Shown: positions 1-64,000 of the stretch, piece by piece | How the letters are laid out: every line of letters starts with the position of its first letter | How positions within the stretch are numbered: the first letter of the stretch is position 1 | Source: Bryobacteraceae bacterium | GTDB lineage: Bacteria; Acidobacteriota; Terriglobia; Bryobacterales; Bryobacteraceae | Reading direction: 5' to 3' | Length of the DNA: 64,000 nucleotides | NCBI GenBank assembly: GCA_030041495.1 | Contig: JASHNT010000104.1 | Span: 1 to 64,000 of the forward strand | The notes under the pieces: generated by a model | The model's database searches: none | Told to the model about the DNA's origin: nothing | The model's input: the letters and a program-made list of their open reading frames with translations, nothing else | Made by a program: the position numbers and the translations under genes

Positions 1-243
1 CAGCAAGATCAGCAGTCCGGCGGAGAGCAGGCTGCGTCCGGCGGTGAGGCGGAGGCACAGGGCGGAAAGGTTGGCACAGAGCAGGTACAACAGGAAACGG
101 GGTACGTCCTGCGAACCGGGATGCAGCAGATTGTACAGGCAAGCCCAACCCCCGGCCAGGGAATAAGCGAGCACGAACAAGCTGTTCCAGCCGCGCCGGA
201 ATTGAGGCAAGGCTCCCGAACTGGTGAGCAACTTCACCCTCAT
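1..243 (-). CDS. N-terminal part of an integral membrane protein (runs off the left edge)
   Basis: An open frame starts with ATG at 243 on the minus strand and stays open to base 1, giving 81 residues of an incomplete protein. It has a short basic start, then two hydrophobic stretches (about residues 23-36 and 45-81) separated by a polar loop containing HPGSQDV. The pattern (hydrophobic helix, short loop with S-x-D, then 'FLLYLL.A.LSAL') resembles the N-terminal membrane region of the HD-GYP/GGDEF protein at 23882, so it could be another membrane-anchored signalling protein. That is a resemblance by eye only; the output domain lies outside the window. Confidence 0.5.
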   Translation of the reverse strand, partial: MRVKLLTSSGALPQFRRGWNSLFVLAYSLAGGWACLYNLLHPGSQDVPRFLLYLLCANLSALCLRLTAGRSLLSAGLLILL

Positions 244-527
244 GAACGCAGAACTCCGTTCTCACCGGCCGGGCCGCTTAGGGTGCGCCGGCAGGCAGGG
301 CACAAGATACGGGTTTCGATCCCAAGGAGCATGATCGCTGGAGATGGCGATCTTAGAGCAAGCCAAATGCCGGGTGCAGGCCGCTCCGATGTCATAGGAG
401 CGGAAGGAGATTACGGGAGTCACCGATAGGCGCGGCTGGCGCGAAGGACAGATTGTCACCTGGCGATGCGACAAACTGGCGCAGGAATAGCTTCGGGTTG
501 AGACAAATGATAAACTTCGGCAAGCCC

Positions 528-1355
528 ATGCATTTTGTTTCGAGGATCGACCACGCACAGGCGCAGACTCCCACGGCCTACGCGGGGCATAGCGCGGGTT
601 TCACGCGGGCCGGGTATGTGGATCGAGCGATGGGCTCGGTGCATATGGGCGTGGGAGTGTGCGCGATGGCACGCGGAGGGTCGGTGGATCCGCATCTGCA
701 TTCCTTCGAGGAGAGTTTTTACGTGCTGGAAGGGAGCGCGAGGCTGACGGCAGGCGGAGAGACGCATACGGTGAGCGCCGGGCATTTCGGATTGATCCCC
801 ACGGGAGTTCCTCATGCCTGGAACCACACCGGCGAGGGGGTGGTGCGCTGGCTGGAGATGCAGGCTCCGCAGCCGCGGCCGGGGGGCGCAGCGGCGGGAG
901 CGGATACATTCTTTAGCGATCATGATTCCGCGGGCGGCGCGGAGGCGCGGTTCGGCTATTTCGACGAATCGCAGTTGCCGCAGCCCGGAGGGGCGTCGCA
1001 AATGGAAGGGTTCAACCCGACCACGGGTGTCGCGATCAAGATGTTTGTCGACCGCTCCTTCGGGGCCATCCATCAATCGCTGTTTCTGATTCAGTACATG
1101 CCCGGAGCCAAGATCGATGCGCACGATCACACGTTCGAGGAGTCCTATCTCATCGTGAAAGGGCGCGTGCAGGCGACGGCGGACGGAAAGAGCTACGACC
1201 TTGGCCCCGCCGACGTGATCTGGACCGGAGTGGGCTGCGTGCACAGTTTCGCGAATGTGGGCGCGGAGCCGGTGCGCTGGATCGAGACGCAGGCGCCGCT
1301 GCCTCCGGCGAAGGAGATTTTCCGGTTCGAGCAAGATTGGACGCACACGCGTTGA
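528..1355 (+). CDS. Bicupin protein (two cupin domains)
   Basis: Two tandem cupin domains are visible. The first holds HLHSFEESFYVLEG and ends near PTGVPHAW; the second holds HDHTFEESYLIVKG. Each has the cupin motif-1 histidines and glutamate expected for one divalent metal. The arrangement resembles ureidoglycine aminohydrolase-like and other bicupin enzymes, but the substrate cannot be read from the sequence. ATG 528 gives the start MHFVSRIDHA, which is where the conserved part begins. In-frame alternatives are ATG 507 and TTG 453, the latter with AAGGA upstream. The stop codon overlaps the start of the flavin reductase (TTGA), so the two are translationally coupled. No signal peptide is visible; probably cytoplasmic. 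Confidence 0.85.
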   Translation: MHFVSRIDHAQAQTPTAYAGHSAGFTRAGYVDRAMGSVHMGVGVCAMARGGSVDPHLHSFEESFYVLEGSARLTAGGETHTVSAGHFGLIPTGVPHAWNHTGEGVVRWLEMQAPQPRPGGAAAGADTFFSDHDSAGGAEARFGYFDESQLPQPGGASQMEGFNPTTGVAIKMFVDRSFGAIHQSLFLIQYMPGAKIDAHDHTFEESYLIVKGRVQATADGKSYDLGPADVIWTGVGCVHSFANVGAEPVRWIETQAPLPPAKEIFRFEQDWTHTR

Positions 1356-1912
1356 GCGATTCGTTACACGCACCGGCGTTCAGCGATCGCGATTTCCGCA
1401 CCGCTCTTGGCCGCTTCGCCAGCGGGGTTACGGTGATCACGGTGCATCATGAAGACCGGACGCACGGAATGACAGCCAATGCATTTACTTCGGTGTCGCT
1501 GGAGCCCCCGCTGGTGCTGGTATCGCTGGATAATCGCTCCAACATGCACCGCATTCTGCCCTCGGTGCGGCGCTACGGCGTGAGCGTGCTGGCGGAGGAT
1601 CAGGAAGCCTTGAGCAATCACTTCGCGGGCAAGACCGCACCGGGAGTGCAGGCCGGGTTCACCATGCGCGACGGCATCCCTCTGCTGGATGGCGCGGTGG
1701 CGCACTTCATCGCCGAGGTGACTGAAATTCATCCGGCCGGCGATCATACGCTGTATCTGGCGCGCGTCACCTACCTTGAGTGGCATGACCGGCGGCCGTT
1801 GCTGTTCTACGGCGGACACTACCACAATTTGCGGGTGCACAAAGGCGAATGGGGCGAGCCGGAATCCTCGCTGTTTTCGATTGGCGGAATCGATGCGAAG
1901 GGAATAAAATAG
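1352..1912 (+). CDS. Flavin reductase-like domain protein (HpaC/DIM6 family)
   Basis: The protein of about 186 residues has the features of NAD(P)H:flavin oxidoreductases of the flavin-reductase-like family: 'RFASGVTVITV' near the N-terminus, 'GMTANAFTSVSLEPPLVLVSLD' (FMN-binding region), and 'HTLYLARV...RPLLFYGGHYHNL' at the C-terminus. Such proteins supply reduced flavin to a two-component monooxygenase or act on flavin directly. TTG 1352 overlaps the cupin stop codon in a TTGA junction; TTG 1337 is an in-frame alternative. No partner flavin monooxygenase is adjacent; the neighbours are the bicupin, the MBL-fold chimera and a VOC protein. Confidence 0.88.
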   Translation: MSDSLHAPAFSDRDFRTALGRFASGVTVITVHHEDRTHGMTANAFTSVSLEPPLVLVSLDNRSNMHRILPSVRRYGVSVLAEDQEALSNHFAGKTAPGVQAGFTMRDGIPLLDGAVAHFIAEVTEIHPAGDHTLYLARVTYLEWHDRRPLLFYGGHYHNLRVHKGEWGEPESSLFSIGGIDAKGIK

Positions 1913-1931
1913 GGAGCCGTCAGGAGCACTC

Positions 1932-3704
1932 ATGAGCACGATTTCCCGCGCAGGAGTCGTGGCGCTGGCCGCGGCGCTGTTTGGCTTTCCGGCGTTCGCG
2001 CAGATCGATTTATCCGGCGAATGGAATCCGCTGTTTCACGAGGATCAGCCGGAGCGCATCCCGGGGCCGGAGATCGGCGATTACCTGGGACTGCCGATCA
2101 GTGACGCGGCTCGCGAACGCGGCGACATCTGGGACGCGGACATTCTCACTTTGCCGGAGCACCAGTGCAAGCCGCACCCTTCCGACTACGGGGTGCGCGG
2201 CCCGGCGAACCTGCGCATCTGGAAAGAAGTGGACACGGCGACGCAGGAGATCATCGCGTGGCACACGCACATCTCCTGGCAGGCTCCGGAGCGGACCATT
2301 TATATGGATGGGCGACCGCATCCGCCGGAATATGCTCCGCATACCTGGCAAGGATTCTCCACAGGGCAGTGGGACGGCGACATCCTGACCATCACGACGA
2401 CGCATCTTAAGATCGGCTGGATCCGGCGCAACGGCATCCCACGCAGCGATCGTGCGACGGTGACCGAACATTGGATCCGCCACGGCGATCACCTGACCAT
2501 CGTGACGGAGGTGAACGACCCGGTGTATCTGACCGAGCCGTTCGTGAGGAGCACGGATTTCGTGATGGATCTGCATCAGCAGATTGCGCCGTATCCGTGC
2601 GAATCGGTGGAAGAGGTGACGCTAGAAAAAGGCGACGTGCCGAATCATCTCCCCGGGACGAATCCGTTCCTGAATGAATTCGCGCAGCGCCATCAGCTTC
2701 CGGAGGCGGCGGCTCGCGGCGGTGCGATCACCATGTATCCGGAGTACCGCTTGAACATGAAGCTGGCATCGAATCCGGTGACGGTGAATCGGCCGATGCC
2801 GGATCAGGATACGGGGACCATCCACATTCTTTCGTTGCCGGGCAACGCGAAGGGCAGCGTGTACATGCTGGTGGGAGCGGGCGCGAACATCACGGTGCAG
2901 ATCGGCAAGGATGGAGTGCTGCTGGTGGATGCGGGGCGCGCGTCGGAGACCGATCAGGTTCTGGCGGCGATCCGTTCGCTGACCGACAAACCGATCCACT
3001 ACATTCTCGACACGGCCGCGGATCCGGATCGGGTGGGAGGCAACGAAAAATTATCCAAGGCGGGCAGCACCATCACAGGCGGCAACGTGGCGGGGGCGAA
3101 TGCGGGATGGGCGGCGGATATCGTCGCGCATGAAAATGTCGGGAGCACGCTGAGCGCCGCGCCAAAAGGAAGCGGAGCGACGGTGATACCCGCGGACGGC
3201 TGGCCTCGCGACATGTACTTCGGCGATCAGAAGGACCTGTACTTCAATAATGAAGCAGTGCAGTTGTTTCATCAAAGAGCCGCGCACAGCGACGGCGACA
3301 GCCTGGTGTTCTTCCGGCGGTCCGACGTAATCAGCGCCGGCGGCATTTTTACTCCCGGCTACTACCCGGTGATCAACGTGAACCAGGGCGGAAGCATTAA
3401 CGGCGAGATCGCGGCGCTGAATCGCATTCTGGATCTGACCGTGCCGGCCGACAAAGAAGAAGGCGGGACGTACGTGATTCCAGGACACGGGCGCTTGTGC
3501 GATGAAGCCGACGTGGTGGAGTATCGCGACATGGTGACCATCATCCGCGACCGCATCCAGGACATGGTGAACAAGGGTATGACCCTGGAGCAGGTGAAGG
3601 CCGCCAAACCGACCTACGACTACGATCCGGAATACGGGACGACGTCGGGAGCCTGGACCACGGATATGTTTGTCGAGGCGGCGTACCGGAGTTTGAAGAA
3701 GTAG
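1932..3704 (+). CDS. Secreted chimera: conserved unknown domain fused to a degenerate metallo-beta-lactamase fold
   Basis: 590 residues with a signal peptide (residues 1-23, ending AFAQ). Residues about 25-215 match the secreted family found alone at 49378, 57086 and 57997 (shared 'W(D/E)GD.L...', 'R.GIP...', 'TE.W.R', 'V.DP.Y.TEP'). Residues about 295-590 look like an MBL-fold hydrolase: 'GKDGVLLVDAG', 'KPIHYILDT', 'GGNEKL', 'AHSDGDSLVFF', 'VIPGHG'. The zinc motif HxHxDH is replaced by TAADPDR (361-367), and the usual metal-bridging Asp of 'AGD.F' is Gly471. H452 and H519 remain. It is therefore doubtful that it binds two zincs; the fold may have another role. It starts 19 bases after the flavin reductase with GGAGC upstream, so it belongs to the same operon. 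Confidence 0.8.
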   Translation: MSTISRAGVVALAAALFGFPAFAQIDLSGEWNPLFHEDQPERIPGPEIGDYLGLPISDAARERGDIWDADILTLPEHQCKPHPSDYGVRGPANLRIWKEVDTATQEIIAWHTHISWQAPERTIYMDGRPHPPEYAPHTWQGFSTGQWDGDILTITTTHLKIGWIRRNGIPRSDRATVTEHWIRHGDHLTIVTEVNDPVYLTEPFVRSTDFVMDLHQQIAPYPCESVEEVTLEKGDVPNHLPGTNPFLNEFAQRHQLPEAAARGGAITMYPEYRLNMKLASNPVTVNRPMPDQDTGTIHILSLPGNAKGSVYMLVGAGANITVQIGKDGVLLVDAGRASETDQVLAAIRSLTDKPIHYILDTAADPDRVGGNEKLSKAGSTITGGNVAGANAGWAADIVAHENVGSTLSAAPKGSGATVIPADGWPRDMYFGDQKDLYFNNEAVQLFHQRAAHSDGDSLVFFRRSDVISAGGIFTPGYYPVINVNQGGSINGEIAALNRILDLTVPADKEEGGTYVIPGHGRLCDEADVVEYRDMVTIIRDRIQDMVNKGMTLEQVKAAKPTYDYDPEYGTTSGAWTTDMFVEAAYRSLKK

Positions 3705-3731
3705 CGATTCGATTTGCCAGCGGAGGGTTTC

Positions 3732-4187
3732 GTGAAAAGAGTTCTGACATTTGGAATCCCGATATTCGTTACGGCGTTGCTGGCGCGGGCGCAGGATCAG
3801 GCCGCGCTAGACTCGATCCGGATTGCGGCGAAGGACACGGTTGCGTTGGCGAGGTTCTATCAGGCGGCGCTCGGCATGCAGGAGGTCAATCGGATCGAAA
3901 ACCCGGGAGGAACTGAAGTCTTCGTGAATTTCGGGGTGACGGTGGAAGCTGCAAAGGCGAATAAGGCTCCGTTGATGATCCTGTTTCATCGCGACTCCGA
4001 CGACGTAAAGGATCCGATTCCGCACGTCATCTTTGTGGTTAAAGATATGGCCAAAACGGTGGCCGCCATCAAGGCCGCCGGCGGAACGATGACCGGCGAA
4101 CCGCGTCCCTTCAAAGGCTCGAATACTGTGCTGGGCTTCGCGGTCGATCCGGCGGGGAATCGCATTGAGCTGATTCAGCGGCAGTGA
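3732..4187 (+). CDS. Secreted VOC (glyoxalase/dioxygenase superfamily) protein
   Basis: 151 residues: an N-terminal signal peptide (MKRVLTFGIPIFVTALLARAQ) followed by one vicinal-oxygen-chelate half ('IAAKDTVALARFYQAALGM', 'HVIFVVKDMAKTVAAIKAAGG', 'VLGFAVDPAGNRIELIQ'). VOC domains form metal sites for lyases, dioxygenases or resistance proteins; the C-terminal Glu in 'RIELIQ' fits a metal ligand, but the usual first His is not obvious. GTG 3732 was chosen because GGAGG lies about seven bases upstream; TTG 3714 is in frame but leaves the signal peptide off-centre. It is the last gene of the four-gene operon. A secreted VOC protein is less common than a cytoplasmic one. Confidence 0.8.
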   Translation: MKRVLTFGIPIFVTALLARAQDQAALDSIRIAAKDTVALARFYQAALGMQEVNRIENPGGTEVFVNFGVTVEAAKANKAPLMILFHRDSDDVKDPIPHVIFVVKDMAKTVAAIKAAGGTMTGEPRPFKGSNTVLGFAVDPAGNRIELIQRQ

Positions 4188-4198
4188 CTGCTCCCGCG

Positions 4199-4600
4199 CT
4201 ACCAACTGCGGGTGTAGCCGATCGAGGCCGTTGTGTACCAGGGGACGGTCACAATCTTGTTGTACCTCTCCTGAATCCAGATTGAGTTCTTTTCGTTGAA
4301 GTGAACGATCAGGCCGAGCGACTCTCCATCGTAGAGCCGGTTTTCGACTTGCGCGTAGCCGGTGAAACTGCCGATGCCGCCCTGAATCCATTTATATCCG
4401 GTGAGCCACTTGACGCCGGGAACGGGGAAGTTCTTCATGAGGCCCAGCGCCTCGGTGTGCAAACCGAAATCGGTGTGAGGGAAACCGGGAGAGCCGGCGT
4501 TCTCATACGTGGAGGCCTGCGCATCCTGGGCGTGACCCATTTGCGGAGCCAACAGGGCGAAAAGGACAAACCAGATGCGTGGCGTAAGGCTCACATTCAT
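4199..4600 (-). CDS. Small secreted protein of unknown function
   Basis: 133 residues with a clear signal peptide (hydrophobic 'IWFVLFALLAPQMGHAQ') and a mature part rich in aromatic residues and glycine ('GYKWIQGGIGSFTGYAQVENRLYDGESLGLIVHF', 'SIWIQERYNKIVTV', 'ASIGYTRSW'). The alternating pattern suggests beta strands and a periplasmic or outer-membrane location. No family is recognised. It converges on the VOC gene, with 11 bases between the stop codons. Confidence 0.6.
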   Translation of the reverse strand: MNVSLTPRIWFVLFALLAPQMGHAQDAQASTYENAGSPGFPHTDFGLHTEALGLMKNFPVPGVKWLTGYKWIQGGIGSFTGYAQVENRLYDGESLGLIVHFNEKNSIWIQERYNKIVTVPWYTTASIGYTRSW

Positions 4601-4869
4601 GCGAATGTCTTTCCGGGACAGAGTAAGCCGGTACCTTGCCGGTCGCTGATTTTGCCGGATGTCTTCGAGGAAAAGGCCTCAACAAGGAGGGGAAGCGATG
4701 AGCCAGTATGTACCCCCGAACCCCCAAAAGTCATAAAAGAGGGTGCGAGTAAAAGCGGGGTTCACCTGCTGGAAGAGGGGCGAACTCGCGTGAACGCGGA
4801 AGCTGCGGTAGTCGAACTTAGAGGCATCGGCACAGCGCGGTTGCGGCGCGGCGCCTAAGTCCGGTTCGC
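4601..4869. other. Intergenic stretch with a possible 12-codon reading frame
   Basis: No conventional gene is seen between the small secreted protein and the histidine kinase, both on the minus strand. On the plus strand a strong Shine-Dalgarno sequence (AAGGAGG, 4684-4690) lies seven bases before ATG 4698, which opens MSQYVPPNPQKS and stops at TAA 4734-4736. Nothing further downstream on the plus strand looks like a gene until 6999. Whether the short frame is used is unknown. The promoter of the small secreted gene must also lie here. Confidence 0.3.
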
Positions 4870-6168
4870 CTACGCCGCCACTGGAAGTTCAATCCAAACG
4901 TTCAGCCCGGGGTTCACGTTCTGGGCCCACACGCGTCCGTGATGGACGCTGATGGCGCGATACGCGATCGCCAGCCCTAGCCCCACTCCGCCGGTGGAGC
5001 TGTCGCGCGAATCGTCCACACGAAAGAACGGCTGGAAAATTTTCGGCAGCAGTTCTTCCGGAACTCCCGGCCCGGAATCCCGCACCGAAATGCGCACCGA
5101 CTCTCCGGCACTTTCCGTTCGCACTTGAACCGTCGAGCCCTCCGGCGTGTAACGAATTGCATTGCGCACGACGTTCTCCACCGCCCGGCGCAGCAGTTCA
5201 CGGTCGGCTCGCAGTGTGACATCGGCCTCAGCGCTAATCGCGATCCCGCATCCGCGTGCATCCGCATCAACGTTGCAATCCGAGGCGACCTCCTGCAGCA
5301 GGTCGCCCAAACGCAGCGGTTCCAGACGCGCTGCCGATGGGTCGCCCTCCGCGCGCGCCACCTCCACCAGCGCGCTCACCAGACCGGCGAGCCGGTCGAT
5401 TTCCTTCTTCATCCGGTCAACCGCCGCATCACGATCCGCCGCCGTTCGCACCAGTTCAGCGGCGAAACTCAGGCGCGCCAAAGGCGAACGCAGCTCGTGC
5501 GAAACGTCCTGCAACAGGCGGCGCTCGCCCGTCATCAGTGTCCCGATTCGCTCCGCCATGCGATCGAAGCTCCGGCTCAACTCTCCGATTTCATCCGTTC
5601 GCCGCGAGTTAAGGCGCACGCTGAGATCGCCGCGTCCGAAGCGTTCCACCGCGCGCGCGAGATCGCGCAGGGGGCTTGCGATATTCACCGCCAGCAGCCA
5701 GCACACCAGCGCAACCGCGGCGAGGATGAGAAAGTAATACGGCAACAGATTTCCGAAGCCGATGGGCGGGTCAATCGTACTGATCAACCGAATTCTCGCA
5801 TCTACCGAAGTCGTCACGAAAACGATCTGGCCATGGGTCTGGCGCGGCGGTTCCGTGATGGGCCGGGCCAGGCTGAGCAGCGCCGAACGATCCTCTCCGG
5901 TGGCCAGGTCCTTGCCCTGCGCGTCCGTCACATAATCGCGCTCGCGCATGAACCGGTGTAGCCGGTTCAGATAAGCCGCCAAACCCGCAGAGCCACCGTC
6001 CTGGTAAGCTTCCTCCGCTTCCGCGGTCTGCAGCGCGTGGACGTCTGTGATGAAATTTCCACGCGCGGCGGCGACCGACACGAACCTGGTCACCATGATG
6101 AATGCGCCCAGCGAAATCAGCAGCGTTGCGAAGCACCAGACGAGAATTTTGAAATGAACGGACTTCAT
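4870..6168 (-). CDS. Membrane sensor histidine kinase, CpxA/EnvZ-like
   Basis: 432 residues in the order expected for a two-component sensor: transmembrane helix about 8-32, periplasmic domain about 33-140, second helix about 143-165, HAMP about 165-215, HisKA with the phospho-accepting His224 in 'DVSHELRSPL', and a HATPase domain with N box ('ENVVRNAIRYTP'), 'DSGPGVP', 'FQPFFR' and 'GGVGLGLAI'. All catalytic boxes are intact. The H-box wording is like CpxA, which senses envelope stress, but the stimulus here is unknown. Its start overlaps the response regulator stop by four bases (ATGA), so the two are translated together. Confidence 0.93.
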   Translation of the reverse strand: MKSVHFKILVWCFATLLISLGAFIMVTRFVSVAAARGNFITDVHALQTAEAEEAYQDGGSAGLAAYLNRLHRFMRERDYVTDAQGKDLATGEDRSALLSLARPITEPPRQTHGQIVFVTTSVDARIRLISTIDPPIGFGNLLPYYFLILAAVALVCWLLAVNIASPLRDLARAVERFGRGDLSVRLNSRRTDEIGELSRSFDRMAERIGTLMTGERRLLQDVSHELRSPLARLSFAAELVRTAADRDAAVDRMKKEIDRLAGLVSALVEVARAEGDPSAARLEPLRLGDLLQEVASDCNVDADARGCGIAISAEADVTLRADRELLRRAVENVVRNAIRYTPEGSTVQVRTESAGESVRISVRDSGPGVPEELLPKIFQPFFRVDDSRDSSTGGVGLGLAIAYRAISVHHGRVWAQNVNPGLNVWIELPVAA

Positions 6169-6884
6169 TGCTTCCGCGCAGCAGCCGGCGCGGGTTGCGG
6201 CGCAAACATGTATCCCACCCGGCGTATGGTATGAATCAGCGTTCCGGCTGCTTCCAGCTTCCTTCTCAAATGACTGACATGAACGTCGAGCGAACGTTCA
6301 TATGGCGTCGATTCGCGATGATGAAGCGCGGCCGTTAACTCGTCGCGCGATACCGTCCGTCCAGGCGATCGCATCAGGAACTCGAGAATATCGAACTCGA
6401 TCGACGTCACTTCCACGCGTTCGCCAAGCACGCAAACCGTGCGTGTCTGCGGCTTAAGTTCTACACCGCCCACTAAAATCGTACGCGGCTCTGCAATTCC
6501 CGATTTTTCAATGCGCCGGAGCACTGCTCGGATTCGCGCCAGAAGTTCTCCCGGTCCAAAGGGCTTGGGGAGGTAGTCGTCCGCTCCTGCGTTCAGTCCC
6601 GCAATCCGGTCCGCCTGCGCCGTGCGCGCGGTCAGCATGATTACCGGAATCGCGCTGTATTTGCGTATATTCGCAAGAACTTCAAATCCACTCAGCACCG
6701 GCAGCATCACGTCCAGAATTAGCAGGTCGAAGCCACCTTCGAGGGCCCGCGCCAGACCCTGGCGGCCGTCGTGCGCCGTCTCTACGCGAAATCCGTGCGG
6801 GGAGAGAAAGTCCCGGATCAGCGCGCAGAGTTCGGCGTCGTCATCGACAACCAGAATTGACTTCGGTGCAGCGTGATCCGGCAT
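6165..6884 (-). CDS. OmpR/CpxR-family response regulator
   Basis: 239 residues. The receiver domain (about 8-120) has the acidic pocket 'VVDDD', the phospho-accepting Asp58 in 'LILDVMLP', T in 'MLTAR' and K in 'LPKPF'. The C-terminal winged helix (about 140-230) carries 'LEFLMRSPGRTVSRDEL' and 'LDVHVSHLRRKLE', typical of OmpR-type DNA binding. It is the first gene of the pair with the histidine kinase. The 114-base gap to the divergent TIGR03435 gene at 6999 must hold both promoters, so that gene is a possible target. Confidence 0.95.
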   Translation of the reverse strand: MPDHAAPKSILVVDDDAELCALIRDFLSPHGFRVETAHDGRQGLARALEGGFDLLILDVMLPVLSGFEVLANIRKYSAIPVIMLTARTAQADRIAGLNAGADDYLPKPFGPGELLARIRAVLRRIEKSGIAEPRTILVGGVELKPQTRTVCVLGERVEVTSIEFDILEFLMRSPGRTVSRDELTAALHHRESTPYERSLDVHVSHLRRKLEAAGTLIHTIRRVGYMFAPQPAPAAARKQ

Positions 6885-6998
6885 GCTCCCTCAATTGCCA
6901 ATGTAGCCCAACTTCGCGTCATTCGCGGGTTTTTCACGCGTAGTTTTACAAAACTTAAGGTCGGATGCGCCTGAATCCGTTGTTCAATGTAGGGCGTG

Positions 6999-8096
6999 AT
7001 GAGAATTGCGGGTCAACTCGTTCTGTTACCGCTTCTCGCGGTTCCCGCGGCCGCTCAGGCCCAAGCAACCGCGCCGGCTTTCGAGGTTGCCGCGATTCGT
7101 GCGGCGGAACTCCCGACTCCGGAGATGTTCCGCGGCGGGCAGCAAATCCGAACTGGCCTGGAACTGGACGGCGCGCGTCTGGATTGGGGGCTGGCCTCTC
7201 TAGCCGACATGATCCAATACGCGTTCCGCGTGAAGAATTATCAGATCTCCGGTCCGGATTGGATGCGCAGCTCCCGGTGGAACATCCTGGCGCGGCTGCC
7301 CGATGGCGCTTCGCAGGATCAAGCGCCGGAGATGATGCAGACGCTGCTCGCCGAACGTTTCCAATTAAAGATTCACCGTGAGAAGCGGGATCAACCCGTG
7401 TACGCTCTGGAGGTCGCTAAAGGCGGACCAAAACTCGAGGCGGCCGAGCCGTCCTCTAGTGACGAGCCGGCTGCGACCGTCGGTGCTTCCGCTCCCGGTT
7501 TGTTCCCGGGACCCTTCGGAGGTCCCTTCGGCCGCGGGCCGGGTGGGCCTGGTCCAGGTGGTCCGCAACCGGATGGGCCGGATGGTCGGGGCGGAAGAGG
7601 CCCCGGGTTCACGACCACCACAGGAGCCAATGGCGCCACTGCGCGAATCTCCCCGGGTGACGGCTGCTCTATGCATTTGGAGCTGTCCAAGCTCACGATG
7701 CAGGATTTTGCCGATACTCTGACTCCGTTCCTCGACAAACCGGTAGTCGATGCGACCGAGCTCAAGGGAGCCTACAAGGCGACTCTCGACCTTCCGATGG
7801 AAGTGATGATCACCATGATGCAGAACCAGATCCGCGCCAACGGACTGCCCGATCCGGGACAAGGAGGCTTCGGCCGCGGTCCCGGCGATGGAGGGCGCGG
7901 TCCTGGCGACGGAGGCCGAGGTGGTCCATTCGCCGGGTGCGATCCTGGGGCGCTCTTTGCGAATGGGGGCTCCGACACGTCCAACGCTGCGATCTTTCGA
8001 GCCGTTCAAAAGCTTGGCTTAAAACTCGAAGCGCGCAAGGCGCCTTTCGACACGATTATTATCGACCACATCGAGAAAACCCCGACGGATAACTGA
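6999..8096 (+). CDS. TIGR03435 family secreted protein
   Basis: 365 residues with a signal peptide ('GQLVLLPLLAVPAAAQAQ') followed by the features of the TIGR03435 family found in soil Acidobacteria: 'FEVAAIR', 'LADMIQYAFRVKNYQISGPDWM', 'RWNILARLPDGA', 'MMQTLLAERFQLKIHREKRDQPVYALEVAKGGPKL', 'LTPFLDKPVVDATELKGAYKATLDLP' and a C-terminal 'KLGLKLEARKAPFDTIIIDHIEKTPTDN'. The family's function is unknown. Two Gly/Pro/Arg-rich segments (about 160-205 and 285-315) interrupt the domain. ATG 6999 was preferred over GTG 6996. It is divergent from the CpxAR-like pair. Confidence 0.88.
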   Translation: MRIAGQLVLLPLLAVPAAAQAQATAPAFEVAAIRAAELPTPEMFRGGQQIRTGLELDGARLDWGLASLADMIQYAFRVKNYQISGPDWMRSSRWNILARLPDGASQDQAPEMMQTLLAERFQLKIHREKRDQPVYALEVAKGGPKLEAAEPSSSDEPAATVGASAPGLFPGPFGGPFGRGPGGPGPGGPQPDGPDGRGGRGPGFTTTTGANGATARISPGDGCSMHLELSKLTMQDFADTLTPFLDKPVVDATELKGAYKATLDLPMEVMITMMQNQIRANGLPDPGQGGFGRGPGDGGRGPGDGGRGGPFAGCDPGALFANGGSDTSNAAIFRAVQKLGLKLEARKAPFDTIIIDHIEKTPTDN

Positions 8097-8103
8097 TATG
8101 GCG

Positions 8104-8148
8104 CGGCGTCTCCACGCCGTTGTGACGGATCTGCGCCGCTAAAGCGGC
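8104..8148. terminator. Two small hairpins between convergent genes
   Basis: CGGCGT (8104-8109) pairs with ACGCCG (8114-8119) across a 4-base loop, and GCCGCT (8135-8140) pairs with AGCGGC (8143-8148). They lie between the stop codons of the TIGR03435 gene and the convergent PQQ dehydrogenase gene. No T-run follows on either side, so any termination would be weak or Rho-assisted. Confidence 0.35.
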
Positions 8149-8167
8149 TGCTGCGGCCTCGGCTATC

Positions 8168-9979
8168 CTACTCCAGCGCGAACACCCAGAGCGAACCGCC
8201 TTCGGGAACGGAACGGACTCCGCTGACCAGGCGCTGGATGGTACCGTTCATGCCGTTGGCATCGCCACCCCAACCGGAGAGCACGGCGATGTACTGCTTA
8301 CCATCGACCACGAAAGTGGTGACGGGAGCCTCGACACCGCTGCTGGTGGGAAACTCCCACAGCACTTTGCCACTTTTCGCGTCGAAGGCGCGGACCATGC
8401 GATCATTGGTGCCGCCGCTGATGACCAGGCCTCCCGCGGTGGCGAGCATGCCTCCCCAATTCGGTGATTTTTCGAAGTTATGCGTCCACACTTTTTCGCC
8501 GGTGTCTACATTCCAGGCTTGCACTTCGCCAAAATGATCGGTGGCCGGAGGCTGCACCGGAGGGCCGCCCATGTTGACGCCCGCGTAGCCTCTGCCCGCA
8601 GTGTACGTGAAGTTTTCCTGGCCGATGATGGAGCCACAGACATTCGCGTTCGCGGGGACGTAGATCATGCGCGTTTGCGGGCTGTAGGCGATGGGAGGCC
8701 AGTTCTTGCCGCCGGCGGTGCCGGGGCAGAAGTTGGCGCGCTTACCGGTTCCGGGTTTGTGCTCTGGATCGACATCCGGGCGTCCGGTGACGGGGTCGAG
8801 ACTACGAAATACGTTTTGATAGACGAACGGCTTGCCCTCGACGAATTTGATCGGGCCGCCATTACCGCGATCGAGGAACCACAAATAACCGTCGCGGGCG
8901 ACGTCGACCAAGCCGTTAATTGTGCGCCCATTGCGCTGGTAGTCGATCAAAAGCGGCGGCGAAACCTCATCCCAATCCCAGGATTCGTTCGGCGCATATT
9001 GAAAATATCCTTTGATCGCGCCGGTTGCCACGTCGAGGGCAACCGTGGAAGAGGTGTACAAGTTATCGCCGGGACGCTTATCGCCCATCCATGGGCCGCC
9101 GTTGCCGGTGCCCCAATAGGCGGTGTTGGTTGCGGGATCGTAGTTACCGGTGACCCATATCGAACCGCCTCCATGCGTCCACTCATCGCCCTTGGGCCAC
9201 GTCTCACTGCCGGGATCGCCCGGCTTGGGGACCGTATAGGTACGCCACAACTCCTTGCCAGTGTCGGGATCGTAGGCAGCGATGAACCCGCGGATGCCGG
9301 TCTCGCCGCCGGAGCAGCCGACCATCACCTTGCCATCCGCGATCAGCGGCGCAAGGGTAATGTAGTAGCCCGCCTTGGTATCGGCAACCGTGGTGGTCCA
9401 GACCGGGCGTCCGGTTTTCACGTCGAGCGCGACCAGCTCCGCCTCGCCGGCGGCGTAGTACACTTTATCGCCGTACAGCGCGACGCCGCGGCTTACGTCG
9501 TGCAGAACGACGGCGCCTTCCGGCCGCGGCTTGCGATAACGCCAGAAGATGTCACCGGTTTTGGCATCGAGCGCCATCACCTGGCCGGTGGGAGTGGAGA
9601 TGAACATCGCGCCGTTGTTGACCAGCGGAGCCGCTTCGTGGACGCGCGATTCGCCGGTGATGGTGGACCAGACCAGGTGCAGCTTCGAAACGTTGGTGGT
9701 ATTGATCTGATTGAGCGGACTGTAGCCCCAGCCGTTGTAGGTGCCGCGAATCATCAGCCAGTTGTTGTCCTCGGGGGTTTTCAAACGCTCCGCAGTGACG
9801 GGGGAATAATGCTGCAAGAGCTCGGGGACGGGCGCGGGAGCGCCACCGCGGCCGCCTCGTCCTCTGCCCTCCTGTTGTTGGGCGCGGCTGGGGCTTTGCG
9901 TCAGCAACAGGCCGACGCTGAGTGACAGCGCGATCGCGGTGCCGCCGGTCGTAGTTCGTTTGAATAGTGAAGGGCGCAC
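8168..9979 (-). CDS. PQQ-dependent alcohol dehydrogenase, lanthanide-type, periplasmic
   Basis: 603 residues with a signal peptide (residues 1-33) and a Gly/Arg-rich spacer, then the repeated beta-propeller W motifs ('LDVKTGRPVWTT', 'YDPDTGKELWRTY', 'WNVDTGEKVWTH', 'FDAKSGKVLWEFP') of the methanol/ethanol dehydrogenase family. The catalytic Asp335 is in 'ESWDWDEV', and Asp337 two residues on matches the extra lanthanide-binding Asp of XoxF/ExaF enzymes, where calcium enzymes have Ala, Ser or Thr. The vicinal Cys-Cys ring near PQQ is absent: the matching stretch reads 'HDVSRGVALYGD'. There is no CxxCH, so no haem domain. It should oxidise an alcohol in the periplasm; the substrate is not evident. 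Confidence 0.88.
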   Translation of the reverse strand: MRPSLFKRTTTGGTAIALSLSVGLLLTQSPSRAQQQEGRGRGGRGGAPAPVPELLQHYSPVTAERLKTPEDNNWLMIRGTYNGWGYSPLNQINTTNVSKLHLVWSTITGESRVHEAAPLVNNGAMFISTPTGQVMALDAKTGDIFWRYRKPRPEGAVVLHDVSRGVALYGDKVYYAAGEAELVALDVKTGRPVWTTTVADTKAGYYITLAPLIADGKVMVGCSGGETGIRGFIAAYDPDTGKELWRTYTVPKPGDPGSETWPKGDEWTHGGGSIWVTGNYDPATNTAYWGTGNGGPWMGDKRPGDNLYTSSTVALDVATGAIKGYFQYAPNESWDWDEVSPPLLIDYQRNGRTINGLVDVARDGYLWFLDRGNGGPIKFVEGKPFVYQNVFRSLDPVTGRPDVDPEHKPGTGKRANFCPGTAGGKNWPPIAYSPQTRMIYVPANANVCGSIIGQENFTYTAGRGYAGVNMGGPPVQPPATDHFGEVQAWNVDTGEKVWTHNFEKSPNWGGMLATAGGLVISGGTNDRMVRAFDAKSGKVLWEFPTSSGVEAPVTTFVVDGKQYIAVLSGWGGDANGMNGTIQRLVSGVRSVPEGGSLWVFALE

Positions 9980-10151
9980 GTAACACCTCCTGAGGATAAG
10001 AGAACATCATACACTGCGATCCAGCGGCGTGGAGCCGCGTTCCGATTCGGATTGAGCGATATCGCGCACCAAACCGAGAGCCTCGCGGCAACTCGAAGAT
10101 TCTTCAGAGCGTGGCCAATCGGACTGGAAATTGCACCCCTTCACGGTGATT

Positions 10152-10700
10152 ATGTGGCGAAGCGTACTGGAAATCTGGATTGCGTGGGCGATTGTGGCGC
10201 TGACGGCAAGCGTTGTCCTATTTGTCGCGGGAGCTTGGATGACGGGGCGTTTGCGGGAGGAAACGATGCGGCGGATCACCTTATGGTCGCGCATCGCGCT
10301 GAGCATTACGTTCCTCTACGGCGGATTGGTTAAGATGGCCAACCCGTGGACCACGCTGGGGAGATCGATCGTCGAGTTCCAAGTTGGAATTTCTGGGGAT
10401 TCGCCGTGGGTGCATCCGCTGTCGGTGGCGATTCCCTGGATCGAGGTTGCGATCGCGATTCTACTGCTGTTTCCGCTGCGCTGGGTGGTGCTCGCGACCG
10501 GTGCGATCCTGATGGCGTTTCTCGGCTTGGGCGTCGCGGCGGCATGGCGGCAGATGCAGGTGGCGTGTGGATGCTGGGGCGGAACGATGCTGGTGGGGCC
10601 GTTGTGGTTCGGCGAGCACGGCGGGATGTTCCTGATGGCGCTGGCGGCCGACAGTGCGCTTGTCAGGCGGCTGTTTGCTCCGGCGTGGAAGATGGCCTGA
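10152..10700 (+). CDS. MauE/DoxX-like membrane protein
   Basis: 182 residues with four or five hydrophobic helices ('LEIWIAWAIVALTASVVLFVAG', 'ALSITFLYGGLVKM', 'IPWIEVAIAILLLFPL', 'VVLATGAILMAFLGLGVAAAW') and a 'VACGCWGG' motif typical of MauE/DoxX-type redox-associated membrane proteins. MauE is needed for the beta subunit of methylamine dehydrogenase, probably in disulfide formation. Start ATG 10152 is uncertain; TTG 10131 is in frame. The gene lies between two quinoprotein dehydrogenase genes, so a role in their periplasmic maturation is possible but unproven. Confidence 0.72.
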   Translation: MWRSVLEIWIAWAIVALTASVVLFVAGAWMTGRLREETMRRITLWSRIALSITFLYGGLVKMANPWTTLGRSIVEFQVGISGDSPWVHPLSVAIPWIEVAIAILLLFPLRWVVLATGAILMAFLGLGVAAAWRQMQVACGCWGGTMLVGPLWFGEHGGMFLMALAADSALVRRLFAPAWKMA

Positions 10701-10782
10701 CGGGCTGCAAAAACCGGACCGGAAAAACTGCGACGCTGGCAGACGAAGTGCAGTCTCTGAAATGGGTGAGAAGAGAGGCTGT

Positions 10783-11208
10783 ATGAGAATGCCTAGAATC
10801 AGTGGTTTGGTTGTGTCCCTGCTGGCCCTTGTTGCGCCGACGCTGGCGGGCGCGGCCAATAGTTGGGACGATTTTACCTACATTACTTTCAGCGCGCCGG
10901 TGGAGATCCCCGGGCATGCGCTGCCGGCGGGGACGTATCGATTCCAGGTGGCCGACATATGGTCCAACCTGGACACCATCGAGATCTACAGCGCGGACGG
11001 GACGCTGGTGGCGAGAGTGGCTACCATGCCGATGTACCGCTTCGAACCGGTGCCGCAGCACACGGTGATCCAATTTGAGGAACGTCCGTCGAATTCACCG
11101 ACGGCGCTATCGGTCTGGTTTCCGCGCGGCCAGCGGTGGGGACACCGCTTCGTCTACGCGAAACGGCATAGAGCCGGGTGGTCGCAGACGCTGGGCACAC
11201 GGCCGTAA
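10783..11208 (+). CDS. Small secreted beta-rich protein of unknown function
   Basis: 141 residues. A signal peptide (about residues 1-26, ending 'LAGAAN') precedes a domain with 'FSAPVEIPGHALPAGTYRFQVADIWSN', a pattern I know from many uncharacterised acidobacterial secreted proteins. It looks like a small beta sandwich. ATG 10783 was chosen because GAGAGG lies about six bases upstream. It is 82 bases after the MauE-like gene and ends just before the convergent second PQQ gene. No function can be assigned. Confidence 0.65.
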   Translation: MRMPRISGLVVSLLALVAPTLAGAANSWDDFTYITFSAPVEIPGHALPAGTYRFQVADIWSNLDTIEIYSADGTLVARVATMPMYRFEPVPQHTVIQFEERPSNSPTALSVWFPRGQRWGHRFVYAKRHRAGWSQTLGTRP

Positions 11209-11214
11209 GGCGGC

Positions 11215-13212
11215 CTACGGTAGCTTCGCGGTTCCGTCCAGAGCGTAGACCAGAAGGCGCGGGTTCTGCGGCGGCGGAGCGTTGGGATTGGCGGGCGGCG
11301 GCGCGCCGCCAGGACCGGGGAAGTTCACGCGTCCTTGCCCGATTTGCAAGGCGACGTATTGCTTGCCGTCCAGCATATAAGTGATAGGCGGACCCATGCC
11401 GCCGGAGACGCCGGTCTTGAGCTCCAGAAGCTTCTCGCCTTTATCGGCCGAGTAAGCGTAGAGTGTGCCGCCGGTGGCTTGGAACACGATTCCTCCAGCG
11501 GTTGCCACTGTTCCGCCGCCGATAGCGGAACCTCCGGGAACGCGCCAGCGCTCAGTGCCGGTGGCCGGGTCATATGCGATGAGGAAGCCGCCGCTGGCAT
11601 CCGGGCCGATGGACTTGAGCGTCGGACGTTGTTTGGCGGCAGGCGCGGGCGGAGGGGCTGCGGCGGCAGCGGCTGCTCGCGCAGCGGCAACTTCGGGAGA
11701 AACGTTTTCACCAGCCCTCCCGGCAGGCGCGGCCGTACCGGCAGCAGGCGCCTGAGCACCCTCAGCGCCGGGTCCAGCCGCCGCTTGTCCTCCGCGGCCA
11801 CCTCGACCACCTCCCCCAGGCCCTCCGGGGCCACCAGGGCCTCTTCCAAACACGATGCCCATGTTCTGTTTTGCAGGATCGTACTCGAAGTTGGGTTGCA
11901 CGGCATAGGTAAAGCCGGTGCCGGATTGGCCGCTCACGTACAGGAGTCCAAGCGTGGGATTAAAGCTCATCGGCGACCAATTGTGGGCTCCGCCGGGACC
12001 CGGCGTGATGTTCGCGGATTCGGTCTCGGAATACTTGGCGTCGGGATTGACGATCGGACGGCCGGTGGCTTCGTTCAGGCCCAGGGCCCAATTGATCTTG
12101 GCGATGGGCGTGCCGGAAATGAACTTGCCGTTGGTGCGATCGATGGTATAGAGGAATCCGTTCTTGTTGGCCTGCATGAGCACCTTGCGTTTGACTCCCT
12201 TGATGGTCACGTCGGCCAGCAGCAGGTGCTGGACGCTATCGTAGTCCCATTCGTCGCCAGGGACGTTCTGGTAATGCCAGCGGTAGAGACCGGTGTTGAC
12301 GTCGACCGCCACGATGGAAGCCGCGTACAGCAGGTCGTAGCCCTTGGAGGCGCGCACGTCTTCCGGCCACGGACCGGCGTTGCCCGTTCCGAAGTAGACC
12401 AGCTCGAGCTCGGGATCGTAGCTGATGGCGTCCCAGACGCTAGCGCCTCCGCCCATGATCTTCTTGGGCCAAGTGGCAGCGGCTTTGATTAAACCGGGAT
12501 CCTTGTCGCCAGGGCCGGGGACGGTGTAAAACTTCCAAGCCTGCGCGCCGGTCTTCGCGTCGAACGCGGCGATGAAGCCGCGGACCGGATACTCTCCGCC
12601 GGAGACGCCGATGATCGCCTTGCCTTTGGCGATGCGCGGAGCCATGGTGATGGTGTAGTTGTCCTGCGGGTAGGACACGCGGGCTTCCCATACCGGCTTG
12701 CCGGTTTCTTCATCGAGCGCGATGAGGCGGCCGTCGATGATGGGTGAGATGATCTTACCGTCGTAGATGGCGATGCCTCGCTGCACCACGCCGCAACAGA
12801 TTTTAGAACGCAGCGCGGTCTGATTCACTTCCGGATCCCAACGCCATTTTTCCTTGCCGGTCCGCGCGTCCACCGCGAACACGACGCTCCATTGAGTGAT
12901 GGAGAAGATGACGCCGTTGTGCTCGAGCGGGGTCGCTTCCTGGCCTCCGCCGCCGGGGCCGGCCTCATAGGACCAGACCAGGCCGAGACGCGACACGTTG
13001 GAGGCATTGATCTGGTTAAGCGGCGTGTAGCGGGTTTCCTGCGGCGTAAAGCCGTAGCTGAGCCAGTCCTCGCCTTTGCTTTGCGCGGCATTGCGCAGCG
13101 TGGCGTCATCGACCTTGGTGGGCCGTTGAGCCTGTGCCAAGCGGAAACCCACGAAGGTGAAGCCGGCGAGAGCGAGCGCCGGAACAAGGAACGATCGTTG
13201 ATGAATCGACAT
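11215..13212 (-). CDS. PQQ-dependent dehydrogenase, lanthanide-type, with vicinal cysteines and a Gly/Ala/Pro-rich insert
   Basis: 665 residues, with a signal peptide (about 1-28) and a quinoprotein beta-propeller ('FAVDARTGKEKWRWDP', 'LDEETGKPVWEA', 'FDAKTGAQAWKFYT', 'YDPATGTERWRVPG'). C139-C140 form the vicinal disulfide that stacks on PQQ in methanol dehydrogenases. Catalytic Asp323 in 'DEWDYDSV' is followed by Asp325, the extra Asp of lanthanide enzymes. Residues about 456-530 are a low-complexity insert of Gly, Ala, Pro and Arg within the propeller. No CxxCH is present. It is on the opposite strand to the MauE-like and small secreted genes; GAGG precedes the ATG. Confidence 0.87.
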   Translation of the reverse strand: MSIHQRSFLVPALALAGFTFVGFRLAQAQRPTKVDDATLRNAAQSKGEDWLSYGFTPQETRYTPLNQINASNVSRLGLVWSYEAGPGGGGQEATPLEHNGVIFSITQWSVVFAVDARTGKEKWRWDPEVNQTALRSKICCGVVQRGIAIYDGKIISPIIDGRLIALDEETGKPVWEARVSYPQDNYTITMAPRIAKGKAIIGVSGGEYPVRGFIAAFDAKTGAQAWKFYTVPGPGDKDPGLIKAAATWPKKIMGGGASVWDAISYDPELELVYFGTGNAGPWPEDVRASKGYDLLYAASIVAVDVNTGLYRWHYQNVPGDEWDYDSVQHLLLADVTIKGVKRKVLMQANKNGFLYTIDRTNGKFISGTPIAKINWALGLNEATGRPIVNPDAKYSETESANITPGPGGAHNWSPMSFNPTLGLLYVSGQSGTGFTYAVQPNFEYDPAKQNMGIVFGRGPGGPGGPGGGGRGGRGGQAAAGPGAEGAQAPAAGTAAPAGRAGENVSPEVAAARAAAAAAAPPPAPAAKQRPTLKSIGPDASGGFLIAYDPATGTERWRVPGGSAIGGGTVATAGGIVFQATGGTLYAYSADKGEKLLELKTGVSGGMGPPITYMLDGKQYVALQIGQGRVNFPGPGGAPPPANPNAPPPQNPRLLVYALDGTAKLP

Positions 13213-13303
13213 GCAAACCTCAAAGCCGCAGCAAGCGGCGCATTTCGAGAATGTATCCTACGCTATCATCCTGCATGCAGGCGGGGCAAGCCGAGGGGCG
13301 ATT

Positions 13304-13871
13304 TCACGGCTGTTCGAACGCTTCGCAAATAGTCCTGGCCAGAAGCGGCAAGTCCACTTCGAAGGTGGTGTCGCACTCGATTCGTGTGCCGATGTCCAGG
13401 GTTTTCAGATGAGCCACGCTTTTGAATGCTTGTCAATACCTCGTCGTGTAATCTGCCGCCGTCGAGGTGACCGGCGTGGCGCCGGCGATGGGCATAACGC
13501 GAAGCGGCGATCGCGGGGGAACATTCGCAGTGCAGGTTGACGATGCGGCGTGAGAGGCCCGGCAGCCAATCGGTCGGCGTTCCCGAGTGTGGAGGCATAC
13601 CGGGCTGGCGCCAAAAAGAGACCAAGATGGCGCCGCTCGAACGCTCGGCTTCGGCGCGGAAGAGAACGTCGCTTTCGCGGCTGAGCGCACGACGCCAGGC
13701 TATGTTACCCACACCCTTGGCATCGAAGAGACGTTCAAGAATGTCATCCTTATCGATGACGGGCAGCCCCAACAGAGGAGATAGTCCGGCTGAGAGTGTC
13801 AATTTTCCGCTTCCAGGCAGGCCCGACACCACGACGAACCTTGGGTCCAAGGTGACGCGCTCCAAACGCAA
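13304..13871 (-). pseudogene. Frameshifted P-loop kinase-like gene (AAA/zeta-toxin-type fold)
   Basis: Reading from TTG 13871, the protein opens 'RFVVVSGLPGSGKLTLSAGL' (P-loop), 'VIDKDDILERLF', then 'SRESDVLFRAEAERSSGAILVSFWRQ', as in small P-loop kinases related to chloramphenicol phosphotransferase. After 'LHDEVLT' the frame loses its sense. From about 13435 down, the adjacent frame reads 'AFKSVAHLKTLDIGTRIE', 'CDTTFEVDLPLLARTICEAF' and stops at TGA 13304-13306, a typical end for this family. One extra base near 13425-13440 would explain it. The P-loop also has Leu where Ser/Thr normally follows GK. A sequencing error is possible for the frameshift but not for both changes. Confidence 0.7.
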
Positions 13872-14000
13872 AACCGAACCTCATCTTCTCACAAACTGGG
13901 CGTGAGTCCCCGGTCGCCGGCCTCGTGGCCCGGTCACGCAGAATCCGCGCCGGGCGGCCGAACTCAGATTGCCGGAAGCTGCTCCGCTGAGGCACGGGCG

Positions 14001-15032
14001 TCAGGCGCTCTTGATTTCGGTCCAGAGCCGGTCGCGGAGGCGCTGGGCGGCGGCGGATTGCGGTTGGAGCCATTCACCACGAGCGAGGATTTCGGCGGAG
14101 GGGTAGAGCACCGGATCGTCGCGCAGGGCGGCGGGCAAGAGCGCGTGGGCCGCGGCGTTGGCGGTCGCGGTCTGCTCGGCGATGACGATTTGCGCGGAGA
14201 CTTCGGGACGCAGGAGGTAATTGATGAATTGGTGCGCGGATTCCTGGCGGCGGCTTTCGCGCAGGATAGCCACGGTGTCGGCATAGCGGCTGAAGCCTTC
14301 TTCGGGAAACGCGAAGGCGAGTTTAGAAGGCGCGGCTTGAATCGCCTGGGCAGCGGTGACGCTCCAGGTTTGCGCGGCGACGACATCGCCCGCGACGAGT
14401 TGATCGCGCACTTCGGCGTTGAGGTAGGCGCGCACGAGGCGCTTCTGCGTGACGAGGCGCTTCCGCGCCTCCGCTAGCTCCGTGGGGTTTGACGAATTGA
14501 CCGAGAAGCCGAGCATCTTCAGCGCAGCGGCGAGATCCTCGGTTCCGTCATCGAGCATGGTGATTTTGCCGGCCAGGCGCGGGTCCCAGAGATCGAGCCA
14601 GCGAGTGACGGGAGGATTGAGGCTGCGCTGATAGGCGATGCCGGAGAGGCCCCACATGTAGGGCACGCACCATTGGAGCTGCGGGTCCCAGGGAGGGTTG
14701 CGAAATTCCGGCGCGAGATTCGCGAGGTTGGGCAACAGGTCCGCGCGAAGGGACGCGAGCAGGCCCATTTGATGCATGGGCTGGAGGAAGTCACTGGAGG
14801 GAAACACGACGTCCCATCCGGAATTTCCGCTCGAGACTTTGGCGAGCATCTCATCGACGCCTTCGTAGGTACCGTAGCGGACTTCGATGCCGAATTCGCG
14901 CTCGAAATTGGAGATGGTATCGGGCGCGACGTAGTCGGACCAGTTGTAGACATTGAGGCGGGGGCGGCGAGAACATGCCGCCGGGAGTAGGAGCGCGCCA
15001 GAGGCGCGTTTCAGAAATGCTCGCCTCTTCAT
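14001..15032 (-). CDS. potD: Polyamine ABC transporter substrate-binding lipoprotein (PotD-like)
   Basis: 343 residues. The N-terminus 'MKRRAFLKRASGALLLPAACSRR' combines a twin-arginine-like stretch with a lipobox (PAAC), so it is probably a membrane-anchored periplasmic lipoprotein. 'LNVYNWSDYVAPDTISNFEREFGIEVRYGTYEGVDEMLAK' is the typical start of PotD/PotF spermidine/putrescine binding proteins, followed by 'WDVVFPSSDFL', 'WGLSGIAYQR' and 'PEEGFSRYADT'. Last gene of potABCD; its ATG overlaps the potC stop by four bases (ATGA). Confidence 0.92.
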   Translation of the reverse strand: MKRRAFLKRASGALLLPAACSRRPRLNVYNWSDYVAPDTISNFEREFGIEVRYGTYEGVDEMLAKVSSGNSGWDVVFPSSDFLQPMHQMGLLASLRADLLPNLANLAPEFRNPPWDPQLQWCVPYMWGLSGIAYQRSLNPPVTRWLDLWDPRLAGKITMLDDGTEDLAAALKMLGFSVNSSNPTELAEARKRLVTQKRLVRAYLNAEVRDQLVAGDVVAAQTWSVTAAQAIQAAPSKLAFAFPEEGFSRYADTVAILRESRRQESAHQFINYLLRPEVSAQIVIAEQTATANAAAHALLPAALRDDPVLYPSAEILARGEWLQPQSAAAQRLRDRLWTEIKSA

Positions 15033-15802
15033 TTCGCGCGCAGCCTTTCCGAGAGGAGCACCAGCACGCCGAGGCCGGTGACGATGATGGTCGAGACGGC
15101 GTTGAGCATGGGGCTGACGCCACGGCGGGCGAGGCTATAGATGACCATCGGCAGGGTTTGCGAATCGACTCCGGCGACCAGGCTGGTGATGACGTAGTCG
15201 TCGATGGAGACGGTGAAGGCGAGCATCGCGGCGGCGGCGATGGCGGGCGCGAGATACGGCAACGTAACGCTTCGAAAAGCCCCGAATTCGGTTGCTCCGA
15301 GATCGAGCGCGGCTTCTTCCAGTGCCGGATCGAGGGTGCGCAATCGCGCCAGAACCACGATGACGACATAGGCGAGCGAGAATCCGACGTGCGCCAGGAT
15401 CACCGTGTGCATGCCGAGGCGCAGATTGAGAAAACGGAAAGCGAATTGGAAGAAGGCGAGCAGAGAAACACCGGTGACGATTTCGGGCGTGACCAAGGAG
15501 AGATAGAGCGCGCTGGCGATCCAGGTTGACGCTCGCTTCCAGAGGGCGTAGGCCGCGAGGGTTCCGCAGACGGTCGCCAGAATCGTGGCGGAGACGCCGA
15601 TGATGAGGCTGTTCGCGGCGGCTTGCATGAGGTCGCGATCCTGGAGGATCGCGGAATACCATTGGGTCGAGAATCCCTGCCAAAGGGTGAATTTCGAGGA
15701 GTTAAAGCTGAAGACGGCGAGGATCAGCAGAGGCAAGTGAAGAAACGCGTAGACAGCGAGGGCGTAAAAGGCAAGGCTTCGCTTCCTAGGCGCGCTTCTC
15801 AT
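15029..15802 (-). CDS. potC: Polyamine ABC transporter permease (PotC-like)
   Basis: 257 residues with about six membrane helices and the inner-membrane-permease EAA loop 'LEEAALDLGATEFGAFRSVTLPYLAPAIAAAAML', which docks on the ATPase. 'FNSSKFTLWQGFSTQWYSAILQD' is typical of PotC. It overlaps potB and potD by four bases on each side, so stoichiometric translation is expected. Confidence 0.92.
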   Translation of the reverse strand: MRSAPRKRSLAFYALAVYAFLHLPLLILAVFSFNSSKFTLWQGFSTQWYSAILQDRDLMQAAANSLIIGVSATILATVCGTLAAYALWKRASTWIASALYLSLVTPEIVTGVSLLAFFQFAFRFLNLRLGMHTVILAHVGFSLAYVVIVVLARLRTLDPALEEAALDLGATEFGAFRSVTLPYLAPAIAAAAMLAFTVSIDDYVITSLVAGVDSQTLPMVIYSLARRGVSPMLNAVSTIIVTGLGVLVLLSERLRAK

Positions 15803-16626
15803 AAAAGTTCTTCGCCGTGTCTGCGGGCGGAGAGCAACAGGAGCATCGCGATGGCCATCAGCGTGACGGAAGCCGCGGCGCCGAAGGGCCAGTCGCGAGC
15901 GCTGGTGAATTGGTTCTGGACGAGGTTGCCGATCAGAATCGTTTTACTTCCACCCAGGAGGTCCGAGGTAATGTATGTCCCGAGGCACGGCACGAAGACG
16001 AGAATCGAGCCGGCGCGGATTCCGGGGGCGCACAAAGGAACGGTGACGCGCCACAGAGTCTGCCAGGGACGCGCGCCGAGATCGGCGGAGGCTTCGGCGA
16101 GGGAGGGATCGAGGCGCTCCAACGTTGCATAGAGAGGCAACACCATGAAGGGAAGAAAACCGTAGACCAGGCCGAGAATCACCGCGCCGCTGTTGTAGAG
16201 CATCGGTAAAGGCTGGTGGATCAGATGCAGAGCTTCAAGCGCGGTGTTGATGAGGCCGGTGTCGCGCAGGAGAAACATCCAGGCGTACATGCGGATCAGA
16301 AAGCTGGTCCAGAAGGGAAGAATCACGAGACTCAGGTAGAGATTCTTCCTCGGGCCGCTGCGCGCGATGAACAGCGCCATGGGGAAGGCAATGACGAGAC
16401 AGAGCACGGTGGAGACGATGGCGATCCAAGCGGATCGCCACAATATGGCTCCGTAGAGAGGGTCCCACAGGCGAGTGAAGTTATCGAAGGTGAAGGGATG
16501 CTCAACGCCGCCGTAAGCGCCGCGGGTGAGCAGGCTGTAGAGCAAGACGATAGCGAGCGGGCCGACGAGAGTCACTGCCAGTAACACCGCCGAGGGCGCG
16601 ATGAAGATGCGGCGGAGGACTTTCAT
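15799..16626 (-). CDS. potB: Polyamine ABC transporter permease (PotB-like)
   Basis: 275 residues with about six helices, 'FTFDNFTRLWDPLYGAILWRSAWIAIVSTVLCLVIAFPMALFIAR' near the N-terminus and the EAA loop 'LAEASADLGARPWQTLWRVTVPLCAPGI'. 'PLPMLYNSGAVILGLVYGFLPFMVLPLYATLERLD' is characteristic of PotB. ATGA overlaps with potA and potC. Confidence 0.92.
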   Translation of the reverse strand: MKVLRRIFIAPSAVLLAVTLVGPLAIVLLYSLLTRGAYGGVEHPFTFDNFTRLWDPLYGAILWRSAWIAIVSTVLCLVIAFPMALFIARSGPRKNLYLSLVILPFWTSFLIRMYAWMFLLRDTGLINTALEALHLIHQPLPMLYNSGAVILGLVYGFLPFMVLPLYATLERLDPSLAEASADLGARPWQTLWRVTVPLCAPGIRAGSILVFVPCLGTYITSDLLGGSKTILIGNLVQNQFTSARDWPFGAAASVTLMAIAMLLLLSARRHGEELL

Positions 16627-17615
16627 CCGAACTTCAGCTCATCGGCGGGGTCCCAGCAGAGGTGGACGGACTCGCCGACGCAGAAGGGTTGATTTCCGTT
16701 GGCGAGAACTTGCGCGATGCAGGTCTCGCCGGTGGCAAGCCGCGCTTCGAGATGAATCACGGGACCGAGAAACGTCGCCCCGGTGACGACTGCGGCGCGC
16801 GAGCCGTTTCCCGGAGTCCGCGACACATGCAAAGCCTCAGGGCGCAATCCGCAACTTTCGGTTGAATTCGAGCCGGCAATCCAGTTCATCGCACCGAGGA
16901 AGGATGCGACGAAACGAGTCCTTGGCCGGCGGTAGACTTCTTCGGGCGTGCCGGTCTGCTCGACCGATCCTCGGTTCATCACCGCGATCTGGTCGGACAT
17001 GGAGAGAGCCTCTTCCTGATCGTGCGTAACGAACAGGAACGTGACGCCGACGCGGCGTTGCAGGTCCTTCAATTCGGCGCGGACTTGTTTGCGAAGCTGC
17101 GGGTCGAGAGCGGAGAGAGGTTCATCGAGAAGCAGCACGTCGGGGGCGAGCACCAGGGAGCGGGCGAGCGCGACACGTTGCCGCTCACCACCGGAAAGTT
17201 GTGCGGGCAGGCGCGAGGATTTGTCATTTAACTGCACCTGATCGAGAACGGCGCGCACGCGCGCGTCGACGGAGTCGAGGGCTCTCGCCTCTTTCGAAGT
17301 GCGGCGGCGCAGACCGAATTCGACGTTGCCGCGCACCGTCAGGTGCGGAAACAGAGCGTAGTTCTGGAAGACCGTGTTGACGTTGCGGCGATAGGGAGGG
17401 AGCGGGTCAATGCGCGAGCCGTTGAGATGGATCTCGCCTTCATCGGGGGTTTCGAATCCCGCGATCATACGGAGGGTCGTGGTCTTGCCGCAGCCGGAGG
17501 GGCCCAGCAGAGAGAAGAACGACCCGCGAGGCACGGCGAGAGTCACCGCACTGACGGCGAACTGCGACGCGTAGCGCTTGGTGACGGCGCGCAGCTCGAG
17601 GATGGCGTCCTGCAT
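16623..17615 (-). CDS. potA: Polyamine ABC transporter ATP-binding protein (PotA-like)
   Basis: 330 residues. Walker A GPSGCGKT (38-45), Q loop 'FQNYALFPHLTV', signature 'LSGGERQRVALARSL', Walker B 'VLLLDEPLSALD' and H loop 'FVTHDQEEALSM' are all intact. The C-terminal TOBE-like region ('GLRPEALHV', 'GATFLGPVIHLEARL') is typical of PotA/MalK-type subunits. It starts five bases after the stop of the glycosyltransferase gene at 17621, so the five genes probably share a transcript. Confidence 0.94.
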   Translation of the reverse strand: MQDAILELRAVTKRYASQFAVSAVTLAVPRGSFFSLLGPSGCGKTTTLRMIAGFETPDEGEIHLNGSRIDPLPPYRRNVNTVFQNYALFPHLTVRGNVEFGLRRRTSKEARALDSVDARVRAVLDQVQLNDKSSRLPAQLSGGERQRVALARSLVLAPDVLLLDEPLSALDPQLRKQVRAELKDLQRRVGVTFLFVTHDQEEALSMSDQIAVMNRGSVEQTGTPEEVYRRPRTRFVASFLGAMNWIAGSNSTESCGLRPEALHVSRTPGNGSRAAVVTGATFLGPVIHLEARLATGETCIAQVLANGNQPFCVGESVHLCWDPADELKFG

Positions 17616-17620
17616 TGGAT

Positions 17621-19348
17621 CTACTTTAGTATCGCAGCGCGCGCCAACATCTCAGAGTACGCCCGCTGAAACGCGGGATCGCGGACGTCCCAGACATAGA
17701 TCGAGTAGCCGATGCGGGCGAGCGGCGGGACATCGCGTAGCCAGGAAAACCATCGTGGATCAACATAAACGCCTTCGAGCGGGGTGACGCTGACGGCGGT
17801 GAGGGTGCAATCGGGCTGAACGCCGCGGGACATTTCTTCAATCGACGGGAAATTTGCGGGATATCGCAGGTAGTACCAGGTGGGTGCGGTGCCGAAATAC
17901 ATGATGCAGGTTTTGGGCGAGCCGCGGCCGGCCACGAATTCGCCCAGGCGTTTCAAGTCCTGGCCCCAGTCGATGTTGGAATCGACCAGATACTTGGGGC
18001 CGTTGTTCGCGCCGCCAATCAGGACGTTGAAGAACGCCGTGTAATAAGGATAGACGGCGAAGGATTCGACGGCGGTTGCGGCGAGGATGGCGAGGACGAG
18101 AGGCGTGCGGAATCGCCAGCGCAGATCGGCCAGCGCGGCGGCGATTGCCGCGTATAGAAACGGATACACCGGGAGCAGATGGCGCAGTCCGATGTCGACG
18201 TGGCCGGCGATGGAGAGCACGCCGTAAGTCGCGATCGGAATCGACAGAAACGGCTGGGCGATCAAAAACGGGACCGCGATGAGCGCCGCAATGAGCACCG
18301 CGGCGGGTGTCTTGATGGCGAAGGCAAATGGGAAGTAATACCACCAGCCGGAGCTGCCCCGGCGGCCGGCGAGGTAGTCGGGATGCGTTCCGCCGCTATG
18401 GCTTGCGAACTGGGCCAGGCCGATCAGATAGGGATGGGCGCGCCAACCCAGGCGCGATCCGGTCCAGGCTAGGGCGCGGCCGAGATGCGTCGATTGATCG
18501 ATGACGTCGCGAAGAGGTGTTCCTGAAGCAGTGCGGGAGTGGGGAAGCAAGGTTGCGTCGTAAGGCGCGTAGAGGATCAGGAGTACGCCTGCGGCGAGGA
18601 CAAAGACGGCGGCGAAGGTTTTGAGGAATCGCGGCCAAGAGAAGGCGCGAAATTCGCGGAGCAGATAGAGCAGTAGGTAGACGGGCAGAAGAAACAACGC
18701 CGAATATTTGCTGCCGAGGGCGAGGCCGAGGGTGAGGCCGGACGCTACCAGCGCACTTCCCTTCCCGGTTTCGAGAAACCAGTCCCAGGCGATAACGGCG
18801 AGGAATGCGAAAGCCGTGACAGTCATGTCGTTCTTAACGTAGCGGCCGTGGGCGATGACGGTGGGGTCGAGGGCGAACAGAGTGGCGGCCAGGATGCCGG
18901 CCAGAGCTCCGAACTTTTTCCGGCACCAAGCGGCGAGTAACAGCACGAGGCCGATAGTCACCGCGATCATCGGGAGGCGCGCAGCGAGCAGGATTTTATC
19001 CGCGGGAATCCGGTTCTTATAGAGAAATGCCACGCCGGCGTTGACGTCGGCGTCGCCGGTATTGTTGGCGCCGAGGGCCTCGCCGGTGAGATCGGGATGC
19101 AGGAACAGGAGCGGCAGAGCTTCGAGAATGCGCTCAACCGGAGGGTTTTCGAGTGAGGCTCGATACTCGCCGCGGGTTAGATACTGGTAGCCGGCGACGA
19201 CTTCGAAGCCTTCGTCCCAGGTTTGGGACTCCTGGCGGATAGTGGAGATCTGGACGGCCGCCAGTGTCCCGGCGATGACGGCAACCGCGAGCCAAAACCA
19301 GCGCTTTTCCCCGTTTGCTGGGCTTGCCCGCATCTTACTGGGTAGCAT
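17621..19348 (-). CDS. Membrane glycosyltransferase, GT39/ArnT-PMT-like family
   Basis: 575 residues with about 11 hydrophobic segments. 'QESQTWDEGFEVVAGYQYLTRGEY' in the first external loop matches the conserved Asp/Glu region of polyprenyl-phosphate-sugar transferases (GT39 and ArnT relatives), and 'ENPPVERILEALPLLFL' follows as usual. The C-terminal loop 'NNGPKYLVDSNIDWGQDLKRLGEFV' is a further hallmark. It should transfer a sugar from a lipid carrier on the periplasmic face; the acceptor is unknown. Start ATG 19348; Met6 is an alternative. Confidence 0.85.
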   Translation of the reverse strand: MLPSKMRASPANGEKRWFWLAVAVIAGTLAAVQISTIRQESQTWDEGFEVVAGYQYLTRGEYRASLENPPVERILEALPLLFLHPDLTGEALGANNTGDADVNAGVAFLYKNRIPADKILLAARLPMIAVTIGLVLLLAAWCRKKFGALAGILAATLFALDPTVIAHGRYVKNDMTVTAFAFLAVIAWDWFLETGKGSALVASGLTLGLALGSKYSALFLLPVYLLLYLLREFRAFSWPRFLKTFAAVFVLAAGVLLILYAPYDATLLPHSRTASGTPLRDVIDQSTHLGRALAWTGSRLGWRAHPYLIGLAQFASHSGGTHPDYLAGRRGSSGWWYYFPFAFAIKTPAAVLIAALIAVPFLIAQPFLSIPIATYGVLSIAGHVDIGLRHLLPVYPFLYAAIAAALADLRWRFRTPLVLAILAATAVESFAVYPYYTAFFNVLIGGANNGPKYLVDSNIDWGQDLKRLGEFVAGRGSPKTCIMYFGTAPTWYYLRYPANFPSIEEMSRGVQPDCTLTAVSVTPLEGVYVDPRWFSWLRDVPPLARIGYSIYVWDVRDPAFQRAYSEMLARAAILK

Positions 19349-19426
19349 TGTAACCCGATTTCAGGTGATTCCGTCCAAGCAGAAGACGGTAAGGCACTTC
19401 TTGTCAATGCTAAGATGAGGGTGAGC

Positions 19427-19472
19427 AGGGGCTGGGAGCCATAAGCGTTGGTGCCCCCCTCTGGCAGCCCCT
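19427..19472 (+). promoter_or_regulatory. Hairpin in the 5' leader just before the ribosome-binding site
   Basis: AGGGGCTG (19427-19434) is fully complementary to CAGCCCCT (19465-19472), giving an 8-bp stem around a 30-base loop. The stem ends two bases before AAGGAG (19474-19479), the Shine-Dalgarno sequence of the coiled-coil gene at 19488. It could tune translation; no known riboswitch class is recognised. Confidence 0.3.
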
Positions 19473-19487
19473 AAGGAGAAAAAGTCA

Positions 19488-20405
19488 ATGGGTTCTTCGA
19501 TCATCGGCGGACCAGTTCCGTCCACACCGCCCCCACCGCAACCCGCGGGCGGCGGGGCTAAGATTCCCATCTTGTTCGGAGCGGTCGCCGCGTTGGTGGC
19601 TGCCGTTATCTATCTCTTTTATCAACTAAGCGCCATCCGGACGGATGTGCAGACGCAGTTGACCGATGCGCGCGATCAGATCATGGCGGAGCTGGCCAAA
19701 GAGCACGAGTCCAGCACGATCTCCAATCAAACCAGCAAGAAGAGCGTCGAAAGCCTTAAGGAGGAAGTGGACGCAGCTCGGGCGCAGGCCGGCCAATTGG
19801 CTGGGCAAGCCAAGGTCGATGCCAACAAACACGCCGATGAACTGGCCGCGAGGCTTCAGGAAGCCCAGGACGCGCAGGCCAAGCAGGTGAGCAGCCTGAA
19901 CACGGAAGTGTCGACGGTCAAGGATACTGCGGCGACTACGCAGACGCAGGTAGGTCAGGTCTCCGACCAGGTGAGCACTCTCAAGACCCAGCAGACCGCG
20001 ACGCAGCAGCAGCTCGAAAAGACCGTGGCCGATTTGAAATCGACGGTGGGCGACCTGGGCGTGCAGAGCGGCTTGATCGCGACCAACGGCAAGGAGCTGG
20101 CGGCGCTCAGGCAGCTCGGGGAGCGCAACTACTACGACTTCAAAGTGGCCAAGGCCAAGAAGCCGGAGAAAGTGGGCGATGTGCAGGTGCTGCTGGTCTC
20201 CACCGATCCCAAGAAGAACAAGTACACGATCAAGCTGATCGCCGACGATAAGACTCTCGAAAAGAAAGATAAGGAACTGAACGAGCCGGTGCAGTTCTAT
20301 CTGTCGCGCGCTTCGCAGCCGTATGAGCTGGTGGTCAACCAGATCAGCAAGGATTTGATCGTGGGCTACGTATCGGCGCCGAAGGTTCAGACCCAGCGCA
20401 AGTAG
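19488..20405 (+). CDS. Membrane-anchored coiled-coil protein of unknown function
   Basis: 305 residues. A proline-rich start (GPVPSTPPPPQPAGGG), one transmembrane helix (about 26-48, 'PILFGAVAALVAAVIYLFYQL'), then a long coiled coil (about 50-220) rich in Gln, Thr, Ala and Lys with repeated 'QVSSLNTEV', 'QVGQVSDQVSTL', 'QQLEKTVADL' units. A globular end (about 225-300) has 'YYDFKVAKAKKPEKVGDVQVLLVSTDPKKNKYTIKLIADDK' and 'VQFYLSRASQPYELVVNQI'. The topology suggests a periplasmic or cytoplasmic stalk with a beta-rich head. It has a strong AAGGAG site. No family name is recognised. Confidence 0.75.
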   Translation: MGSSIIGGPVPSTPPPPQPAGGGAKIPILFGAVAALVAAVIYLFYQLSAIRTDVQTQLTDARDQIMAELAKEHESSTISNQTSKKSVESLKEEVDAARAQAGQLAGQAKVDANKHADELAARLQEAQDAQAKQVSSLNTEVSTVKDTAATTQTQVGQVSDQVSTLKTQQTATQQQLEKTVADLKSTVGDLGVQSGLIATNGKELAALRQLGERNYYDFKVAKAKKPEKVGDVQVLLVSTDPKKNKYTIKLIADDKTLEKKDKELNEPVQFYLSRASQPYELVVNQISKDLIVGYVSAPKVQTQRK

Positions 20406-20516
20406 AGCTTCCCTAAGGAGCTCGGCGCAAAAAATCCGCGGGATGTCCGCCGAGGCGGTGAAATCGAGGCGGCGTGGGTGTGCTCAGCCGTAGCGCTGCT
20501 GCATAAAGCGCACTGG

Positions 20517-20532
20517 GATAATCGTATATAAT
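20517..20532 (+). promoter_or_regulatory. -10 region of the metalloprotease gene, probably leaderless
   Basis: TATAAT (20527-20532) ends six bases before ATG 20539, so transcription would begin at or next to the start codon. An alternative extended -10 (TGG then GATAAT, 20517-20522) lies ten bases further up. There is no Shine-Dalgarno sequence before the ATG. No good -35 box was seen. Confidence 0.45.
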
Positions 20533-20538
20533 CTTCCC

Positions 20539-22350
20539 ATGCGGCCTGCCTTTCTTGCTGGAGTTCTCTCCCTATTTGCGGCAACCTGCATCGCTGCCGA
20601 GCCCCGATGGATCCGGATTGAGTCCCCTAATTTTGAGATATACTCGACTGCCAGCGAAGCATCGACGCGCGATACGCTAAAACAATTCGAGCAAGTGCGG
20701 GCGTTCTTCCTCACGGTGATGCCGATAAAGGACGTCAAGCCGCTGCCGGTTCGAATCGTGCAATTTAACTCAGAGAAGGAATACCAGCCTTACCGCTTAA
20801 ACCCGGTCGCGAAGGCGTATTACAAGCCCGGTGCGGAGCGGGACATGATCGTCATGAGTCACGGCGGCGCGGAGAACATGCCGGTTTCGATTCATGAATA
20901 CACGCATCTCTTTATGAGGCACGCCGGATTCAATCTGCCGCCCTGGCTCAACGAGGGGATGGCGGAGGTCTATTCGACCCTGCAACAGACCGGCAACAAA
21001 GTCACGGTCGGGCACCCGCTTGCCGGAAGGCTCCTGGAGATGCAGCAGAACAAATGGATCCCCTTGTCGACTATCTTATCGGTGGGCCTCAATTCCCCCT
21101 ATTACAACGAACAGAGCAAGGCCGGCGGTTTCTATGACGAAAGCTGGGCGCTGACCCATATGCTGGGTTTAAGCGAGGATTACCGCCCGAAGTGGCGGGA
21201 TGCGCTCAAAGAGATCATCGCGGGGAAGGATTCGGCGGAGGTCCTGACCTCGGTTTACGGCAAACCCATCGCGGCGATCGAAAAGGACTTGAAAAGTTAC
21301 CTGCAAAGTACGAGCTTTTCGGCAGGCGTGTTCGATGCGAAGCTCGAGAACATAAAAGAGAAGTACACGGCCGAGCCGGCTCCCCCTTTCGACGTGAAGC
21401 TGATGCTGCTCGACATCGCGGCGGGGAGCACACCGGAACAGACCCAAAAGCAGTTGGAACAATTGGCGGCCGAGCAGCCGGCGCGGCCGGAGCCGTATGT
21501 GCAGATGGGTTATCTCGAATGGGGCTTTGGCAAGCCGGCCACCGATCAGGTTCGCGAACTCTTCGCGAAGGCCTACGCCTTGGGCGGGCGCAGCCCCAGG
21601 ATGTTATGGGATTACGGACGCATGATTACTCCGACGAAACCCGCCGATGCGGTGAGCGTCCTAACGGAGCTATCGGATCTCGAACCTGACCGTCGCGACG
21701 TCAAGATCGAGTTGGCTAGCGCAATGCTGAATGCCGGCCGTCCCGATAACGCGATCAACACCCTTCTGAGCCTGCATGGCTGTACGCCGGCGGAGGCGTC
21801 ACAGTGCATGGGTGTTGCGAGCTATGCATACTACCGGATGAACGATAAGGAAAAAGCGCAAACGGCAGCCGATCAGTATCTGAAATACGCCAAGACTCCC
21901 CAAGATCGGCAAAGCGCTCAGCGCCTGTTGGACGCGCTCAACCGTCCGACCGCTCCGGTTCCCGCGGCTGTTCTGCAAGCACAGGCGCCGGCGGCCGATT
22001 CCGGTCCCGAAGCCGCGCCAAGATTGGTCCACCGCCCACAGCCTGGGGATCCGGGTAGCATTCAAAGTCCGCCCATCCGGCTGGCTGGAGTGACAATCGT
22101 CAAGGGCAATTTTGTCGAGTTTCTTTGTACCGGCGGAAAGAAACAGGTCGTGCTCGAAACTGCTTCCGGCCGGCAGCGATTTTTGATGGATGATCCCCAA
22201 AAGATCCTGTTCCTCGGCGTCAAAGACGACCAGATCAACCTATATTGCGGAGAACAGAAACCTGCGCATGCAGTAGAGTTGGGATATGTCGCCGCTCCGG
22301 ATGGCAGCGGGGCCGATGGCCTGGTTCGTTCACTGGACTATACGCAGTAG
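20539..22350 (+). CDS. Secreted HExxH metalloprotease-like protein (DUF1570/peptidase-MA type) with a TPR-like C-terminal part
   Basis: 603 residues with a signal peptide (1-20, ending CIAA). The zinc motif H119-E-Y-T-H123 is followed by 'WLNEGMAEVYS' (E139/E143), the arrangement of gluzincins of the peptidase MA/DUF1570 group. From about 290 to 470 there are helical repeats with TPR character ('PEPYVQMGYLEWGFGKPATDQVRELFAKAYALGG', 'ELASAMLNAGRPDNAINTLLSL', 'YAYYRMNDKEKAQTAADQYLKY'). A beta-rich tail follows (about 510-600). Probably acts in the periplasm; the substrate is unknown. It is monocistronic and converges on the PilZ gene. Confidence 0.82.
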   Translation: MRPAFLAGVLSLFAATCIAAEPRWIRIESPNFEIYSTASEASTRDTLKQFEQVRAFFLTVMPIKDVKPLPVRIVQFNSEKEYQPYRLNPVAKAYYKPGAERDMIVMSHGGAENMPVSIHEYTHLFMRHAGFNLPPWLNEGMAEVYSTLQQTGNKVTVGHPLAGRLLEMQQNKWIPLSTILSVGLNSPYYNEQSKAGGFYDESWALTHMLGLSEDYRPKWRDALKEIIAGKDSAEVLTSVYGKPIAAIEKDLKSYLQSTSFSAGVFDAKLENIKEKYTAEPAPPFDVKLMLLDIAAGSTPEQTQKQLEQLAAEQPARPEPYVQMGYLEWGFGKPATDQVRELFAKAYALGGRSPRMLWDYGRMITPTKPADAVSVLTELSDLEPDRRDVKIELASAMLNAGRPDNAINTLLSLHGCTPAEASQCMGVASYAYYRMNDKEKAQTAADQYLKYAKTPQDRQSAQRLLDALNRPTAPVPAAVLQAQAPAADSGPEAAPRLVHRPQPGDPGSIQSPPIRLAGVTIVKGNFVEFLCTGGKKQVVLETASGRQRFLMDDPQKILFLGVKDDQINLYCGEQKPAHAVELGYVAAPDGSGADGLVRSLDYTQ

Positions 22351-22359
22351 ACGAATTCG

Positions 22360-22638
22360 CTAAGCGCCTTCCAATAGGAACCCGGTCTCTACTCGTGTTC
22401 CGTCGATGCGGTTCCACACCACGCGGGCTCGGCCGCTGGCGTCCAGATGGCGGAAGTTGACGGTTTGCCCGGCTTCCAGGGTGGTGTAGTTATGAGCCAT
22501 GCGGAATCCGCTGGCGCTCACATCCACAAGGCGGCCCTGGATTTCGAGCGGCTTGGGACCGTTGAACCATACGCGCACTGCGCCATCGGCGGCAAAGCGC
22601 GGTTCCCTACGATTATCGCGGCGGAGGGCTGGGTTCAT
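22360..22638 (-). CDS. Single-domain PilZ protein, cyclic-di-GMP receptor
   Basis: 92 residues, all one PilZ domain. The two cyclic-di-GMP contact motifs are present: RxxxR (R10-R14, in 'NRREPR') and DxSxxG (D39-G44, 'DVSASG'). Such stand-alone PilZ proteins bind cyclic-di-GMP and pass the signal on by contact with a partner. Its ATG overlaps the stop of the sigma-54 activator (22635-22638), so the two are coupled, and the neighbouring divergent gene encodes a cyclic-di-GMP enzyme. Confidence 0.88.
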   Translation of the reverse strand: MNPALRRDNRREPRFAADGAVRVWFNGPKPLEIQGRLVDVSASGFRMAHNYTTLEAGQTVNFRHLDASGRARVVWNRIDGTRVETGFLLEGA

Positions 22639-23624
22639 AGAGCCGCCCCGGCGCGCTCCGCTTCGTAGATTTTAAGCTTGCGGCTCAAAGTGCGGCGGGA
22701 GATCCCGAGCCGAGCCGCAGCCCTTTGCTGATGCCCGCCGGTGGCGGCCAGAGCATCGAAGATCATGCGGCGCTCCATGCCTTCCAGGCTCGCGACGTCG
22801 GAGGGAGGCGGAGCTCCGGCCGAGGGCGCCGCCGCAGGGATTGCGCCCACAGGCAAATGGTCGATATCGATTTGCGCATCTGTTCCGCAGTCGGCATGCA
22901 TCACCACCGCTTTCATAACAACGTTCCGCAACTCGCGAACGTTACCCTTCCAGGGCTGCGTCTCCAACAGCCGGAGCGCGCGGTCGGTAAACGAACCCCC
23001 CGGACTGTTCTGTTCCAGGAGGTAATTCGCCAAAGGCGCGATGTCTTCGACGCGTTCGCGCAAGGGGGGAACGTGGAGGGTGAGCTGGCTGAGCCGATGG
23101 AACAGATCGCCGCGGAAACGGCCTTCGTCCACCAGGCGCTCCAGATTCTGATTGGTCGCTGCGACGACGCGGACGTCGGCGCTGACCTTCTTGGTCCCGC
23201 CCAACCGGTAATAGGGAACACCATCCAACACGCGAAGCAGCTTCACCTGCATTTTGGGCTCCAACTCGCCGACCTCGTCCAGGAACAGCGTGCCCTGGTG
23301 CGCCAGCTCGAAGAGTCCCGGCTTGGCGGTGTCTGCGCCGCTAAAGGCTCCGCGGTCGTATCCGAAGAGCTCGCTCTCGAGCAGATGCTCCGGTAAGGCG
23401 GCGCAGCTCAAATCCACCCAAGACCGGTGCGAGCGGGGCGAGAGCTGGTGGATCGCGCGAGCGACCAATTCCTTGCCGGAGCCGCTCTCCCCGGTGATCA
23501 GCACGGAGGCTGACGACCTGGCGGCGCGCTCGACGCGCTCCATCAAGCGGAGCATGGGCTGGCTCGCGATGACGGCCTTCATTCCTAAGAAGACGCTAGT
23601 CCGTATCTGAGTTTCCTCTGCCAT
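22635..23624 (-). CDS. Sigma-54-dependent transcriptional activator (AAA+ plus Fis HTH, no receiver)
   Basis: About 329 residues. The AAA+ domain has Walker A GESGSGKE (45-52), the sigma-54 contact loop as GAFSGA (92-97; GAFTGA is usual), Walker B 'GTLFLDEVGEL' and 'RFRGDLFHRLSQLTLHVPPLRER'. The C-terminal Fis-type helix-turn-helix reads 'GGHQQRAAARLGISRRTLSRKLK'. There is no receiver or PAS domain, only about 15 residues before the AAA+ region, so control must come from expression or a partner. ATG 23624 is set by AGGAGG seven bases upstream. It is cotranscribed with the PilZ gene. Confidence 0.93.
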   Translation of the reverse strand: MAEETQIRTSVFLGMKAVIASQPMLRLMERVERAARSSASVLITGESGSGKELVARAIHQLSPRSHRSWVDLSCAALPEHLLESELFGYDRGAFSGADTAKPGLFELAHQGTLFLDEVGELEPKMQVKLLRVLDGVPYYRLGGTKKVSADVRVVAATNQNLERLVDEGRFRGDLFHRLSQLTLHVPPLRERVEDIAPLANYLLEQNSPGGSFTDRALRLLETQPWKGNVRELRNVVMKAVVMHADCGTDAQIDIDHLPVGAIPAAAPSAGAPPPSDVASLEGMERRMIFDALAATGGHQQRAAARLGISRRTLSRKLKIYEAERAGAAL

Positions 23625-23848
23625 GGCGTACCTCCTAATGATCACGGAAGTACTCCATCGGGCGCTTCGGTCAAACACCCTAAGGACCCTCAGAAAACTC
23701 CCCCGTTACCTGAGACAGTTTGTCGCAAGACTAAATGTCCCGTAGTGCCAATTTGTCTTGCCGTGCCCATGGCGGAGCTGCGCGGGCGGCGTCGAAACTT
23801 CGTGTTTCCAATGAGGATTGCGAAGCGTGGGGGGTGGGAACTCGGCTG

Positions 23849-23880
23849 GAAATCCGGATGCATAAGGAAGTCCGGATTTC
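23849..23880 (+). promoter_or_regulatory. Perfect inverted repeat before the HD-GYP/GGDEF gene
   Basis: GAAATCCGGA (23849-23858) and TCCGGATTTC (23871-23880) are exact reverse complements with a 12-base spacer, one base before ATG 23882. The spacer contains AAGGAA, the only ribosome-site candidate. It could be an operator or an RNA hairpin that controls translation. If the true start lies further up, the repeat is inside the coding region. Confidence 0.4.
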
Positions 23881-23881
23881 C

Positions 23882-26401
23882 ATGTTCGGCGTTAAGGAAC
23901 CAGTCGACACCGCGGTGGCAGTTAGGACACCGGAGGAGGGCGGGCAGCCACCGCTTTCCCCCGGGGCTCTGCGTTGGGTGCAGGCCATGGCGGTGCTGGG
24001 GCTGGTGGTGATCGTGGGGTCGGTGGTGAACTGGGAATCTCCCGATCTGCTCAAGTACTTCGCGTTTCTGAGCATCGCGATTCTTTCCTCGGCAGTCAAC
24101 ATCGATGTTCCGGGCGTTACCGGATCCTTCTCGCTGATCTTTCTCTTCGTGCTGTTCGGGACTCTGGAGTTGACGCGGCCGGAGACCGTGATGATGGCCG
24201 CGCTGATGGCCGTGACCCACCGCTACTGCCAGCAGCGTCAAACTAGGACGGCGGCGACTATTTTCAACGTGGGGGCGGCAGCGCTGGGAGCGGCGGTTTC
24301 GCATAGCGTCTACCACGCTTCGTGGCTGGCCTCCGAGCATGTGGATTCGTCGGTGCGGCTGGTGATCGCCACGACGTCGCTATTTGTGGCCAACACAGTG
24401 CCGGCGAGTTTCCTGGCGGCAATGACGGAGGAATCCAGCTTCATCGAGATTTGGCGCGCGCGGCACATGTGGCTGACGCCGTATTATCTGGGCGGAGCAG
24501 CGGTGGCGCAGGTGGCCAGCATCGCCAACCGCTACGTCGGATGGCAGACGGTTCTGCTGACAGGGCCGGTGATCTATTTGATCTATCGAACGGTCGGGTT
24601 ATACGTGGAACGTTTGGAGGAACAAAGGCGGCATGCCGAGGCGATGTCCGCGCTGCATCTGCGCACCATCGAAGCCCTTGCGCTGGCGATCGAGGCCAAG
24701 GACCACACCACCCACGACCACATCCGCCGCGTGCAGGTGTACGCGATGGAGCTGGCCAAGGAGCTGAAGCTCACCAAGCAGGAAACCGACGCGCTTCGCG
24801 CCGCCGCTTTGCTGCATGACATCGGCAAACTGGCCGTGCCGGAGCACATCATTTCCAAACCGGGCCGGCTGACTCCGGAAGAGTTCGAGAAAATGAAGAT
24901 CCATCCGGTGGTGGGGGCGGAGATTCTGGAGCGGGTTCAATTTCCCTACCCCGTGGCGCCAGTGGTCCGCGCGCATCATGAAAAATGGGACGGCTCGGGC
25001 TATCCGTCGGGCCTGACGGGAGAAAACATCCCCATCGGCGCGCGCATCATCGCCGCGGTGGATTGCCTGGATGCCCTGGCCAGCGACCGCCAGTACCGCC
25101 GCGCGCTGCCGCTGGACGAAGCGATGAAGGTGGTGAAGGCGGATTCCGGCAAGGCATTCGACCCACGCATCGTGGAGCTGCTGACGGAGCATTACACCAA
25201 GTGGGAGCGAATGGCGCAAGAGCAGAACGCCCGCGCCAGCAAGCTTTCCACCGACGTCAAAGTGGAGCGCGGAGCCGCGCCCGCCGCGGGTTTCGAATCC
25301 GCCGCGCAGGCGGCTCCCAAACAAGCCAACGAGGGAGCTCCGGCGGAGGACTTCCTAACTTCCATCGCGGCCGCGCGGCAAGAGGTGCAGGCTCTGTTCG
25401 AAATTTCGCAGGATCTGGGGAATTCGCTCAGCCTGGATGAGACCCTTTCCGTGCTGGCGGTGCGGCTGCGGAAGATCATCCCGCATCATTCATTGGCCAT
25501 CTGGGTGCGGCGTGAACACGTGCTGGTCCCCGAGTATGTGAATGGAGAAGATTACCGCTTGTTCTCCTCATTGGAGATTCCGATTGGCCACGGCTTGTCG
25601 GGTTGGGTAGCTCACAATTTGAAGCCGATCGTGAACGGCAATCCGACGGTGGAATCGAGTTACTTGGGGGATTCCGGGAAGAATTCGGTTCTGCGTTCGG
25701 CCGTGGCAGTGCCGCTGGAAGGAATCGGCGGGTTGACCGGCGTGCTGTCTTTGTATCACCTGGATCGCGATGCGTTCACCAAGGATCACCTGCGGGTGCT
25801 GCTGGGGATCAGCTCCAAGATCGGCATCTCGATTGAAAACGCGCTGCGCTTCCGGCAGGTGGAATCCTCGGCCACGACGGATTTTCTCACCAATCTGCCC
25901 AACGCGCGGAGCCTGTTCCTGCAGCTTGATTCCGAGATCTCCCGAGCCAAGCGCGGGAACCAGCCGCTGGCCGTGCTGGTTGCCGACCTGGACGGATTCA
26001 AACAGATCAACGACCGCTTCGGCCACCTGGATGGTAATAAGGCTCTGAAAGCGGTAGCCGCGGGACTCAAGACCGAGTGCCGCGAGTACGACTACGTTGC
26101 GCGCATGGGAGGCGACGAGTTCGTGGTGCTGCTGCCCGGCGCGCGGCCCATCGACGCCGAGACCGCGGCCGAGCGCTTCCAGAACATGGTGGCGCAGACG
26201 TGTTCCGAGCTGTTCAATGAGCAGATCCTGACGGCGAGCATCGGGGTGGCGAACTTCCCCGGTGACGGCAGCGACGCCGAACAGCTCCTGGCCGAGGCCG
26301 ACCGGCGCATGTACAAGCAGAAGCGGGATCGCAAGGAAGGCGCCACAACCGACCGGCGGCATCGGCTGTGGGAGAACTCCTGGTCGGTGACCGTGCAATA
26401 G
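23882..26401 (+). CDS. Membrane HD-GYP / GAF / GGDEF protein (cyclic-di-GMP turnover)
   Basis: About 839 residues from ATG 23882 (in-frame starts up to 23735 exist). A membrane region of about seven helices (about 30-240) is followed by an HD-GYP domain ('HDIGKLAVPEHII', 'HHEKWDGSGYPSG'), a linker rich in Ala and Lys, a GAF domain (about 490-660) and a GGDEF domain. The active site is intact ('RMGGDEF'), with the inhibitory RxxD site (REYD) five residues before it. It therefore has intact signatures for both breaking down and making cyclic-di-GMP. It diverges from the sigma-54/PilZ operon, with which it probably forms one signalling unit. Confidence 0.93.
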   Translation: MFGVKEPVDTAVAVRTPEEGGQPPLSPGALRWVQAMAVLGLVVIVGSVVNWESPDLLKYFAFLSIAILSSAVNIDVPGVTGSFSLIFLFVLFGTLELTRPETVMMAALMAVTHRYCQQRQTRTAATIFNVGAAALGAAVSHSVYHASWLASEHVDSSVRLVIATTSLFVANTVPASFLAAMTEESSFIEIWRARHMWLTPYYLGGAAVAQVASIANRYVGWQTVLLTGPVIYLIYRTVGLYVERLEEQRRHAEAMSALHLRTIEALALAIEAKDHTTHDHIRRVQVYAMELAKELKLTKQETDALRAAALLHDIGKLAVPEHIISKPGRLTPEEFEKMKIHPVVGAEILERVQFPYPVAPVVRAHHEKWDGSGYPSGLTGENIPIGARIIAAVDCLDALASDRQYRRALPLDEAMKVVKADSGKAFDPRIVELLTEHYTKWERMAQEQNARASKLSTDVKVERGAAPAAGFESAAQAAPKQANEGAPAEDFLTSIAAARQEVQALFEISQDLGNSLSLDETLSVLAVRLRKIIPHHSLAIWVRREHVLVPEYVNGEDYRLFSSLEIPIGHGLSGWVAHNLKPIVNGNPTVESSYLGDSGKNSVLRSAVAVPLEGIGGLTGVLSLYHLDRDAFTKDHLRVLLGISSKIGISIENALRFRQVESSATTDFLTNLPNARSLFLQLDSEISRAKRGNQPLAVLVADLDGFKQINDRFGHLDGNKALKAVAAGLKTECREYDYVARMGGDEFVVLLPGARPIDAETAAERFQNMVAQTCSELFNEQILTASIGVANFPGDGSDAEQLLAEADRRMYKQKRDRKEGATTDRRHRLWENSWSVTVQ

Positions 26402-26434
26402 CCGGAATTTTCCTATTGCTTAATTCGCCTGTTC

Positions 26435-26456
26435 TTCGCTATACTCAATTAGCGAA
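26435..26456 (+). promoter_or_regulatory. Palindromic operator candidate over the promoter of the DUF72 gene
   Basis: TTCGCTA (26435-26441) and TAGCGAA (26450-26456) are exact inverted repeats with an 8-base spacer. The repeat overlaps the likely -10 box TATACT (26440-26445), so a bound repressor would block transcription of the gene at 26481. Confidence 0.4.
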
Positions 26457-26480
26457 CAAAAGACGAATACGGAGTCGGCG

Positions 26481-27404
26481 ATGTCTTCCCTTTACATCGG
26501 TACCGCTGGTTGGTCGTATCCACACTGGAACGGGGTGGTTTATCCGAAGCTGCAGTCTCCGGGCAGCCACCCCTTGGAACTGGTCTCGAAGTATCTTGAC
26601 GTGGTCGAGATCAACAGTTCGTTTTATCAATTCCTTAAGCCTGAACTCGTGAAGCTTTGGATGAAGAAAGTTTCTTCCCGGCCGGGGTTTCTGTTCACGG
26701 CGAAATTGCATCAACGTTTCACGCATGTTCGGGTTCTGGAGCATTCGGAAGTTGCGGCGTTCAAAGAGGGGCTATGGCCGCTGCTTAAAGCGAACCGGCT
26801 AGGCGCGGTCTTGATGCAGTTTCCCTGGTCTTTCCGGTTCACGGCCGAGAACCAGGAATTCTTCATCCGTCTGCGCCGCGCTTTTCACGAATTTCCGCTG
26901 GTTGCCGAGATGCGGCACAGTAGTTGGATGGCGGAGGAAGCGGTCGGGACCTTCCTGGATTACCGCGTCGGTTTCTGCAACATCGACCAGCCGGAATACA
27001 CGCGGGCAATGCCTCCGACGGAGCTGCTGACCTCGGGCGTCGGCTACGTGCGGCTGCATGGAAGGAATCCGGCGAACGCGCTGGGGGCTTATGGACGCGG
27101 CTTGCAGGGACAGAACGCGCAGTATGCGGCTCGTCTGCGCCAGCACGACTATCTCTACAGCGAAGCGGAGTTGACCGCCTGGGCCAAGCGCATCCAGCAC
27201 GTCCAACGCTTCGCGGAGCGGACCTTCGTCGTGTTCAACAACGACGCCGGCGGAAAAAGCTTCGTCAACGCACTGCAACTGCGGGCGGAGATGACCGGCG
27301 CGCGAGGATCGGCCCCGAGGGAGCTGCGGCGCAAATATCCGGTGGAACTGGCTCCATTCGATCCGGCTTATGCGGAGCAGCAGTGCCTGTTCTCCGCGGC
27401 GTAG
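26481..27404 (+). CDS. DUF72 (YecE-like) protein
   Basis: 307 residues with the DUF72 features: 'LYIGTAGWSYPHWNGVVYP' at the start, 'VEINSSFYQFLKPELVKLWMKKVSSRPGFLFTAKLHQRFTH', 'AVLMQFPWSFRFT', 'LVAEMRHSSWM', 'GYVRLHGRN' and 'ERTFVVFNNDAGGKSFVNALQLRAEM'. The fold is a TIM barrel; the function of the family is unsettled. CGGAG precedes the ATG. A palindrome overlaps its promoter. It converges on the methyltransferase gene at 27430. Confidence 0.92.
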   Translation: MSSLYIGTAGWSYPHWNGVVYPKLQSPGSHPLELVSKYLDVVEINSSFYQFLKPELVKLWMKKVSSRPGFLFTAKLHQRFTHVRVLEHSEVAAFKEGLWPLLKANRLGAVLMQFPWSFRFTAENQEFFIRLRRAFHEFPLVAEMRHSSWMAEEAVGTFLDYRVGFCNIDQPEYTRAMPPTELLTSGVGYVRLHGRNPANALGAYGRGLQGQNAQYAARLRQHDYLYSEAELTAWAKRIQHVQRFAERTFVVFNNDAGGKSFVNALQLRAEMTGARGSAPRELRRKYPVELAPFDPAYAEQQCLFSAA

Positions 27405-27429
27405 CGAACCGCTCGCCGAGGGGCACGGC

Positions 27430-28755
27430 TCAGCGGTGAACGCAGCGGATCGAGACGGGCGCCGAAATCACGCCGCCGACGGCGACGGTGAGAGGATACG
27501 TTCCGGGCTCCAGCTCTGCGGGCAGGCGCACGTTGATCTGCGCGGGCTTGGCGGCTTCCCAAGGCTCGATGGTATAGGGCGGGAGCGCGTATTCGCCGAG
27601 GCCGATGCGAACGTTAGCCCGGTCCCGATTCTCCGGCAGCCCGGCGACCCATAGAGCAAGCACTGCGTCCGGACCGGTTTGAAGCTGGTAAGGGGTCCAG
27701 GTCTTGCCGTCGGCGGCTCCGGTGATGGTGAGAGATTCGCAATCGACCGGCAGATCGATGGCGATCTTGCAGGGATTGCTCCAACCGCTCGAAGCGGTCC
27801 GCAGCCGGACTTCGTTCCAGCCGTTGGGCAAGCCGGGAGGCATCTTGAAGGTCACCTGCCAGGCGTCTGCTTTGCGGTCGAGGGCGACAGGTGCGATGTG
27901 AAAAGGACCAACGCTTACCTGAATGTCCGCGCGGGTCAGCTCCGGTGCGTCTTTGATGGACGGCTCACAGGTGAACCAGGCACTGGCGTATTCGTCTTTT
28001 TCGGAATCGAAGTTGATTCCGAAATTCACGGCATGCATGCAGCCGGCCAGCACCAGCGGCGTGTCCGGGGCCGCGCTTGGTTCCGGAAAATGCCGGTAGC
28101 AGATCACCGTCGCGGAGCTGCTCTTGTTGACGTCCACCAGCCCGGCTCGAGCGAATCCGGCCGTGCGAGCCATGGCCATCACGCAGGCCGTGTTGGGGGC
28201 GCACCAGTTGTCAAACTGGCCGCCCAGTTCGTCGAACTCGAAAAACTCCATCACGGGCGAGCCCGGCTCCGACGAAACGAATGTCTGCACTACGGCCAAG
28301 TCGCGGGTCAAAGCGCACACTCGTTCGAGGCCGAGAAGCGGATGCTTCAAGTGATACAGCACGCCCAGAAACAGGACGATGTCGAAGGTGCCGAGCTTGG
28401 CCGGGGTCAGCTCATACATGTCCATGATGCGATAGTCGATCTTGGAGTGAAGCTCACGCTGGAGGTAACGGAAATTCCTGCTGTCGTAGGCGTCGACCGA
28501 GACCACTTCCGCGCCGCGGCGCTCCATCTCAAAGCTGAACCAGCCGTCCCAGGCGCCGATGTCCAGCACCCGTTTGCCGCGCAGGTCCTGAGGAATCGGG
28601 AACAGGTTGACGCGAGTTCGCAAGGACTCGATGGTGTTGGCGCCTTTGATGACGCGGCCATCGGGCAGCTCGAAACTGTGCCACCAGCCGGTCTGCTGGA
28701 GACCGGCCTGCCAGATGCGGGCGTCGGCGAGGGCTTGGGGGCCAATGCGTTGCAT
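27430..28755 (-). CDS. SAM-dependent methyltransferase (CmoB/DUF1698-like) with C-terminal beta-sandwich region
   Basis: About 441 residues. The N-terminal half has 'GWWHSFELPDGRVIKG' and the Rossmann motif 'GKRVLDIGAWDGWFSFEMERRGAEVVSVD', then 'FDIVLFLGVLYHLKHPLLGLERV', as in CmoB-like tRNA carboxymethyl transferases and related sugar or lipid methyltransferases. The C-terminal half (about 225-440) is beta-rich and has two Ig-like stretches ('VRLRTASSGWSNPCKIAIDLP', 'INVRLPAELEPGTYPLTVAVGG'). ATG 28755 is set by GGAGG upstream and lies two bases past the preceding stop. Third gene of a three-methyltransferase operon; the substrate is not evident. Confidence 0.78.
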   Translation of the reverse strand: MQRIGPQALADARIWQAGLQQTGWWHSFELPDGRVIKGANTIESLRTRVNLFPIPQDLRGKRVLDIGAWDGWFSFEMERRGAEVVSVDAYDSRNFRYLQRELHSKIDYRIMDMYELTPAKLGTFDIVLFLGVLYHLKHPLLGLERVCALTRDLAVVQTFVSSEPGSPVMEFFEFDELGGQFDNWCAPNTACVMAMARTAGFARAGLVDVNKSSSATVICYRHFPEPSAAPDTPLVLAGCMHAVNFGINFDSEKDEYASAWFTCEPSIKDAPELTRADIQVSVGPFHIAPVALDRKADAWQVTFKMPPGLPNGWNEVRLRTASSGWSNPCKIAIDLPVDCESLTITGAADGKTWTPYQLQTGPDAVLALWVAGLPENRDRANVRIGLGEYALPPYTIEPWEAAKPAQINVRLPAELEPGTYPLTVAVGGVISAPVSIRCVHR

Positions 28756-28757
28756 CT

Positions 28758-29897
28758 CTATTTGACCTCCAGATGAATCAGTCCGGGAGGATTTCCCACG
28801 TCTTTGAACCACATGACTCCCTCCCACACCAAGTCGATTTCGAGTTGGTACTTGCCCTTCTTCAAAGGCGCTTGGATCTTAAGGTCCACCTGCTGCTGCT
28901 GATCCGGCGGCAGAGCGCCCTTGAGCGGCGTGCGAAGGTTGTCGTGCTGGATGGTCTCGCCGGAGGCTGAGAGCAGATGGTAGGAAAGTCCGAGGATGTT
29001 GTTGCCCTCCGGAAACATTTCTTGTGACGTGTTTTTCACGGCAACCGGGACGGAGATGGATTCGCCGGCCCGCGCCTGTACCTGTTTTCGCCGGGGTGAA
29101 AGAGCCGCGCGAGCGCCGGCCGCGCCCAGTGGCATGAGCCGCGCGGGGGTGGAGGCGTAAAGATCGAAGGCGTAGCGGAGCGGTACGCCGAACAGATGCA
29201 CCGGCGTGTTCCACATCGGTCTCGGGTCAAGACGCGGGACGTAGGGAAACACTTTCAGGAATTCGGCGTTTAAGTCGACCGAGCCCGGCTGTTTCTGGAA
29301 CAGAACTTTGTTGTAGCCGATCGCGACCGGCCGGAGCACTCCGCTCCGTTGGCGCGCGAATTCGATCGCGCCCTCGCTCACGCCGGGCTGTTGAGGATTG
29401 AAATAGTCGTCGAGGGCGAGGATGCCGCCGGGGATGAGAATCTCGCTGGCGAAGAGAAGATCGGCGAGCGTCTCTTCGGGGGAGTGTCCTCCATCCACGT
29501 GACAGAAGGAAAATGTTTGCGGGAAATCGGCCGCCTTCAGGGTGCCCGAGGCGGCGGTTACGATGTCCAGAAAATCGAGCGGCTGGTGAAATTCCCGCAT
29601 GTTGGCTTCGAATACCTGCCGGTAGGCCGCTCCGGAGCCATAGGCTTCATCAGTCGAGTGGGTCTCGAACAGATCGCTTGCGGTCATGCGGCGCGTGGGC
29701 GCGCGCAAATGCGCCACGGTGATCGCCGAGAGGCCGCGGTAGACGCCGATTTCCAGGACGTCGCCGGAGATGCCGTGCGTGGCGTTCAACTGATTGTAGG
29801 CCATGAACAGCAGCGCGGCGTCGTAGGAGAACCAGCCGTCGATGCGCTGAAACGCCTGCAGATAGCGCTGCAGAAAGCTTGGCTGCATGGTCTTCAT
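28758..29897 (-). CDS. Class I methyltransferase (CmcI/TylF-like) with C-terminal Ig-like domain
   Basis: About 379 residues. Residues about 10-210 show 'GDVLEIGVYRGLSAITVAHL', 'FCHVDGGHSPEETLADLLFASEILIPGGILALDDYFNP', typical of macrocin O-methyltransferase/CmcI-type enzymes acting on sugars or small molecules. The C-terminal part (about 265-379) reads as an Ig-like beta sandwich ('SISVPVAVKNTSQEMFP', 'LGLSYHLLSASGETI', 'KKGKYQLEIDLVWEGVMWF'). It resembles the accessory domains seen in O-antigen sugar-modifying proteins. ATG 29897 overlaps the preceding stop (ATGA). Confidence 0.8.
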   Translation of the reverse strand: MKTMQPSFLQRYLQAFQRIDGWFSYDAALLFMAYNQLNATHGISGDVLEIGVYRGLSAITVAHLRAPTRRMTASDLFETHSTDEAYGSGAAYRQVFEANMREFHQPLDFLDIVTAASGTLKAADFPQTFSFCHVDGGHSPEETLADLLFASEILIPGGILALDDYFNPQQPGVSEGAIEFARQRSGVLRPVAIGYNKVLFQKQPGSVDLNAEFLKVFPYVPRLDPRPMWNTPVHLFGVPLRYAFDLYASTPARLMPLGAAGARAALSPRRKQVQARAGESISVPVAVKNTSQEMFPEGNNILGLSYHLLSASGETIQHDNLRTPLKGALPPDQQQQVDLKIQAPLKKGKYQLEIDLVWEGVMWFKDVGNPPGLIHLEVK

Positions 29898-30802
29898 GCG
29901 GGACTGTAGATGAACCATGGAAAGCGGTCGACGGGAAGGTTGGCACGCTTCACCGCCAGGCACCAGGATTGTTCACCACGATTCTCGGTATCGTAGCCGC
30001 TCTCCTCCAGGAATTTAAGCAAGGGCAGGTGCGAGGAAAATTCCTCGATAAAAGTGGTGAAGAGCTGGGCCACTTCGAACCCGGCGGCCTTGCACGTTTC
30101 TCCGATTTCGTGCGCGGTGTATTCGCGGACGTGGCCGATTTCGGGATCGCCGTCCGGCCGCTTGTACAGAAAAAAAATCTGCGGATTATCGCGACCGTCG
30201 AGCGTCTTGGCTACGCTGGTGATGCTACCGGCGTTGGGAGTGGTGATCAGGAGACAACCTCCGTCGCGCAGCACGCGCCGGCTTTCGAGCATCATGTGCA
30301 TGGGATCGTAGGTGAGATGCTCGATGATTTCACCTGCGACGACCAGGTCGAAATGGCCGTCGGGGTATGGAAACAGATCGCGGTCGCAATCGAAGTGATC
30401 GATGTAGCATTCGAATTCGCCGCCGGGGAATTGGACGGTTTTTCGATCGACGCGGCCGGGCGCGCCATAGAACGCTCCACGGACTTCCTTGTATCCGCAT
30501 AGGCGCTGAAGAAACGGGGTGATCTGCATGTAACAGCCAAGTTCCAGCGCCCGGCCTGTACCTTGCGGAGGAGGCACCAGCGCCAGCGTGCGCGCCAAGC
30601 GCGGGATGTGTTTTTCCAGATACGCCTTGGCTCCGGCGTCCGGCGTGGGGAACTGGCGCAGAGCGTCCTCCGCCGCTTTGAGGCGGAGGGGATCAAAGGG
30701 TTCGACAAAGCTCCGCTGATGTGCGGAGGTGAGGTGGTAATTGAGGCGGCGCAACAGCCCGCGGACCAATCGCAAGTGAGCCGGTAGCCGTGGCGCCGCC
30801 AT
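29894..30802 (-). CDS. Class I SAM-dependent methyltransferase
   Basis: 302 residues. 'GRALELGCYMQITPFL' is motif I, 'FPYPDGHFDLVVAGEIIEHLTYDPMHMMLESRRVLRDGGCLLITTPNAGS' covers motifs II to IV. The N-terminal 'LRLVRGLLRRLNYHLTSAHQRSF' is basic. 'HVREYTAHEIGETCKAAGFEV' is typical of glycan or lipid methyltransferases near surface-polysaccharide genes. It lies 30 bases after the rpoC stop and starts the three-gene methyltransferase cluster, so it may be served by read-through from rpoBC. There is no clear Shine-Dalgarno sequence. Confidence 0.85.
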   Translation of the reverse strand: MAAPRLPAHLRLVRGLLRRLNYHLTSAHQRSFVEPFDPLRLKAAEDALRQFPTPDAGAKAYLEKHIPRLARTLALVPPPQGTGRALELGCYMQITPFLQRLCGYKEVRGAFYGAPGRVDRKTVQFPGGEFECYIDHFDCDRDLFPYPDGHFDLVVAGEIIEHLTYDPMHMMLESRRVLRDGGCLLITTPNAGSITSVAKTLDGRDNPQIFFLYKRPDGDPEIGHVREYTAHEIGETCKAAGFEVAQLFTTFIEEFSSHLPLLKFLEESGYDTENRGEQSWCLAVKRANLPVDRFPWFIYSPA

Positions 30803-30832
30803 GCTAGAAGTGATGCGCGCCGAGCAGGCGGG

Positions 30833-35056
<4,224 letters not shown>

Positions 35057-35089
35057 AATAGTGGCCTCTTTCCTTTCGCTCGACTTCTC

Positions 35090-39409
<4,320 letters not shown>

Positions 39410-39787
39410 CTTCCAAAATTCCTTCTTCGCGTGAGGCGACAGCGGACTCAAAAAGTAGCCGCTGGAATCAAAAAAGCGCAAAGGGCGCGGTGTGTACGCC
39501 CTGAGACAAGAACAAACGACTCGCACCGCCGCCGGTTTTGCGCGGTGCTACTTGAAAGACAACAGCCCGAGGGCTCCTCAGGTTCTGGAGATACACCTCG
39601 GGCGGGGTAAATGCGCGCAGAGCAAAGCCACGCGGTAGTTCGAACGAACTGCCGAGCAGGTCGCGGGGTACCAATGTCACTATAAGGGCCGACGCTCTTT
39701 CCGGGTAATCCCATACTAACAAACGCCGTCCTACCCGTCAAACGGCGCTCAAGGGCCGGATTTGCCCGGCCCGCCACCGCGTACAAA
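39410..39787 (-). promoter_or_regulatory. rplL-rpoB leader with several hairpins
   Basis: This 378-base gap has no gene. On either strand it can form hairpins: CGCCGT/ACGGCG (39724-39729 with 39742-39747), GGGCCGG/CCGGCCC (39753-39759 with 39766-39772), GCCCGAGG/CCTCGGGC (39565-39572 with 39596-39603), GCACCGC/GCGGTGC (39523-39529 with 39542-39548), GGGCG/CGCCC (39483-39487 with 39497-39501). In E. coli the rplL-rpoB gap contains a partial terminator and an RNase III site that set the ribosomal protein to polymerase ratio; a similar role is likely here. Confidence 0.5.
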
Positions 39788-40171
39788 CTACTTCACTTCT
39801 ACAGTAGCACCTGCGTCGGTGAACTTCTTCTTGATGGCTTCGGCTTCTTCCTTATTCACGCCCTCCTTGATGGTCTTGGGCGCGCCGTCCACCAGATCCT
39901 TGGCTTCCTTCAGGCCCAGACTGGTGACCTCACGAACAGCTTTAATGACGTTGATCTTGTTGGCGCCCGCCGCAGTGAGCACCACCGTGAACTCGGTCTT
40001 CTCTTCCACCGGAGCTGCAGCAGCAGCGCCGCCGCCGGCAGCCGGAGCCGCCGCCACCGCAGCCGCCGCGGCTGAAACTCCCAGTCTCTCCTCCAGCAGT
40101 TTCACGAGCTGCGATGCCTCCAGCAGCGTCAATCCTTGAATCTGATCCGCAATCGCGTTGATGTCAGCCAT
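39788..40171 (-). CDS. rplL: 50S ribosomal protein L7/L12
   Basis: 127 residues. N-terminal dimerisation part ('[22 protein letters not shown]'), an Ala/Gly-rich hinge ('[21 protein letters not shown]') and the factor-binding C-terminal domain ('KTEFTVVL', '[46 protein letters not shown]'). It forms the ribosomal stalk with L10. It follows rplJ by 48 bases. Confidence 0.98.
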
Positions 40172-40219
40172 TGTCCTTCTCTCGACTCCCCTTGATTGTT
40201 GCTAAATCTGTTGCCAAAC

Positions 40220-40747
40220 CTAACTCTTGAACTTGTTTTCCTTGACGCCTTGATCCACGACCACGGCCAAGTTGCGGCCGACGCCGCTCACCGCGGTGAC
40301 CAGCCTTTGAGCCGGAGCATTGATCAGGAACAGAAGCTTTGCGAAAATCTCTTCCTTGGCGGGCAGATTCGCCAGAGCTTCGATGCCGGCCACATCGACC
40401 ACGTGGCCTTCCACCATGCCCGCACGGAACGTAAAGGAAGGATTCGCCTTCGCATACGCGGTTAAAGCCTTGGCCAGAGCCACCGGATCGCCCGAAGTGT
40501 AGGCGATGGAGCTCATGCCCTTCAGCGCCTTGAGCAGGTCCGCCGAACGGGTGCCCTGCGCCGCTTTACCGGCGATCGTGTTTTTCACAACCTTATATTT
40601 GCCGCCCGCGCCGCGAATGGTCTTACGCAGCTCATAATCCTGCTGCACGGTGGTTTTTTCATAGCCGGCCAGGAACACGTGCGCCGCGTCGAGCAGCTCC
40701 TCGCGCAACGTGTCCAGGTCCTTCTGTTTTTCTGGTTTCTTTTTCAT
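40220..40747 (-). CDS. rplJ: 50S ribosomal protein L10
   Basis: 175 residues: 'KQKDLDTLREELLDAAHVFLAGYEKTTVQQDYELRKTIRGAGGKYKVVKNTIAGKAAQGT' matches the rRNA-binding domain of L10, and the C-terminal helix region would bind L7/L12 dimers. Only 19 bases separate it from rplA, too short for the classic L10 leader structure between the two genes. Confidence 0.97.
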   Translation of the reverse strand: MKKKPEKQKDLDTLREELLDAAHVFLAGYEKTTVQQDYELRKTIRGAGGKYKVVKNTIAGKAAQGTRSADLLKALKGMSSIAYTSGDPVALAKALTAYAKANPSFTFRAGMVEGHVVDVAGIEALANLPAKEEIFAKLLFLINAPAQRLVTAVSGVGRNLAVVVDQGVKENKFKS

Positions 40748-40766
40748 GCCGGTTTCTCTTCCAATG

Positions 40767-41474
40767 TCAGACGGCCTTCTGGTTGTACGGCGTCACATCC
40801 AAGGGAACGCCCGGCCCCATGGTGGAACACATAGTGACGCTTTTCACGTACTTGCCCTTGGCCGCGGCGGGCTTGGCCTTGACCACGGCGTTCAGGAGTG
40901 TGGACGCGTTCTCGACCAGCTTGTCCTTCGCAAAACTGGTCTTGCCCACCGGCACGTGAATGACCCCGGTCTTGTCGACGCGGAACTCCACCTTACCGGC
41001 CTTAATCTCCTTCACCGCGTTGGCGACATCCACGGTCACCGTTCCGGTCTTGGGATTCGGCATCAGGCCGCGAGGTCCCAGCACCTTACCGAGACGGCCC
41101 ACCGAACGCATCATGTCCGGCGTGGCGATCACCGCGTCGAAATCGGTCCAGTTTTCGCTCTGGATCTTGGCGACCATGTCCTCGCCGCCCACGATATCGG
41201 CGCCGGCTTCCTGCGCCTCGCGTTGCTTTTCGCCGGAGGCGATCACGAGCACCTTTTTCGATTTGCCCAAGCCGTTGGGCAGCACGATGGTGCCGCGGAC
41301 CATCTGGTCGGCGTGCTTGGGGTCGACCCCCAGGCGCACGTGCAGCTCCACGGTTTCATCGAACTTGGCGAACTTTACTTTCTGTACCAGCGGCACGGCC
41401 TCCTCGATGGCGTACGGACGGCGCTCTACCTGACTGGACGCGGCAGTGTACTTCTTGCCTGATGTGCGGCTCAT
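40767..41474 (-). CDS. rplA: 50S ribosomal protein L1
   Basis: 235 residues from ATG 41474 (upstream in-frame codons to 41540 are not part of L1). '[45 protein letters not shown]', '[30 protein letters not shown]' and '[20 protein letters not shown]' are L1 hallmarks. It is the first gene of the operon here: rplK and nusG, its usual upstream partners, are absent, and the adjacent gene on the other strand is the Uma2 remnant. Confidence 0.98.
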
Positions 41475-41542
41475 AATGTGATTGGTCCAAACGGCCCCGA
41501 CAAAGATCCCTCTCCGGAGCCTCCCAAGGGATACGAACACTC

Positions 41543-41572
41543 AAGGTACCAAATCCTGGCGAACCTTTGCAA
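41543..41572 (-). promoter_or_regulatory. Candidate promoter of the rplA-rplJ-rplL operon
   Basis: On the minus strand TTGCAA (41567-41572) and TACCTT (41543-41548) are spaced by 18 bases, about 70 bases before the rplA ATG. Because no rplK precedes rplA, a promoter must lie in this gap. The match to consensus is only fair. Confidence 0.3.
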
Positions 41573-41604
41573 GCAGGGTCCGCCCGCGGCTATGCTTTGA
41601 ACAG

Positions 41605-42161
41605 ATGGCGACTACCAATCTTCCATCGACGGATTACCCATCGGCCGCCGCGCCGCCGGCGGAGGTGATGAGTTGGGAAGACTTCGAAAAGCTCCCGGAT
41701 GGCGATGGCTATCATCGTGAGCTGATCGAAGGAGAACTCCAAATCTTGCCGTCTGTAAAACTGGGTCATTCGAAACTTGCGAAGCGAATTTCAAGGCGCT
41801 GCTGACCGCTGAGGAAGGCGCGAAAGGTCAAGCCTATTTCGAGGCTGGGTTCAAGCTTGGGCAAAGCCCGGCAAGTTGGGTCCAGCCCGACGTGTCGTTC
41901 GTCCGCGGGAAACGCGTCGAAGACACGGAGGATTCGGGCTACCTGCTCGGCGCGCCGGAGCTCGCCGTCAAGGTCTTGTCCCCGTTGGAGTCTGCGTCGG
42001 ATCTGAATCGCAAAGTCGAACTGATGCTCCAGACCGGGGCGCTCGCGGTCTGGGTAGTGTATCCTCGCCAGCGCAAGGTCCACGTTCACCTTCTGGGGGC
42101 GACAACGTTACGGCTCGGCGTTGGCGATGTCCTTTCGTTAACGGAGCTGCTTCCCGGCTGA
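41605..42161 (+). pseudogene. Frameshifted Uma2-family (PD-(D/E)XK-like) endonuclease gene
   Basis: ATG 41605 opens 'MSWEDFEKLPDGDGYHRELIEGELQILPSVKLGHSKLAKRIS' and then stops at 41805. From about 41784 the next frame continues the family: 'NFKALLTAEEGAKGQAYFEAGFKLGQSPASWVQPDVSFVRG', 'APELAVKVLSP', 'ELMLQTGALAVWVVYPRQRKVHVH', ending at TGA 42161. A missing T in the run at about 41789 (AATTTC) would join them. The usual catalytic Glu in 'LAVEVLSP' is Lys. Both together point to a dead gene. TATGCT lies eight bases before the ATG, with no Shine-Dalgarno sequence. Confidence 0.7.
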
Positions 42162-42241
42162 GAGATGCCGGTTGCTAAGATCTTCGAAGATTGATGGTGC
42201 ACACGGCGGGCGCCGCGCTATTCTCAAGAAGCTTCGTTACT

Positions 42242-42850
42242 ATGGACATTGTTACCGGGCACGTGGGATGGATCGAGGTGGTCTGCGGCCCGATGTTTTC
42301 GGGCAAAAGCGAAGAGTTGATCCGCCGGTTGCGCCGCGCCAAGATCGCCCGTAAGCGCGTGCAGGTTTTCAAGCCCGCGCTCGACAACCGCTATTCGGAA
42401 GACGAAATCGTCTCCCACGGCGACCAGCGCATGAAATCGACGGTTGTCTCGAATGCCCGCCAAATCCTGGAGCAGATCGACTGGCGGACGCAAGTGGTCG
42501 GCATCGACGAATCGAACTTCTTCGGTCCGGAGCTGGTCGACGTCGCCAGCCAACTCGCCGATACGGGCAAGCAAGTGATCGTCGCCGGACTCGACACGGA
42601 CTACCTGGGCCGCCCGTTTTCGCCGATGCCGGAGCTGTTGTGCCTGGCCGAATCGATCACCAAGACGCTGGCGATCTGCATGCGCTGCGGCAATCCCGCC
42701 AAGCACACACAAAGGTTGGTGGAGTCGAACGATCTGATTGTGGTCGGCGCTTCAGGGACCTACGAAGCGCGCTGCCGGCGGTGTTTTGAGCCGGGCGTGC
42801 CGAAGCAAGAAGTGCTGGAGTTCGCGCGGCCCCCCGCTGGCTTAGAATAA
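42242..42850 (+). CDS. tdk: Thymidine kinase
   Basis: 202 residues from ATG 42242 (an in-frame TTG lies at 42191). P-loop 'GPMFSGKSEELIRRLRRA', the active-site 'VVGIDESNFF', the lasso 'LDTDYLGRPFSPMPELLCLAESITK' and the zinc-binding 'CMRCGNPA' and 'CRRCFEP' identify a type II thymidine kinase, which phosphorylates thymidine with ATP in the salvage pathway. It is followed six bases later by the haem/copper protein gene. Confidence 0.96.
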   Translation: MDIVTGHVGWIEVVCGPMFSGKSEELIRRLRRAKIARKRVQVFKPALDNRYSEDEIVSHGDQRMKSTVVSNARQILEQIDWRTQVVGIDESNFFGPELVDVASQLADTGKQVIVAGLDTDYLGRPFSPMPELLCLAESITKTLAICMRCGNPAKHTQRLVESNDLIVVGASGTYEARCRRCFEPGVPKQEVLEFARPPAGLE

Positions 42851-42856
42851 AGACGT

Positions 42857-44053
42857 ATGCGGCCCGGAACGGTATCGCTTGTGTTGATTCTGGGTATCAT
42901 TCCCGTGACTGCCGCAACTCCGACCTTCCACAAAGACATCGAACCAATATTACAGAAGCGTTGCCAGGGCTGCCATCGCGCCGGTGAAGCCGCGCCGATG
43001 GCGCTGGTCACGTACGAGCAGACCCGGCCATGGGCCAAAGCCATCCGCGCCTCGGTGATCACCGGCAAGATGCCTCCCTGGCAGCCGGATCCGCACTACG
43101 GCAAGTTCAGCAACGACCTTTCGCTCGGCCCCGGCGAGAAAGAGAAACTGGTCGCCTGGGTGGATGCGGGCGCGCCCGAAGGCAACCCGGCCGACGCGCC
43201 CAAGCCCGCTGTCTTCACCGATGGCTGGCGCATCTCCAAGCCCGACATGGTTTTCGAAATGCCCGAGGAGTTCGACGTCCCGGCCAAGGGCGTCATCGAC
43301 TACCAGTACATCTCCGTGCCCACTCACTTCACCGAAGACAAATGGGTCCAGGAGGCCGAGGTGCGGCCGGGCGACCGGTCCCTGGTGCATCATGCCATCG
43401 TGGTCATCGACAACGGAACGGGAGTCAACAACGAGGAGTATCTGGCGGGATACGCACCGGGTGGTAACGTACAAATCTGGAAGCCCGGCGAGGCGCGGCT
43501 GGTCAAGGCCGGCTCCACGCTGGTCTTTCAGATGCACTACCAGGCCAACGGCAAACCCGGACGCGACCGCACGCGCATCGGCCTGGTGTTTGCCAAGAAG
43601 CCGGTGACGGATCGAATTATCGCCATGCAGGTGATGGATCTGGGCCTGGCAATTCCGCCGGGCAATCCCAACTTCCGCGTGGACGCGTCGCTGGTGATGA
43701 AAGACACAGTCAAACTGGTCGGCATGCGTGCCCATATGCACGTTCGCGGAAAATCCTTCCAGTTCCGCGCGGTCTATCCCAACGGAGAAACCGAGGTTCT
43801 CCTGGACCTGCCCAAGTACGATTTCAACTGGCAGCCGTATTACTACCTGGAAACGCCCAAGCTGTTGCCGGCGGGCACTCGCATCGAGTGCACCGCATAT
43901 TACGACAACTCCGCCAACAATCCCTTCAATCCCGACCCCAACACGTGGGTGCGCTGGGGACCGCAGACCTGGGATGAGATGATGATCGGCTGGCTGGATA
44001 TCGCGGTCCCCGTTTCGAAAGAGCATTCCCTGCGCGGCGCGCTCCACCAATAG
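42857..44053 (+). CDS. Secreted fusion of haem c motif and copper type II monooxygenase-like domain (PHM/DBM-like)
   Basis: 398 residues with a signal peptide (1-20). C36-Q-G-C39-H40 is a c-type haem site at the front of a short cytochrome-like domain (about 25-110: 'DIEPILQKRCQGCHRAGEAAPM', 'KMPPWQPD', 'WVDAGAP'). The rest matches the copper type II ascorbate-dependent monooxygenase fold. The candidate copper ligands of both sites are present: H178-H179 in 'LVHHAIVV', H227 in 'FQMHYQ', H293-x-H295 in 'RAHMHVRG' and M375/M376 in 'DEMMIGW'. The haem could pass electrons to the copper sites in place of ascorbate. The substrate is unknown. TAGAAT (42843-42848) lies eight bases before the ATG. 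Confidence 0.83.
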   Translation: MRPGTVSLVLILGIIPVTAATPTFHKDIEPILQKRCQGCHRAGEAAPMALVTYEQTRPWAKAIRASVITGKMPPWQPDPHYGKFSNDLSLGPGEKEKLVAWVDAGAPEGNPADAPKPAVFTDGWRISKPDMVFEMPEEFDVPAKGVIDYQYISVPTHFTEDKWVQEAEVRPGDRSLVHHAIVVIDNGTGVNNEEYLAGYAPGGNVQIWKPGEARLVKAGSTLVFQMHYQANGKPGRDRTRIGLVFAKKPVTDRIIAMQVMDLGLAIPPGNPNFRVDASLVMKDTVKLVGMRAHMHVRGKSFQFRAVYPNGETEVLLDLPKYDFNWQPYYYLETPKLLPAGTRIECTAYYDNSANNPFNPDPNTWVRWGPQTWDEMMIGWLDIAVPVSKEHSLRGALHQ

Positions 44054-44087
44054 TCTGTTAGACTAGCCGGTTACAACCCACCACGAG

Positions 44088-45521
44088 ATGAGCCTGTTCG
44101 CAACCAAGCCACTCGATCTCATCCTTCGCGATTCCGAGGGCGAGTCCCTGAAGCGATCTTTGGGCGCGGGCCAACTGGTGGCGCTGGGAATCGGCGCGAT
44201 CATTGGAGCCGGATTGTTCTCGCTGACCGGTCTGGCGGCTGCGCAGAATGCCGGACCGGCCGTGGTCCTCAGCTTCATCCTTGCGGCAGTCGGTTGCGCT
44301 TTCGCCGGATTGTGCTACAGCGAATTCGCCACCATGATCCCGATCGCCGGCAGCGCGTACACGTATTCTTACGCCACCATGGGCGAGCTGATGGCGTGGA
44401 TTATCGGCTGGGATTTGGTGCTCGAATACGCGGTGGGCGCTTCGACCGTCGCGGTGAGTTGGTCGGGATACGTGATCAGCCTGCTCAAAGATTTCGGAAT
44501 CAATTTCCCGCCGGAGCTGGCCGCTTCGCCGCTGGAGCCGGTGACGTTACCGGGGTCGACCACCGTGATTCACGGCGTCATCAATCTTCCCGCGCTGTTC
44601 ATCGTGGTGCTGGTTTCCGGGATCCTGATTTTGGGCATTCAGGAATCCGCCCAAGCCAACACAGTGATCGTGATCCTGAAAATATCGGTCGCGATCCTGT
44701 TCGTCATCATGGGCTGGGCTTACATCAACACCAAGAACTACACTCCGTTCGTCCCGCCCAACACCGGAACCTTCGGCGAGTTCGGATGGAGCGGCGTGCT
44801 GCGGGGCGCGGGGAAAGTGTTTTTCGCGTTCATTGGATTCGACGCGGTCTCGACCGCCGCGCAGGAAGCCAAGAAGCCGCAGCGCGACATGCCTATCGGC
44901 ATCGTCGGCTCTCTGGTGTTGTGCACACTGTTGTACGTGGTGTTTTCGCACGTGCTCACCGGCATCGTGAACTACCGCGACCTCAACGTGTCCGCGCCGG
45001 TCGCCGTAGCGGTAGACCGCACGCCCTACATGTTCTTCCGGCCGGCCGTGAAGCTGGCGATCATTCTCGGATTCACCTCCGTGATTCTGGTGATGCTGCT
45101 GGGGCAGAGCCGGGTATTTTTTTCGATGTCGCGCGACCGTTTACTCCCCAAAGTCTTCAGCGACGTCCACCCGAAGTTCCGCACGCCGTGGCGGTCCAAC
45201 CTGCTGTTCATGGTGTTCACCGGACTATTTGGGGCGTTCGCGCCGCTTTCGGTGCTCGGCGACATGACCAGCATCGGCACTTTATTCGCCTTCGTGCTGG
45301 TGTGCATCGGCATAATTGTGATGAGGCGCACCCATCCGGATCGTCACCGTCCCTTCCGGACGCCGTTTGTGCCGCTGATTCCGCTCCTGGGAATTGCGTT
45401 CAATCTGTTTCTGATGTTCGGGCTGGGGCTGAGCAACTGGATCCGGCTGTTCGGTTGGATGGCCGTGGGTCTGATCCTGTATTTCAACTACGGGCGCAAG
45501 CGCAGCATCACGGCGGGCTGA
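44088..45521 (+). CDS. APC-family amino acid permease (YfnA/CAT-like)
   Basis: 477 residues with about 12 to 13 membrane helices. 'LGAGQLVALGIGAIIGAGLFSLTGLAA' is helix 1 with the unwound G-rich substrate site, 'CYSEFATMIPIAGSAYTYSYATMGELMAWIIGWDLVLEY' spans helices 3 and 4, and 'AFIGFDAVSTAAQEAKKPQRDMPIGI' covers helix 6 and the following loop. These are typical of cationic amino acid transporters of the CAT group. It follows the haem/copper gene by 34 bases. Confidence 0.93.
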   Translation: MSLFATKPLDLILRDSEGESLKRSLGAGQLVALGIGAIIGAGLFSLTGLAAAQNAGPAVVLSFILAAVGCAFAGLCYSEFATMIPIAGSAYTYSYATMGELMAWIIGWDLVLEYAVGASTVAVSWSGYVISLLKDFGINFPPELAASPLEPVTLPGSTTVIHGVINLPALFIVVLVSGILILGIQESAQANTVIVILKISVAILFVIMGWAYINTKNYTPFVPPNTGTFGEFGWSGVLRGAGKVFFAFIGFDAVSTAAQEAKKPQRDMPIGIVGSLVLCTLLYVVFSHVLTGIVNYRDLNVSAPVAVAVDRTPYMFFRPAVKLAIILGFTSVILVMLLGQSRVFFSMSRDRLLPKVFSDVHPKFRTPWRSNLLFMVFTGLFGAFAPLSVLGDMTSIGTLFAFVLVCIGIIVMRRTHPDRHRPFRTPFVPLIPLLGIAFNLFLMFGLGLSNWIRLFGWMAVGLILYFNYGRKRSITAG

Positions 45522-45662
45522 AGCCAGAAGACCCCGCCGGAGCTGAGAATTGAGTTTTTCAAGCCTGATGTTCCTGGCCAGACGAAGCAAGCCCGGCCTT
45601 GCGCCGGCCGTTGGCCCGGGCGCAGTACTCGCGCCGCGCCAGGGAAGCGAACCGGTGCAGCT

Positions 45663-45944
45663 TCACAGCTCCCCAATGGCTGCGCGATTGCGCTCGATCG
45701 CCCAGGAGCGGCGCACCACCTGGTCGCGGAGAAGAGTGGCACGGCGGCGGCACTCCAAAGAATCTTCGTTGGTGAGCTGCCGGAACAAGACGTAATCATC
45801 CTGCGTGATCTCCTCCGCCAAGCGCCTTTGGACCAGGCTCTTGGTCCTGCGGCGAAGCTCCTCGCTCCATTGACGATTGAGAGTATGCCATTTTGCCAAC
45901 TCTTCCATAGTGCAGGAGGAGAGGTCTTCAGGCCACGGGCACAT
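45663..45944 (-). CDS. Small protein of unknown function, Arg/Glu-rich helical
   Basis: 93 residues predicted to be mostly helical and charged ('ELAKWHTLNRQWSEELRRRTKSLVQRRLAEEITQDDYVLFRQL', 'CRRRATLLRDQVVRR'). Met13 (45908) is an alternative start. No Shine-Dalgarno sequence is seen. An AT-rich stretch (45945-46059) containing the palindrome CAATATTG (46005-46012) lies upstream, unlike the GC-rich surroundings, and may hold its promoter. No family is recognised. Confidence 0.4.
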   Translation of the reverse strand: MCPWPEDLSSCTMEELAKWHTLNRQWSEELRRRTKSLVQRRLAEEITQDDYVLFRQLTNEDSLECRRRATLLRDQVVRRSWAIERNRAAIGEL

Positions 45945-46059
45945 TCAGTTGTAACATCGTCTGACGCTGCCAAAGGATGTAGACTAAATCCGCATTTTAA
46001 TTCACAATATTGTTCGACCATTGTTTCACTTTTCGACGCGTATTTTTTTGCCTTTCCGG

Positions 46060-47067
46060 TCACGCCGTGGCCTTTCCCATAGCCGGGCGAGTAAGGCGGT
46101 ACAACAGAGGACCTGGAACCCATTGAGCAACATATAGCATGATTTCCGCTACCAAGCCATCGCTCAGTGCATGCCGCAGGATCGCGGAAAAGCCATATTG
46201 CAGCCCCAAAATCCGCCGGCATTGCGCGTTGTAGCCGGCCACGGGGACACCGCGCGCGGCGCTGCGTCCGGCGAGTTTTCCCGTCGCAAGGGCAGACAAA
46301 ATCCCGGAGCCGGTAAAAGGGTCCACAAACCCTAGCGCGTCGCCCGCCAGATAGGCTTCCGCCGGGCGGTCGAATTTCTCATGAAATACCAAAGGCCCGG
46401 TGACGAGCCAGTCGAAACTGCGCTCCAGAGGAGCCAGGCGCTCCTGTAAACTTTCGGGGAACAACGTCTCCGGCCGGAAGCCTCCGGCCCGCAGCAATTC
46501 CTCCGGCGCGAGTCCACACACGTTCACCGCTCCGTCTTCCACAGGGCTGACGCCCACGTACCCTCCGCGAAAGAAGAACATCTCCACGGCATCCTCGACC
46601 GGCCCGCGGAAATGCGCCTTGAAACCGAAGAGCCGGCCTCCTTTCGGAGCAGGCGCTTGGCGCCCGTGTGCAATCACCACAGGTTGGCCTGAGCAGTCAT
46701 CCGCTTTCCGGGTTTCCATTTTCACCTCCGCTCCGCGCTGGACCGCAGCATCGAGCAAAAGCCGGTCGAGCGCGTAGCGGCTGAGGCTGAAAGCCGGCTG
46801 AGGTAAAGGGAAGTGTTTCTCGCGGCTGCCCATCCTTAGCACGGCTCGGCTGAGCCGCGCGGGGCGGGCGGCGAAGAATGCATCGCGGAGCCCAAGCGAT
46901 TCGACCAGCGCGAGGATCTCCGGCGAAAGGAACTCGCCGCAAACTTTGTGGCGCGGGAGGCGGGACTTTTCGTAGAGCGTCACCGATGCTCCTTCGGCCA
47001 ATGCGGCGAGCGCAGCCGCGCAACCGGCAGGTCCGCCGCCGATCACCGTAATCGCGCGAGGCGCCAT
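46060..47067 (-). CDS. FAD-dependent oxidoreductase (geranylgeranyl reductase/hydroxylase-like)
   Basis: About 335 residues. 'ITVIGGGPAGCAAALAALAEGASVTLYEKSRLPRHKVCGEFLSPE' is the FAD-binding Rossmann motif followed by the family's K-V-C-G-E stretch, and 'AEAYLAGDALGFVDPFTGSGILSALATGKLAG' is the second FAD motif (GD). These are typical of the geranylgeranyl-reductase/tryptophan-halogenase-like group that includes SrsC-type hydroxylases. ATG 47067 lies one base after the TAG of the methyltransferase. The C-terminal helix region might touch the membrane. Confidence 0.87.
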   Translation of the reverse strand: MAPRAITVIGGGPAGCAAALAALAEGASVTLYEKSRLPRHKVCGEFLSPEILALVESLGLRDAFFAARPARLSRAVLRMGSREKHFPLPQPAFSLSRYALDRLLLDAAVQRGAEVKMETRKADDCSGQPVVIAHGRQAPAPKGGRLFGFKAHFRGPVEDAVEMFFFRGGYVGVSPVEDGAVNVCGLAPEELLRAGGFRPETLFPESLQERLAPLERSFDWLVTGPLVFHEKFDRPAEAYLAGDALGFVDPFTGSGILSALATGKLAGRSAARGVPVAGYNAQCRRILGLQYGFSAILRHALSDGLVAEIMLYVAQWVPGPLLYRLTRPAMGKATA

Positions 47068-47068
47068 G

Positions 47069-47698
47069 CTACCAGGAGATATCCACGATCTGGCGAATGT
47101 AAAAGGGCGCAGCCGTGTGGCGCACGCAGGCACTGGTGCCTTCGACTGCCCGGTTTACGATTTTGCGCAATTCACGTGGCGTATACGCGCGACGGACTGA
47201 GGTAGCGCCGTCCGCGGCGTTGATGTGGGATAAAAACGGAGCCACGAAAATCCGGAACAGCCAGAGCGGCAGCCAGTGCCGCACCAGGTCCAGGATGATG
47301 AAGCGGTGCGAGGCGTGGGAGACGTTGCGAATCAGCCGCACGATCTCATCCTCGGAAAGATGGTGGACCATTAACACAGCCAGTACCACATCCGCCTGAG
47401 GCAGCGGGTCCTTCACCGCGTCCCCGGTTACAATCCCCACGGACGCCCGAGGAGCAGGCCGTAAATCGAAGCCCGTCACACTCAGGCCCAGCGTGTCGCG
47501 GATCTCCTCCAGCAGCGCTCCTTGGCCGCAGCCCAAATCCAACACGCTGCGAGCGCCGCTACCTTTGAGCCGGCGCAGAATTGCGCGCGTGTTGCCCAGC
47601 CAGCGGTTCGTTCGGGCCAGGTCGCTATACGCTTCAGCGACGACCGCGTCGGAGAGCGCGGGGTCGTCAAGCAATTCGACCGTGTCGAGGCGCTGCAT
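47069..47698 (-). CDS. Methyltransferase-domain protein
   Basis: 209 residues. 'ARSVLDLGCGQGALLEEI' is motif I, then 'GFDLRP' and 'DVVLAVLMVHHLSEDEIVRLIRNVSHASHRFIILDLVRHWLPLWLF'. 'FLSHINAADGATSVRRAYTPRELRKIV' is typical of the methyltransferase that accompanies type III polyketide synthases and an FAD enzyme in alkylresorcinol clusters. Here the FAD enzyme is next door but no polyketide synthase gene is in the window. A TATCCT box lies six bases before its ATG. It diverges from the amidohydrolase gene across 32 bases. Confidence 0.82.
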   Translation of the reverse strand: MQRLDTVELLDDPALSDAVVAEAYSDLARTNRWLGNTRAILRRLKGSGARSVLDLGCGQGALLEEIRDTLGLSVTGFDLRPAPRASVGIVTGDAVKDPLPQADVVLAVLMVHHLSEDEIVRLIRNVSHASHRFIILDLVRHWLPLWLFRIFVAPFLSHINAADGATSVRRAYTPRELRKIVNRAVEGTSACVRHTAAPFYIRQIVDISW

Positions 47699-47710
47699 GC
47701 TTTCAGGATA

Positions 47711-47716
47711 TATACT
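47711..47716 (+). promoter_or_regulatory. -10 box of the amidohydrolase operon
   Basis: TATACT (47711-47716) lies 14 bases before ATG 47731, in a 32-base gap shared with the divergent methyltransferase gene. No Shine-Dalgarno sequence precedes the ATG, so the leader would be only a few bases long. Confidence 0.35.
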
Positions 47717-47730
47717 GTGGAGCGCCGTTT

Positions 47731-49377
47731 ATGAAAGCCGTACTTTGCGCCGCGATCCTAGCCTGCGGCGTTTTTGCGCAGGCTCCGGATGCGATCCTGG
47801 TCAATGGAAAAATCCTGACCGCCGACGCGCGGTTTTCGATCGATAGCGCCGTTGCGATTCGCGAAGGGAAAATTGCGGCGTTGGGTAACGATGCCGGGAT
47901 CCGCAGGCAGGCCGGCTCCGGCACGCGAGTGATCGATCTCGGCGGGCGTACGGTCATCCCGGGCCTGATCGATTCGCACATGCACGCGATCCGCGCAGCC
48001 TTGAGTTTTTCGACCGAGGTGAATTGGATCGGTACGCGGTCACTAAAGGAAGGACTGGGGCGGATCACGGAGGCTTCGCGCGCGATGAAGCCCGGCTCCT
48101 GGTTGATTGTGGCGGGAGGCTGGAACGTGGACCAGTTCCGGGAGAAGCGCCAGCCGACCCAAGCCGAGTTGATCGACGCGGCGCCCAACAATCCGGTGTA
48201 TGTGCAGCTCGCCTACGGTTGGGTGATGATGACTCCGTTGGCGTACCAGGCTCTGCACATCGCCAGCGAATCCGACCTTCCCAACAACGGCAAGTTTGAG
48301 AAAGACGCGAACGGCAAGCTGACCGGAGCTGTGACGGGCGGGCAATCCGCCATCAGCGGCTTGTTCGACAAACTGCCCAAGCCGAGCTTCGAGCAACAAG
48401 TCGACGGCACCAAGAAATTTTTCCGTGAGTTGAACCGCCTGGCGATGACCGGCGTGGTGGATCCTATGGGCAACAACATGTCGCCGCGAGAATATCAGGC
48501 GCTGTTCCAAGTTTGGCGCGAAAAACAATTGACCGTGCGCGTGGCTTACAGTCTCAGCCCGTGGGCCGGTCTTGCGGAGTTGCAGAGCGCCATCCAGATG
48601 TTGCCCATGGGATTCGGCGACGACATGCTGCACTTCAATGGGCTCGGCGAAAACGTCAGCCCCGGCATGTACAACAACGATCATCCGACCCAGGCGCAGA
48701 AACAGGAGTATTACGAGATCGCCAAGTGGGCGGCCGAGCGCGGCCTGTCCCTCACACAGCATTGGAGCAACGATTCCTCCGTGGGCGAGCTGCTTTCGGT
48801 ATGGGAGCGAGTCAACCAAGAGATTCCGATCGCTCCGCTGCGCTGGTCCATCGCGCACCTGAACGATGCTTCGATCGAGACTCTGCGCCGGATGAGGGCT
48901 CTGGGCGTGGGCTGGACGGTGCAGGATGCTCTGTATTTTTCGGGCGAGCAGTTCCGGCAACAGCATGGCGAGGCAGTCACGCGACGCTCGCCTCCGGTGG
49001 AGACTGCACGGGAGCTGGGGGTACCCGTCGGCGCGGGCACGGACGCGCATCGCGTGGCGTTGTACAATCCGTTCACATCGCTCCAATGTTTCCTGGACGG
49101 CAAGACGGTCGGCGGGGTCGCCCTGCGAGGGCCTGAGGAAACGCCCAGCCGGGAAAATGCTCTGCGCTACTACACCTCGGGCAGCGCTTGGTTTTCGCAC
49201 GACGAAGAGAAACGCGGCTCACTCGAGGTGGGTAAACTTGCGGATCTTGCGGTGCTGACCAAGGATTACATGACCGTGCCAGTGGAGCAGATCGGCGGGA
49301 TCGAATCGCTGCTGACGATGGTCGGCGGCAGGATCGTCTACGCGGCCGGTCCTTATGCGAAGCTGGATGGGAAATAG
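47731..49377 (+). CDS. Secreted amidohydrolase, family 3 (YtcJ-like)
   Basis: 548 residues. A short signal peptide ('MKAVLCAAILACGVFAQ') is followed by 'ILVNGKILTADARFSIDSAVAIREGKIAALG' and the metal-binding 'IPGLIDSHMHAIRAA', then 'RWSIAHLNDASIETLRRMRALGVG' and 'VGAGTDAHRVALYNPFTSLQ' with the conserved Asp. Family 3 amidohydrolases cleave exocyclic or formyl-type C-N bonds. The substrate is unknown. ATG 47731 was chosen because it directly precedes the signal peptide; upstream in-frame codons lie within the divergent gene. The stop codon abuts the next ATG. Confidence 0.88.
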   Translation: MKAVLCAAILACGVFAQAPDAILVNGKILTADARFSIDSAVAIREGKIAALGNDAGIRRQAGSGTRVIDLGGRTVIPGLIDSHMHAIRAALSFSTEVNWIGTRSLKEGLGRITEASRAMKPGSWLIVAGGWNVDQFREKRQPTQAELIDAAPNNPVYVQLAYGWVMMTPLAYQALHIASESDLPNNGKFEKDANGKLTGAVTGGQSAISGLFDKLPKPSFEQQVDGTKKFFRELNRLAMTGVVDPMGNNMSPREYQALFQVWREKQLTVRVAYSLSPWAGLAELQSAIQMLPMGFGDDMLHFNGLGENVSPGMYNNDHPTQAQKQEYYEIAKWAAERGLSLTQHWSNDSSVGELLSVWERVNQEIPIAPLRWSIAHLNDASIETLRRMRALGVGWTVQDALYFSGEQFRQQHGEAVTRRSPPVETARELGVPVGAGTDAHRVALYNPFTSLQCFLDGKTVGGVALRGPEETPSRENALRYYTSGSAWFSHDEEKRGSLEVGKLADLAVLTKDYMTVPVEQIGGIESLLTMVGGRIVYAAGPYAKLDGK

Positions 49378-50136
49378 ATGAGCCATCGACTCGCCATCAT
49401 GATTCTGTTGGCAACCGCAAGCGCATACGGCCAGTGGCGCGAGTATCCAACTCCGGGAGTACCGCGGCTCGCCAACGGCAAGCCCAACCTGGCTGCTCCG
49501 GCTCCGAGGACTGCGGACGGGAAGCCTGATTTTTCGGGGCTCTGGCAGACTCGTCCGGGCTACACTTCGGACATCGCCAAGGATCTTAAGCCGGGCGAAG
49601 TTTCCTTCCAGCCCTGGGCCGCCGAATTGTACAAGCATCGCGTGGATACAGAGAGCAAGGACGATCCGCAGGCGCGCTGTGTTCTCTCTGGAGTTCCGCG
49701 CGAACACGTGGTGCCATATCCGTTCAAGATCCTCAACAGCTCAGGCGAGATCGTAATTCTGTACGAAGCTCTGCACAGCTACCGGCAGATTTTCATGGAC
49801 GGCCGTTCGCTGCCCAAAAATCCCAATCCCGCATGGATGGGTTATTCGGTCGGGCATTGGGAGGGCGACACGCTGGTAGTGGAGTCGAATGGATTCGAGG
49901 AGAACAACTGGCTGGACAACAACGGTCACCCTGGAACCGAAGCTCTGCGTCTGACCGAACGTTTCCGCCGCCCCGATTACGGGCGCATCAATCTGGAAAT
50001 GACCATCGACGATCCCAAAGCCTACACCAAGCCGTGGACCGTGAACCTGCTGTTCACCGCCGCGCCGGACACCGAGTTGATCGAATACGTCTGCGACGAA
50101 AATGAAAAAGACGTGGTGCATCTGGTGGGCAAGTAG
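49378..50136 (+). CDS. Secreted protein of the WEGDTLVV family (unknown function)
   Basis: 252 residues with a signal peptide (1-18, ending SAYGQ). 'DGKPDFSGLWQT' and 'DDPQARCVLSGVPRE' open the domain; then 'SYRQIFMDGRSLP', 'VGHWEGDTLVVESNGF', 'WLDNNGHPGTEALRLTERF', 'MTIDDPKAYTKPWTV' and 'VCDENEKD' follow. The same blocks occur at 57086, 57997 and in the first part of the protein at 1932. Its ATG starts immediately after the amidohydrolase stop, and its stop abuts the MetE-like start, so all three are one operon. I know no named function for this family; a beta-barrel ligand binder is only a guess. Confidence 0.75.
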   Translation: MSHRLAIMILLATASAYGQWREYPTPGVPRLANGKPNLAAPAPRTADGKPDFSGLWQTRPGYTSDIAKDLKPGEVSFQPWAAELYKHRVDTESKDDPQARCVLSGVPREHVVPYPFKILNSSGEIVILYEALHSYRQIFMDGRSLPKNPNPAWMGYSVGHWEGDTLVVESNGFEENNWLDNNGHPGTEALRLTERFRRPDYGRINLEMTIDDPKAYTKPWTVNLLFTAAPDTELIEYVCDENEKDVVHLVGK

Positions 50137-51261
50137 ATGCTCTCGCCCTATCGCGCCGATCACGTCGGCAGTTTGCTACGCCCTCCGGAATTGATCGAGG
50201 CCCGCAAAAATCCCGCGCTGGCGCCCGAAAAATTGAAGGAGATTGAGGACCGCCACATTCTGCGCGTGCTCGAGCGGCAGAAGGATCTCGGATTCCGCAT
50301 CTTCACCGACGGCGAATTCCGCCGCATCGGATTCATGAGCGACTTCAACGATTCGGTGGAGGGTCTGGACAGCGCCGAAGCCATCACGCGCGATTGGAAA
50401 ACGGAAGCGAGCGGCAAGACCGCCGTGAAGCGTCTGGAAAACCGGCTGCCCGGGGTGGTGGTCGAGAAGATCCGGCAGAAGCGGAGGCTCGCTGCGCATG
50501 AGATGGCGTTCCTCAAAGAGCACAGCCCCGGCGATATCAAGATCACTCTGCCCACGCCGAATCAATTCCCGGCGATTGCGTACAAAAAGGGTTTGAGCGA
50601 CGCGGCTTATTCCACATATTCAGAATTCTTGTGGGACCTGGTACCGATTTTCAAAGCCGAGATGGAAGCGCTGGCTCGCGAAAGCGCGCGTTACATCCAG
50701 ATCGACGCGCCGCGCTACAGCTACTATCTCGATCCCAAGTGGCGGCGTTACGTGGAGGAGCAGATGGGCGTCGATCCGGAGCAAGCTCTGGACGAGGCGA
50801 TTCGCGTGGATAATGCCTGCATCGAAGGTGCGCGAGCGGGCGGCGCAGACGTGCTTGTGGCGATCCACTTGTGCCGCGGCAACAATCGCAGCCAATGGTA
50901 TGCCGAGGGCGGCTACGATCCAATTGCCGAGAAGGTTTTCAACCGGCTCAACGTGGATGCGTTCCTACTGGAGTATGAATCCGAGCGCGCAGGCACGTTT
51001 GAGCCGTTGCGCTTCGTGCCTTCGGGAAAGACCGTGGTGCTCGGTTTGGTGAGCACAAAGCTGCCGACGATGGAGACTGAGGGTCAACTGCTGAAGCGGA
51101 TCGACGAGGCGAGCAAGTACGTGCCGCTCGACCGGCTCGCGCTGAGCCCGCAGTGCGGCTTCGCCAGCGTGCTCGAAGGGAATCTGCTCACAGAGGAAGA
51201 CCAGTGGCGCAAGTTGGAGCTGGTGGTCGCGACGGCGCGGAAGGTTTGGGGTGACGCCTAA
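50137..51261 (+). CDS. MetE-like cobalamin-independent methyltransferase (C-terminal domain type)
   Basis: 374 residues: 'YRADHVGSLLRPPELIEAR', 'DLGFRIFTDGEFRR', 'GDIKITLPTPNQF', 'YIQIDAPRYSYYLDPKWR', 'VAIHLCRGN' (zinc His and Cys), 'LEYESERAGTFEPLRF' and 'LSPQCGF' (zinc Cys). This is the catalytic half of MetE with its zinc ligands intact, but without the MetE N-terminal half. Such short forms often transfer methyl groups from substrates other than folate. It lies in an operon with the amidohydrolase and the WEGDTLVV protein, which suggests use on a demethylation pathway rather than methionine synthesis. Confidence 0.85.
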   Translation: MLSPYRADHVGSLLRPPELIEARKNPALAPEKLKEIEDRHILRVLERQKDLGFRIFTDGEFRRIGFMSDFNDSVEGLDSAEAITRDWKTEASGKTAVKRLENRLPGVVVEKIRQKRRLAAHEMAFLKEHSPGDIKITLPTPNQFPAIAYKKGLSDAAYSTYSEFLWDLVPIFKAEMEALARESARYIQIDAPRYSYYLDPKWRRYVEEQMGVDPEQALDEAIRVDNACIEGARAGGADVLVAIHLCRGNNRSQWYAEGGYDPIAEKVFNRLNVDAFLLEYESERAGTFEPLRFVPSGKTVVLGLVSTKLPTMETEGQLLKRIDEASKYVPLDRLALSPQCGFASVLEGNLLTEEDQWRKLELVVATARKVWGDA

Positions 51262-51269
51262 GCGAACGA

Positions 51270-51791
51270 CTATTGATTCTTCTTGAGGATGTACTGGCCC
51301 AGGGTGAGTTCCTTCGCGCCGAATTCCTTTTGGAGCGGATCGGGTATGTTACACTTGGTCTCCGTCATCAAGAGACAACTTTCGAGCCCTTCCCGCAGAT
51401 TTTCGAGGCTCGTGGCGTCGAACCGCTCGACGATGTCCTGAGCGATCGAGGCGAGAAAGTTAGTCGCAACGTCGTCGGCCGTCCGCCCTAGGAAGAGTCC
51501 GCCGCCGAGAAAGCTTTTAAAGGTCGCACCATTGAAATGAGCCACATACATGCACGCGAATGGATCACTTTGTTTTCTCTGCATGCAGGACACGAGGACG
51601 ACCACCTTGCTCGGATCGGTGCTCGCCACGGCCTGGAATGGCTTTGATTCGTTCAGCTTCTTGACGAGGGACTGAGCGACTGGCGATGCTGCATCGAGTC
51701 CGGTTACGAACACCGCGAACTTTTCCGATTTTTCTTGAGCATTCGCCGCCGGAATCGCGACGCAGAGAAGAGCGAGGATTGCCGTTCGCAT
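51270..51791 (-). CDS. Secreted protein of unknown function
   Basis: 173 residues with a signal peptide (1-18, ending ANAQ). The mature part reads 'KFAVFVTGLDAASPVAQSLVKKLNESKPFQAV', 'VVVLVSCMQRK', 'FACMYVAHFNGATFKSFLGGGLFLG' and 'CLLMTETKCNIPDPLQ'. Several cysteines may form disulfides. A GATACT box lies eight bases before the ATG. No family is recognised. It converges on the MetE-like gene with eight bases between. Confidence 0.6.
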   Translation of the reverse strand: MRTAILALLCVAIPAANAQEKSEKFAVFVTGLDAASPVAQSLVKKLNESKPFQAVASTDPSKVVVLVSCMQRKQSDPFACMYVAHFNGATFKSFLGGGLFLGRTADDVATNFLASIAQDIVERFDATSLENLREGLESCLLMTETKCNIPDPLQKEFGAKELTLGQYILKKNQ

Positions 51792-51896
51792 TCCTGCATA
51801 GTATCAGGAAAGTGTTTCGGTTTTGAAGTTGCACGGCGGCTCGCCGAGAGCGTTGGATCGGAGCTGTTGGGGGAATCGCTGCTACAATCCAAGAAC

Positions 51897-52382
51897 GTGG
51901 GCCAAGATATCGCGCAAATCTGCCTTAATGGGCACGTGGTTAACGGCGCTACGCGCACCTATCCGGAACTCTCCAAGGCCTTCTGCGATCGGTGCGGCCA
52001 GAAGGCAATCACGAGCTGCGTGGGCTGCGAGCACCCGATACGGGGTGCGGATGCCGGAATTTATCGGCGTGGCCGATACTCGCAGGGTATGTCGGAAGCA
52101 CCGTACTTTTGTGAAAAATGCGGGAGTCCGTTTCCTTGGACGGAATCCAAACTTGAGGCCGCTCGCGCGCTTGCGGAGGAGCTCCAACTCGATGTTCCGG
52201 AGAAAATATTGCTGGACGAAAACATCGAAGACCTCATTAGGGATAGCCCAAAAGCCCCTGCAGCGGCGGCGCGTTTTCGGCGCGTTGTGACGCAGGTGAA
52301 GCCCGAGCTGTTGGATGGCTTTCGGCAAGTGTTTTGGGGCATAGTGAGCGAGCGGGTTAGCAAGTTGATCTTCGGAGGTTGA
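51897..52382 (+). CDS. DUF2321-type zinc-knuckle protein
   Basis: 161 residues from GTG 51897. 'ICLNGHVVNG', 'FCDRCGQKAITSCVGCEHPIRG' and 'PYFCEKCGSPFPWTE' place cysteines in zinc-ribbon pairs, as in the DUF2321 family. The C-terminal half is helical ('EDLIRDSPKAPAAAARFRRVVTQVKPEL'). TACAAT (51883-51888) ends eight bases before the GTG and there is no Shine-Dalgarno sequence, so translation is probably leaderless. It is next to a DUF5677 gene on the other strand. Confidence 0.75.
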   Translation: MGQDIAQICLNGHVVNGATRTYPELSKAFCDRCGQKAITSCVGCEHPIRGADAGIYRRGRYSQGMSEAPYFCEKCGSPFPWTESKLEAARALAEELQLDVPEKILLDENIEDLIRDSPKAPAAAARFRRVVTQVKPELLDGFRQVFWGIVSERVSKLIFGG

Positions 52383-52433
52383 GGTCGGTGCACAGGCGAC
52401 CGGGTCTGCCGTTAACGAATGCCTCTCCGGTAG

Positions 52434-53243
52434 TCACGCTCTGGGCGGTTGAAGGAGGCGCACCTGATCCGGGACGCCGAAGTCGGTGTCACTGTAGAGC
52501 CATACGGCAAAGAATCCCTTCAATGCTTCTTTTGCTAAATCCGAGGCTGTTCGGTTTCCGTGAAAATACAATTGATGGGCCAGGATGGTTTCAACGGCAA
52601 GGGCGTGGGTGTGCTTCGCTATGTTATACATCAAAGAGCCTGACCCGCTCAACTCAGATCGGACGCCGTAATGTGTAGGGTGTATATGCTTCGACGAGAT
52701 CGCAAATGCTTCCAAGAACATATAACTCATTCCCGCCTTTTCGGATAACGTCTGGGCGGAATGGGGTGTCCAGGTCGTTTGTTTCCGATAGCCACACTGA
52801 CTGCACTTATCCTGTCGAAAACGGCCTTTCGCAGCGTTCGCCCTTTCCCTTAAAACGTCCCGCGCATCGGGGAGCATGTAGGCGATATCCTTAGCTTCGA
52901 TACCGCTGATCACTGCTTCCCAATCTAAAGCGTCAAAGTCCAGGAAGTTGAGCGCTTCCGCAGGGTTCAGTGCGATGTATTTCAAGGTTACGGCGCGTTC
53001 AAACGCGCTTCGCAGGAGTCGGAAGGCAGCCCATACCCTGTCATATGAGCAGAGTGTGAGTATCGAGTCAAAGTCGCCGGCGAGCGCGATCATCAGCGAG
53101 CCGATGACCTGTCCAGCGTCGTCCTCAGGTTTCAGTTCTGTTGTCAGGACGAGCGTCGGACTCGCCTCAAACGCCTTCTTGAACTCTATCCCAAAGTTCG
53201 GGTGTGCGGAAAGAAACTGGCTCCATGTTACGTTGTCCGCCAT
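52434..53243 (-). CDS. DUF5677-like protein
   Basis: 269 residues, mostly helical: 'SLMIALAGDFDSILTLCSYDRVWAAFRLLRSAFERAVTLKYI', 'SYMFLEAFAISSKHIHPTHYG' and 'ALAVETILAHQLYFHG'. The 'RLLRSAFERAVTLKYIALNP' stretch and the conserved 'H.HPT' are typical of DUF5677 proteins, whose function is unknown. A 'CSQCGYRK' knuckle is in the middle. Converges on the DUF2321 gene. Confidence 0.72.
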   Translation of the reverse strand: MADNVTWSQFLSAHPNFGIEFKKAFEASPTLVLTTELKPEDDAGQVIGSLMIALAGDFDSILTLCSYDRVWAAFRLLRSAFERAVTLKYIALNPAEALNFLDFDALDWEAVISGIEAKDIAYMLPDARDVLRERANAAKGRFRQDKCSQCGYRKQTTWTPHSAQTLSEKAGMSYMFLEAFAISSKHIHPTHYGVRSELSGSGSLMYNIAKHTHALAVETILAHQLYFHGNRTASDLAKEALKGFFAVWLYSDTDFGVPDQVRLLQPPRA

Positions 53244-53274
53244 GCAGCTCTGCCAGAGCCTCTAATGTTAACGT

Positions 53275-53460
53275 TTGTTGCGCCAACAGAAAAGCCCCTG
53301 GGCTGCTATGCTCGAAGACAGCCGTCTTAGCGAAGGAGATCAGCGGCGGAAGCTGGAGTTGGCGCTCGCTTACCGCCTACTAGGTTTGGGCCTGAGGCTT
53401 GGTCTGCTATTCGGAGATGCCGGGCGATCCATCAGCGTCTCTCGATCAGCGACAACCTAG
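53275..53460 (+). CDS. Doubtful short reading frame, possible gene remnant
   Basis: 61 codons with 'RLSEGDQRRKLELALAYRLLGLG'. This piece resembles the first helix of class II aldolase/adducin proteins, but the rest does not continue in any frame. It may be a remnant or noise. No ribosome site. Confidence 0.15.
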   Translation: MLRQQKSPWAAMLEDSRLSEGDQRRKLELALAYRLLGLGLRLGLLFGDAGRSISVSRSATT

Positions 53461-53473
53461 GAGGGAGGCGCTC

Positions 53474-53683
53474 ATGGCTGAGTACGGGTTCACTGTCCTT
53501 TACGAGCAACTCGAAGAGGGCGGATACCAGGTCGTCGTGCCGGCCTTGTCCGGCATTGTTACTTACGGCCGCACGCTCCCCGAGGCCAGAGAGGTGGCCC
53601 GCGACGCCATCATCTGCCACGTGCGCGGATTGCTCAAGGACAATGGAGCGATTCCCGGCGATTCCTTGACGGCGTCCTGTTAG
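53474..53683 (+). CDS. HicB-family antitoxin-like protein, orphan
   Basis: 69 residues: 'YGFTVLYEQLEEGGYQVVVPALSGIVTYGRTLPEAREVARDAI' is the HicB partial RNase-H-like fold that neutralises HicA in toxin-antitoxin pairs. No HicA gene is seen within 300 bases on either side, and the protein lacks the C-terminal DNA-binding domain of longer HicB. It has a GGGAGG site before ATG 53474. It may be an orphan antitoxin or have another role. Confidence 0.75.
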   Translation: MAEYGFTVLYEQLEEGGYQVVVPALSGIVTYGRTLPEAREVARDAIICHVRGLLKDNGAIPGDSLTASC

Positions 53684-53696
53684 GCGCGGTATCCGC

Positions 53697-53725
53697 TTTA
53701 CGCTCTCCTCCCGGCTCGATATAAT
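53697..53725 (+). promoter_or_regulatory. Promoter of the aromatic-degradation operon
   Basis: TTTACG (53697-53702) and TATAAT (53720-53725) are 17 bases apart; the TATAAT is perfect. ATG 53739 lies 13 bases on, so the leader would be about seven bases and there is no Shine-Dalgarno sequence. Confidence 0.55.
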
Positions 53726-53738
53726 CCGCTTGCGCCTT

Positions 53739-54773
53739 ATGAAGTCGCCTTTCTTGAAGCTCCTATTTTGCGCTGCCGCCGTGCTCGCTTCCCTGCCCTG
53801 TTCTGCCGAGTCCATCGTCATCAACTACCCAGCGAAGGCTCCCGCCAACTGGCCGATTTTTCTCGCCAAAGAAGGCGGCTACTACCAGAAGTACGGTTTC
53901 GACGCCAAGCTCACATTCGCGGTGCACCCGGCGGGCATCGCGATGGTGGTGAGCGGCGAGGCGGTGATGTCTAACTATCCGATGGACCAGGCAATGCAGG
54001 CCGCTATGCGCGACGGCTCGCTGGTGATCATGGGAAGCCCGCTGAATCGCGCTCTGTTTGCGATGATGACGCGCAAGGACATCAACAGCGTGCGAGAGCT
54101 GAAAGGCAAGCGCATCGGCGTGAGCCAGATTGGCGACCCTCCGTACAGCTTCGCCGAAGCGATCCTGGGCAAAGCCGGCATCGGGCCGCGCGACGTGACG
54201 TGGGTTCCGCTGGGTACGGACGGAAACGGACGCGTGGCTGCGTTGGTAGGAGGCCGCATCGACGCGACCATGATTCCTCCGCCCGCATACTTCAAGCTGG
54301 AGCCGCAAGGGTTCAAGGAAATTGCGAACCTGGCGGACAATGCGGATCTCTACGCGCCGCTCGCCTACGTCTTCAAGAAGAGTGAGATCGCCAAGAATCC
54401 GCAGTTGCCGGAGCGAATGATCAAGGCGCAGGCCGAGGCGATCAAGCGCTATTACGACGACAAGGCTCTGGCGATAAAAGCCTACGGCATGTACGATCCC
54501 CAAGGGGCTGCCGATATCGAGCGCATCTACGATCACGACAAGAAGGCCAACACGTATGAGCGAGTGCCGTACGTGCTGGCGCCCGCGGTCGATTACATCA
54601 TCCATCACCAGGCCGATGCGAACATCGCCGCGCAGATGCAGGCTTACGACTTCCACAAGGTGATCGATAACAGCGTCATCGACCGCCTGGTGAAGGAACA
54701 TTTCTTCGAGCAACTCTTCGGCACTGGCATCAAGGCGGAAGAGGACGCGAAATCCAAACTCGCTTTCAAGTAG
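53739..54773 (+). CDS. ABC transporter substrate-binding protein (NMT1/SsuA-like)
   Basis: 344 residues with a signal peptide (about 1-23, ending PCSA). 'PAKAPANWPIFLAKEGGYYQKYGFDAKLTF', 'AGIAMVVSGEAVMSNYPMDQAMQAAMRDGSLVIMG', 'VRELKGKRIGVSQIGD' and 'AALVGGRIDATMIPPP' match the NMT1/THI5-like periplasmic binding fold that captures sulfonates, aromatic acids or pyrimidines. No permease or ATPase gene is adjacent, so the transporter must be elsewhere or the protein works another way. First gene of the operon; its stop TAG overlaps a TAGACT box (54771-54776) eight bases before the next ATG. Confidence 0.87.
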   Translation: MKSPFLKLLFCAAAVLASLPCSAESIVINYPAKAPANWPIFLAKEGGYYQKYGFDAKLTFAVHPAGIAMVVSGEAVMSNYPMDQAMQAAMRDGSLVIMGSPLNRALFAMMTRKDINSVRELKGKRIGVSQIGDPPYSFAEAILGKAGIGPRDVTWVPLGTDGNGRVAALVGGRIDATMIPPPAYFKLEPQGFKEIANLADNADLYAPLAYVFKKSEIAKNPQLPERMIKAQAEAIKRYYDDKALAIKAYGMYDPQGAADIERIYDHDKKANTYERVPYVLAPAVDYIIHHQADANIAAQMQAYDFHKVIDNSVIDRLVKEHFFEQLFGTGIKAEEDAKSKLAFK

Positions 54774-54784
54774 ACTGGTCCGTT

Positions 54785-55780
54785 ATGGCGGAAATCGTTC
54801 TGGGCATCGGATCTTCGCATGGGCCATTGCTTTCCACTCCTCCCGAAAAATGGGATTTGCGGGCGCAGGCCGATCGCGAAAACAAGAAGCACTGGTATCG
54901 CGGCAAGACTTACGACTACGAGTCGCTACTCAAGGAGCGCGCGCCGGGATTTGCGAAAGAGGTCGCCGTCGAGGTGCGGCGCGACCGTTTCGCGCAATGC
55001 CACAAGGCGATGGAGGCGCTGACGCGGAAGTTCAAGGAGACAGCTCCGGACGCGGTGGTGATCGTCGGCAACGACCAGCGCGAATTTTTCGACGAGGGTC
55101 TGACGCCGTCCATTACCGTCTACCGCGGCGGGGAGATCCGCAACCTTCAGCACACGCCCGCAAACAGCCCCCCCGGAATCAACATCGCGGAGCCGGGGAA
55201 TGCGCCGCAGGAAGGCGCGTCGTATCCGGGATCGACGGCGCTGGCGGATCACATTCTGGATTCGCTGGCCGCGGAGAATTTCGATCTGGCGCAGTCGGAT
55301 CAGACGCCGACGGCTGCTCCGCGCGGGGGCATTCCTCACGCGTACGGGTTCCTGTATCACTCGATCCTCGGCGACACTCCTCCGCCCAGCGTGCCCATCA
55401 TCCTGAACGTCCACTTTCCCCACAATGTTCCGAAGAACCGGCGCTGCCTGGATCTGGGCGCGGCGCTGACGCGCGCGATCCGCAGCTTCAACGGGTTCAA
55501 ACGCGTCGCGATCATGGCGTCAGGCGGGCTCACGCATTTTGTGGTGGATGAAGAGCTCGATCGCAAAATCCTCGCCGCGATGCAAACCTGCGACGAGCCT
55601 GCGTTAGAGGCCATCCCGGAGAGCATGTTCAAAGTCGGCACGGCGGAGATCAAGAATTGGTATCCGGTGATTGCGGCGGCGAACAAAGCCGGCTTGCGGT
55701 ATCACCTGGTGGATTACGTGCCGTGCTATCGCTCCGAAGCCGGCACCGGCAACGCCATGGCGTTCGTGTATTGGGATTGA
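54785..55780 (+). CDS. Extradiol ring-cleavage dioxygenase, LigB family
   Basis: 331 residues. 'LGIGSSHGPLL' carries the first metal His (H12), 'PDAVVIVGNDQREFFDEG' the conserved strand, 'GIPHAYGFLYH' and 'SGGLTHFVVDEELDR' the further active-site residues of class III (LigB) extradiol dioxygenases. These use Fe(II) and oxygen to open catechol- or gallate-type rings. Unlike protocatechuate 4,5-dioxygenase no separate LigA subunit gene is adjacent. It lies between the substrate-binding protein and the Rieske oxygenase, which supports a ring-degradation route. Confidence 0.86.
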   Translation: MAEIVLGIGSSHGPLLSTPPEKWDLRAQADRENKKHWYRGKTYDYESLLKERAPGFAKEVAVEVRRDRFAQCHKAMEALTRKFKETAPDAVVIVGNDQREFFDEGLTPSITVYRGGEIRNLQHTPANSPPGINIAEPGNAPQEGASYPGSTALADHILDSLAAENFDLAQSDQTPTAAPRGGIPHAYGFLYHSILGDTPPPSVPIILNVHFPHNVPKNRRCLDLGAALTRAIRSFNGFKRVAIMASGGLTHFVVDEELDRKILAAMQTCDEPALEAIPESMFKVGTAEIKNWYPVIAAANKAGLRYHLVDYVPCYRSEAGTGNAMAFVYWD

Positions 55781-55787
55781 TCGCTGG

Positions 55788-57089
55788 ATGCTGGACACTG
55801 CGAAGAACCGGCTGCTTACAGAAGTCGGCGCGGGTTCGCCGATGGGCGAACTGTTGCGCCGCTACTGGCTGCCCATCGCGGCGGTAAGCGAGTTCGAATC
55901 GATCTCCGTTAAGACGGTGCGCCTGCTGGGCGAAGATCTGACGCTCTATAAAGATTTGAGCGGGACGTTCGGCTTGGTGGACCGGCACTGCCCGCACCGC
56001 CGCGCGGACACGTCTTATGGCTTTGTCGAGGAGTGCGGCCTGCGTTGCAACTATCACGGCTGGCTCTTCGATGAGAATGGCCGCTGCACGGAGCAGCCTT
56101 ACGAAGACGTCGCTGCGCCGCAAGCCCGGTTCAAGGATAAAGTCCGGATCAAGGCGTATCCGGTTGAGGCTCACGCTGGATTGCTGTGGGCGTATCTGGG
56201 TCCCGAGCCGCGCCCGCTGGTCCCTAACTGGGAACCTTTCACCTGGAAGAACGGCTTCGTCCAGATCGTGTTCGCGGAGGTGCCGTGCAACTGGCTTCAG
56301 TGCCAGGAAAATTCCATCGACCCGGTGCACTTTGAGTGGATGCACATGAACTGGAGCGTGCGCCTGGAGGCTGCTGAACGAGGAGGGGACAAGCTGGGGC
56401 CGTATTCGCCGCGGCATTTGAAGCTCGCGTTCGAGGAGTTCGATTACGGCTTCGTCTACCGGCGCATTCGTGAAGGGATGAACGAATGCGATCCGATGTG
56501 GACCGTGGGCCGTGTGTGCTTGTGGCCGAATGCGCTGTTCACGGGCGATCATTTCGAGTGGCGTGTTCCCATCGACGATGAAAACACTCTGAGCGTGACG
56601 TGGGCCTTCAGCCGTGTACCCAAGGAGAGCGAGCCGTACGTGCAAGAGCGTATTCCCGCATGGCACGGTCCGGTGAAGGAAGCGGAGAGCGGACGCTGGA
56701 TTTCGAGCCACATCATGAATCAGGATTTTGTCGCGTGGGTGGGGCAAGGCGTAATCGCGGACCGGACACAGGAACATCTCGGCACAAGCGATGCGGGAAT
56801 CTTGATGTTACGAAAACGGTTCCAAAATGATTTGGAGGCCATTGGGCGGGGCGAGGATCCGAAAGCCGTCATCCGCGATGCGCAAGTCAATCAATGCGTG
56901 GGGCTGCCGATTGCGGAGCGCAAGCTCCTGATGGAAGGGCTACCTCGCGAGCAGCTTTTGAAGCACCCGATTCACGGCCGTCAGATCGTCGAAGGCTATC
57001 CGTTCCAGCTTGGCCAACCGAAAGAGATTCGCGAGGCGTATTTGGCCGCGATGGGGATGAGCTCTGCAGTGAAAGAGGTTTTGAAGTGA
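55788..57089 (+). CDS. Rieske ring-hydroxylating oxygenase, phthalate dioxygenase-like
   Basis: 433 residues from ATG 55788. The Rieske cluster is C68-P-H70 and C87-N-Y-H90 ('DRHCPHRRADTSYGFVEECG', 'LRCNYHGW'). The mononuclear iron site has 'NSIDPVHFEWMH' (H181, H186). 'LLTEVGAGSPMGELLRRYWLP' is the start typical of phthalate 4,5-dioxygenase-type oxygenases. No ferredoxin reductase gene is next to it. The stop overlaps the next start (GTGA). With the LigB enzyme it would hydroxylate or demethylate an aromatic ring and then open it. Confidence 0.92.
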   Translation: MLDTAKNRLLTEVGAGSPMGELLRRYWLPIAAVSEFESISVKTVRLLGEDLTLYKDLSGTFGLVDRHCPHRRADTSYGFVEECGLRCNYHGWLFDENGRCTEQPYEDVAAPQARFKDKVRIKAYPVEAHAGLLWAYLGPEPRPLVPNWEPFTWKNGFVQIVFAEVPCNWLQCQENSIDPVHFEWMHMNWSVRLEAAERGGDKLGPYSPRHLKLAFEEFDYGFVYRRIREGMNECDPMWTVGRVCLWPNALFTGDHFEWRVPIDDENTLSVTWAFSRVPKESEPYVQERIPAWHGPVKEAESGRWISSHIMNQDFVAWVGQGVIADRTQEHLGTSDAGILMLRKRFQNDLEAIGRGEDPKAVIRDAQVNQCVGLPIAERKLLMEGLPREQLLKHPIHGRQIVEGYPFQLGQPKEIREAYLAAMGMSSAVKEVLK

Positions 57090-58000
57090 GACTGGCGGCG
57101 CTCCTGGTCGGGCTGAGTTTTGCCTTCGGGCAGGATCCCGCGCCACCCAAGCCCGCGCTCGCCAAGGATCCGGGTCCGTTCCTCACGCCCGAACAGTCTG
57201 CGGAAACCCCGAGCGCCGAAACATCGAGCAAAGCCGGGCGCGGCCGCGGAGCCAAACAGGTCGCGGGCCCAACACCGCATCTCGCCGACGGCCGTCCTGA
57301 CTTCGGAGGAAACGGAGCGTGGTATCCGGGATTCAACGGCAATGTGGCGGAGACGAAGTGGAAAGGCGTCAAGAGCGCGGACAAGCACGTTGACGTTCCG
57401 TTCCGTGACTGGAGCCTGGCCACTTTCAACCATCGCGTGGAGACGCTTTCGAAGGACGATCCCGAAGCCCGCTGCCTGCCGGTAGGTGTGCCGCGCTTCA
57501 TGTTCGATCCGTATCCCTTTCAGATGGTCCAGGCTCGCGATCAAGTGATTTTCCTCTTCGAGGGCGACAATTATCTGTGGCGCATCGTACGCATCGCGCA
57601 ACCGGGAGTTTCGCTGGCGGAAGCGCATCCGAAAAATCTCAAGCCGACGTGGCTGGGCGATGCCGTTGGCCGTTACGAAGGCGACACGTTGGTGGTGGAC
57701 GTGAAAGGTTTCAACGGCCTGGCGTGGATGGATCAGGCCGGCCACGCCACCTCGGACAAACTGCACCTGACCGAGCGTTACACGCGCACGGATACGCTGA
57801 CGCTGAAGTACGAAGCGACCATCGACGATCCCGGCGCATACTCGGTTCCGTGGACCGTGTACAACACGGTGCGATGGCGGCCTGGAATGGAGCTCGGCGA
57901 ATCGATTTGCCAGGAGAATGAGAAGAGCTCAATGCACATGGTCGGGACGCCGGATTCGAAACCACCGGATCCAAAGAAGCCGGATTCAAAGAAACAATGA
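57086..58000 (+). CDS. Secreted protein of the WEGDTLVV family (unknown function)
   Basis: 304 residues from GTG 57086. Signal peptide ('VRLAALLVGLSFAFGQ'), a low-complexity stretch (about 17-65), then the family blocks: 'DGRPDFGGNGAW', 'KDDPEARCLPVGVPR', 'PYPFQMVQ', 'LWRIVRIAQPG', 'VGRYEGDTLVVDVKGF', 'WMDQAGHATSDKLHLTERY', 'ATIDDPGAYSVPWTVYN'. The C-terminus is rich in Pro, Asp and Lys. Its start overlaps the Rieske stop (GTGA) and its stop overlaps the next family member (ATGA), so the two are made with the oxygenase. Confidence 0.75.
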   Translation: MRLAALLVGLSFAFGQDPAPPKPALAKDPGPFLTPEQSAETPSAETSSKAGRGRGAKQVAGPTPHLADGRPDFGGNGAWYPGFNGNVAETKWKGVKSADKHVDVPFRDWSLATFNHRVETLSKDDPEARCLPVGVPRFMFDPYPFQMVQARDQVIFLFEGDNYLWRIVRIAQPGVSLAEAHPKNLKPTWLGDAVGRYEGDTLVVDVKGFNGLAWMDQAGHATSDKLHLTERYTRTDTLTLKYEATIDDPGAYSVPWTVYNTVRWRPGMELGESICQENEKSSMHMVGTPDSKPPDPKKPDSKKQ

Positions 58001-58593
58001 AGTATTTTCTGCTTTTGGCCGCCGTTGCCACGGCGCACGCGCAAGGCCATCCGGATTTGGGCAGCGGAGGCGTGTGGCTGCCGCGGCATGTGGCCGACGT
58101 TGCTCCTCCCGCAAGCGCGGCGCCGACAAAGCAAGACGATCCGGCCGCGCGCTGCCTTCCGCCCGGTGTTCCGCGCATCATGCTGGAAGCTCGCCCGTTT
58201 GAAATCGTGCAGACGCCGAACCGGATTCTGATCCTGTTCGAGGGCGGTGCGCACGTGTTTCGTCAAATTTGGATGGACGGGCGCGGCCATCCAAAGGACC
58301 CGAACCCGGACTGGCTCGGCGACTCCATCGGCCATTGGGAAGGCGGCACGCTGGTTGTGGACACGGTTGGCTTCAATGACAAGTCGTGGCTCGACGACGG
58401 GGGGCATCGCCACACCGAGCGGCTGCACGTGACAGAAAAGTTCACGCGTGTTGCGGCGCAAGCCATGCGGTATGAAGCCACCATCGACGATCCAGGCGCT
58501 TACCCTCACGCCTGGACTGTCAACAGCTCTTTTTCCTTCCGCGCCGGAGGGAGGTTGGCTGAGGACATCTGCCTCGACAAGATCGCGCGGTAG
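57997..58593 (+). CDS. Secreted protein of the WEGDTLVV family, short form
   Basis: 198 residues: signal peptide ('MKYFLLLAAVATAHAQ'), 'KQDDPAARCLPPGVPRIMLEARPFEIVQ', 'HVFRQIWMDGRGHPKDPNPDWLGDSIGHWEGGTLVVDTVGF', 'WLDDGGHRHTERLHVTEKF' and 'ATIDDPGAYPHAWTVN'. The N-terminal 'DG+PDFSG' block of its relatives is missing, so it is the shortest version. It is the last gene of the operon starting at 53739, and the second family copy in tandem. Confidence 0.74.
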   Translation: MKYFLLLAAVATAHAQGHPDLGSGGVWLPRHVADVAPPASAAPTKQDDPAARCLPPGVPRIMLEARPFEIVQTPNRILILFEGGAHVFRQIWMDGRGHPKDPNPDWLGDSIGHWEGGTLVVDTVGFNDKSWLDDGGHRHTERLHVTEKFTRVAAQAMRYEATIDDPGAYPHAWTVNSSFSFRAGGRLAEDICLDKIAR

Positions 58594-58687
58594 TTCCGGG
58601 TTGCGCCTAGAAGGCGCAAAGGGTGCGGCGCGCCCCCAAGAGAGAGCAGGAACTGTCTCGCGCCGCACTCCGTTTTGCGCGAGTTCC

Positions 58688-59299
58688 TCAAAAGCGGATC
58701 CCGAACGTCACCGGCAAATAATCCGTCACGCCGTTGTTCACGAAGACACGGTTGTACCGCGCTTCCAGGTAGAACTTCACTCGCCAGGCAGTGCCCAAAT
58801 TGACCCCGGCGCCGGCATCAAACCCCGGACGATTGACCGAGTAAGAGGAGATCACCATATTTCCGAAAGTGGGGAATCCACCGAACGGTGTAGGGACGAA
58901 GCCGGCGGAAGGAGCGGTAAGTTGCTGCTGGAGGCGATAGATGCCTCCGCCTCCGGTGAGATACAGGTCAAAGTGGCTTCTCCGCAGCACGTGGACTTGC
59001 GGATCGAGGGTGAAAGACCAGATTTGGTCCGTGCCTCCGGGAGCTCCCAGAAAATCCAGCGTATTGCGGTTGATGCCCAGGTTGTTGAAATTGGCGTCGA
59101 CCATTACGCTAAAGTACGGGCCAAAGTTCATTCCTGCTCCGCCGTTCACGTTCCAGCCGACATCGTTATAGCGGCCGAAGGTTCCCAACGGCTCGACAAA
59201 ACCCGCCCCAACGTCGATGGAAAATAGGGACACCTCCTGCGCCTGCAGCGCACCGGCTGCAAAAACAGCAATCAAACAAATCACTTTAGTCTTGTTCAT
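58688..59299 (-). CDS. Outer-membrane beta-barrel protein
   Basis: 203 residues from ATG 59299, set by GGGAG upstream. A signal peptide ('KVICLIAVFAAGALQAQ') is followed by alternating aromatic/glycine strands ('FSIDVGAGFVEPLGTF', 'WNVNGGAGMNFGPYFSVMVDANFNNLG', 'FDAGAGVNLGTAWRVKFYLEARYNRVFV') and ends in 'YLPVTFGIRF', a C-terminal Phe typical of outer-membrane barrels. An OmpW/OmpA-like 8-stranded barrel is likely. Confidence 0.75.
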   Translation of the reverse strand: MNKTKVICLIAVFAAGALQAQEVSLFSIDVGAGFVEPLGTFGRYNDVGWNVNGGAGMNFGPYFSVMVDANFNNLGINRNTLDFLGAPGGTDQIWSFTLDPQVHVLRRSHFDLYLTGGGGIYRLQQQLTAPSAGFVPTPFGGFPTFGNMVISSYSVNRPGFDAGAGVNLGTAWRVKFYLEARYNRVFVNNGVTDYLPVTFGIRF

Positions 59300-59438
59300 G
59301 ACTCCCAAACTCCCTTTGGTGAATCGTGGATCCACTACTAAAGCGATCCGCTCCACCGCGACTCCGTTTCGAGTTTGTGGACGGCGTGAATTGGCGCGCG
59401 GCCTTCGGGAAGGGCAGGTAAAAACGAACTACAACAAA

Positions 59439-59475
59439 GACCGCGGGTGCATCTTTTTCAGTCGCATCCGCGGTC
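59439..59475 (-). terminator. Hairpin terminator after the YHS gene
   Basis: GACCGCGGGTGC (59439-59450) pairs with GCATCCGCGGTC (59464-59475), a 12-bp stem with one G-T pair and a 13-base loop. On the minus strand it follows the YHS stop and is followed by a T-rich stretch, as in a Rho-independent terminator. Confidence 0.6.
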
Positions 59476-59519
59476 TCCGAAATTGTAGTATTTTGCAAGT
59501 CGCGCCGAAGCGCGGCTGA

Positions 59520-59720
59520 TTACCGGTTCGCTCTCTCTCCCTGGTGCGTGCCCTGCGTCTGTTGCTGGGACCCGTGCGATGCTGACGCGTAGCGCTGCGG
59601 ATTCCGATCGAACTTTTGCTTGCAATCGGTTCCGCAGAATGCGTACTTCTGTCCTTGGTAAGAGCTGGTGGCGGAGGCGGACTTCTCGTCCACCTGCGCG
59701 CCGCAAACAGGATCTTTCAT
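59520..59720 (-). CDS. YHS-domain protein
   Basis: 66 residues: 'DPVCGAQVDEKSASATSSYQGQKYAFCGTDCKQKFDRNPQRY' is a YHS domain with all three cysteines, found in metal-handling proteins and as small stand-alone proteins. The C-terminal 20 residues are hydrophilic and Gln-rich. It stands alone between the outer-membrane protein and the amidohydrolase operon. Confidence 0.85.
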   Translation of the reverse strand: MKDPVCGAQVDEKSASATSSYQGQKYAFCGTDCKQKFDRNPQRYASASHGSQQQTQGTHQGERANR

Positions 59721-59871
59721 GCGTGTTTCTCCTTTTCAGTCGCGTTCCCGCACGGCGTGAGTCCGGAGAGCCGGAAACGCTGGTGGGGGAGGCGTGGAGA
59801 GCAGATGCAATTCCGCCTCCAGACAAAGTGCCGCGCGATTGAACAGCTTTGCCTGTCAGCTCAAACGTGAT

Positions 59872-61059
59872 TCAGCCGTGAACCGCGACTTTCTTACCTG
59901 CGAGCACCGTAGCGATCGGAAAAAGCCTCTGCATTCCGGTGCGCTTGTTCTCGTAGTTGTCCACGAATTCGAAAGTCCCCTCGCGCAGCTCCAGCAGGGC
60001 GATGTCCGCAGGCGCACCGATCTTCAGCGTGCCCTTGCCGCGAAACACGCCGAACACCCGCGACGGGTTAACAGTCGCGCACGCGATCACGCGGTCGAGC
60101 GGCAAGCCGAGCATGAGGAACTTGGACATGACATTGGGGAAGTCGATGATCTGCGTGGTGCGACCTTCCGGTGTCCAATCGGTGGAAAAAGTATCGGGAA
60201 GAAAGCCGGTTTTGAGGACAGCCTCCGCGATGTCCCATCGCAAATGGCCCGTTCGTCCGTTACCCAGGTCGAAGATCACGCCGCGCCGGCGGGCCGCGAG
60301 GACTTCGGGAAGGATGTGCTCCGCATCGTCGATGATGCTGTTGGGCGGAGGCGCGAACATATGGGTCACGATATCGCCGGATTTCAGGAGCGGAAACAGC
60401 TTCGCCAGAGGCGACACCGTCTGGCCCATGTGGATCATCACCGGCAGCCGGAAGGCCGACGCCACTTCTTGCGCGCGCCGCAGCACTTCGAAATCGTTTG
60501 CTCCCGCAACGTCGCGCGACAGCCTAGCCTTGACGCCGGCAATCGTCTCGCGATTGCGGGCGATGGCTGCCTTCGCGGCGCTTACGTCGGCGCGACTCAA
60601 ATCCATGGTGTCGCCTTCGGCGATAATGCCTTTGCGGCCGATGTTGATCAGCACCCGGCACGGCTGCGGCGCGGCTTGTGCGGCACGCACCGCCTGGTCG
60701 ATACCGTCCGCGCCCTGTGTTCCCGCGTCGATCAATCCGGTGACTCCGTCGGCCAGACACAGCTTCGGGCCGTCGGGCGAGCGAGTCGCGTGAGTGTGGA
60801 TGTCGATCAAACCCGGCGCGACCAACTTGCCCTGCGCATCGATTTTCTCCGCACCACCGGCTTCGATGTTTGCTCCGATCTCCGCGATACGCCCGTTCGC
60901 GATCGCCACGTCCCGCAGCGCGTCCAGCTTGCGCGAAGGATCGACGACGCGCCCGCCCTTGACCACCAGGTCATACTTCGCCGCCGCCGAAGCCCGGCGA
61001 GCGGGAACCCACGCCGCCGCGATTGAACTGCTCGCCAAAAACTGCCGCCGGTTCATCAT
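59872..61059 (-). CDS. Tat-exported amidohydrolase/deacetylase-like protein
   Basis: 395 residues. 'NRRQFLASSSIAAAW' at the N-terminus is a twin-arginine signal. 'DLVVKGGRVVDPSRKLDALRDVAIANGRIAEIG' and the HxH metal motif 'APGLIDIHTHATRS' identify the amidohydrolase superfamily, dihydroorotase-like deacetylase group; 'VMIHMGQTVSP' and 'GDIVTHMF' carry further His ligands and 'FDLGNGR' and 'FSTDWTPEG' follow. ATG 61059 was chosen because GAGGAG lies seven bases upstream. It starts 12 bases after the LVIVD gene's stop. Confidence 0.87.
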   Translation of the reverse strand: MMNRRQFLASSSIAAAWVPARRASAAAKYDLVVKGGRVVDPSRKLDALRDVAIANGRIAEIGANIEAGGAEKIDAQGKLVAPGLIDIHTHATRSPDGPKLCLADGVTGLIDAGTQGADGIDQAVRAAQAAPQPCRVLINIGRKGIIAEGDTMDLSRADVSAAKAAIARNRETIAGVKARLSRDVAGANDFEVLRRAQEVASAFRLPVMIHMGQTVSPLAKLFPLLKSGDIVTHMFAPPPNSIIDDAEHILPEVLAARRRGVIFDLGNGRTGHLRWDIAEAVLKTGFLPDTFSTDWTPEGRTTQIIDFPNVMSKFLMLGLPLDRVIACATVNPSRVFGVFRGKGTLKIGAPADIALLELREGTFEFVDNYENKRTGMQRLFPIATVLAGKKVAVHG

Positions 61060-61070
61060 GTTTTCGCTCC

Positions 61071-62501
61071 TCAATTTCCAGCCGCAAAATTTGCCGCTTC
61101 GCGCGCCGCTCCGGTCAACTGCAAAATGTGCAGCCCGGTGTTGGCGCGATCCACAGCGTAGATATAGCCGCGATCGTCGACCTCCACGTTATTGGTCTGG
61201 ATCACGGTCTTGCATTGCTGCCCGGCGCCATCGCCGACGCAGCGCTTGTCTGTGTTCGCGGTCGTCGCGGGAATGTAGTAGCCGATTTCTTTCGGATGAA
61301 ACGGATCGCGGATATCCACCGCGCGCACGCCGGCGTTGAAATGCGCGATGAACAAGATACGGTTGTAATAGACCGGCGCGAAGCTTTCATTCGAGGAGTG
61401 AGTGCCGAATCGCCCGCCCACGCTGCAAAAATTCCCGCTGGCTTCCGGCACAGTCCATGTCGAGACGGGCGTGGGCTTGGTTTCGTCGCTGACGTCGACG
61501 ATGCGCAGCATCTGCCGGTATTCTTGGCAATCGTTCGCGGTGGTCTCGCCCACCACGGCGACAAAATCCTTTACGCCGCCCTTCTTCTGCTTGGAGAATT
61601 CGGGCAAGTGGACTTGCAGCAGCGGAAAGGCCGTATGCACTCCCACGTCCTCGGGAAAATCGAGCCTCGAAACCACCGGAAGGCGCAGATTCTCGTCGGT
61701 CGGATCTCTGGGACCGCTCAACAATTTTTGCCGATCGACAATCTCCAGAACTCCGTCGCGGGCGTTGCCGAAAGCAAAGTAGACGCGATTGCCTTTCGGT
61801 CCGGTGGAAATGGGACCGTGCAGACTCTCGGGCGTGGGGCCGCGAGCGCCGGGCTGCTGGCCGGGCAAACCGAAGTAGCGGATGAACGCCGGCTTGGCTG
61901 GATCGCTCAAATCGTAGATCATGGCCATGCGCGGCGTCCGCCACCCGACCACGCCTCCCACCAGGTACGCGATTCCGGTATCGCATTCCCACCAGCTTTT
62001 ATGCGTGTCGCGCAGCCCGTTGACGATCACGTTCAAGCGGACCGGCTTCGAAGGATCGGTCACGTCCCACATCTCATGCGCCGTCACGCCGTAGCTACGC
62101 AATAGGTAGAATTTGTTTTTATCGGCGTGCGGCAGCTCCGCGCCACTGCAGACCCGGGCCATCAAGGCTCCTCCTCCTCCAGATGCGTTAGGCGGTTCGC
62201 CGGGAATGTGCGCGAGGTATTTCGGCCGCGCCGGATCGGTGACGTCGACAACCGAGGTCCCGTTCGGCTCCTGCTTGCCGGTCAAGGGATTGAGTTGCAC
62301 GCCGGCGTGATGGCCGATGTAGGCGATCCAGCGCTGGCCTTGTTTTTCGATCACCGGCTGATAGGCGCTGCGGGCTTGGAGATCGTTGTAGCCGGCGAGC
62401 TCCATGTTGCTCTGCCGAGCCGGGGTTTGCGCTGCCGCAGGCATCGCCAGCAGAGTGACGGTGAAAGCAATCGCCCCAGCCGAGCGCAGACAAATGCTCA
62501 T
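61071..62501 (-). CDS. Secreted LVIVD-repeat beta-propeller-like protein
   Basis: 476 residues with a signal peptide (about 1-25, ending PAAAQ). Repeats with 'VVDVTDPARPKYLAHI', 'MWDVTDPSKPVRLNVI', 'IYDLSDPAKPAFIRYF', 'IVDVSDETKPTPVSTW' and 'AVDIRDPFHPKEIGYYI' match the LVIVD repeat, which forms beta-propellers in secreted proteins. Four cysteines are spread through the repeats. The function is unknown; it shares an operon with the exported amidohydrolase. Confidence 0.85.
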   Translation of the reverse strand: MSICLRSAGAIAFTVTLLAMPAAAQTPARQSNMELAGYNDLQARSAYQPVIEKQGQRWIAYIGHHAGVQLNPLTGKQEPNGTSVVDVTDPARPKYLAHIPGEPPNASGGGGALMARVCSGAELPHADKNKFYLLRSYGVTAHEMWDVTDPSKPVRLNVIVNGLRDTHKSWWECDTGIAYLVGGVVGWRTPRMAMIYDLSDPAKPAFIRYFGLPGQQPGARGPTPESLHGPISTGPKGNRVYFAFGNARDGVLEIVDRQKLLSGPRDPTDENLRLPVVSRLDFPEDVGVHTAFPLLQVHLPEFSKQKKGGVKDFVAVVGETTANDCQEYRQMLRIVDVSDETKPTPVSTWTVPEASGNFCSVGGRFGTHSSNESFAPVYYNRILFIAHFNAGVRAVDIRDPFHPKEIGYYIPATTANTDKRCVGDGAGQQCKTVIQTNNVEVDDRGYIYAVDRANTGLHILQLTGAAREAANFAAGN

Positions 62502-62550
62502 GATCGCCTCGCAGCACAAACAAGTATCACGGCCGCGCTAGTGGAGTCAA

Positions 62551-62590
62551 ACGTCCCAGGCGAAACGTCCCTGGCGAAAACGTCCTAGGA
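62551..62590. repeat. Short tandem direct repeat (three copies)
   Basis: ACGTCCCAGGCGAA (62551-62564), ACGTCCCTGGCGAAA (62565-62579) and ACGTCCTAGGA (62580-62590) are near-identical 14-15-base units. The last one contains the stop codon of the ATPase gene at 62585. They may be a replication slip or a binding site. Confidence 0.55.
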
Positions 62591-63625
62591 CTCCTCGACA
62601 ATCAATTCCAGGGATTGGCCGCCGGCGCCGCGCTCCACTCGTACGCACGACTGCGGCTCGACTTTTCCGCTTTCCACCAGCGCCGCCAGCGGCTGGGTGA
62701 GCTTGCGTAGGATGGTGCGTTTCAGTTCGCGCGCTCCGAACTCCGGGCTGGTGCCGAGCTTCAGAAGGAGCCCACGGGCGCCGGCGCTCACCTTCAGACT
62801 AAACGCCCGTTCCTCCAGTCGCGAGCGAATGTGTTTTTCGAGCAGCGCAAGCTGCTGGTCGAGAATCTCATTCAGCGATTCGGCCGAAAGAGGCTGATAC
62901 GTGATCACCGCGTCGATGCGATTGACGAACTCCGGCGAGAACTTGCGCCGCACTTCGCCCATGCCGATGCTGGCGAGCTTGGCCAAGCCCCCGCGCGCCG
63001 AAGCCCCCGCCGGTGACTCCATCAGCGACTCAAATCCGAAGTCCGGGCAGAGCTCCTTGCGCATCGCCGCCGCGCCCAGGTTGCTGGTCAGGAAAATCAT
63101 CGATCGCTCGAAATTGACGCTGGTGTTGTCTCCCAGTCTCAGCACGGCTTTATCCAGCACGCCCAGCAACAAACGGGACATGCTGGGCGCAGCCTTTTCA
63201 ATCTCATCGAACAGCACCAGCGAAAGATTGGATCCCTCGCTGGTGACGGCGCTCAGCTTTTGCTGCGTGAGCAGCGGCTGCGTCTCGCGATGGCCCAGGT
63301 AACCGGGCGGAGCGCCGATGAGCTTGGCGACCTCGTGTTCCATCTGGAATTCGCCACAATCCACCTTGAGCACGCTCTTTTCGCTGCCGTGCAGCGCGTC
63401 GGCCAGAGCCTCGACGGTTTTCGTTTTCCCGGTGCCCGTCGGCCCCAGTAGCAGGAACACGCCCACCGGCCGGCCCTCCGCCGCCAGGCCGGAGCGGAGC
63501 ATTTGCACGTAGGGCACAATCTGCGCCATCGCGTGCGCCTGGCCGATCACGCGGCGTGTCAACTGATCCAGCAGATTGGGCGGAGGCGTGCGGCGAGGCC
63601 GGATGGGTATAGGCGGACCAGGCAA
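62585..63625 (-). CDS. Hsp100/ClpB-type D2-only AAA+ ATPase
   Basis: 346 residues, a single AAA+ ring domain like the second ATPase module of ClpB. 'LTRRVIGQAHAMAQI' opens it; Walker A GPTGTGKT (61-68), pore loop 'GAPPGYLGHRE', Walker B 'LVLFDEIEKA' (136-145), sensor 1 'MIFLTSNLGA', arginine finger region 'EFVNRIDAVITY' and sensor 2 'GARELKR' are all present. The ClpB N-domain, first ring and middle coiled coil are missing, as is a ClpP-docking IGL loop. TTG 63625 is the start, with GAGGAG upstream. It should be an unfoldase with a specific partner, not a ClpB. Confidence 0.87.
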   Translation of the reverse strand: MPGPPIPIRPRRTPPPNLLDQLTRRVIGQAHAMAQIVPYVQMLRSGLAAEGRPVGVFLLLGPTGTGKTKTVEALADALHGSEKSVLKVDCGEFQMEHEVAKLIGAPPGYLGHRETQPLLTQQKLSAVTSEGSNLSLVLFDEIEKAAPSMSRLLLGVLDKAVLRLGDNTSVNFERSMIFLTSNLGAAAMRKELCPDFGFESLMESPAGASARGGLAKLASIGMGEVRRKFSPEFVNRIDAVITYQPLSAESLNEILDQQLALLEKHIRSRLEERAFSLKVSAGARGLLLKLGTSPEFGARELKRTILRKLTQPLAALVESGKVEPQSCVRVERGAGGQSLELIVEES

Positions 63626-63723
63626 ACGGCGCGATCTCCTCTCGTCCCCGATTGTCCGGGCGCAGGCGTGCCGCCTCGGGCGAAGAAAACGCTAAACTCG
63701 CGAAACGATGCGAATTCGGAAGG

Positions 63724-63942
63724 CTATTTGTGACGATATGTGATGCGGCCCTTGGTTAAATCGTAGGGGGAAAGCTCCAGGGTGACCCGGTCGCCCGCCA
63801 ATACGCGGATGCGATTGCGGCGCAGCTTTCCGGCCAAATGGGCCAGAACGGTGCGGTCCTGGTCAAGCTGAACGCTGAACAGGCCGCTGGGGAATTTTTC
63901 AACTACGGTTCCAGTAACTTCAATACTGTCTTCTTTGCTCAT
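63724..63942 (-). CDS. infA: Translation initiation factor IF-1
   Basis: 72 residues: '[22 protein letters not shown]', '[41 protein letters not shown]' is the OB fold of IF-1. GGAGG lies five bases before the ATG. It is not part of a ribosomal protein cluster here, and the Hsp100-like gene follows 98 bases downstream. Confidence 0.97.
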
Positions 63943-63958
63943 TGTCCTCCACGAGCAA

Positions 63959-63964
63959 ATTATA
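63959..63964 (-). promoter_or_regulatory. -10 box of infA
   Basis: TATAAT on the minus strand (63959-63964), 16 bases before the infA ATG and about 10 bases before its GGAGG site. No good -35 box was seen before the window edge. Confidence 0.45.
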
Positions 63965-64000
63965 TCGCAGGGACGCAGATACTCACTGAGCTTGGAGCCG

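Follow-up and report, generated by a model that had tools for sequence, protein, structure and literature searches.

A multi-copy family of predicted exported barrel proteins and its linkage to DUF6152 and DUF6644

In FABPs the first strand is separated from the others by helices, and among copper proteins of the CopC/CopD and histidine-brace types exported small beta proteins with an N-terminal His occur near multi-pass membrane proteins. Both systems are compared here with a secreted family sharing a WEGDTLVV/TIDDP/PWT signature, given the working name W, and with the genes that accompany it. The family was recognised in a 64,000-nt stretch of DNA, the whole of which is referred to as the window. 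Soil acidobacteria in general, with their paralogous genes, have been treated previously (PMC5900883); the passages of that paper on paralogous genes do not mention the W family, and the literature search yielded nothing on it.

The W family and its predicted fold

Four proteins bearing the signature are encoded in the window (Table 1), as the initial annotation had reported, and their mutual relation was confirmed by own-genome and profile searches. With the 49378 protein as query, the own genome gave matches at 57242-57946 (E 1.6e-51), 58129-58575 (E 8.1e-43) and 2289-2615 (E 1.5e-10), and in the stop-to-stop frame that ends at 3704 an iterated profile matched residues 31-235 as a W domain (E 3e-39). 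The 1932-3704 protein is a fusion of a W domain with a metallo-beta-lactamase-fold domain, and a second ORF of the same genome also fuses the two. The top NCBIfam match of the C-terminal domain of the 1932-3704 protein was SoxH_rel_PQQ_2, far under the cut-off of that model.

The signal peptides first noted agree with export-type N-termini in the W proteins, judged by eye only; the alignments used in this study (A3 for W, A4 for DUF6152) are unable to test them because the rule for choosing start codons in these alignments gave preference to hydrophobic N-termini. The close spacing of W genes and neighbours was also verified: 47731-49377 abuts 49378, 50136 abuts 50137, overlaps of 4 nt occur at 57089/57086 and 58000/57997, and the 1932 gene begins 20 nt past its neighbour.

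Table 1. Coordinates of W genes, W-associated domains and neighbouring genes in the window.
Feature	Position	Strand	Basis or remark
W-family protein, 252 aa	49378..50136	+	Export-type N-terminus, predicted calycin-like barrel
W-family protein, 304 aa, GTG start codon	57086..58000	+	Own-genome homology search
W-family protein, 198 aa	57997..58593	+	4-nt overlap with preceding W gene
W domain of the 1932-3704 fusion protein	1998..2612	+	Profile domain match
Metallo-beta-lactamase-fold domain of the 1932-3704 protein	2874..3599	+	PF00753 over cut-off
Neighbour, Amidohydro_3	47731..49377	+	Pfam; conserved partnership with W not found
Neighbour, MetE-like (Meth_synt_2)	50137..51261	+	Pfam; conserved partnership with W not found
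Neighbour, LigB-type dioxygenase	54785..55780	+	Pfam; conserved partnership with W not found
Neighbour, Rieske oxygenase	55788..57089	+	Pfam; conserved partnership with W not found

W is a real, undescribed family. The W domain gave no Pfam or NCBIfam match at E up to 1 and no PHROG match, and its profile recovered no PDB sequence at E up to 10, in agreement with the earlier view that the four proteins form one family. No enzyme family was recovered by sequence in Pfam, NCBIfam or PDB, and three single-domain W proteins matched no lipocalin or FABP profile in Pfam at E up to 1. The own genome (6.1 Mb) carries about 100 W ORFs, a count that includes at least one fragment (L033:10149-10499) and leaves out a piece with an internal stop (C40:59146). 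The four occurrences initially described are therefore an effect of the window.

In alignment A3, composed of the window protein and 71 rows picked by eye from 115 listed, D212 is invariant in all 72 sequences; E194 and D164 are each retained by at least 90% of them. The strongly conserved residues include G155, G163, D164, T165, D212 and P213, as well as two Cys (C101 and C239); no His is found among the invariant or near-invariant positions.

The AlphaFold2 model of W is a confident prediction (pLDDT 93.6) with a strand at 54-58, helices within 79-111, and then eight strands. Foldseek at E up to 10 gave 1229 PDB matches, and all of the 50 listed are barrels of the CRBP/CRABP/FABP type or derivatives, among which we take UnaG and NanoLuc to belong. 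The best match was CRBP1 (E 7e-4, probability 1.00), with moderate similarity throughout (TM by query 0.29-0.37). An antiparallel barrel whose first strand is followed by helices, as predicted here, is the arrangement of calycins, subject to these moderate TM values. W is thus predicted to be a lipocalin-like barrel of the FABP/CRBP type, the outcome of the structural comparison proposed at the outset. Since the predicted fold is of this kind, the suggestion that W is a substrate binder appears plausible.

Catabolic neighbours of the W genes

The partners named for the window were recovered by Pfam (Amidohydro_3, Meth_synt_2, Rieske, LigB, cupin, Flavin_Reduct and Glyoxalase/VOC), and the catabolic partnership holds inside it. 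Elsewhere in the genome the picture differs: the W neighbourhoods (1.09 Mb, chosen for W presence and including the window) contained only four homologues of nine window neighbour proteins beyond the window itself. Two of the four, an amidohydrolase and a cupin, lie within 3 kb of W. Control regions (0.38 Mb), placed by hand away from own-genome W search matches, contained none. At nine loci of close relatives, one of which ends at a contig end, the window partners were not kept within 3 kb, and the close relatives of the window W genes have other neighbours.

In the named loci such homologues were likewise found four times, three of them within 3 kb of W: a MetE-like gene at 8 bp (L149), a LigB gene at 306 bp (L180) and an amidohydrolase gene at 1169 bp (L121). 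With one case each, adjacency to MetE, LigB or amidohydrolase was rejected as a rule.

The 102 immediate neighbours of W other than W, DUF6152 and DUF6644, called with a home-made codon-usage gene caller that missed some small genes, belong to mixed families. Amidohydro_3 accounts for two of them, one in the window, and no oxygenase family is present among the 25 families listed. PQQ dehydrogenases were discarded as a general partner (PQQ_2, 3/102 beside W versus 2/102 in controls); in a cluster of 19 such dehydrogenases, seven were within two genes of W and three in controls. Metallo-beta-lactamases make up 6/102 neighbours of W and are not in the control list, which reaches one-member families, hence at most 1/102 there (Fisher P 0.12 if the control value is 1, 0.03 if it is 0).

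The initial annotation had proposed W as a recurring part of unrelated degradation routes, to be tested by enrichment of oxygenases, amidohydrolases and MetE-like proteins among its neighbours. Conserved catabolic neighbours were not found; because homologues of the window partners are rare beside other W copies and close relatives are without them, this proposal is largely refuted as to physical linkage.

Linkage of W to DUF6152 and DUF6644

The recurrent companions of W are DUF6152, DUF6644 and often a small cytochrome c'-like protein, and not breakdown enzymes. They were missed in the first reading because no DUF6152 was found by profile in the window, where none of the four W has one within 1.5 kb. 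The partner genes match DUF6152 (PF19649) and DUF6644 (PF20349) above the curated cut-offs; W matches neither and constitutes a third family. Neither DUF name was found in the literature searched.

Of 149 genomes in the phylum, 15 (10 genera) contain W, and precisely these 15 also contain DUF6152 and DUF6644; per-genome numbers of matches in this set are lower bounds where candidates were many. Among 21 relatives, too, the three families share an identical set of 18 genomes, and there the match counts covary (Spearman 0.97 for W-DUF6152 and 0.94 for W-DUF6644). The co-occurrence probabilities assume independent genomes, an assumption that does not hold.

In the fetched own-genome regions 37 of 39 DUF6152 ORFs lie within 1.5 kb of W, 36 of these 37 with a W on the same strand, as compared with 2.6 expected by chance for a whole-genome number of about 50. 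The resulting P of 1e-36 is only rough, since the figure of about 50 comes from a Pfam search of the genome and that of 39 from our own profile in the fetched regions. The gap was 0-1 nt in 27 of the 37 pairs, a contact that is overstated because distances were taken between stop-to-stop frames. In five ORFs DUF6152 is fused to W. Half of the own-genome W genes (50/100) had no DUF6152 as close as 1.5 kb; of the 124 W in the named loci, many of which end at contig ends, 46 had one. Control regions without W contained one DUF6152 and two DUF6644. The W neighbourhoods gave 14 called DUF6644 genes, seven of them no more than two genes away from W; inspection of six genus g70 genomes showed that DUF6644 is not near DUF6152 there. 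Pairing with DUF6152 proved weak as a marker of W clades: it changes 35 times on the 130-domain tree, against a mean of 43.5 and a minimum of 35 in 300 shuffles; the alpha and beta types of W were read from the tree order.

Compact cassettes were observed in several families of the phylum and on a Novosphingobium plasmid; the 12 cassette loci were picked for DUF6644 presence, mostly near W or DUF6152, and show make-up, not frequency. Six of 72,556 plasmids matched the DUF6152 query, all within the nine matching W; this query, one divergent protein, did not detect NZ_CP103870.1, a record with an annotated DUF6152. In a sample of 185 genomes of another class, W was present in two and DUF6152 in four, both only in G182. 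DUF6644 was found in nine of 12 W-bearing genomes and not found in three. The link between the three families outside the phylum is only partly confirmed.

The DUF6152 model has a predicted OB-like fold; Foldseek returned no fold match below E 1e-3, and its profile gave chance-level matches only against PDB sequences. Among 85 ORFs examined as stop-to-stop frames, 80 have an HH motif, preceded directly by Ala in 77. H26, H27 and H54 are invariant in the 31 aligned rows of A4 (of 36 listed; five were dropped as the picked start gave W or an incomplete sequence). The mature protein is accordingly predicted from sequence to begin with His-His, with a third conserved His (H54) further in. DUF6644 is a membrane protein with a near-invariant His in 98% of 54 sequences. 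The cassette cytochrome has a CXXCH motif near the C-terminus in 14/14 homologues (weakest E 9e-4).

Proposed role and comparison with known systems

The W proteins may be exported ligand-binding barrels that form a diversified repertoire and act in the service of a redox or metal module of the periplasm, a reading to which we give an even chance. The calycin-like barrels would probably be held by a disulfide, and each might bind one small, probably hydrophobic ligand. Their partners would be uncharacterised envelope proteins that form a conserved set: the putatively exported, OB-like DUF6152 with its predicted His-His N-terminus and third conserved His, a tandem pair of DUF6644 membrane proteins in which one His is near-invariant, and in many cassettes also a small cytochrome of the c' type. 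Ancestrally, the cassette may have been a periplasmic module for redox reactions or metal handling, with metal binding and electron transfer by the partners. The expansion of W to about 100 copies in certain genomes, in many cases paired with DUF6152, is as expected of a repertoire of ligand specificities.

It is rather unlikely that W is instead an enzyme built on the barrel, with E194, D212 and D164 as acidic residues hydrolysing, dehydrating or isomerising diverse metabolites, and with DUF6152 and the cytochrome as redox partners. The conservation of these residues, the fusions to metallo-beta-lactamase-fold domains in two own-genome ORFs, one of them in the window, and the enzymes adjoining some W members are consistent with such chemistry, whereas G155, G163, D164, T165, D212, P213, C101 and C239 are placed by the model at turns or strand ends and may be structural; E194, unlike these, is predicted inside a strand, and the W domain sequence recovers no enzyme family. 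A cassette handling heme or copper, with DUF6152 binding copper through His-His, the DUF6644 pair binding heme through its His, and W as an accessory or carrier in cofactor delivery and not a binder of organic substrates, is distinctly improbable. The A-HH at the predicted cleavage site, H54, the DUF6644 His and the CXXCH of the cytochrome argue for it, but about 100 divergent W copies per genome are hard to square with cofactor delivery, and W lacks His at its most conserved positions. Highly improbable as a whole is a periplasmic oxidation system in which DUF6152 would carry a copper site on the N-terminal His-His of its OB fold, the c'-type cytochrome and the DUF6644 pair would recharge it, and up to about 100 W barrels would present organic molecules, each tuned to a different compound. 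That W contributes in the periplasm to assorted degradation routes, in partnership with oxygenases, amidohydrolases and MetE-like enzymes, has little probability left in view of the neighbour counts above.

For a genome of 6.1 Mb, about 100 copies of a single exported family that has no name and is missing from the curated libraries searched are a large investment. That W co-occurs with two DUF families and with a cytochrome of the c type brings several unknown families under one testable role, and a repertoire of ligands, if that is what W is, would give these bacteria a route to sense, scavenge or oxidise diverse small molecules.

Among described proteins, the C-terminal domain of the 1932 protein has its best NCBIfam match in TIGR04559 (quinoprotein relay zinc metallohydrolase); it is not a member, because it scores 69.9 bits against a cut-off of 280. 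The cassette cytochrome shares the CXXCH near the C-terminus with cytochrome c' (PF01322), although only one of three cassette members scanned was over the cut-off, one being below it and one unmatched. Like the CopC/CopD-type and histidine-brace proteins, DUF6152 appears to be an exported small beta protein with a predicted N-terminal His, encoded near multi-pass membrane proteins; it is, however, modelled as OB-like and its profile revealed no sequence relationship to them, so that the likeness is one of analogy only. W resembles FABP, CRBP and CRABP in predicted barrel type and in the helices between the first strand and the rest, and differs from them in its lack of sequence match, its export-type N-terminus, its two conserved Cys, its length of about 250 aa and its occurrence as a bacterial multi-copy family.

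Homology, size and spread of the W family

The four window proteins in which the initial annotation had noted a shared WEGDTLVV/TIDDP/PWT signature (here called W) proved to be genuine homologues, located and built of blocks as described. A search of the window's own genome with the protein at 49378 recovered those at 57086, 57997 and 1932 with E values of 1.6e-51, 8.1e-43 and 1.5e-10, respectively. In the frame that ends at 3704, a profile search delimited the W domain to residues 31–235 (E 3e-39); what is left of the 1932 protein forms a metallo-beta-lactamase-fold domain (Pfam/NCBIfam scan). Over the W domain, neither Pfam nor NCBIfam gave a match at E up to 1, and no PHROG matched the three single-domain window W proteins at E up to 0.1.

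The count of four copies was a sampling effect, there being about 100 W ORFs in the genome. The 6.12 Mb gave 121 W matches at E up to 10 and 107 at E up to 1e-5; 100 ORFs, at least one of them a fragment, were counted in the fetched neighbourhoods after iteration, and two ORFs carry two W domains each. Matches ranged from 5 to 138 per genome across 13 genomes of the genus searched, this one included, and from 11 to 13 in each of five genomes of another genus of the order; three genomes among the 21 relatives searched had none. The nearest named relative (76% identical) is from a Bryobacteraceae metagenome bin, which makes this acidobacterial family the probable source of the window. The 80 loci kept from at least 587 relatives include bins of Gammaproteobacteria, Gemmatimonadetes and Vicinamibacteria, and the plasmid matches belong to Sphingomonadales and one Sinorhizobium. 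Two W loci (L162, L166) are from a metagenome bin that carries the label Bordetella parapertussis, probably in error. Two of the three long frames (Table), those of L065 and L067, were scanned and had no Pfam match.

Genes adjoining W

As annotated, the W genes of the window and their neighbours abut or overlap by 4 nt, and the neighbours' products have the domains assigned to them (Pfam). The proposed recurrent partnership with catabolic enzymes was not sustained: across 1.09 Mb of neighbourhoods from this genome, the window's included, the nine window neighbour proteins have four homologues beyond the window. Two of these, an amidohydrolase and a cupin, are no more than 3 kb from W; 0.38 Mb of control regions contained none. 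Relatives' loci outside this genome contributed four homologues, three of them within 3 kb of W, with an amidohydrolase at 1169 bp. Among nine close-relative loci, six of the 57086 protein (64–78% identity) and three of the 49378 protein (60–75%), none had a window partner within 3 kb, L202 being cut by the contig end on the expected Rieske side; in L202 DUF6152 directly follows the W pair. The sole homologue labelled in these nine was an amidohydrolase about 5 kb off (L209).

Among 102 immediate neighbours other than W, DUF6152 and DUF6644, Lactamase_B was the commonest Pfam family (6); Amidohydro_3 occurred twice, once in the window itself, and Rieske or LigB families were absent from the 25 listed of 119. 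No Pfam family dominated in 102 control genes.

Features observed in the window and in fetched loci (L)
Location	Feature	Observation
6996-8096	window gene	presumably resembles acidobacterial TIGR03435-type soil protein family
59872-62519	amidohydrolase and LVIVD-repeat protein	adjoining, near W
L121:10274-11464	homologue of the amidohydrolase in window 59872-62519	beside a W gene
L121:about 8778-10131	LVIVD-protein homologue	beside a W gene (by eye)
L149:3559-4677	homologue of window 50137 MetE-like protein	8 bp from W; another acidobacterial bin
L180:4436-5446	homologue of window 54785 LigB-type protein	306 bp from W; gammaproteobacterial bin
L038:13442-14353	recurrent W neighbour	cluster of 7, one in controls; no Pfam match
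L133:7546-7953	DUF6152 gene	as in other DUF6152 genes, A-HH at predicted signal cleavage site, giving mature N-terminal His-His; NPH motif
L065:9018-10883	long W frame	621–635 aa (range of the three), roughly 340–350 residues preceding C-terminal W domain
L067:8258-10126	long W frame	as L065
L161:5436-7343	long W frame	as L065

Association of W with DUF6152 and DUF6644

W forms a single large family whose occurrence, gene position and fusions link it to DUF6152 (PF19649); more loosely, it is linked to the membrane protein DUF6644 (PF20349) and a c'-like cytochrome. At E up to 1e-4 the genome holds 50 DUF6152 and 23 DUF6644 matches. All three families occur in the same 18 of 21 relatives and are missing from the same three, with match-count correlations of 0.97 (W–DUF6152) and 0.94 (W–DUF6644); inside 13 same-genus genomes the former is 0.93. 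In an evenly drawn sample of 149 genomes of the phylum (E up to 1e-8 for W, 1e-6 for DUF6152 and 1e-5 for DUF6644), each was found in the same 15 genomes and nowhere else; these represent 10 of 101 genera, six of the genomes belonging to one genus. Strict agreement of the three families is demonstrated within this phylum alone. Among 185 genomes sampled from an outside class, W turned up in two (in one, G199, with moderate matches, E 3e-21) and DUF6152 in four; G182 alone had both, and the remaining three DUF6152 matches are weak (34–42 bits). DUF6644 was missing from three of 12 W-bearing genomes, of unstated completeness, reached through the relatives' loci.

With respect to position, the regions fetched from this genome contain 39 DUF6152 ORFs, 37 of them within 1.5 kb of W (expected, 2.6 of about 50 genome-wide); 36 of the 37 have a same-strand W within that distance. 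Conversely, DUF6152 was within 1.5 kb of 50/100 own-genome W genes, 46/124 in the relatives' loci and 0/4 in the window. Of 14 DUF6644 genes called in W neighbourhoods, only 7 had a W gene no more than two genes away. One DUF6152 and two DUF6644 were present in the control regions, which had been sited at a distance from W. DUF6152 and W are fused in five ORFs (L042 and L052 of this genome; L129, L185 and L189 of relatives). Six of 72,556 plasmids matched a DUF6152 query, all among the nine matching W; annotation was usable for three plasmid loci, in all of which W adjoins DUF6152-matching genes, and in two of them also DUF6644.

Twelve loci were picked for holding DUF6644, mostly near W or DUF6152. 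In one (L216) little sequence remains between the DUF6644 pair and the contig end; each of the other eleven has such a pair, DUF6152 and W inside a few kb in varying orientation, with about 2.7 kb between DUF6152 and W in L218. In L211, DUF6152 and DUF6644 are known from family searches, the gene caller having missed both. Alpha- and beta-type W (groups read from order in a W-domain tree) occur together in seven of the eleven (L211, L213, L214, L215, L217, L218, L220) and alpha-type alone in L212 and L221; the single W of L219 is in neither group, and the several of L222 are less clearly placed. Seven (L211, L213, L214, L217, L218, L220, L221) and the Novosphingobium plasmid locus L111 also encode a small protein with a CXXCH motif close to the C-terminus. 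The motif was present in 14/14 homologues of the cassette protein, and one of three scanned exceeded the cytochrome c' cut-off. By inspection, DUF6644 lies within 5 kb of DUF6152 in 9 of the 15 positive phylum genomes and in none of the six of genus g70.

Predicted structures and comparison with known systems

Among 72 aligned W sequences no variation is seen at C101, G155 and D212; positions kept in 90% or more include C239, E194, R136, W161, G163, D164 and T165. The AlphaFold2 model from this alignment (pLDDT 93.6, pTM 0.88) shows an N-terminal helix, which by its position would be an export signal, a strand, helices and then eight strands. Three PDB structures matched in Foldseek with E no higher than 0.001, all of the retinol-binding type (8gdm, 1crb, 5ha1); of 1229 matches, the 50 listed were CRBP, CRABP, FABP and relatives (prob 0.98–1.00, TM by query only 0.29–0.37). 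The model is best read as a calycin-like barrel.

For DUF6152 the model (pLDDT 89.1) is OB-like and matches SSB and PriB, with a best E of 1.6e-3. Of 85 ORFs examined, 80 contain an HH motif, and in 77 of these the His-His follows Ala, resembling a signal-peptidase site; an alignment of 31 rows keeps H54 throughout. His-His and NPH may form a metal site on the predicted fold. One His is kept in 98% of 54 DUF6644 sequences. Both W and DUF6152 are predicted to be exported. W would hold a small ligand, its two conserved cysteines forming a putative disulfide, DUF6152 could bind metal through its N-terminal His, and DUF6644 and the cytochrome might move electrons. About 100 divergent W copies on a constant scaffold have the look expected of a ligand repertoire; an enzyme family would look similar.

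No mention of DUF6152, DUF6644, PF19649 or PF20349 was found in the 5.39 million papers searched, which cover a minority of subscription articles, and queries on Acidobacteria and DUF families of calycin/lipocalin-like type, or on Bryobacterales expansions, gave nothing relevant among the matches listed. No previously described system made up of the components of the linked W–DUF6152–DUF6644 system emerged. The modelled W resembles CRBP, CRABP and FABP in its barrel-type fold but has no matching sequence profile, for which reason membership in the calycin/lipid-binding family is not claimed; taken alone, the W fold would count as a new family within a fold type already known.
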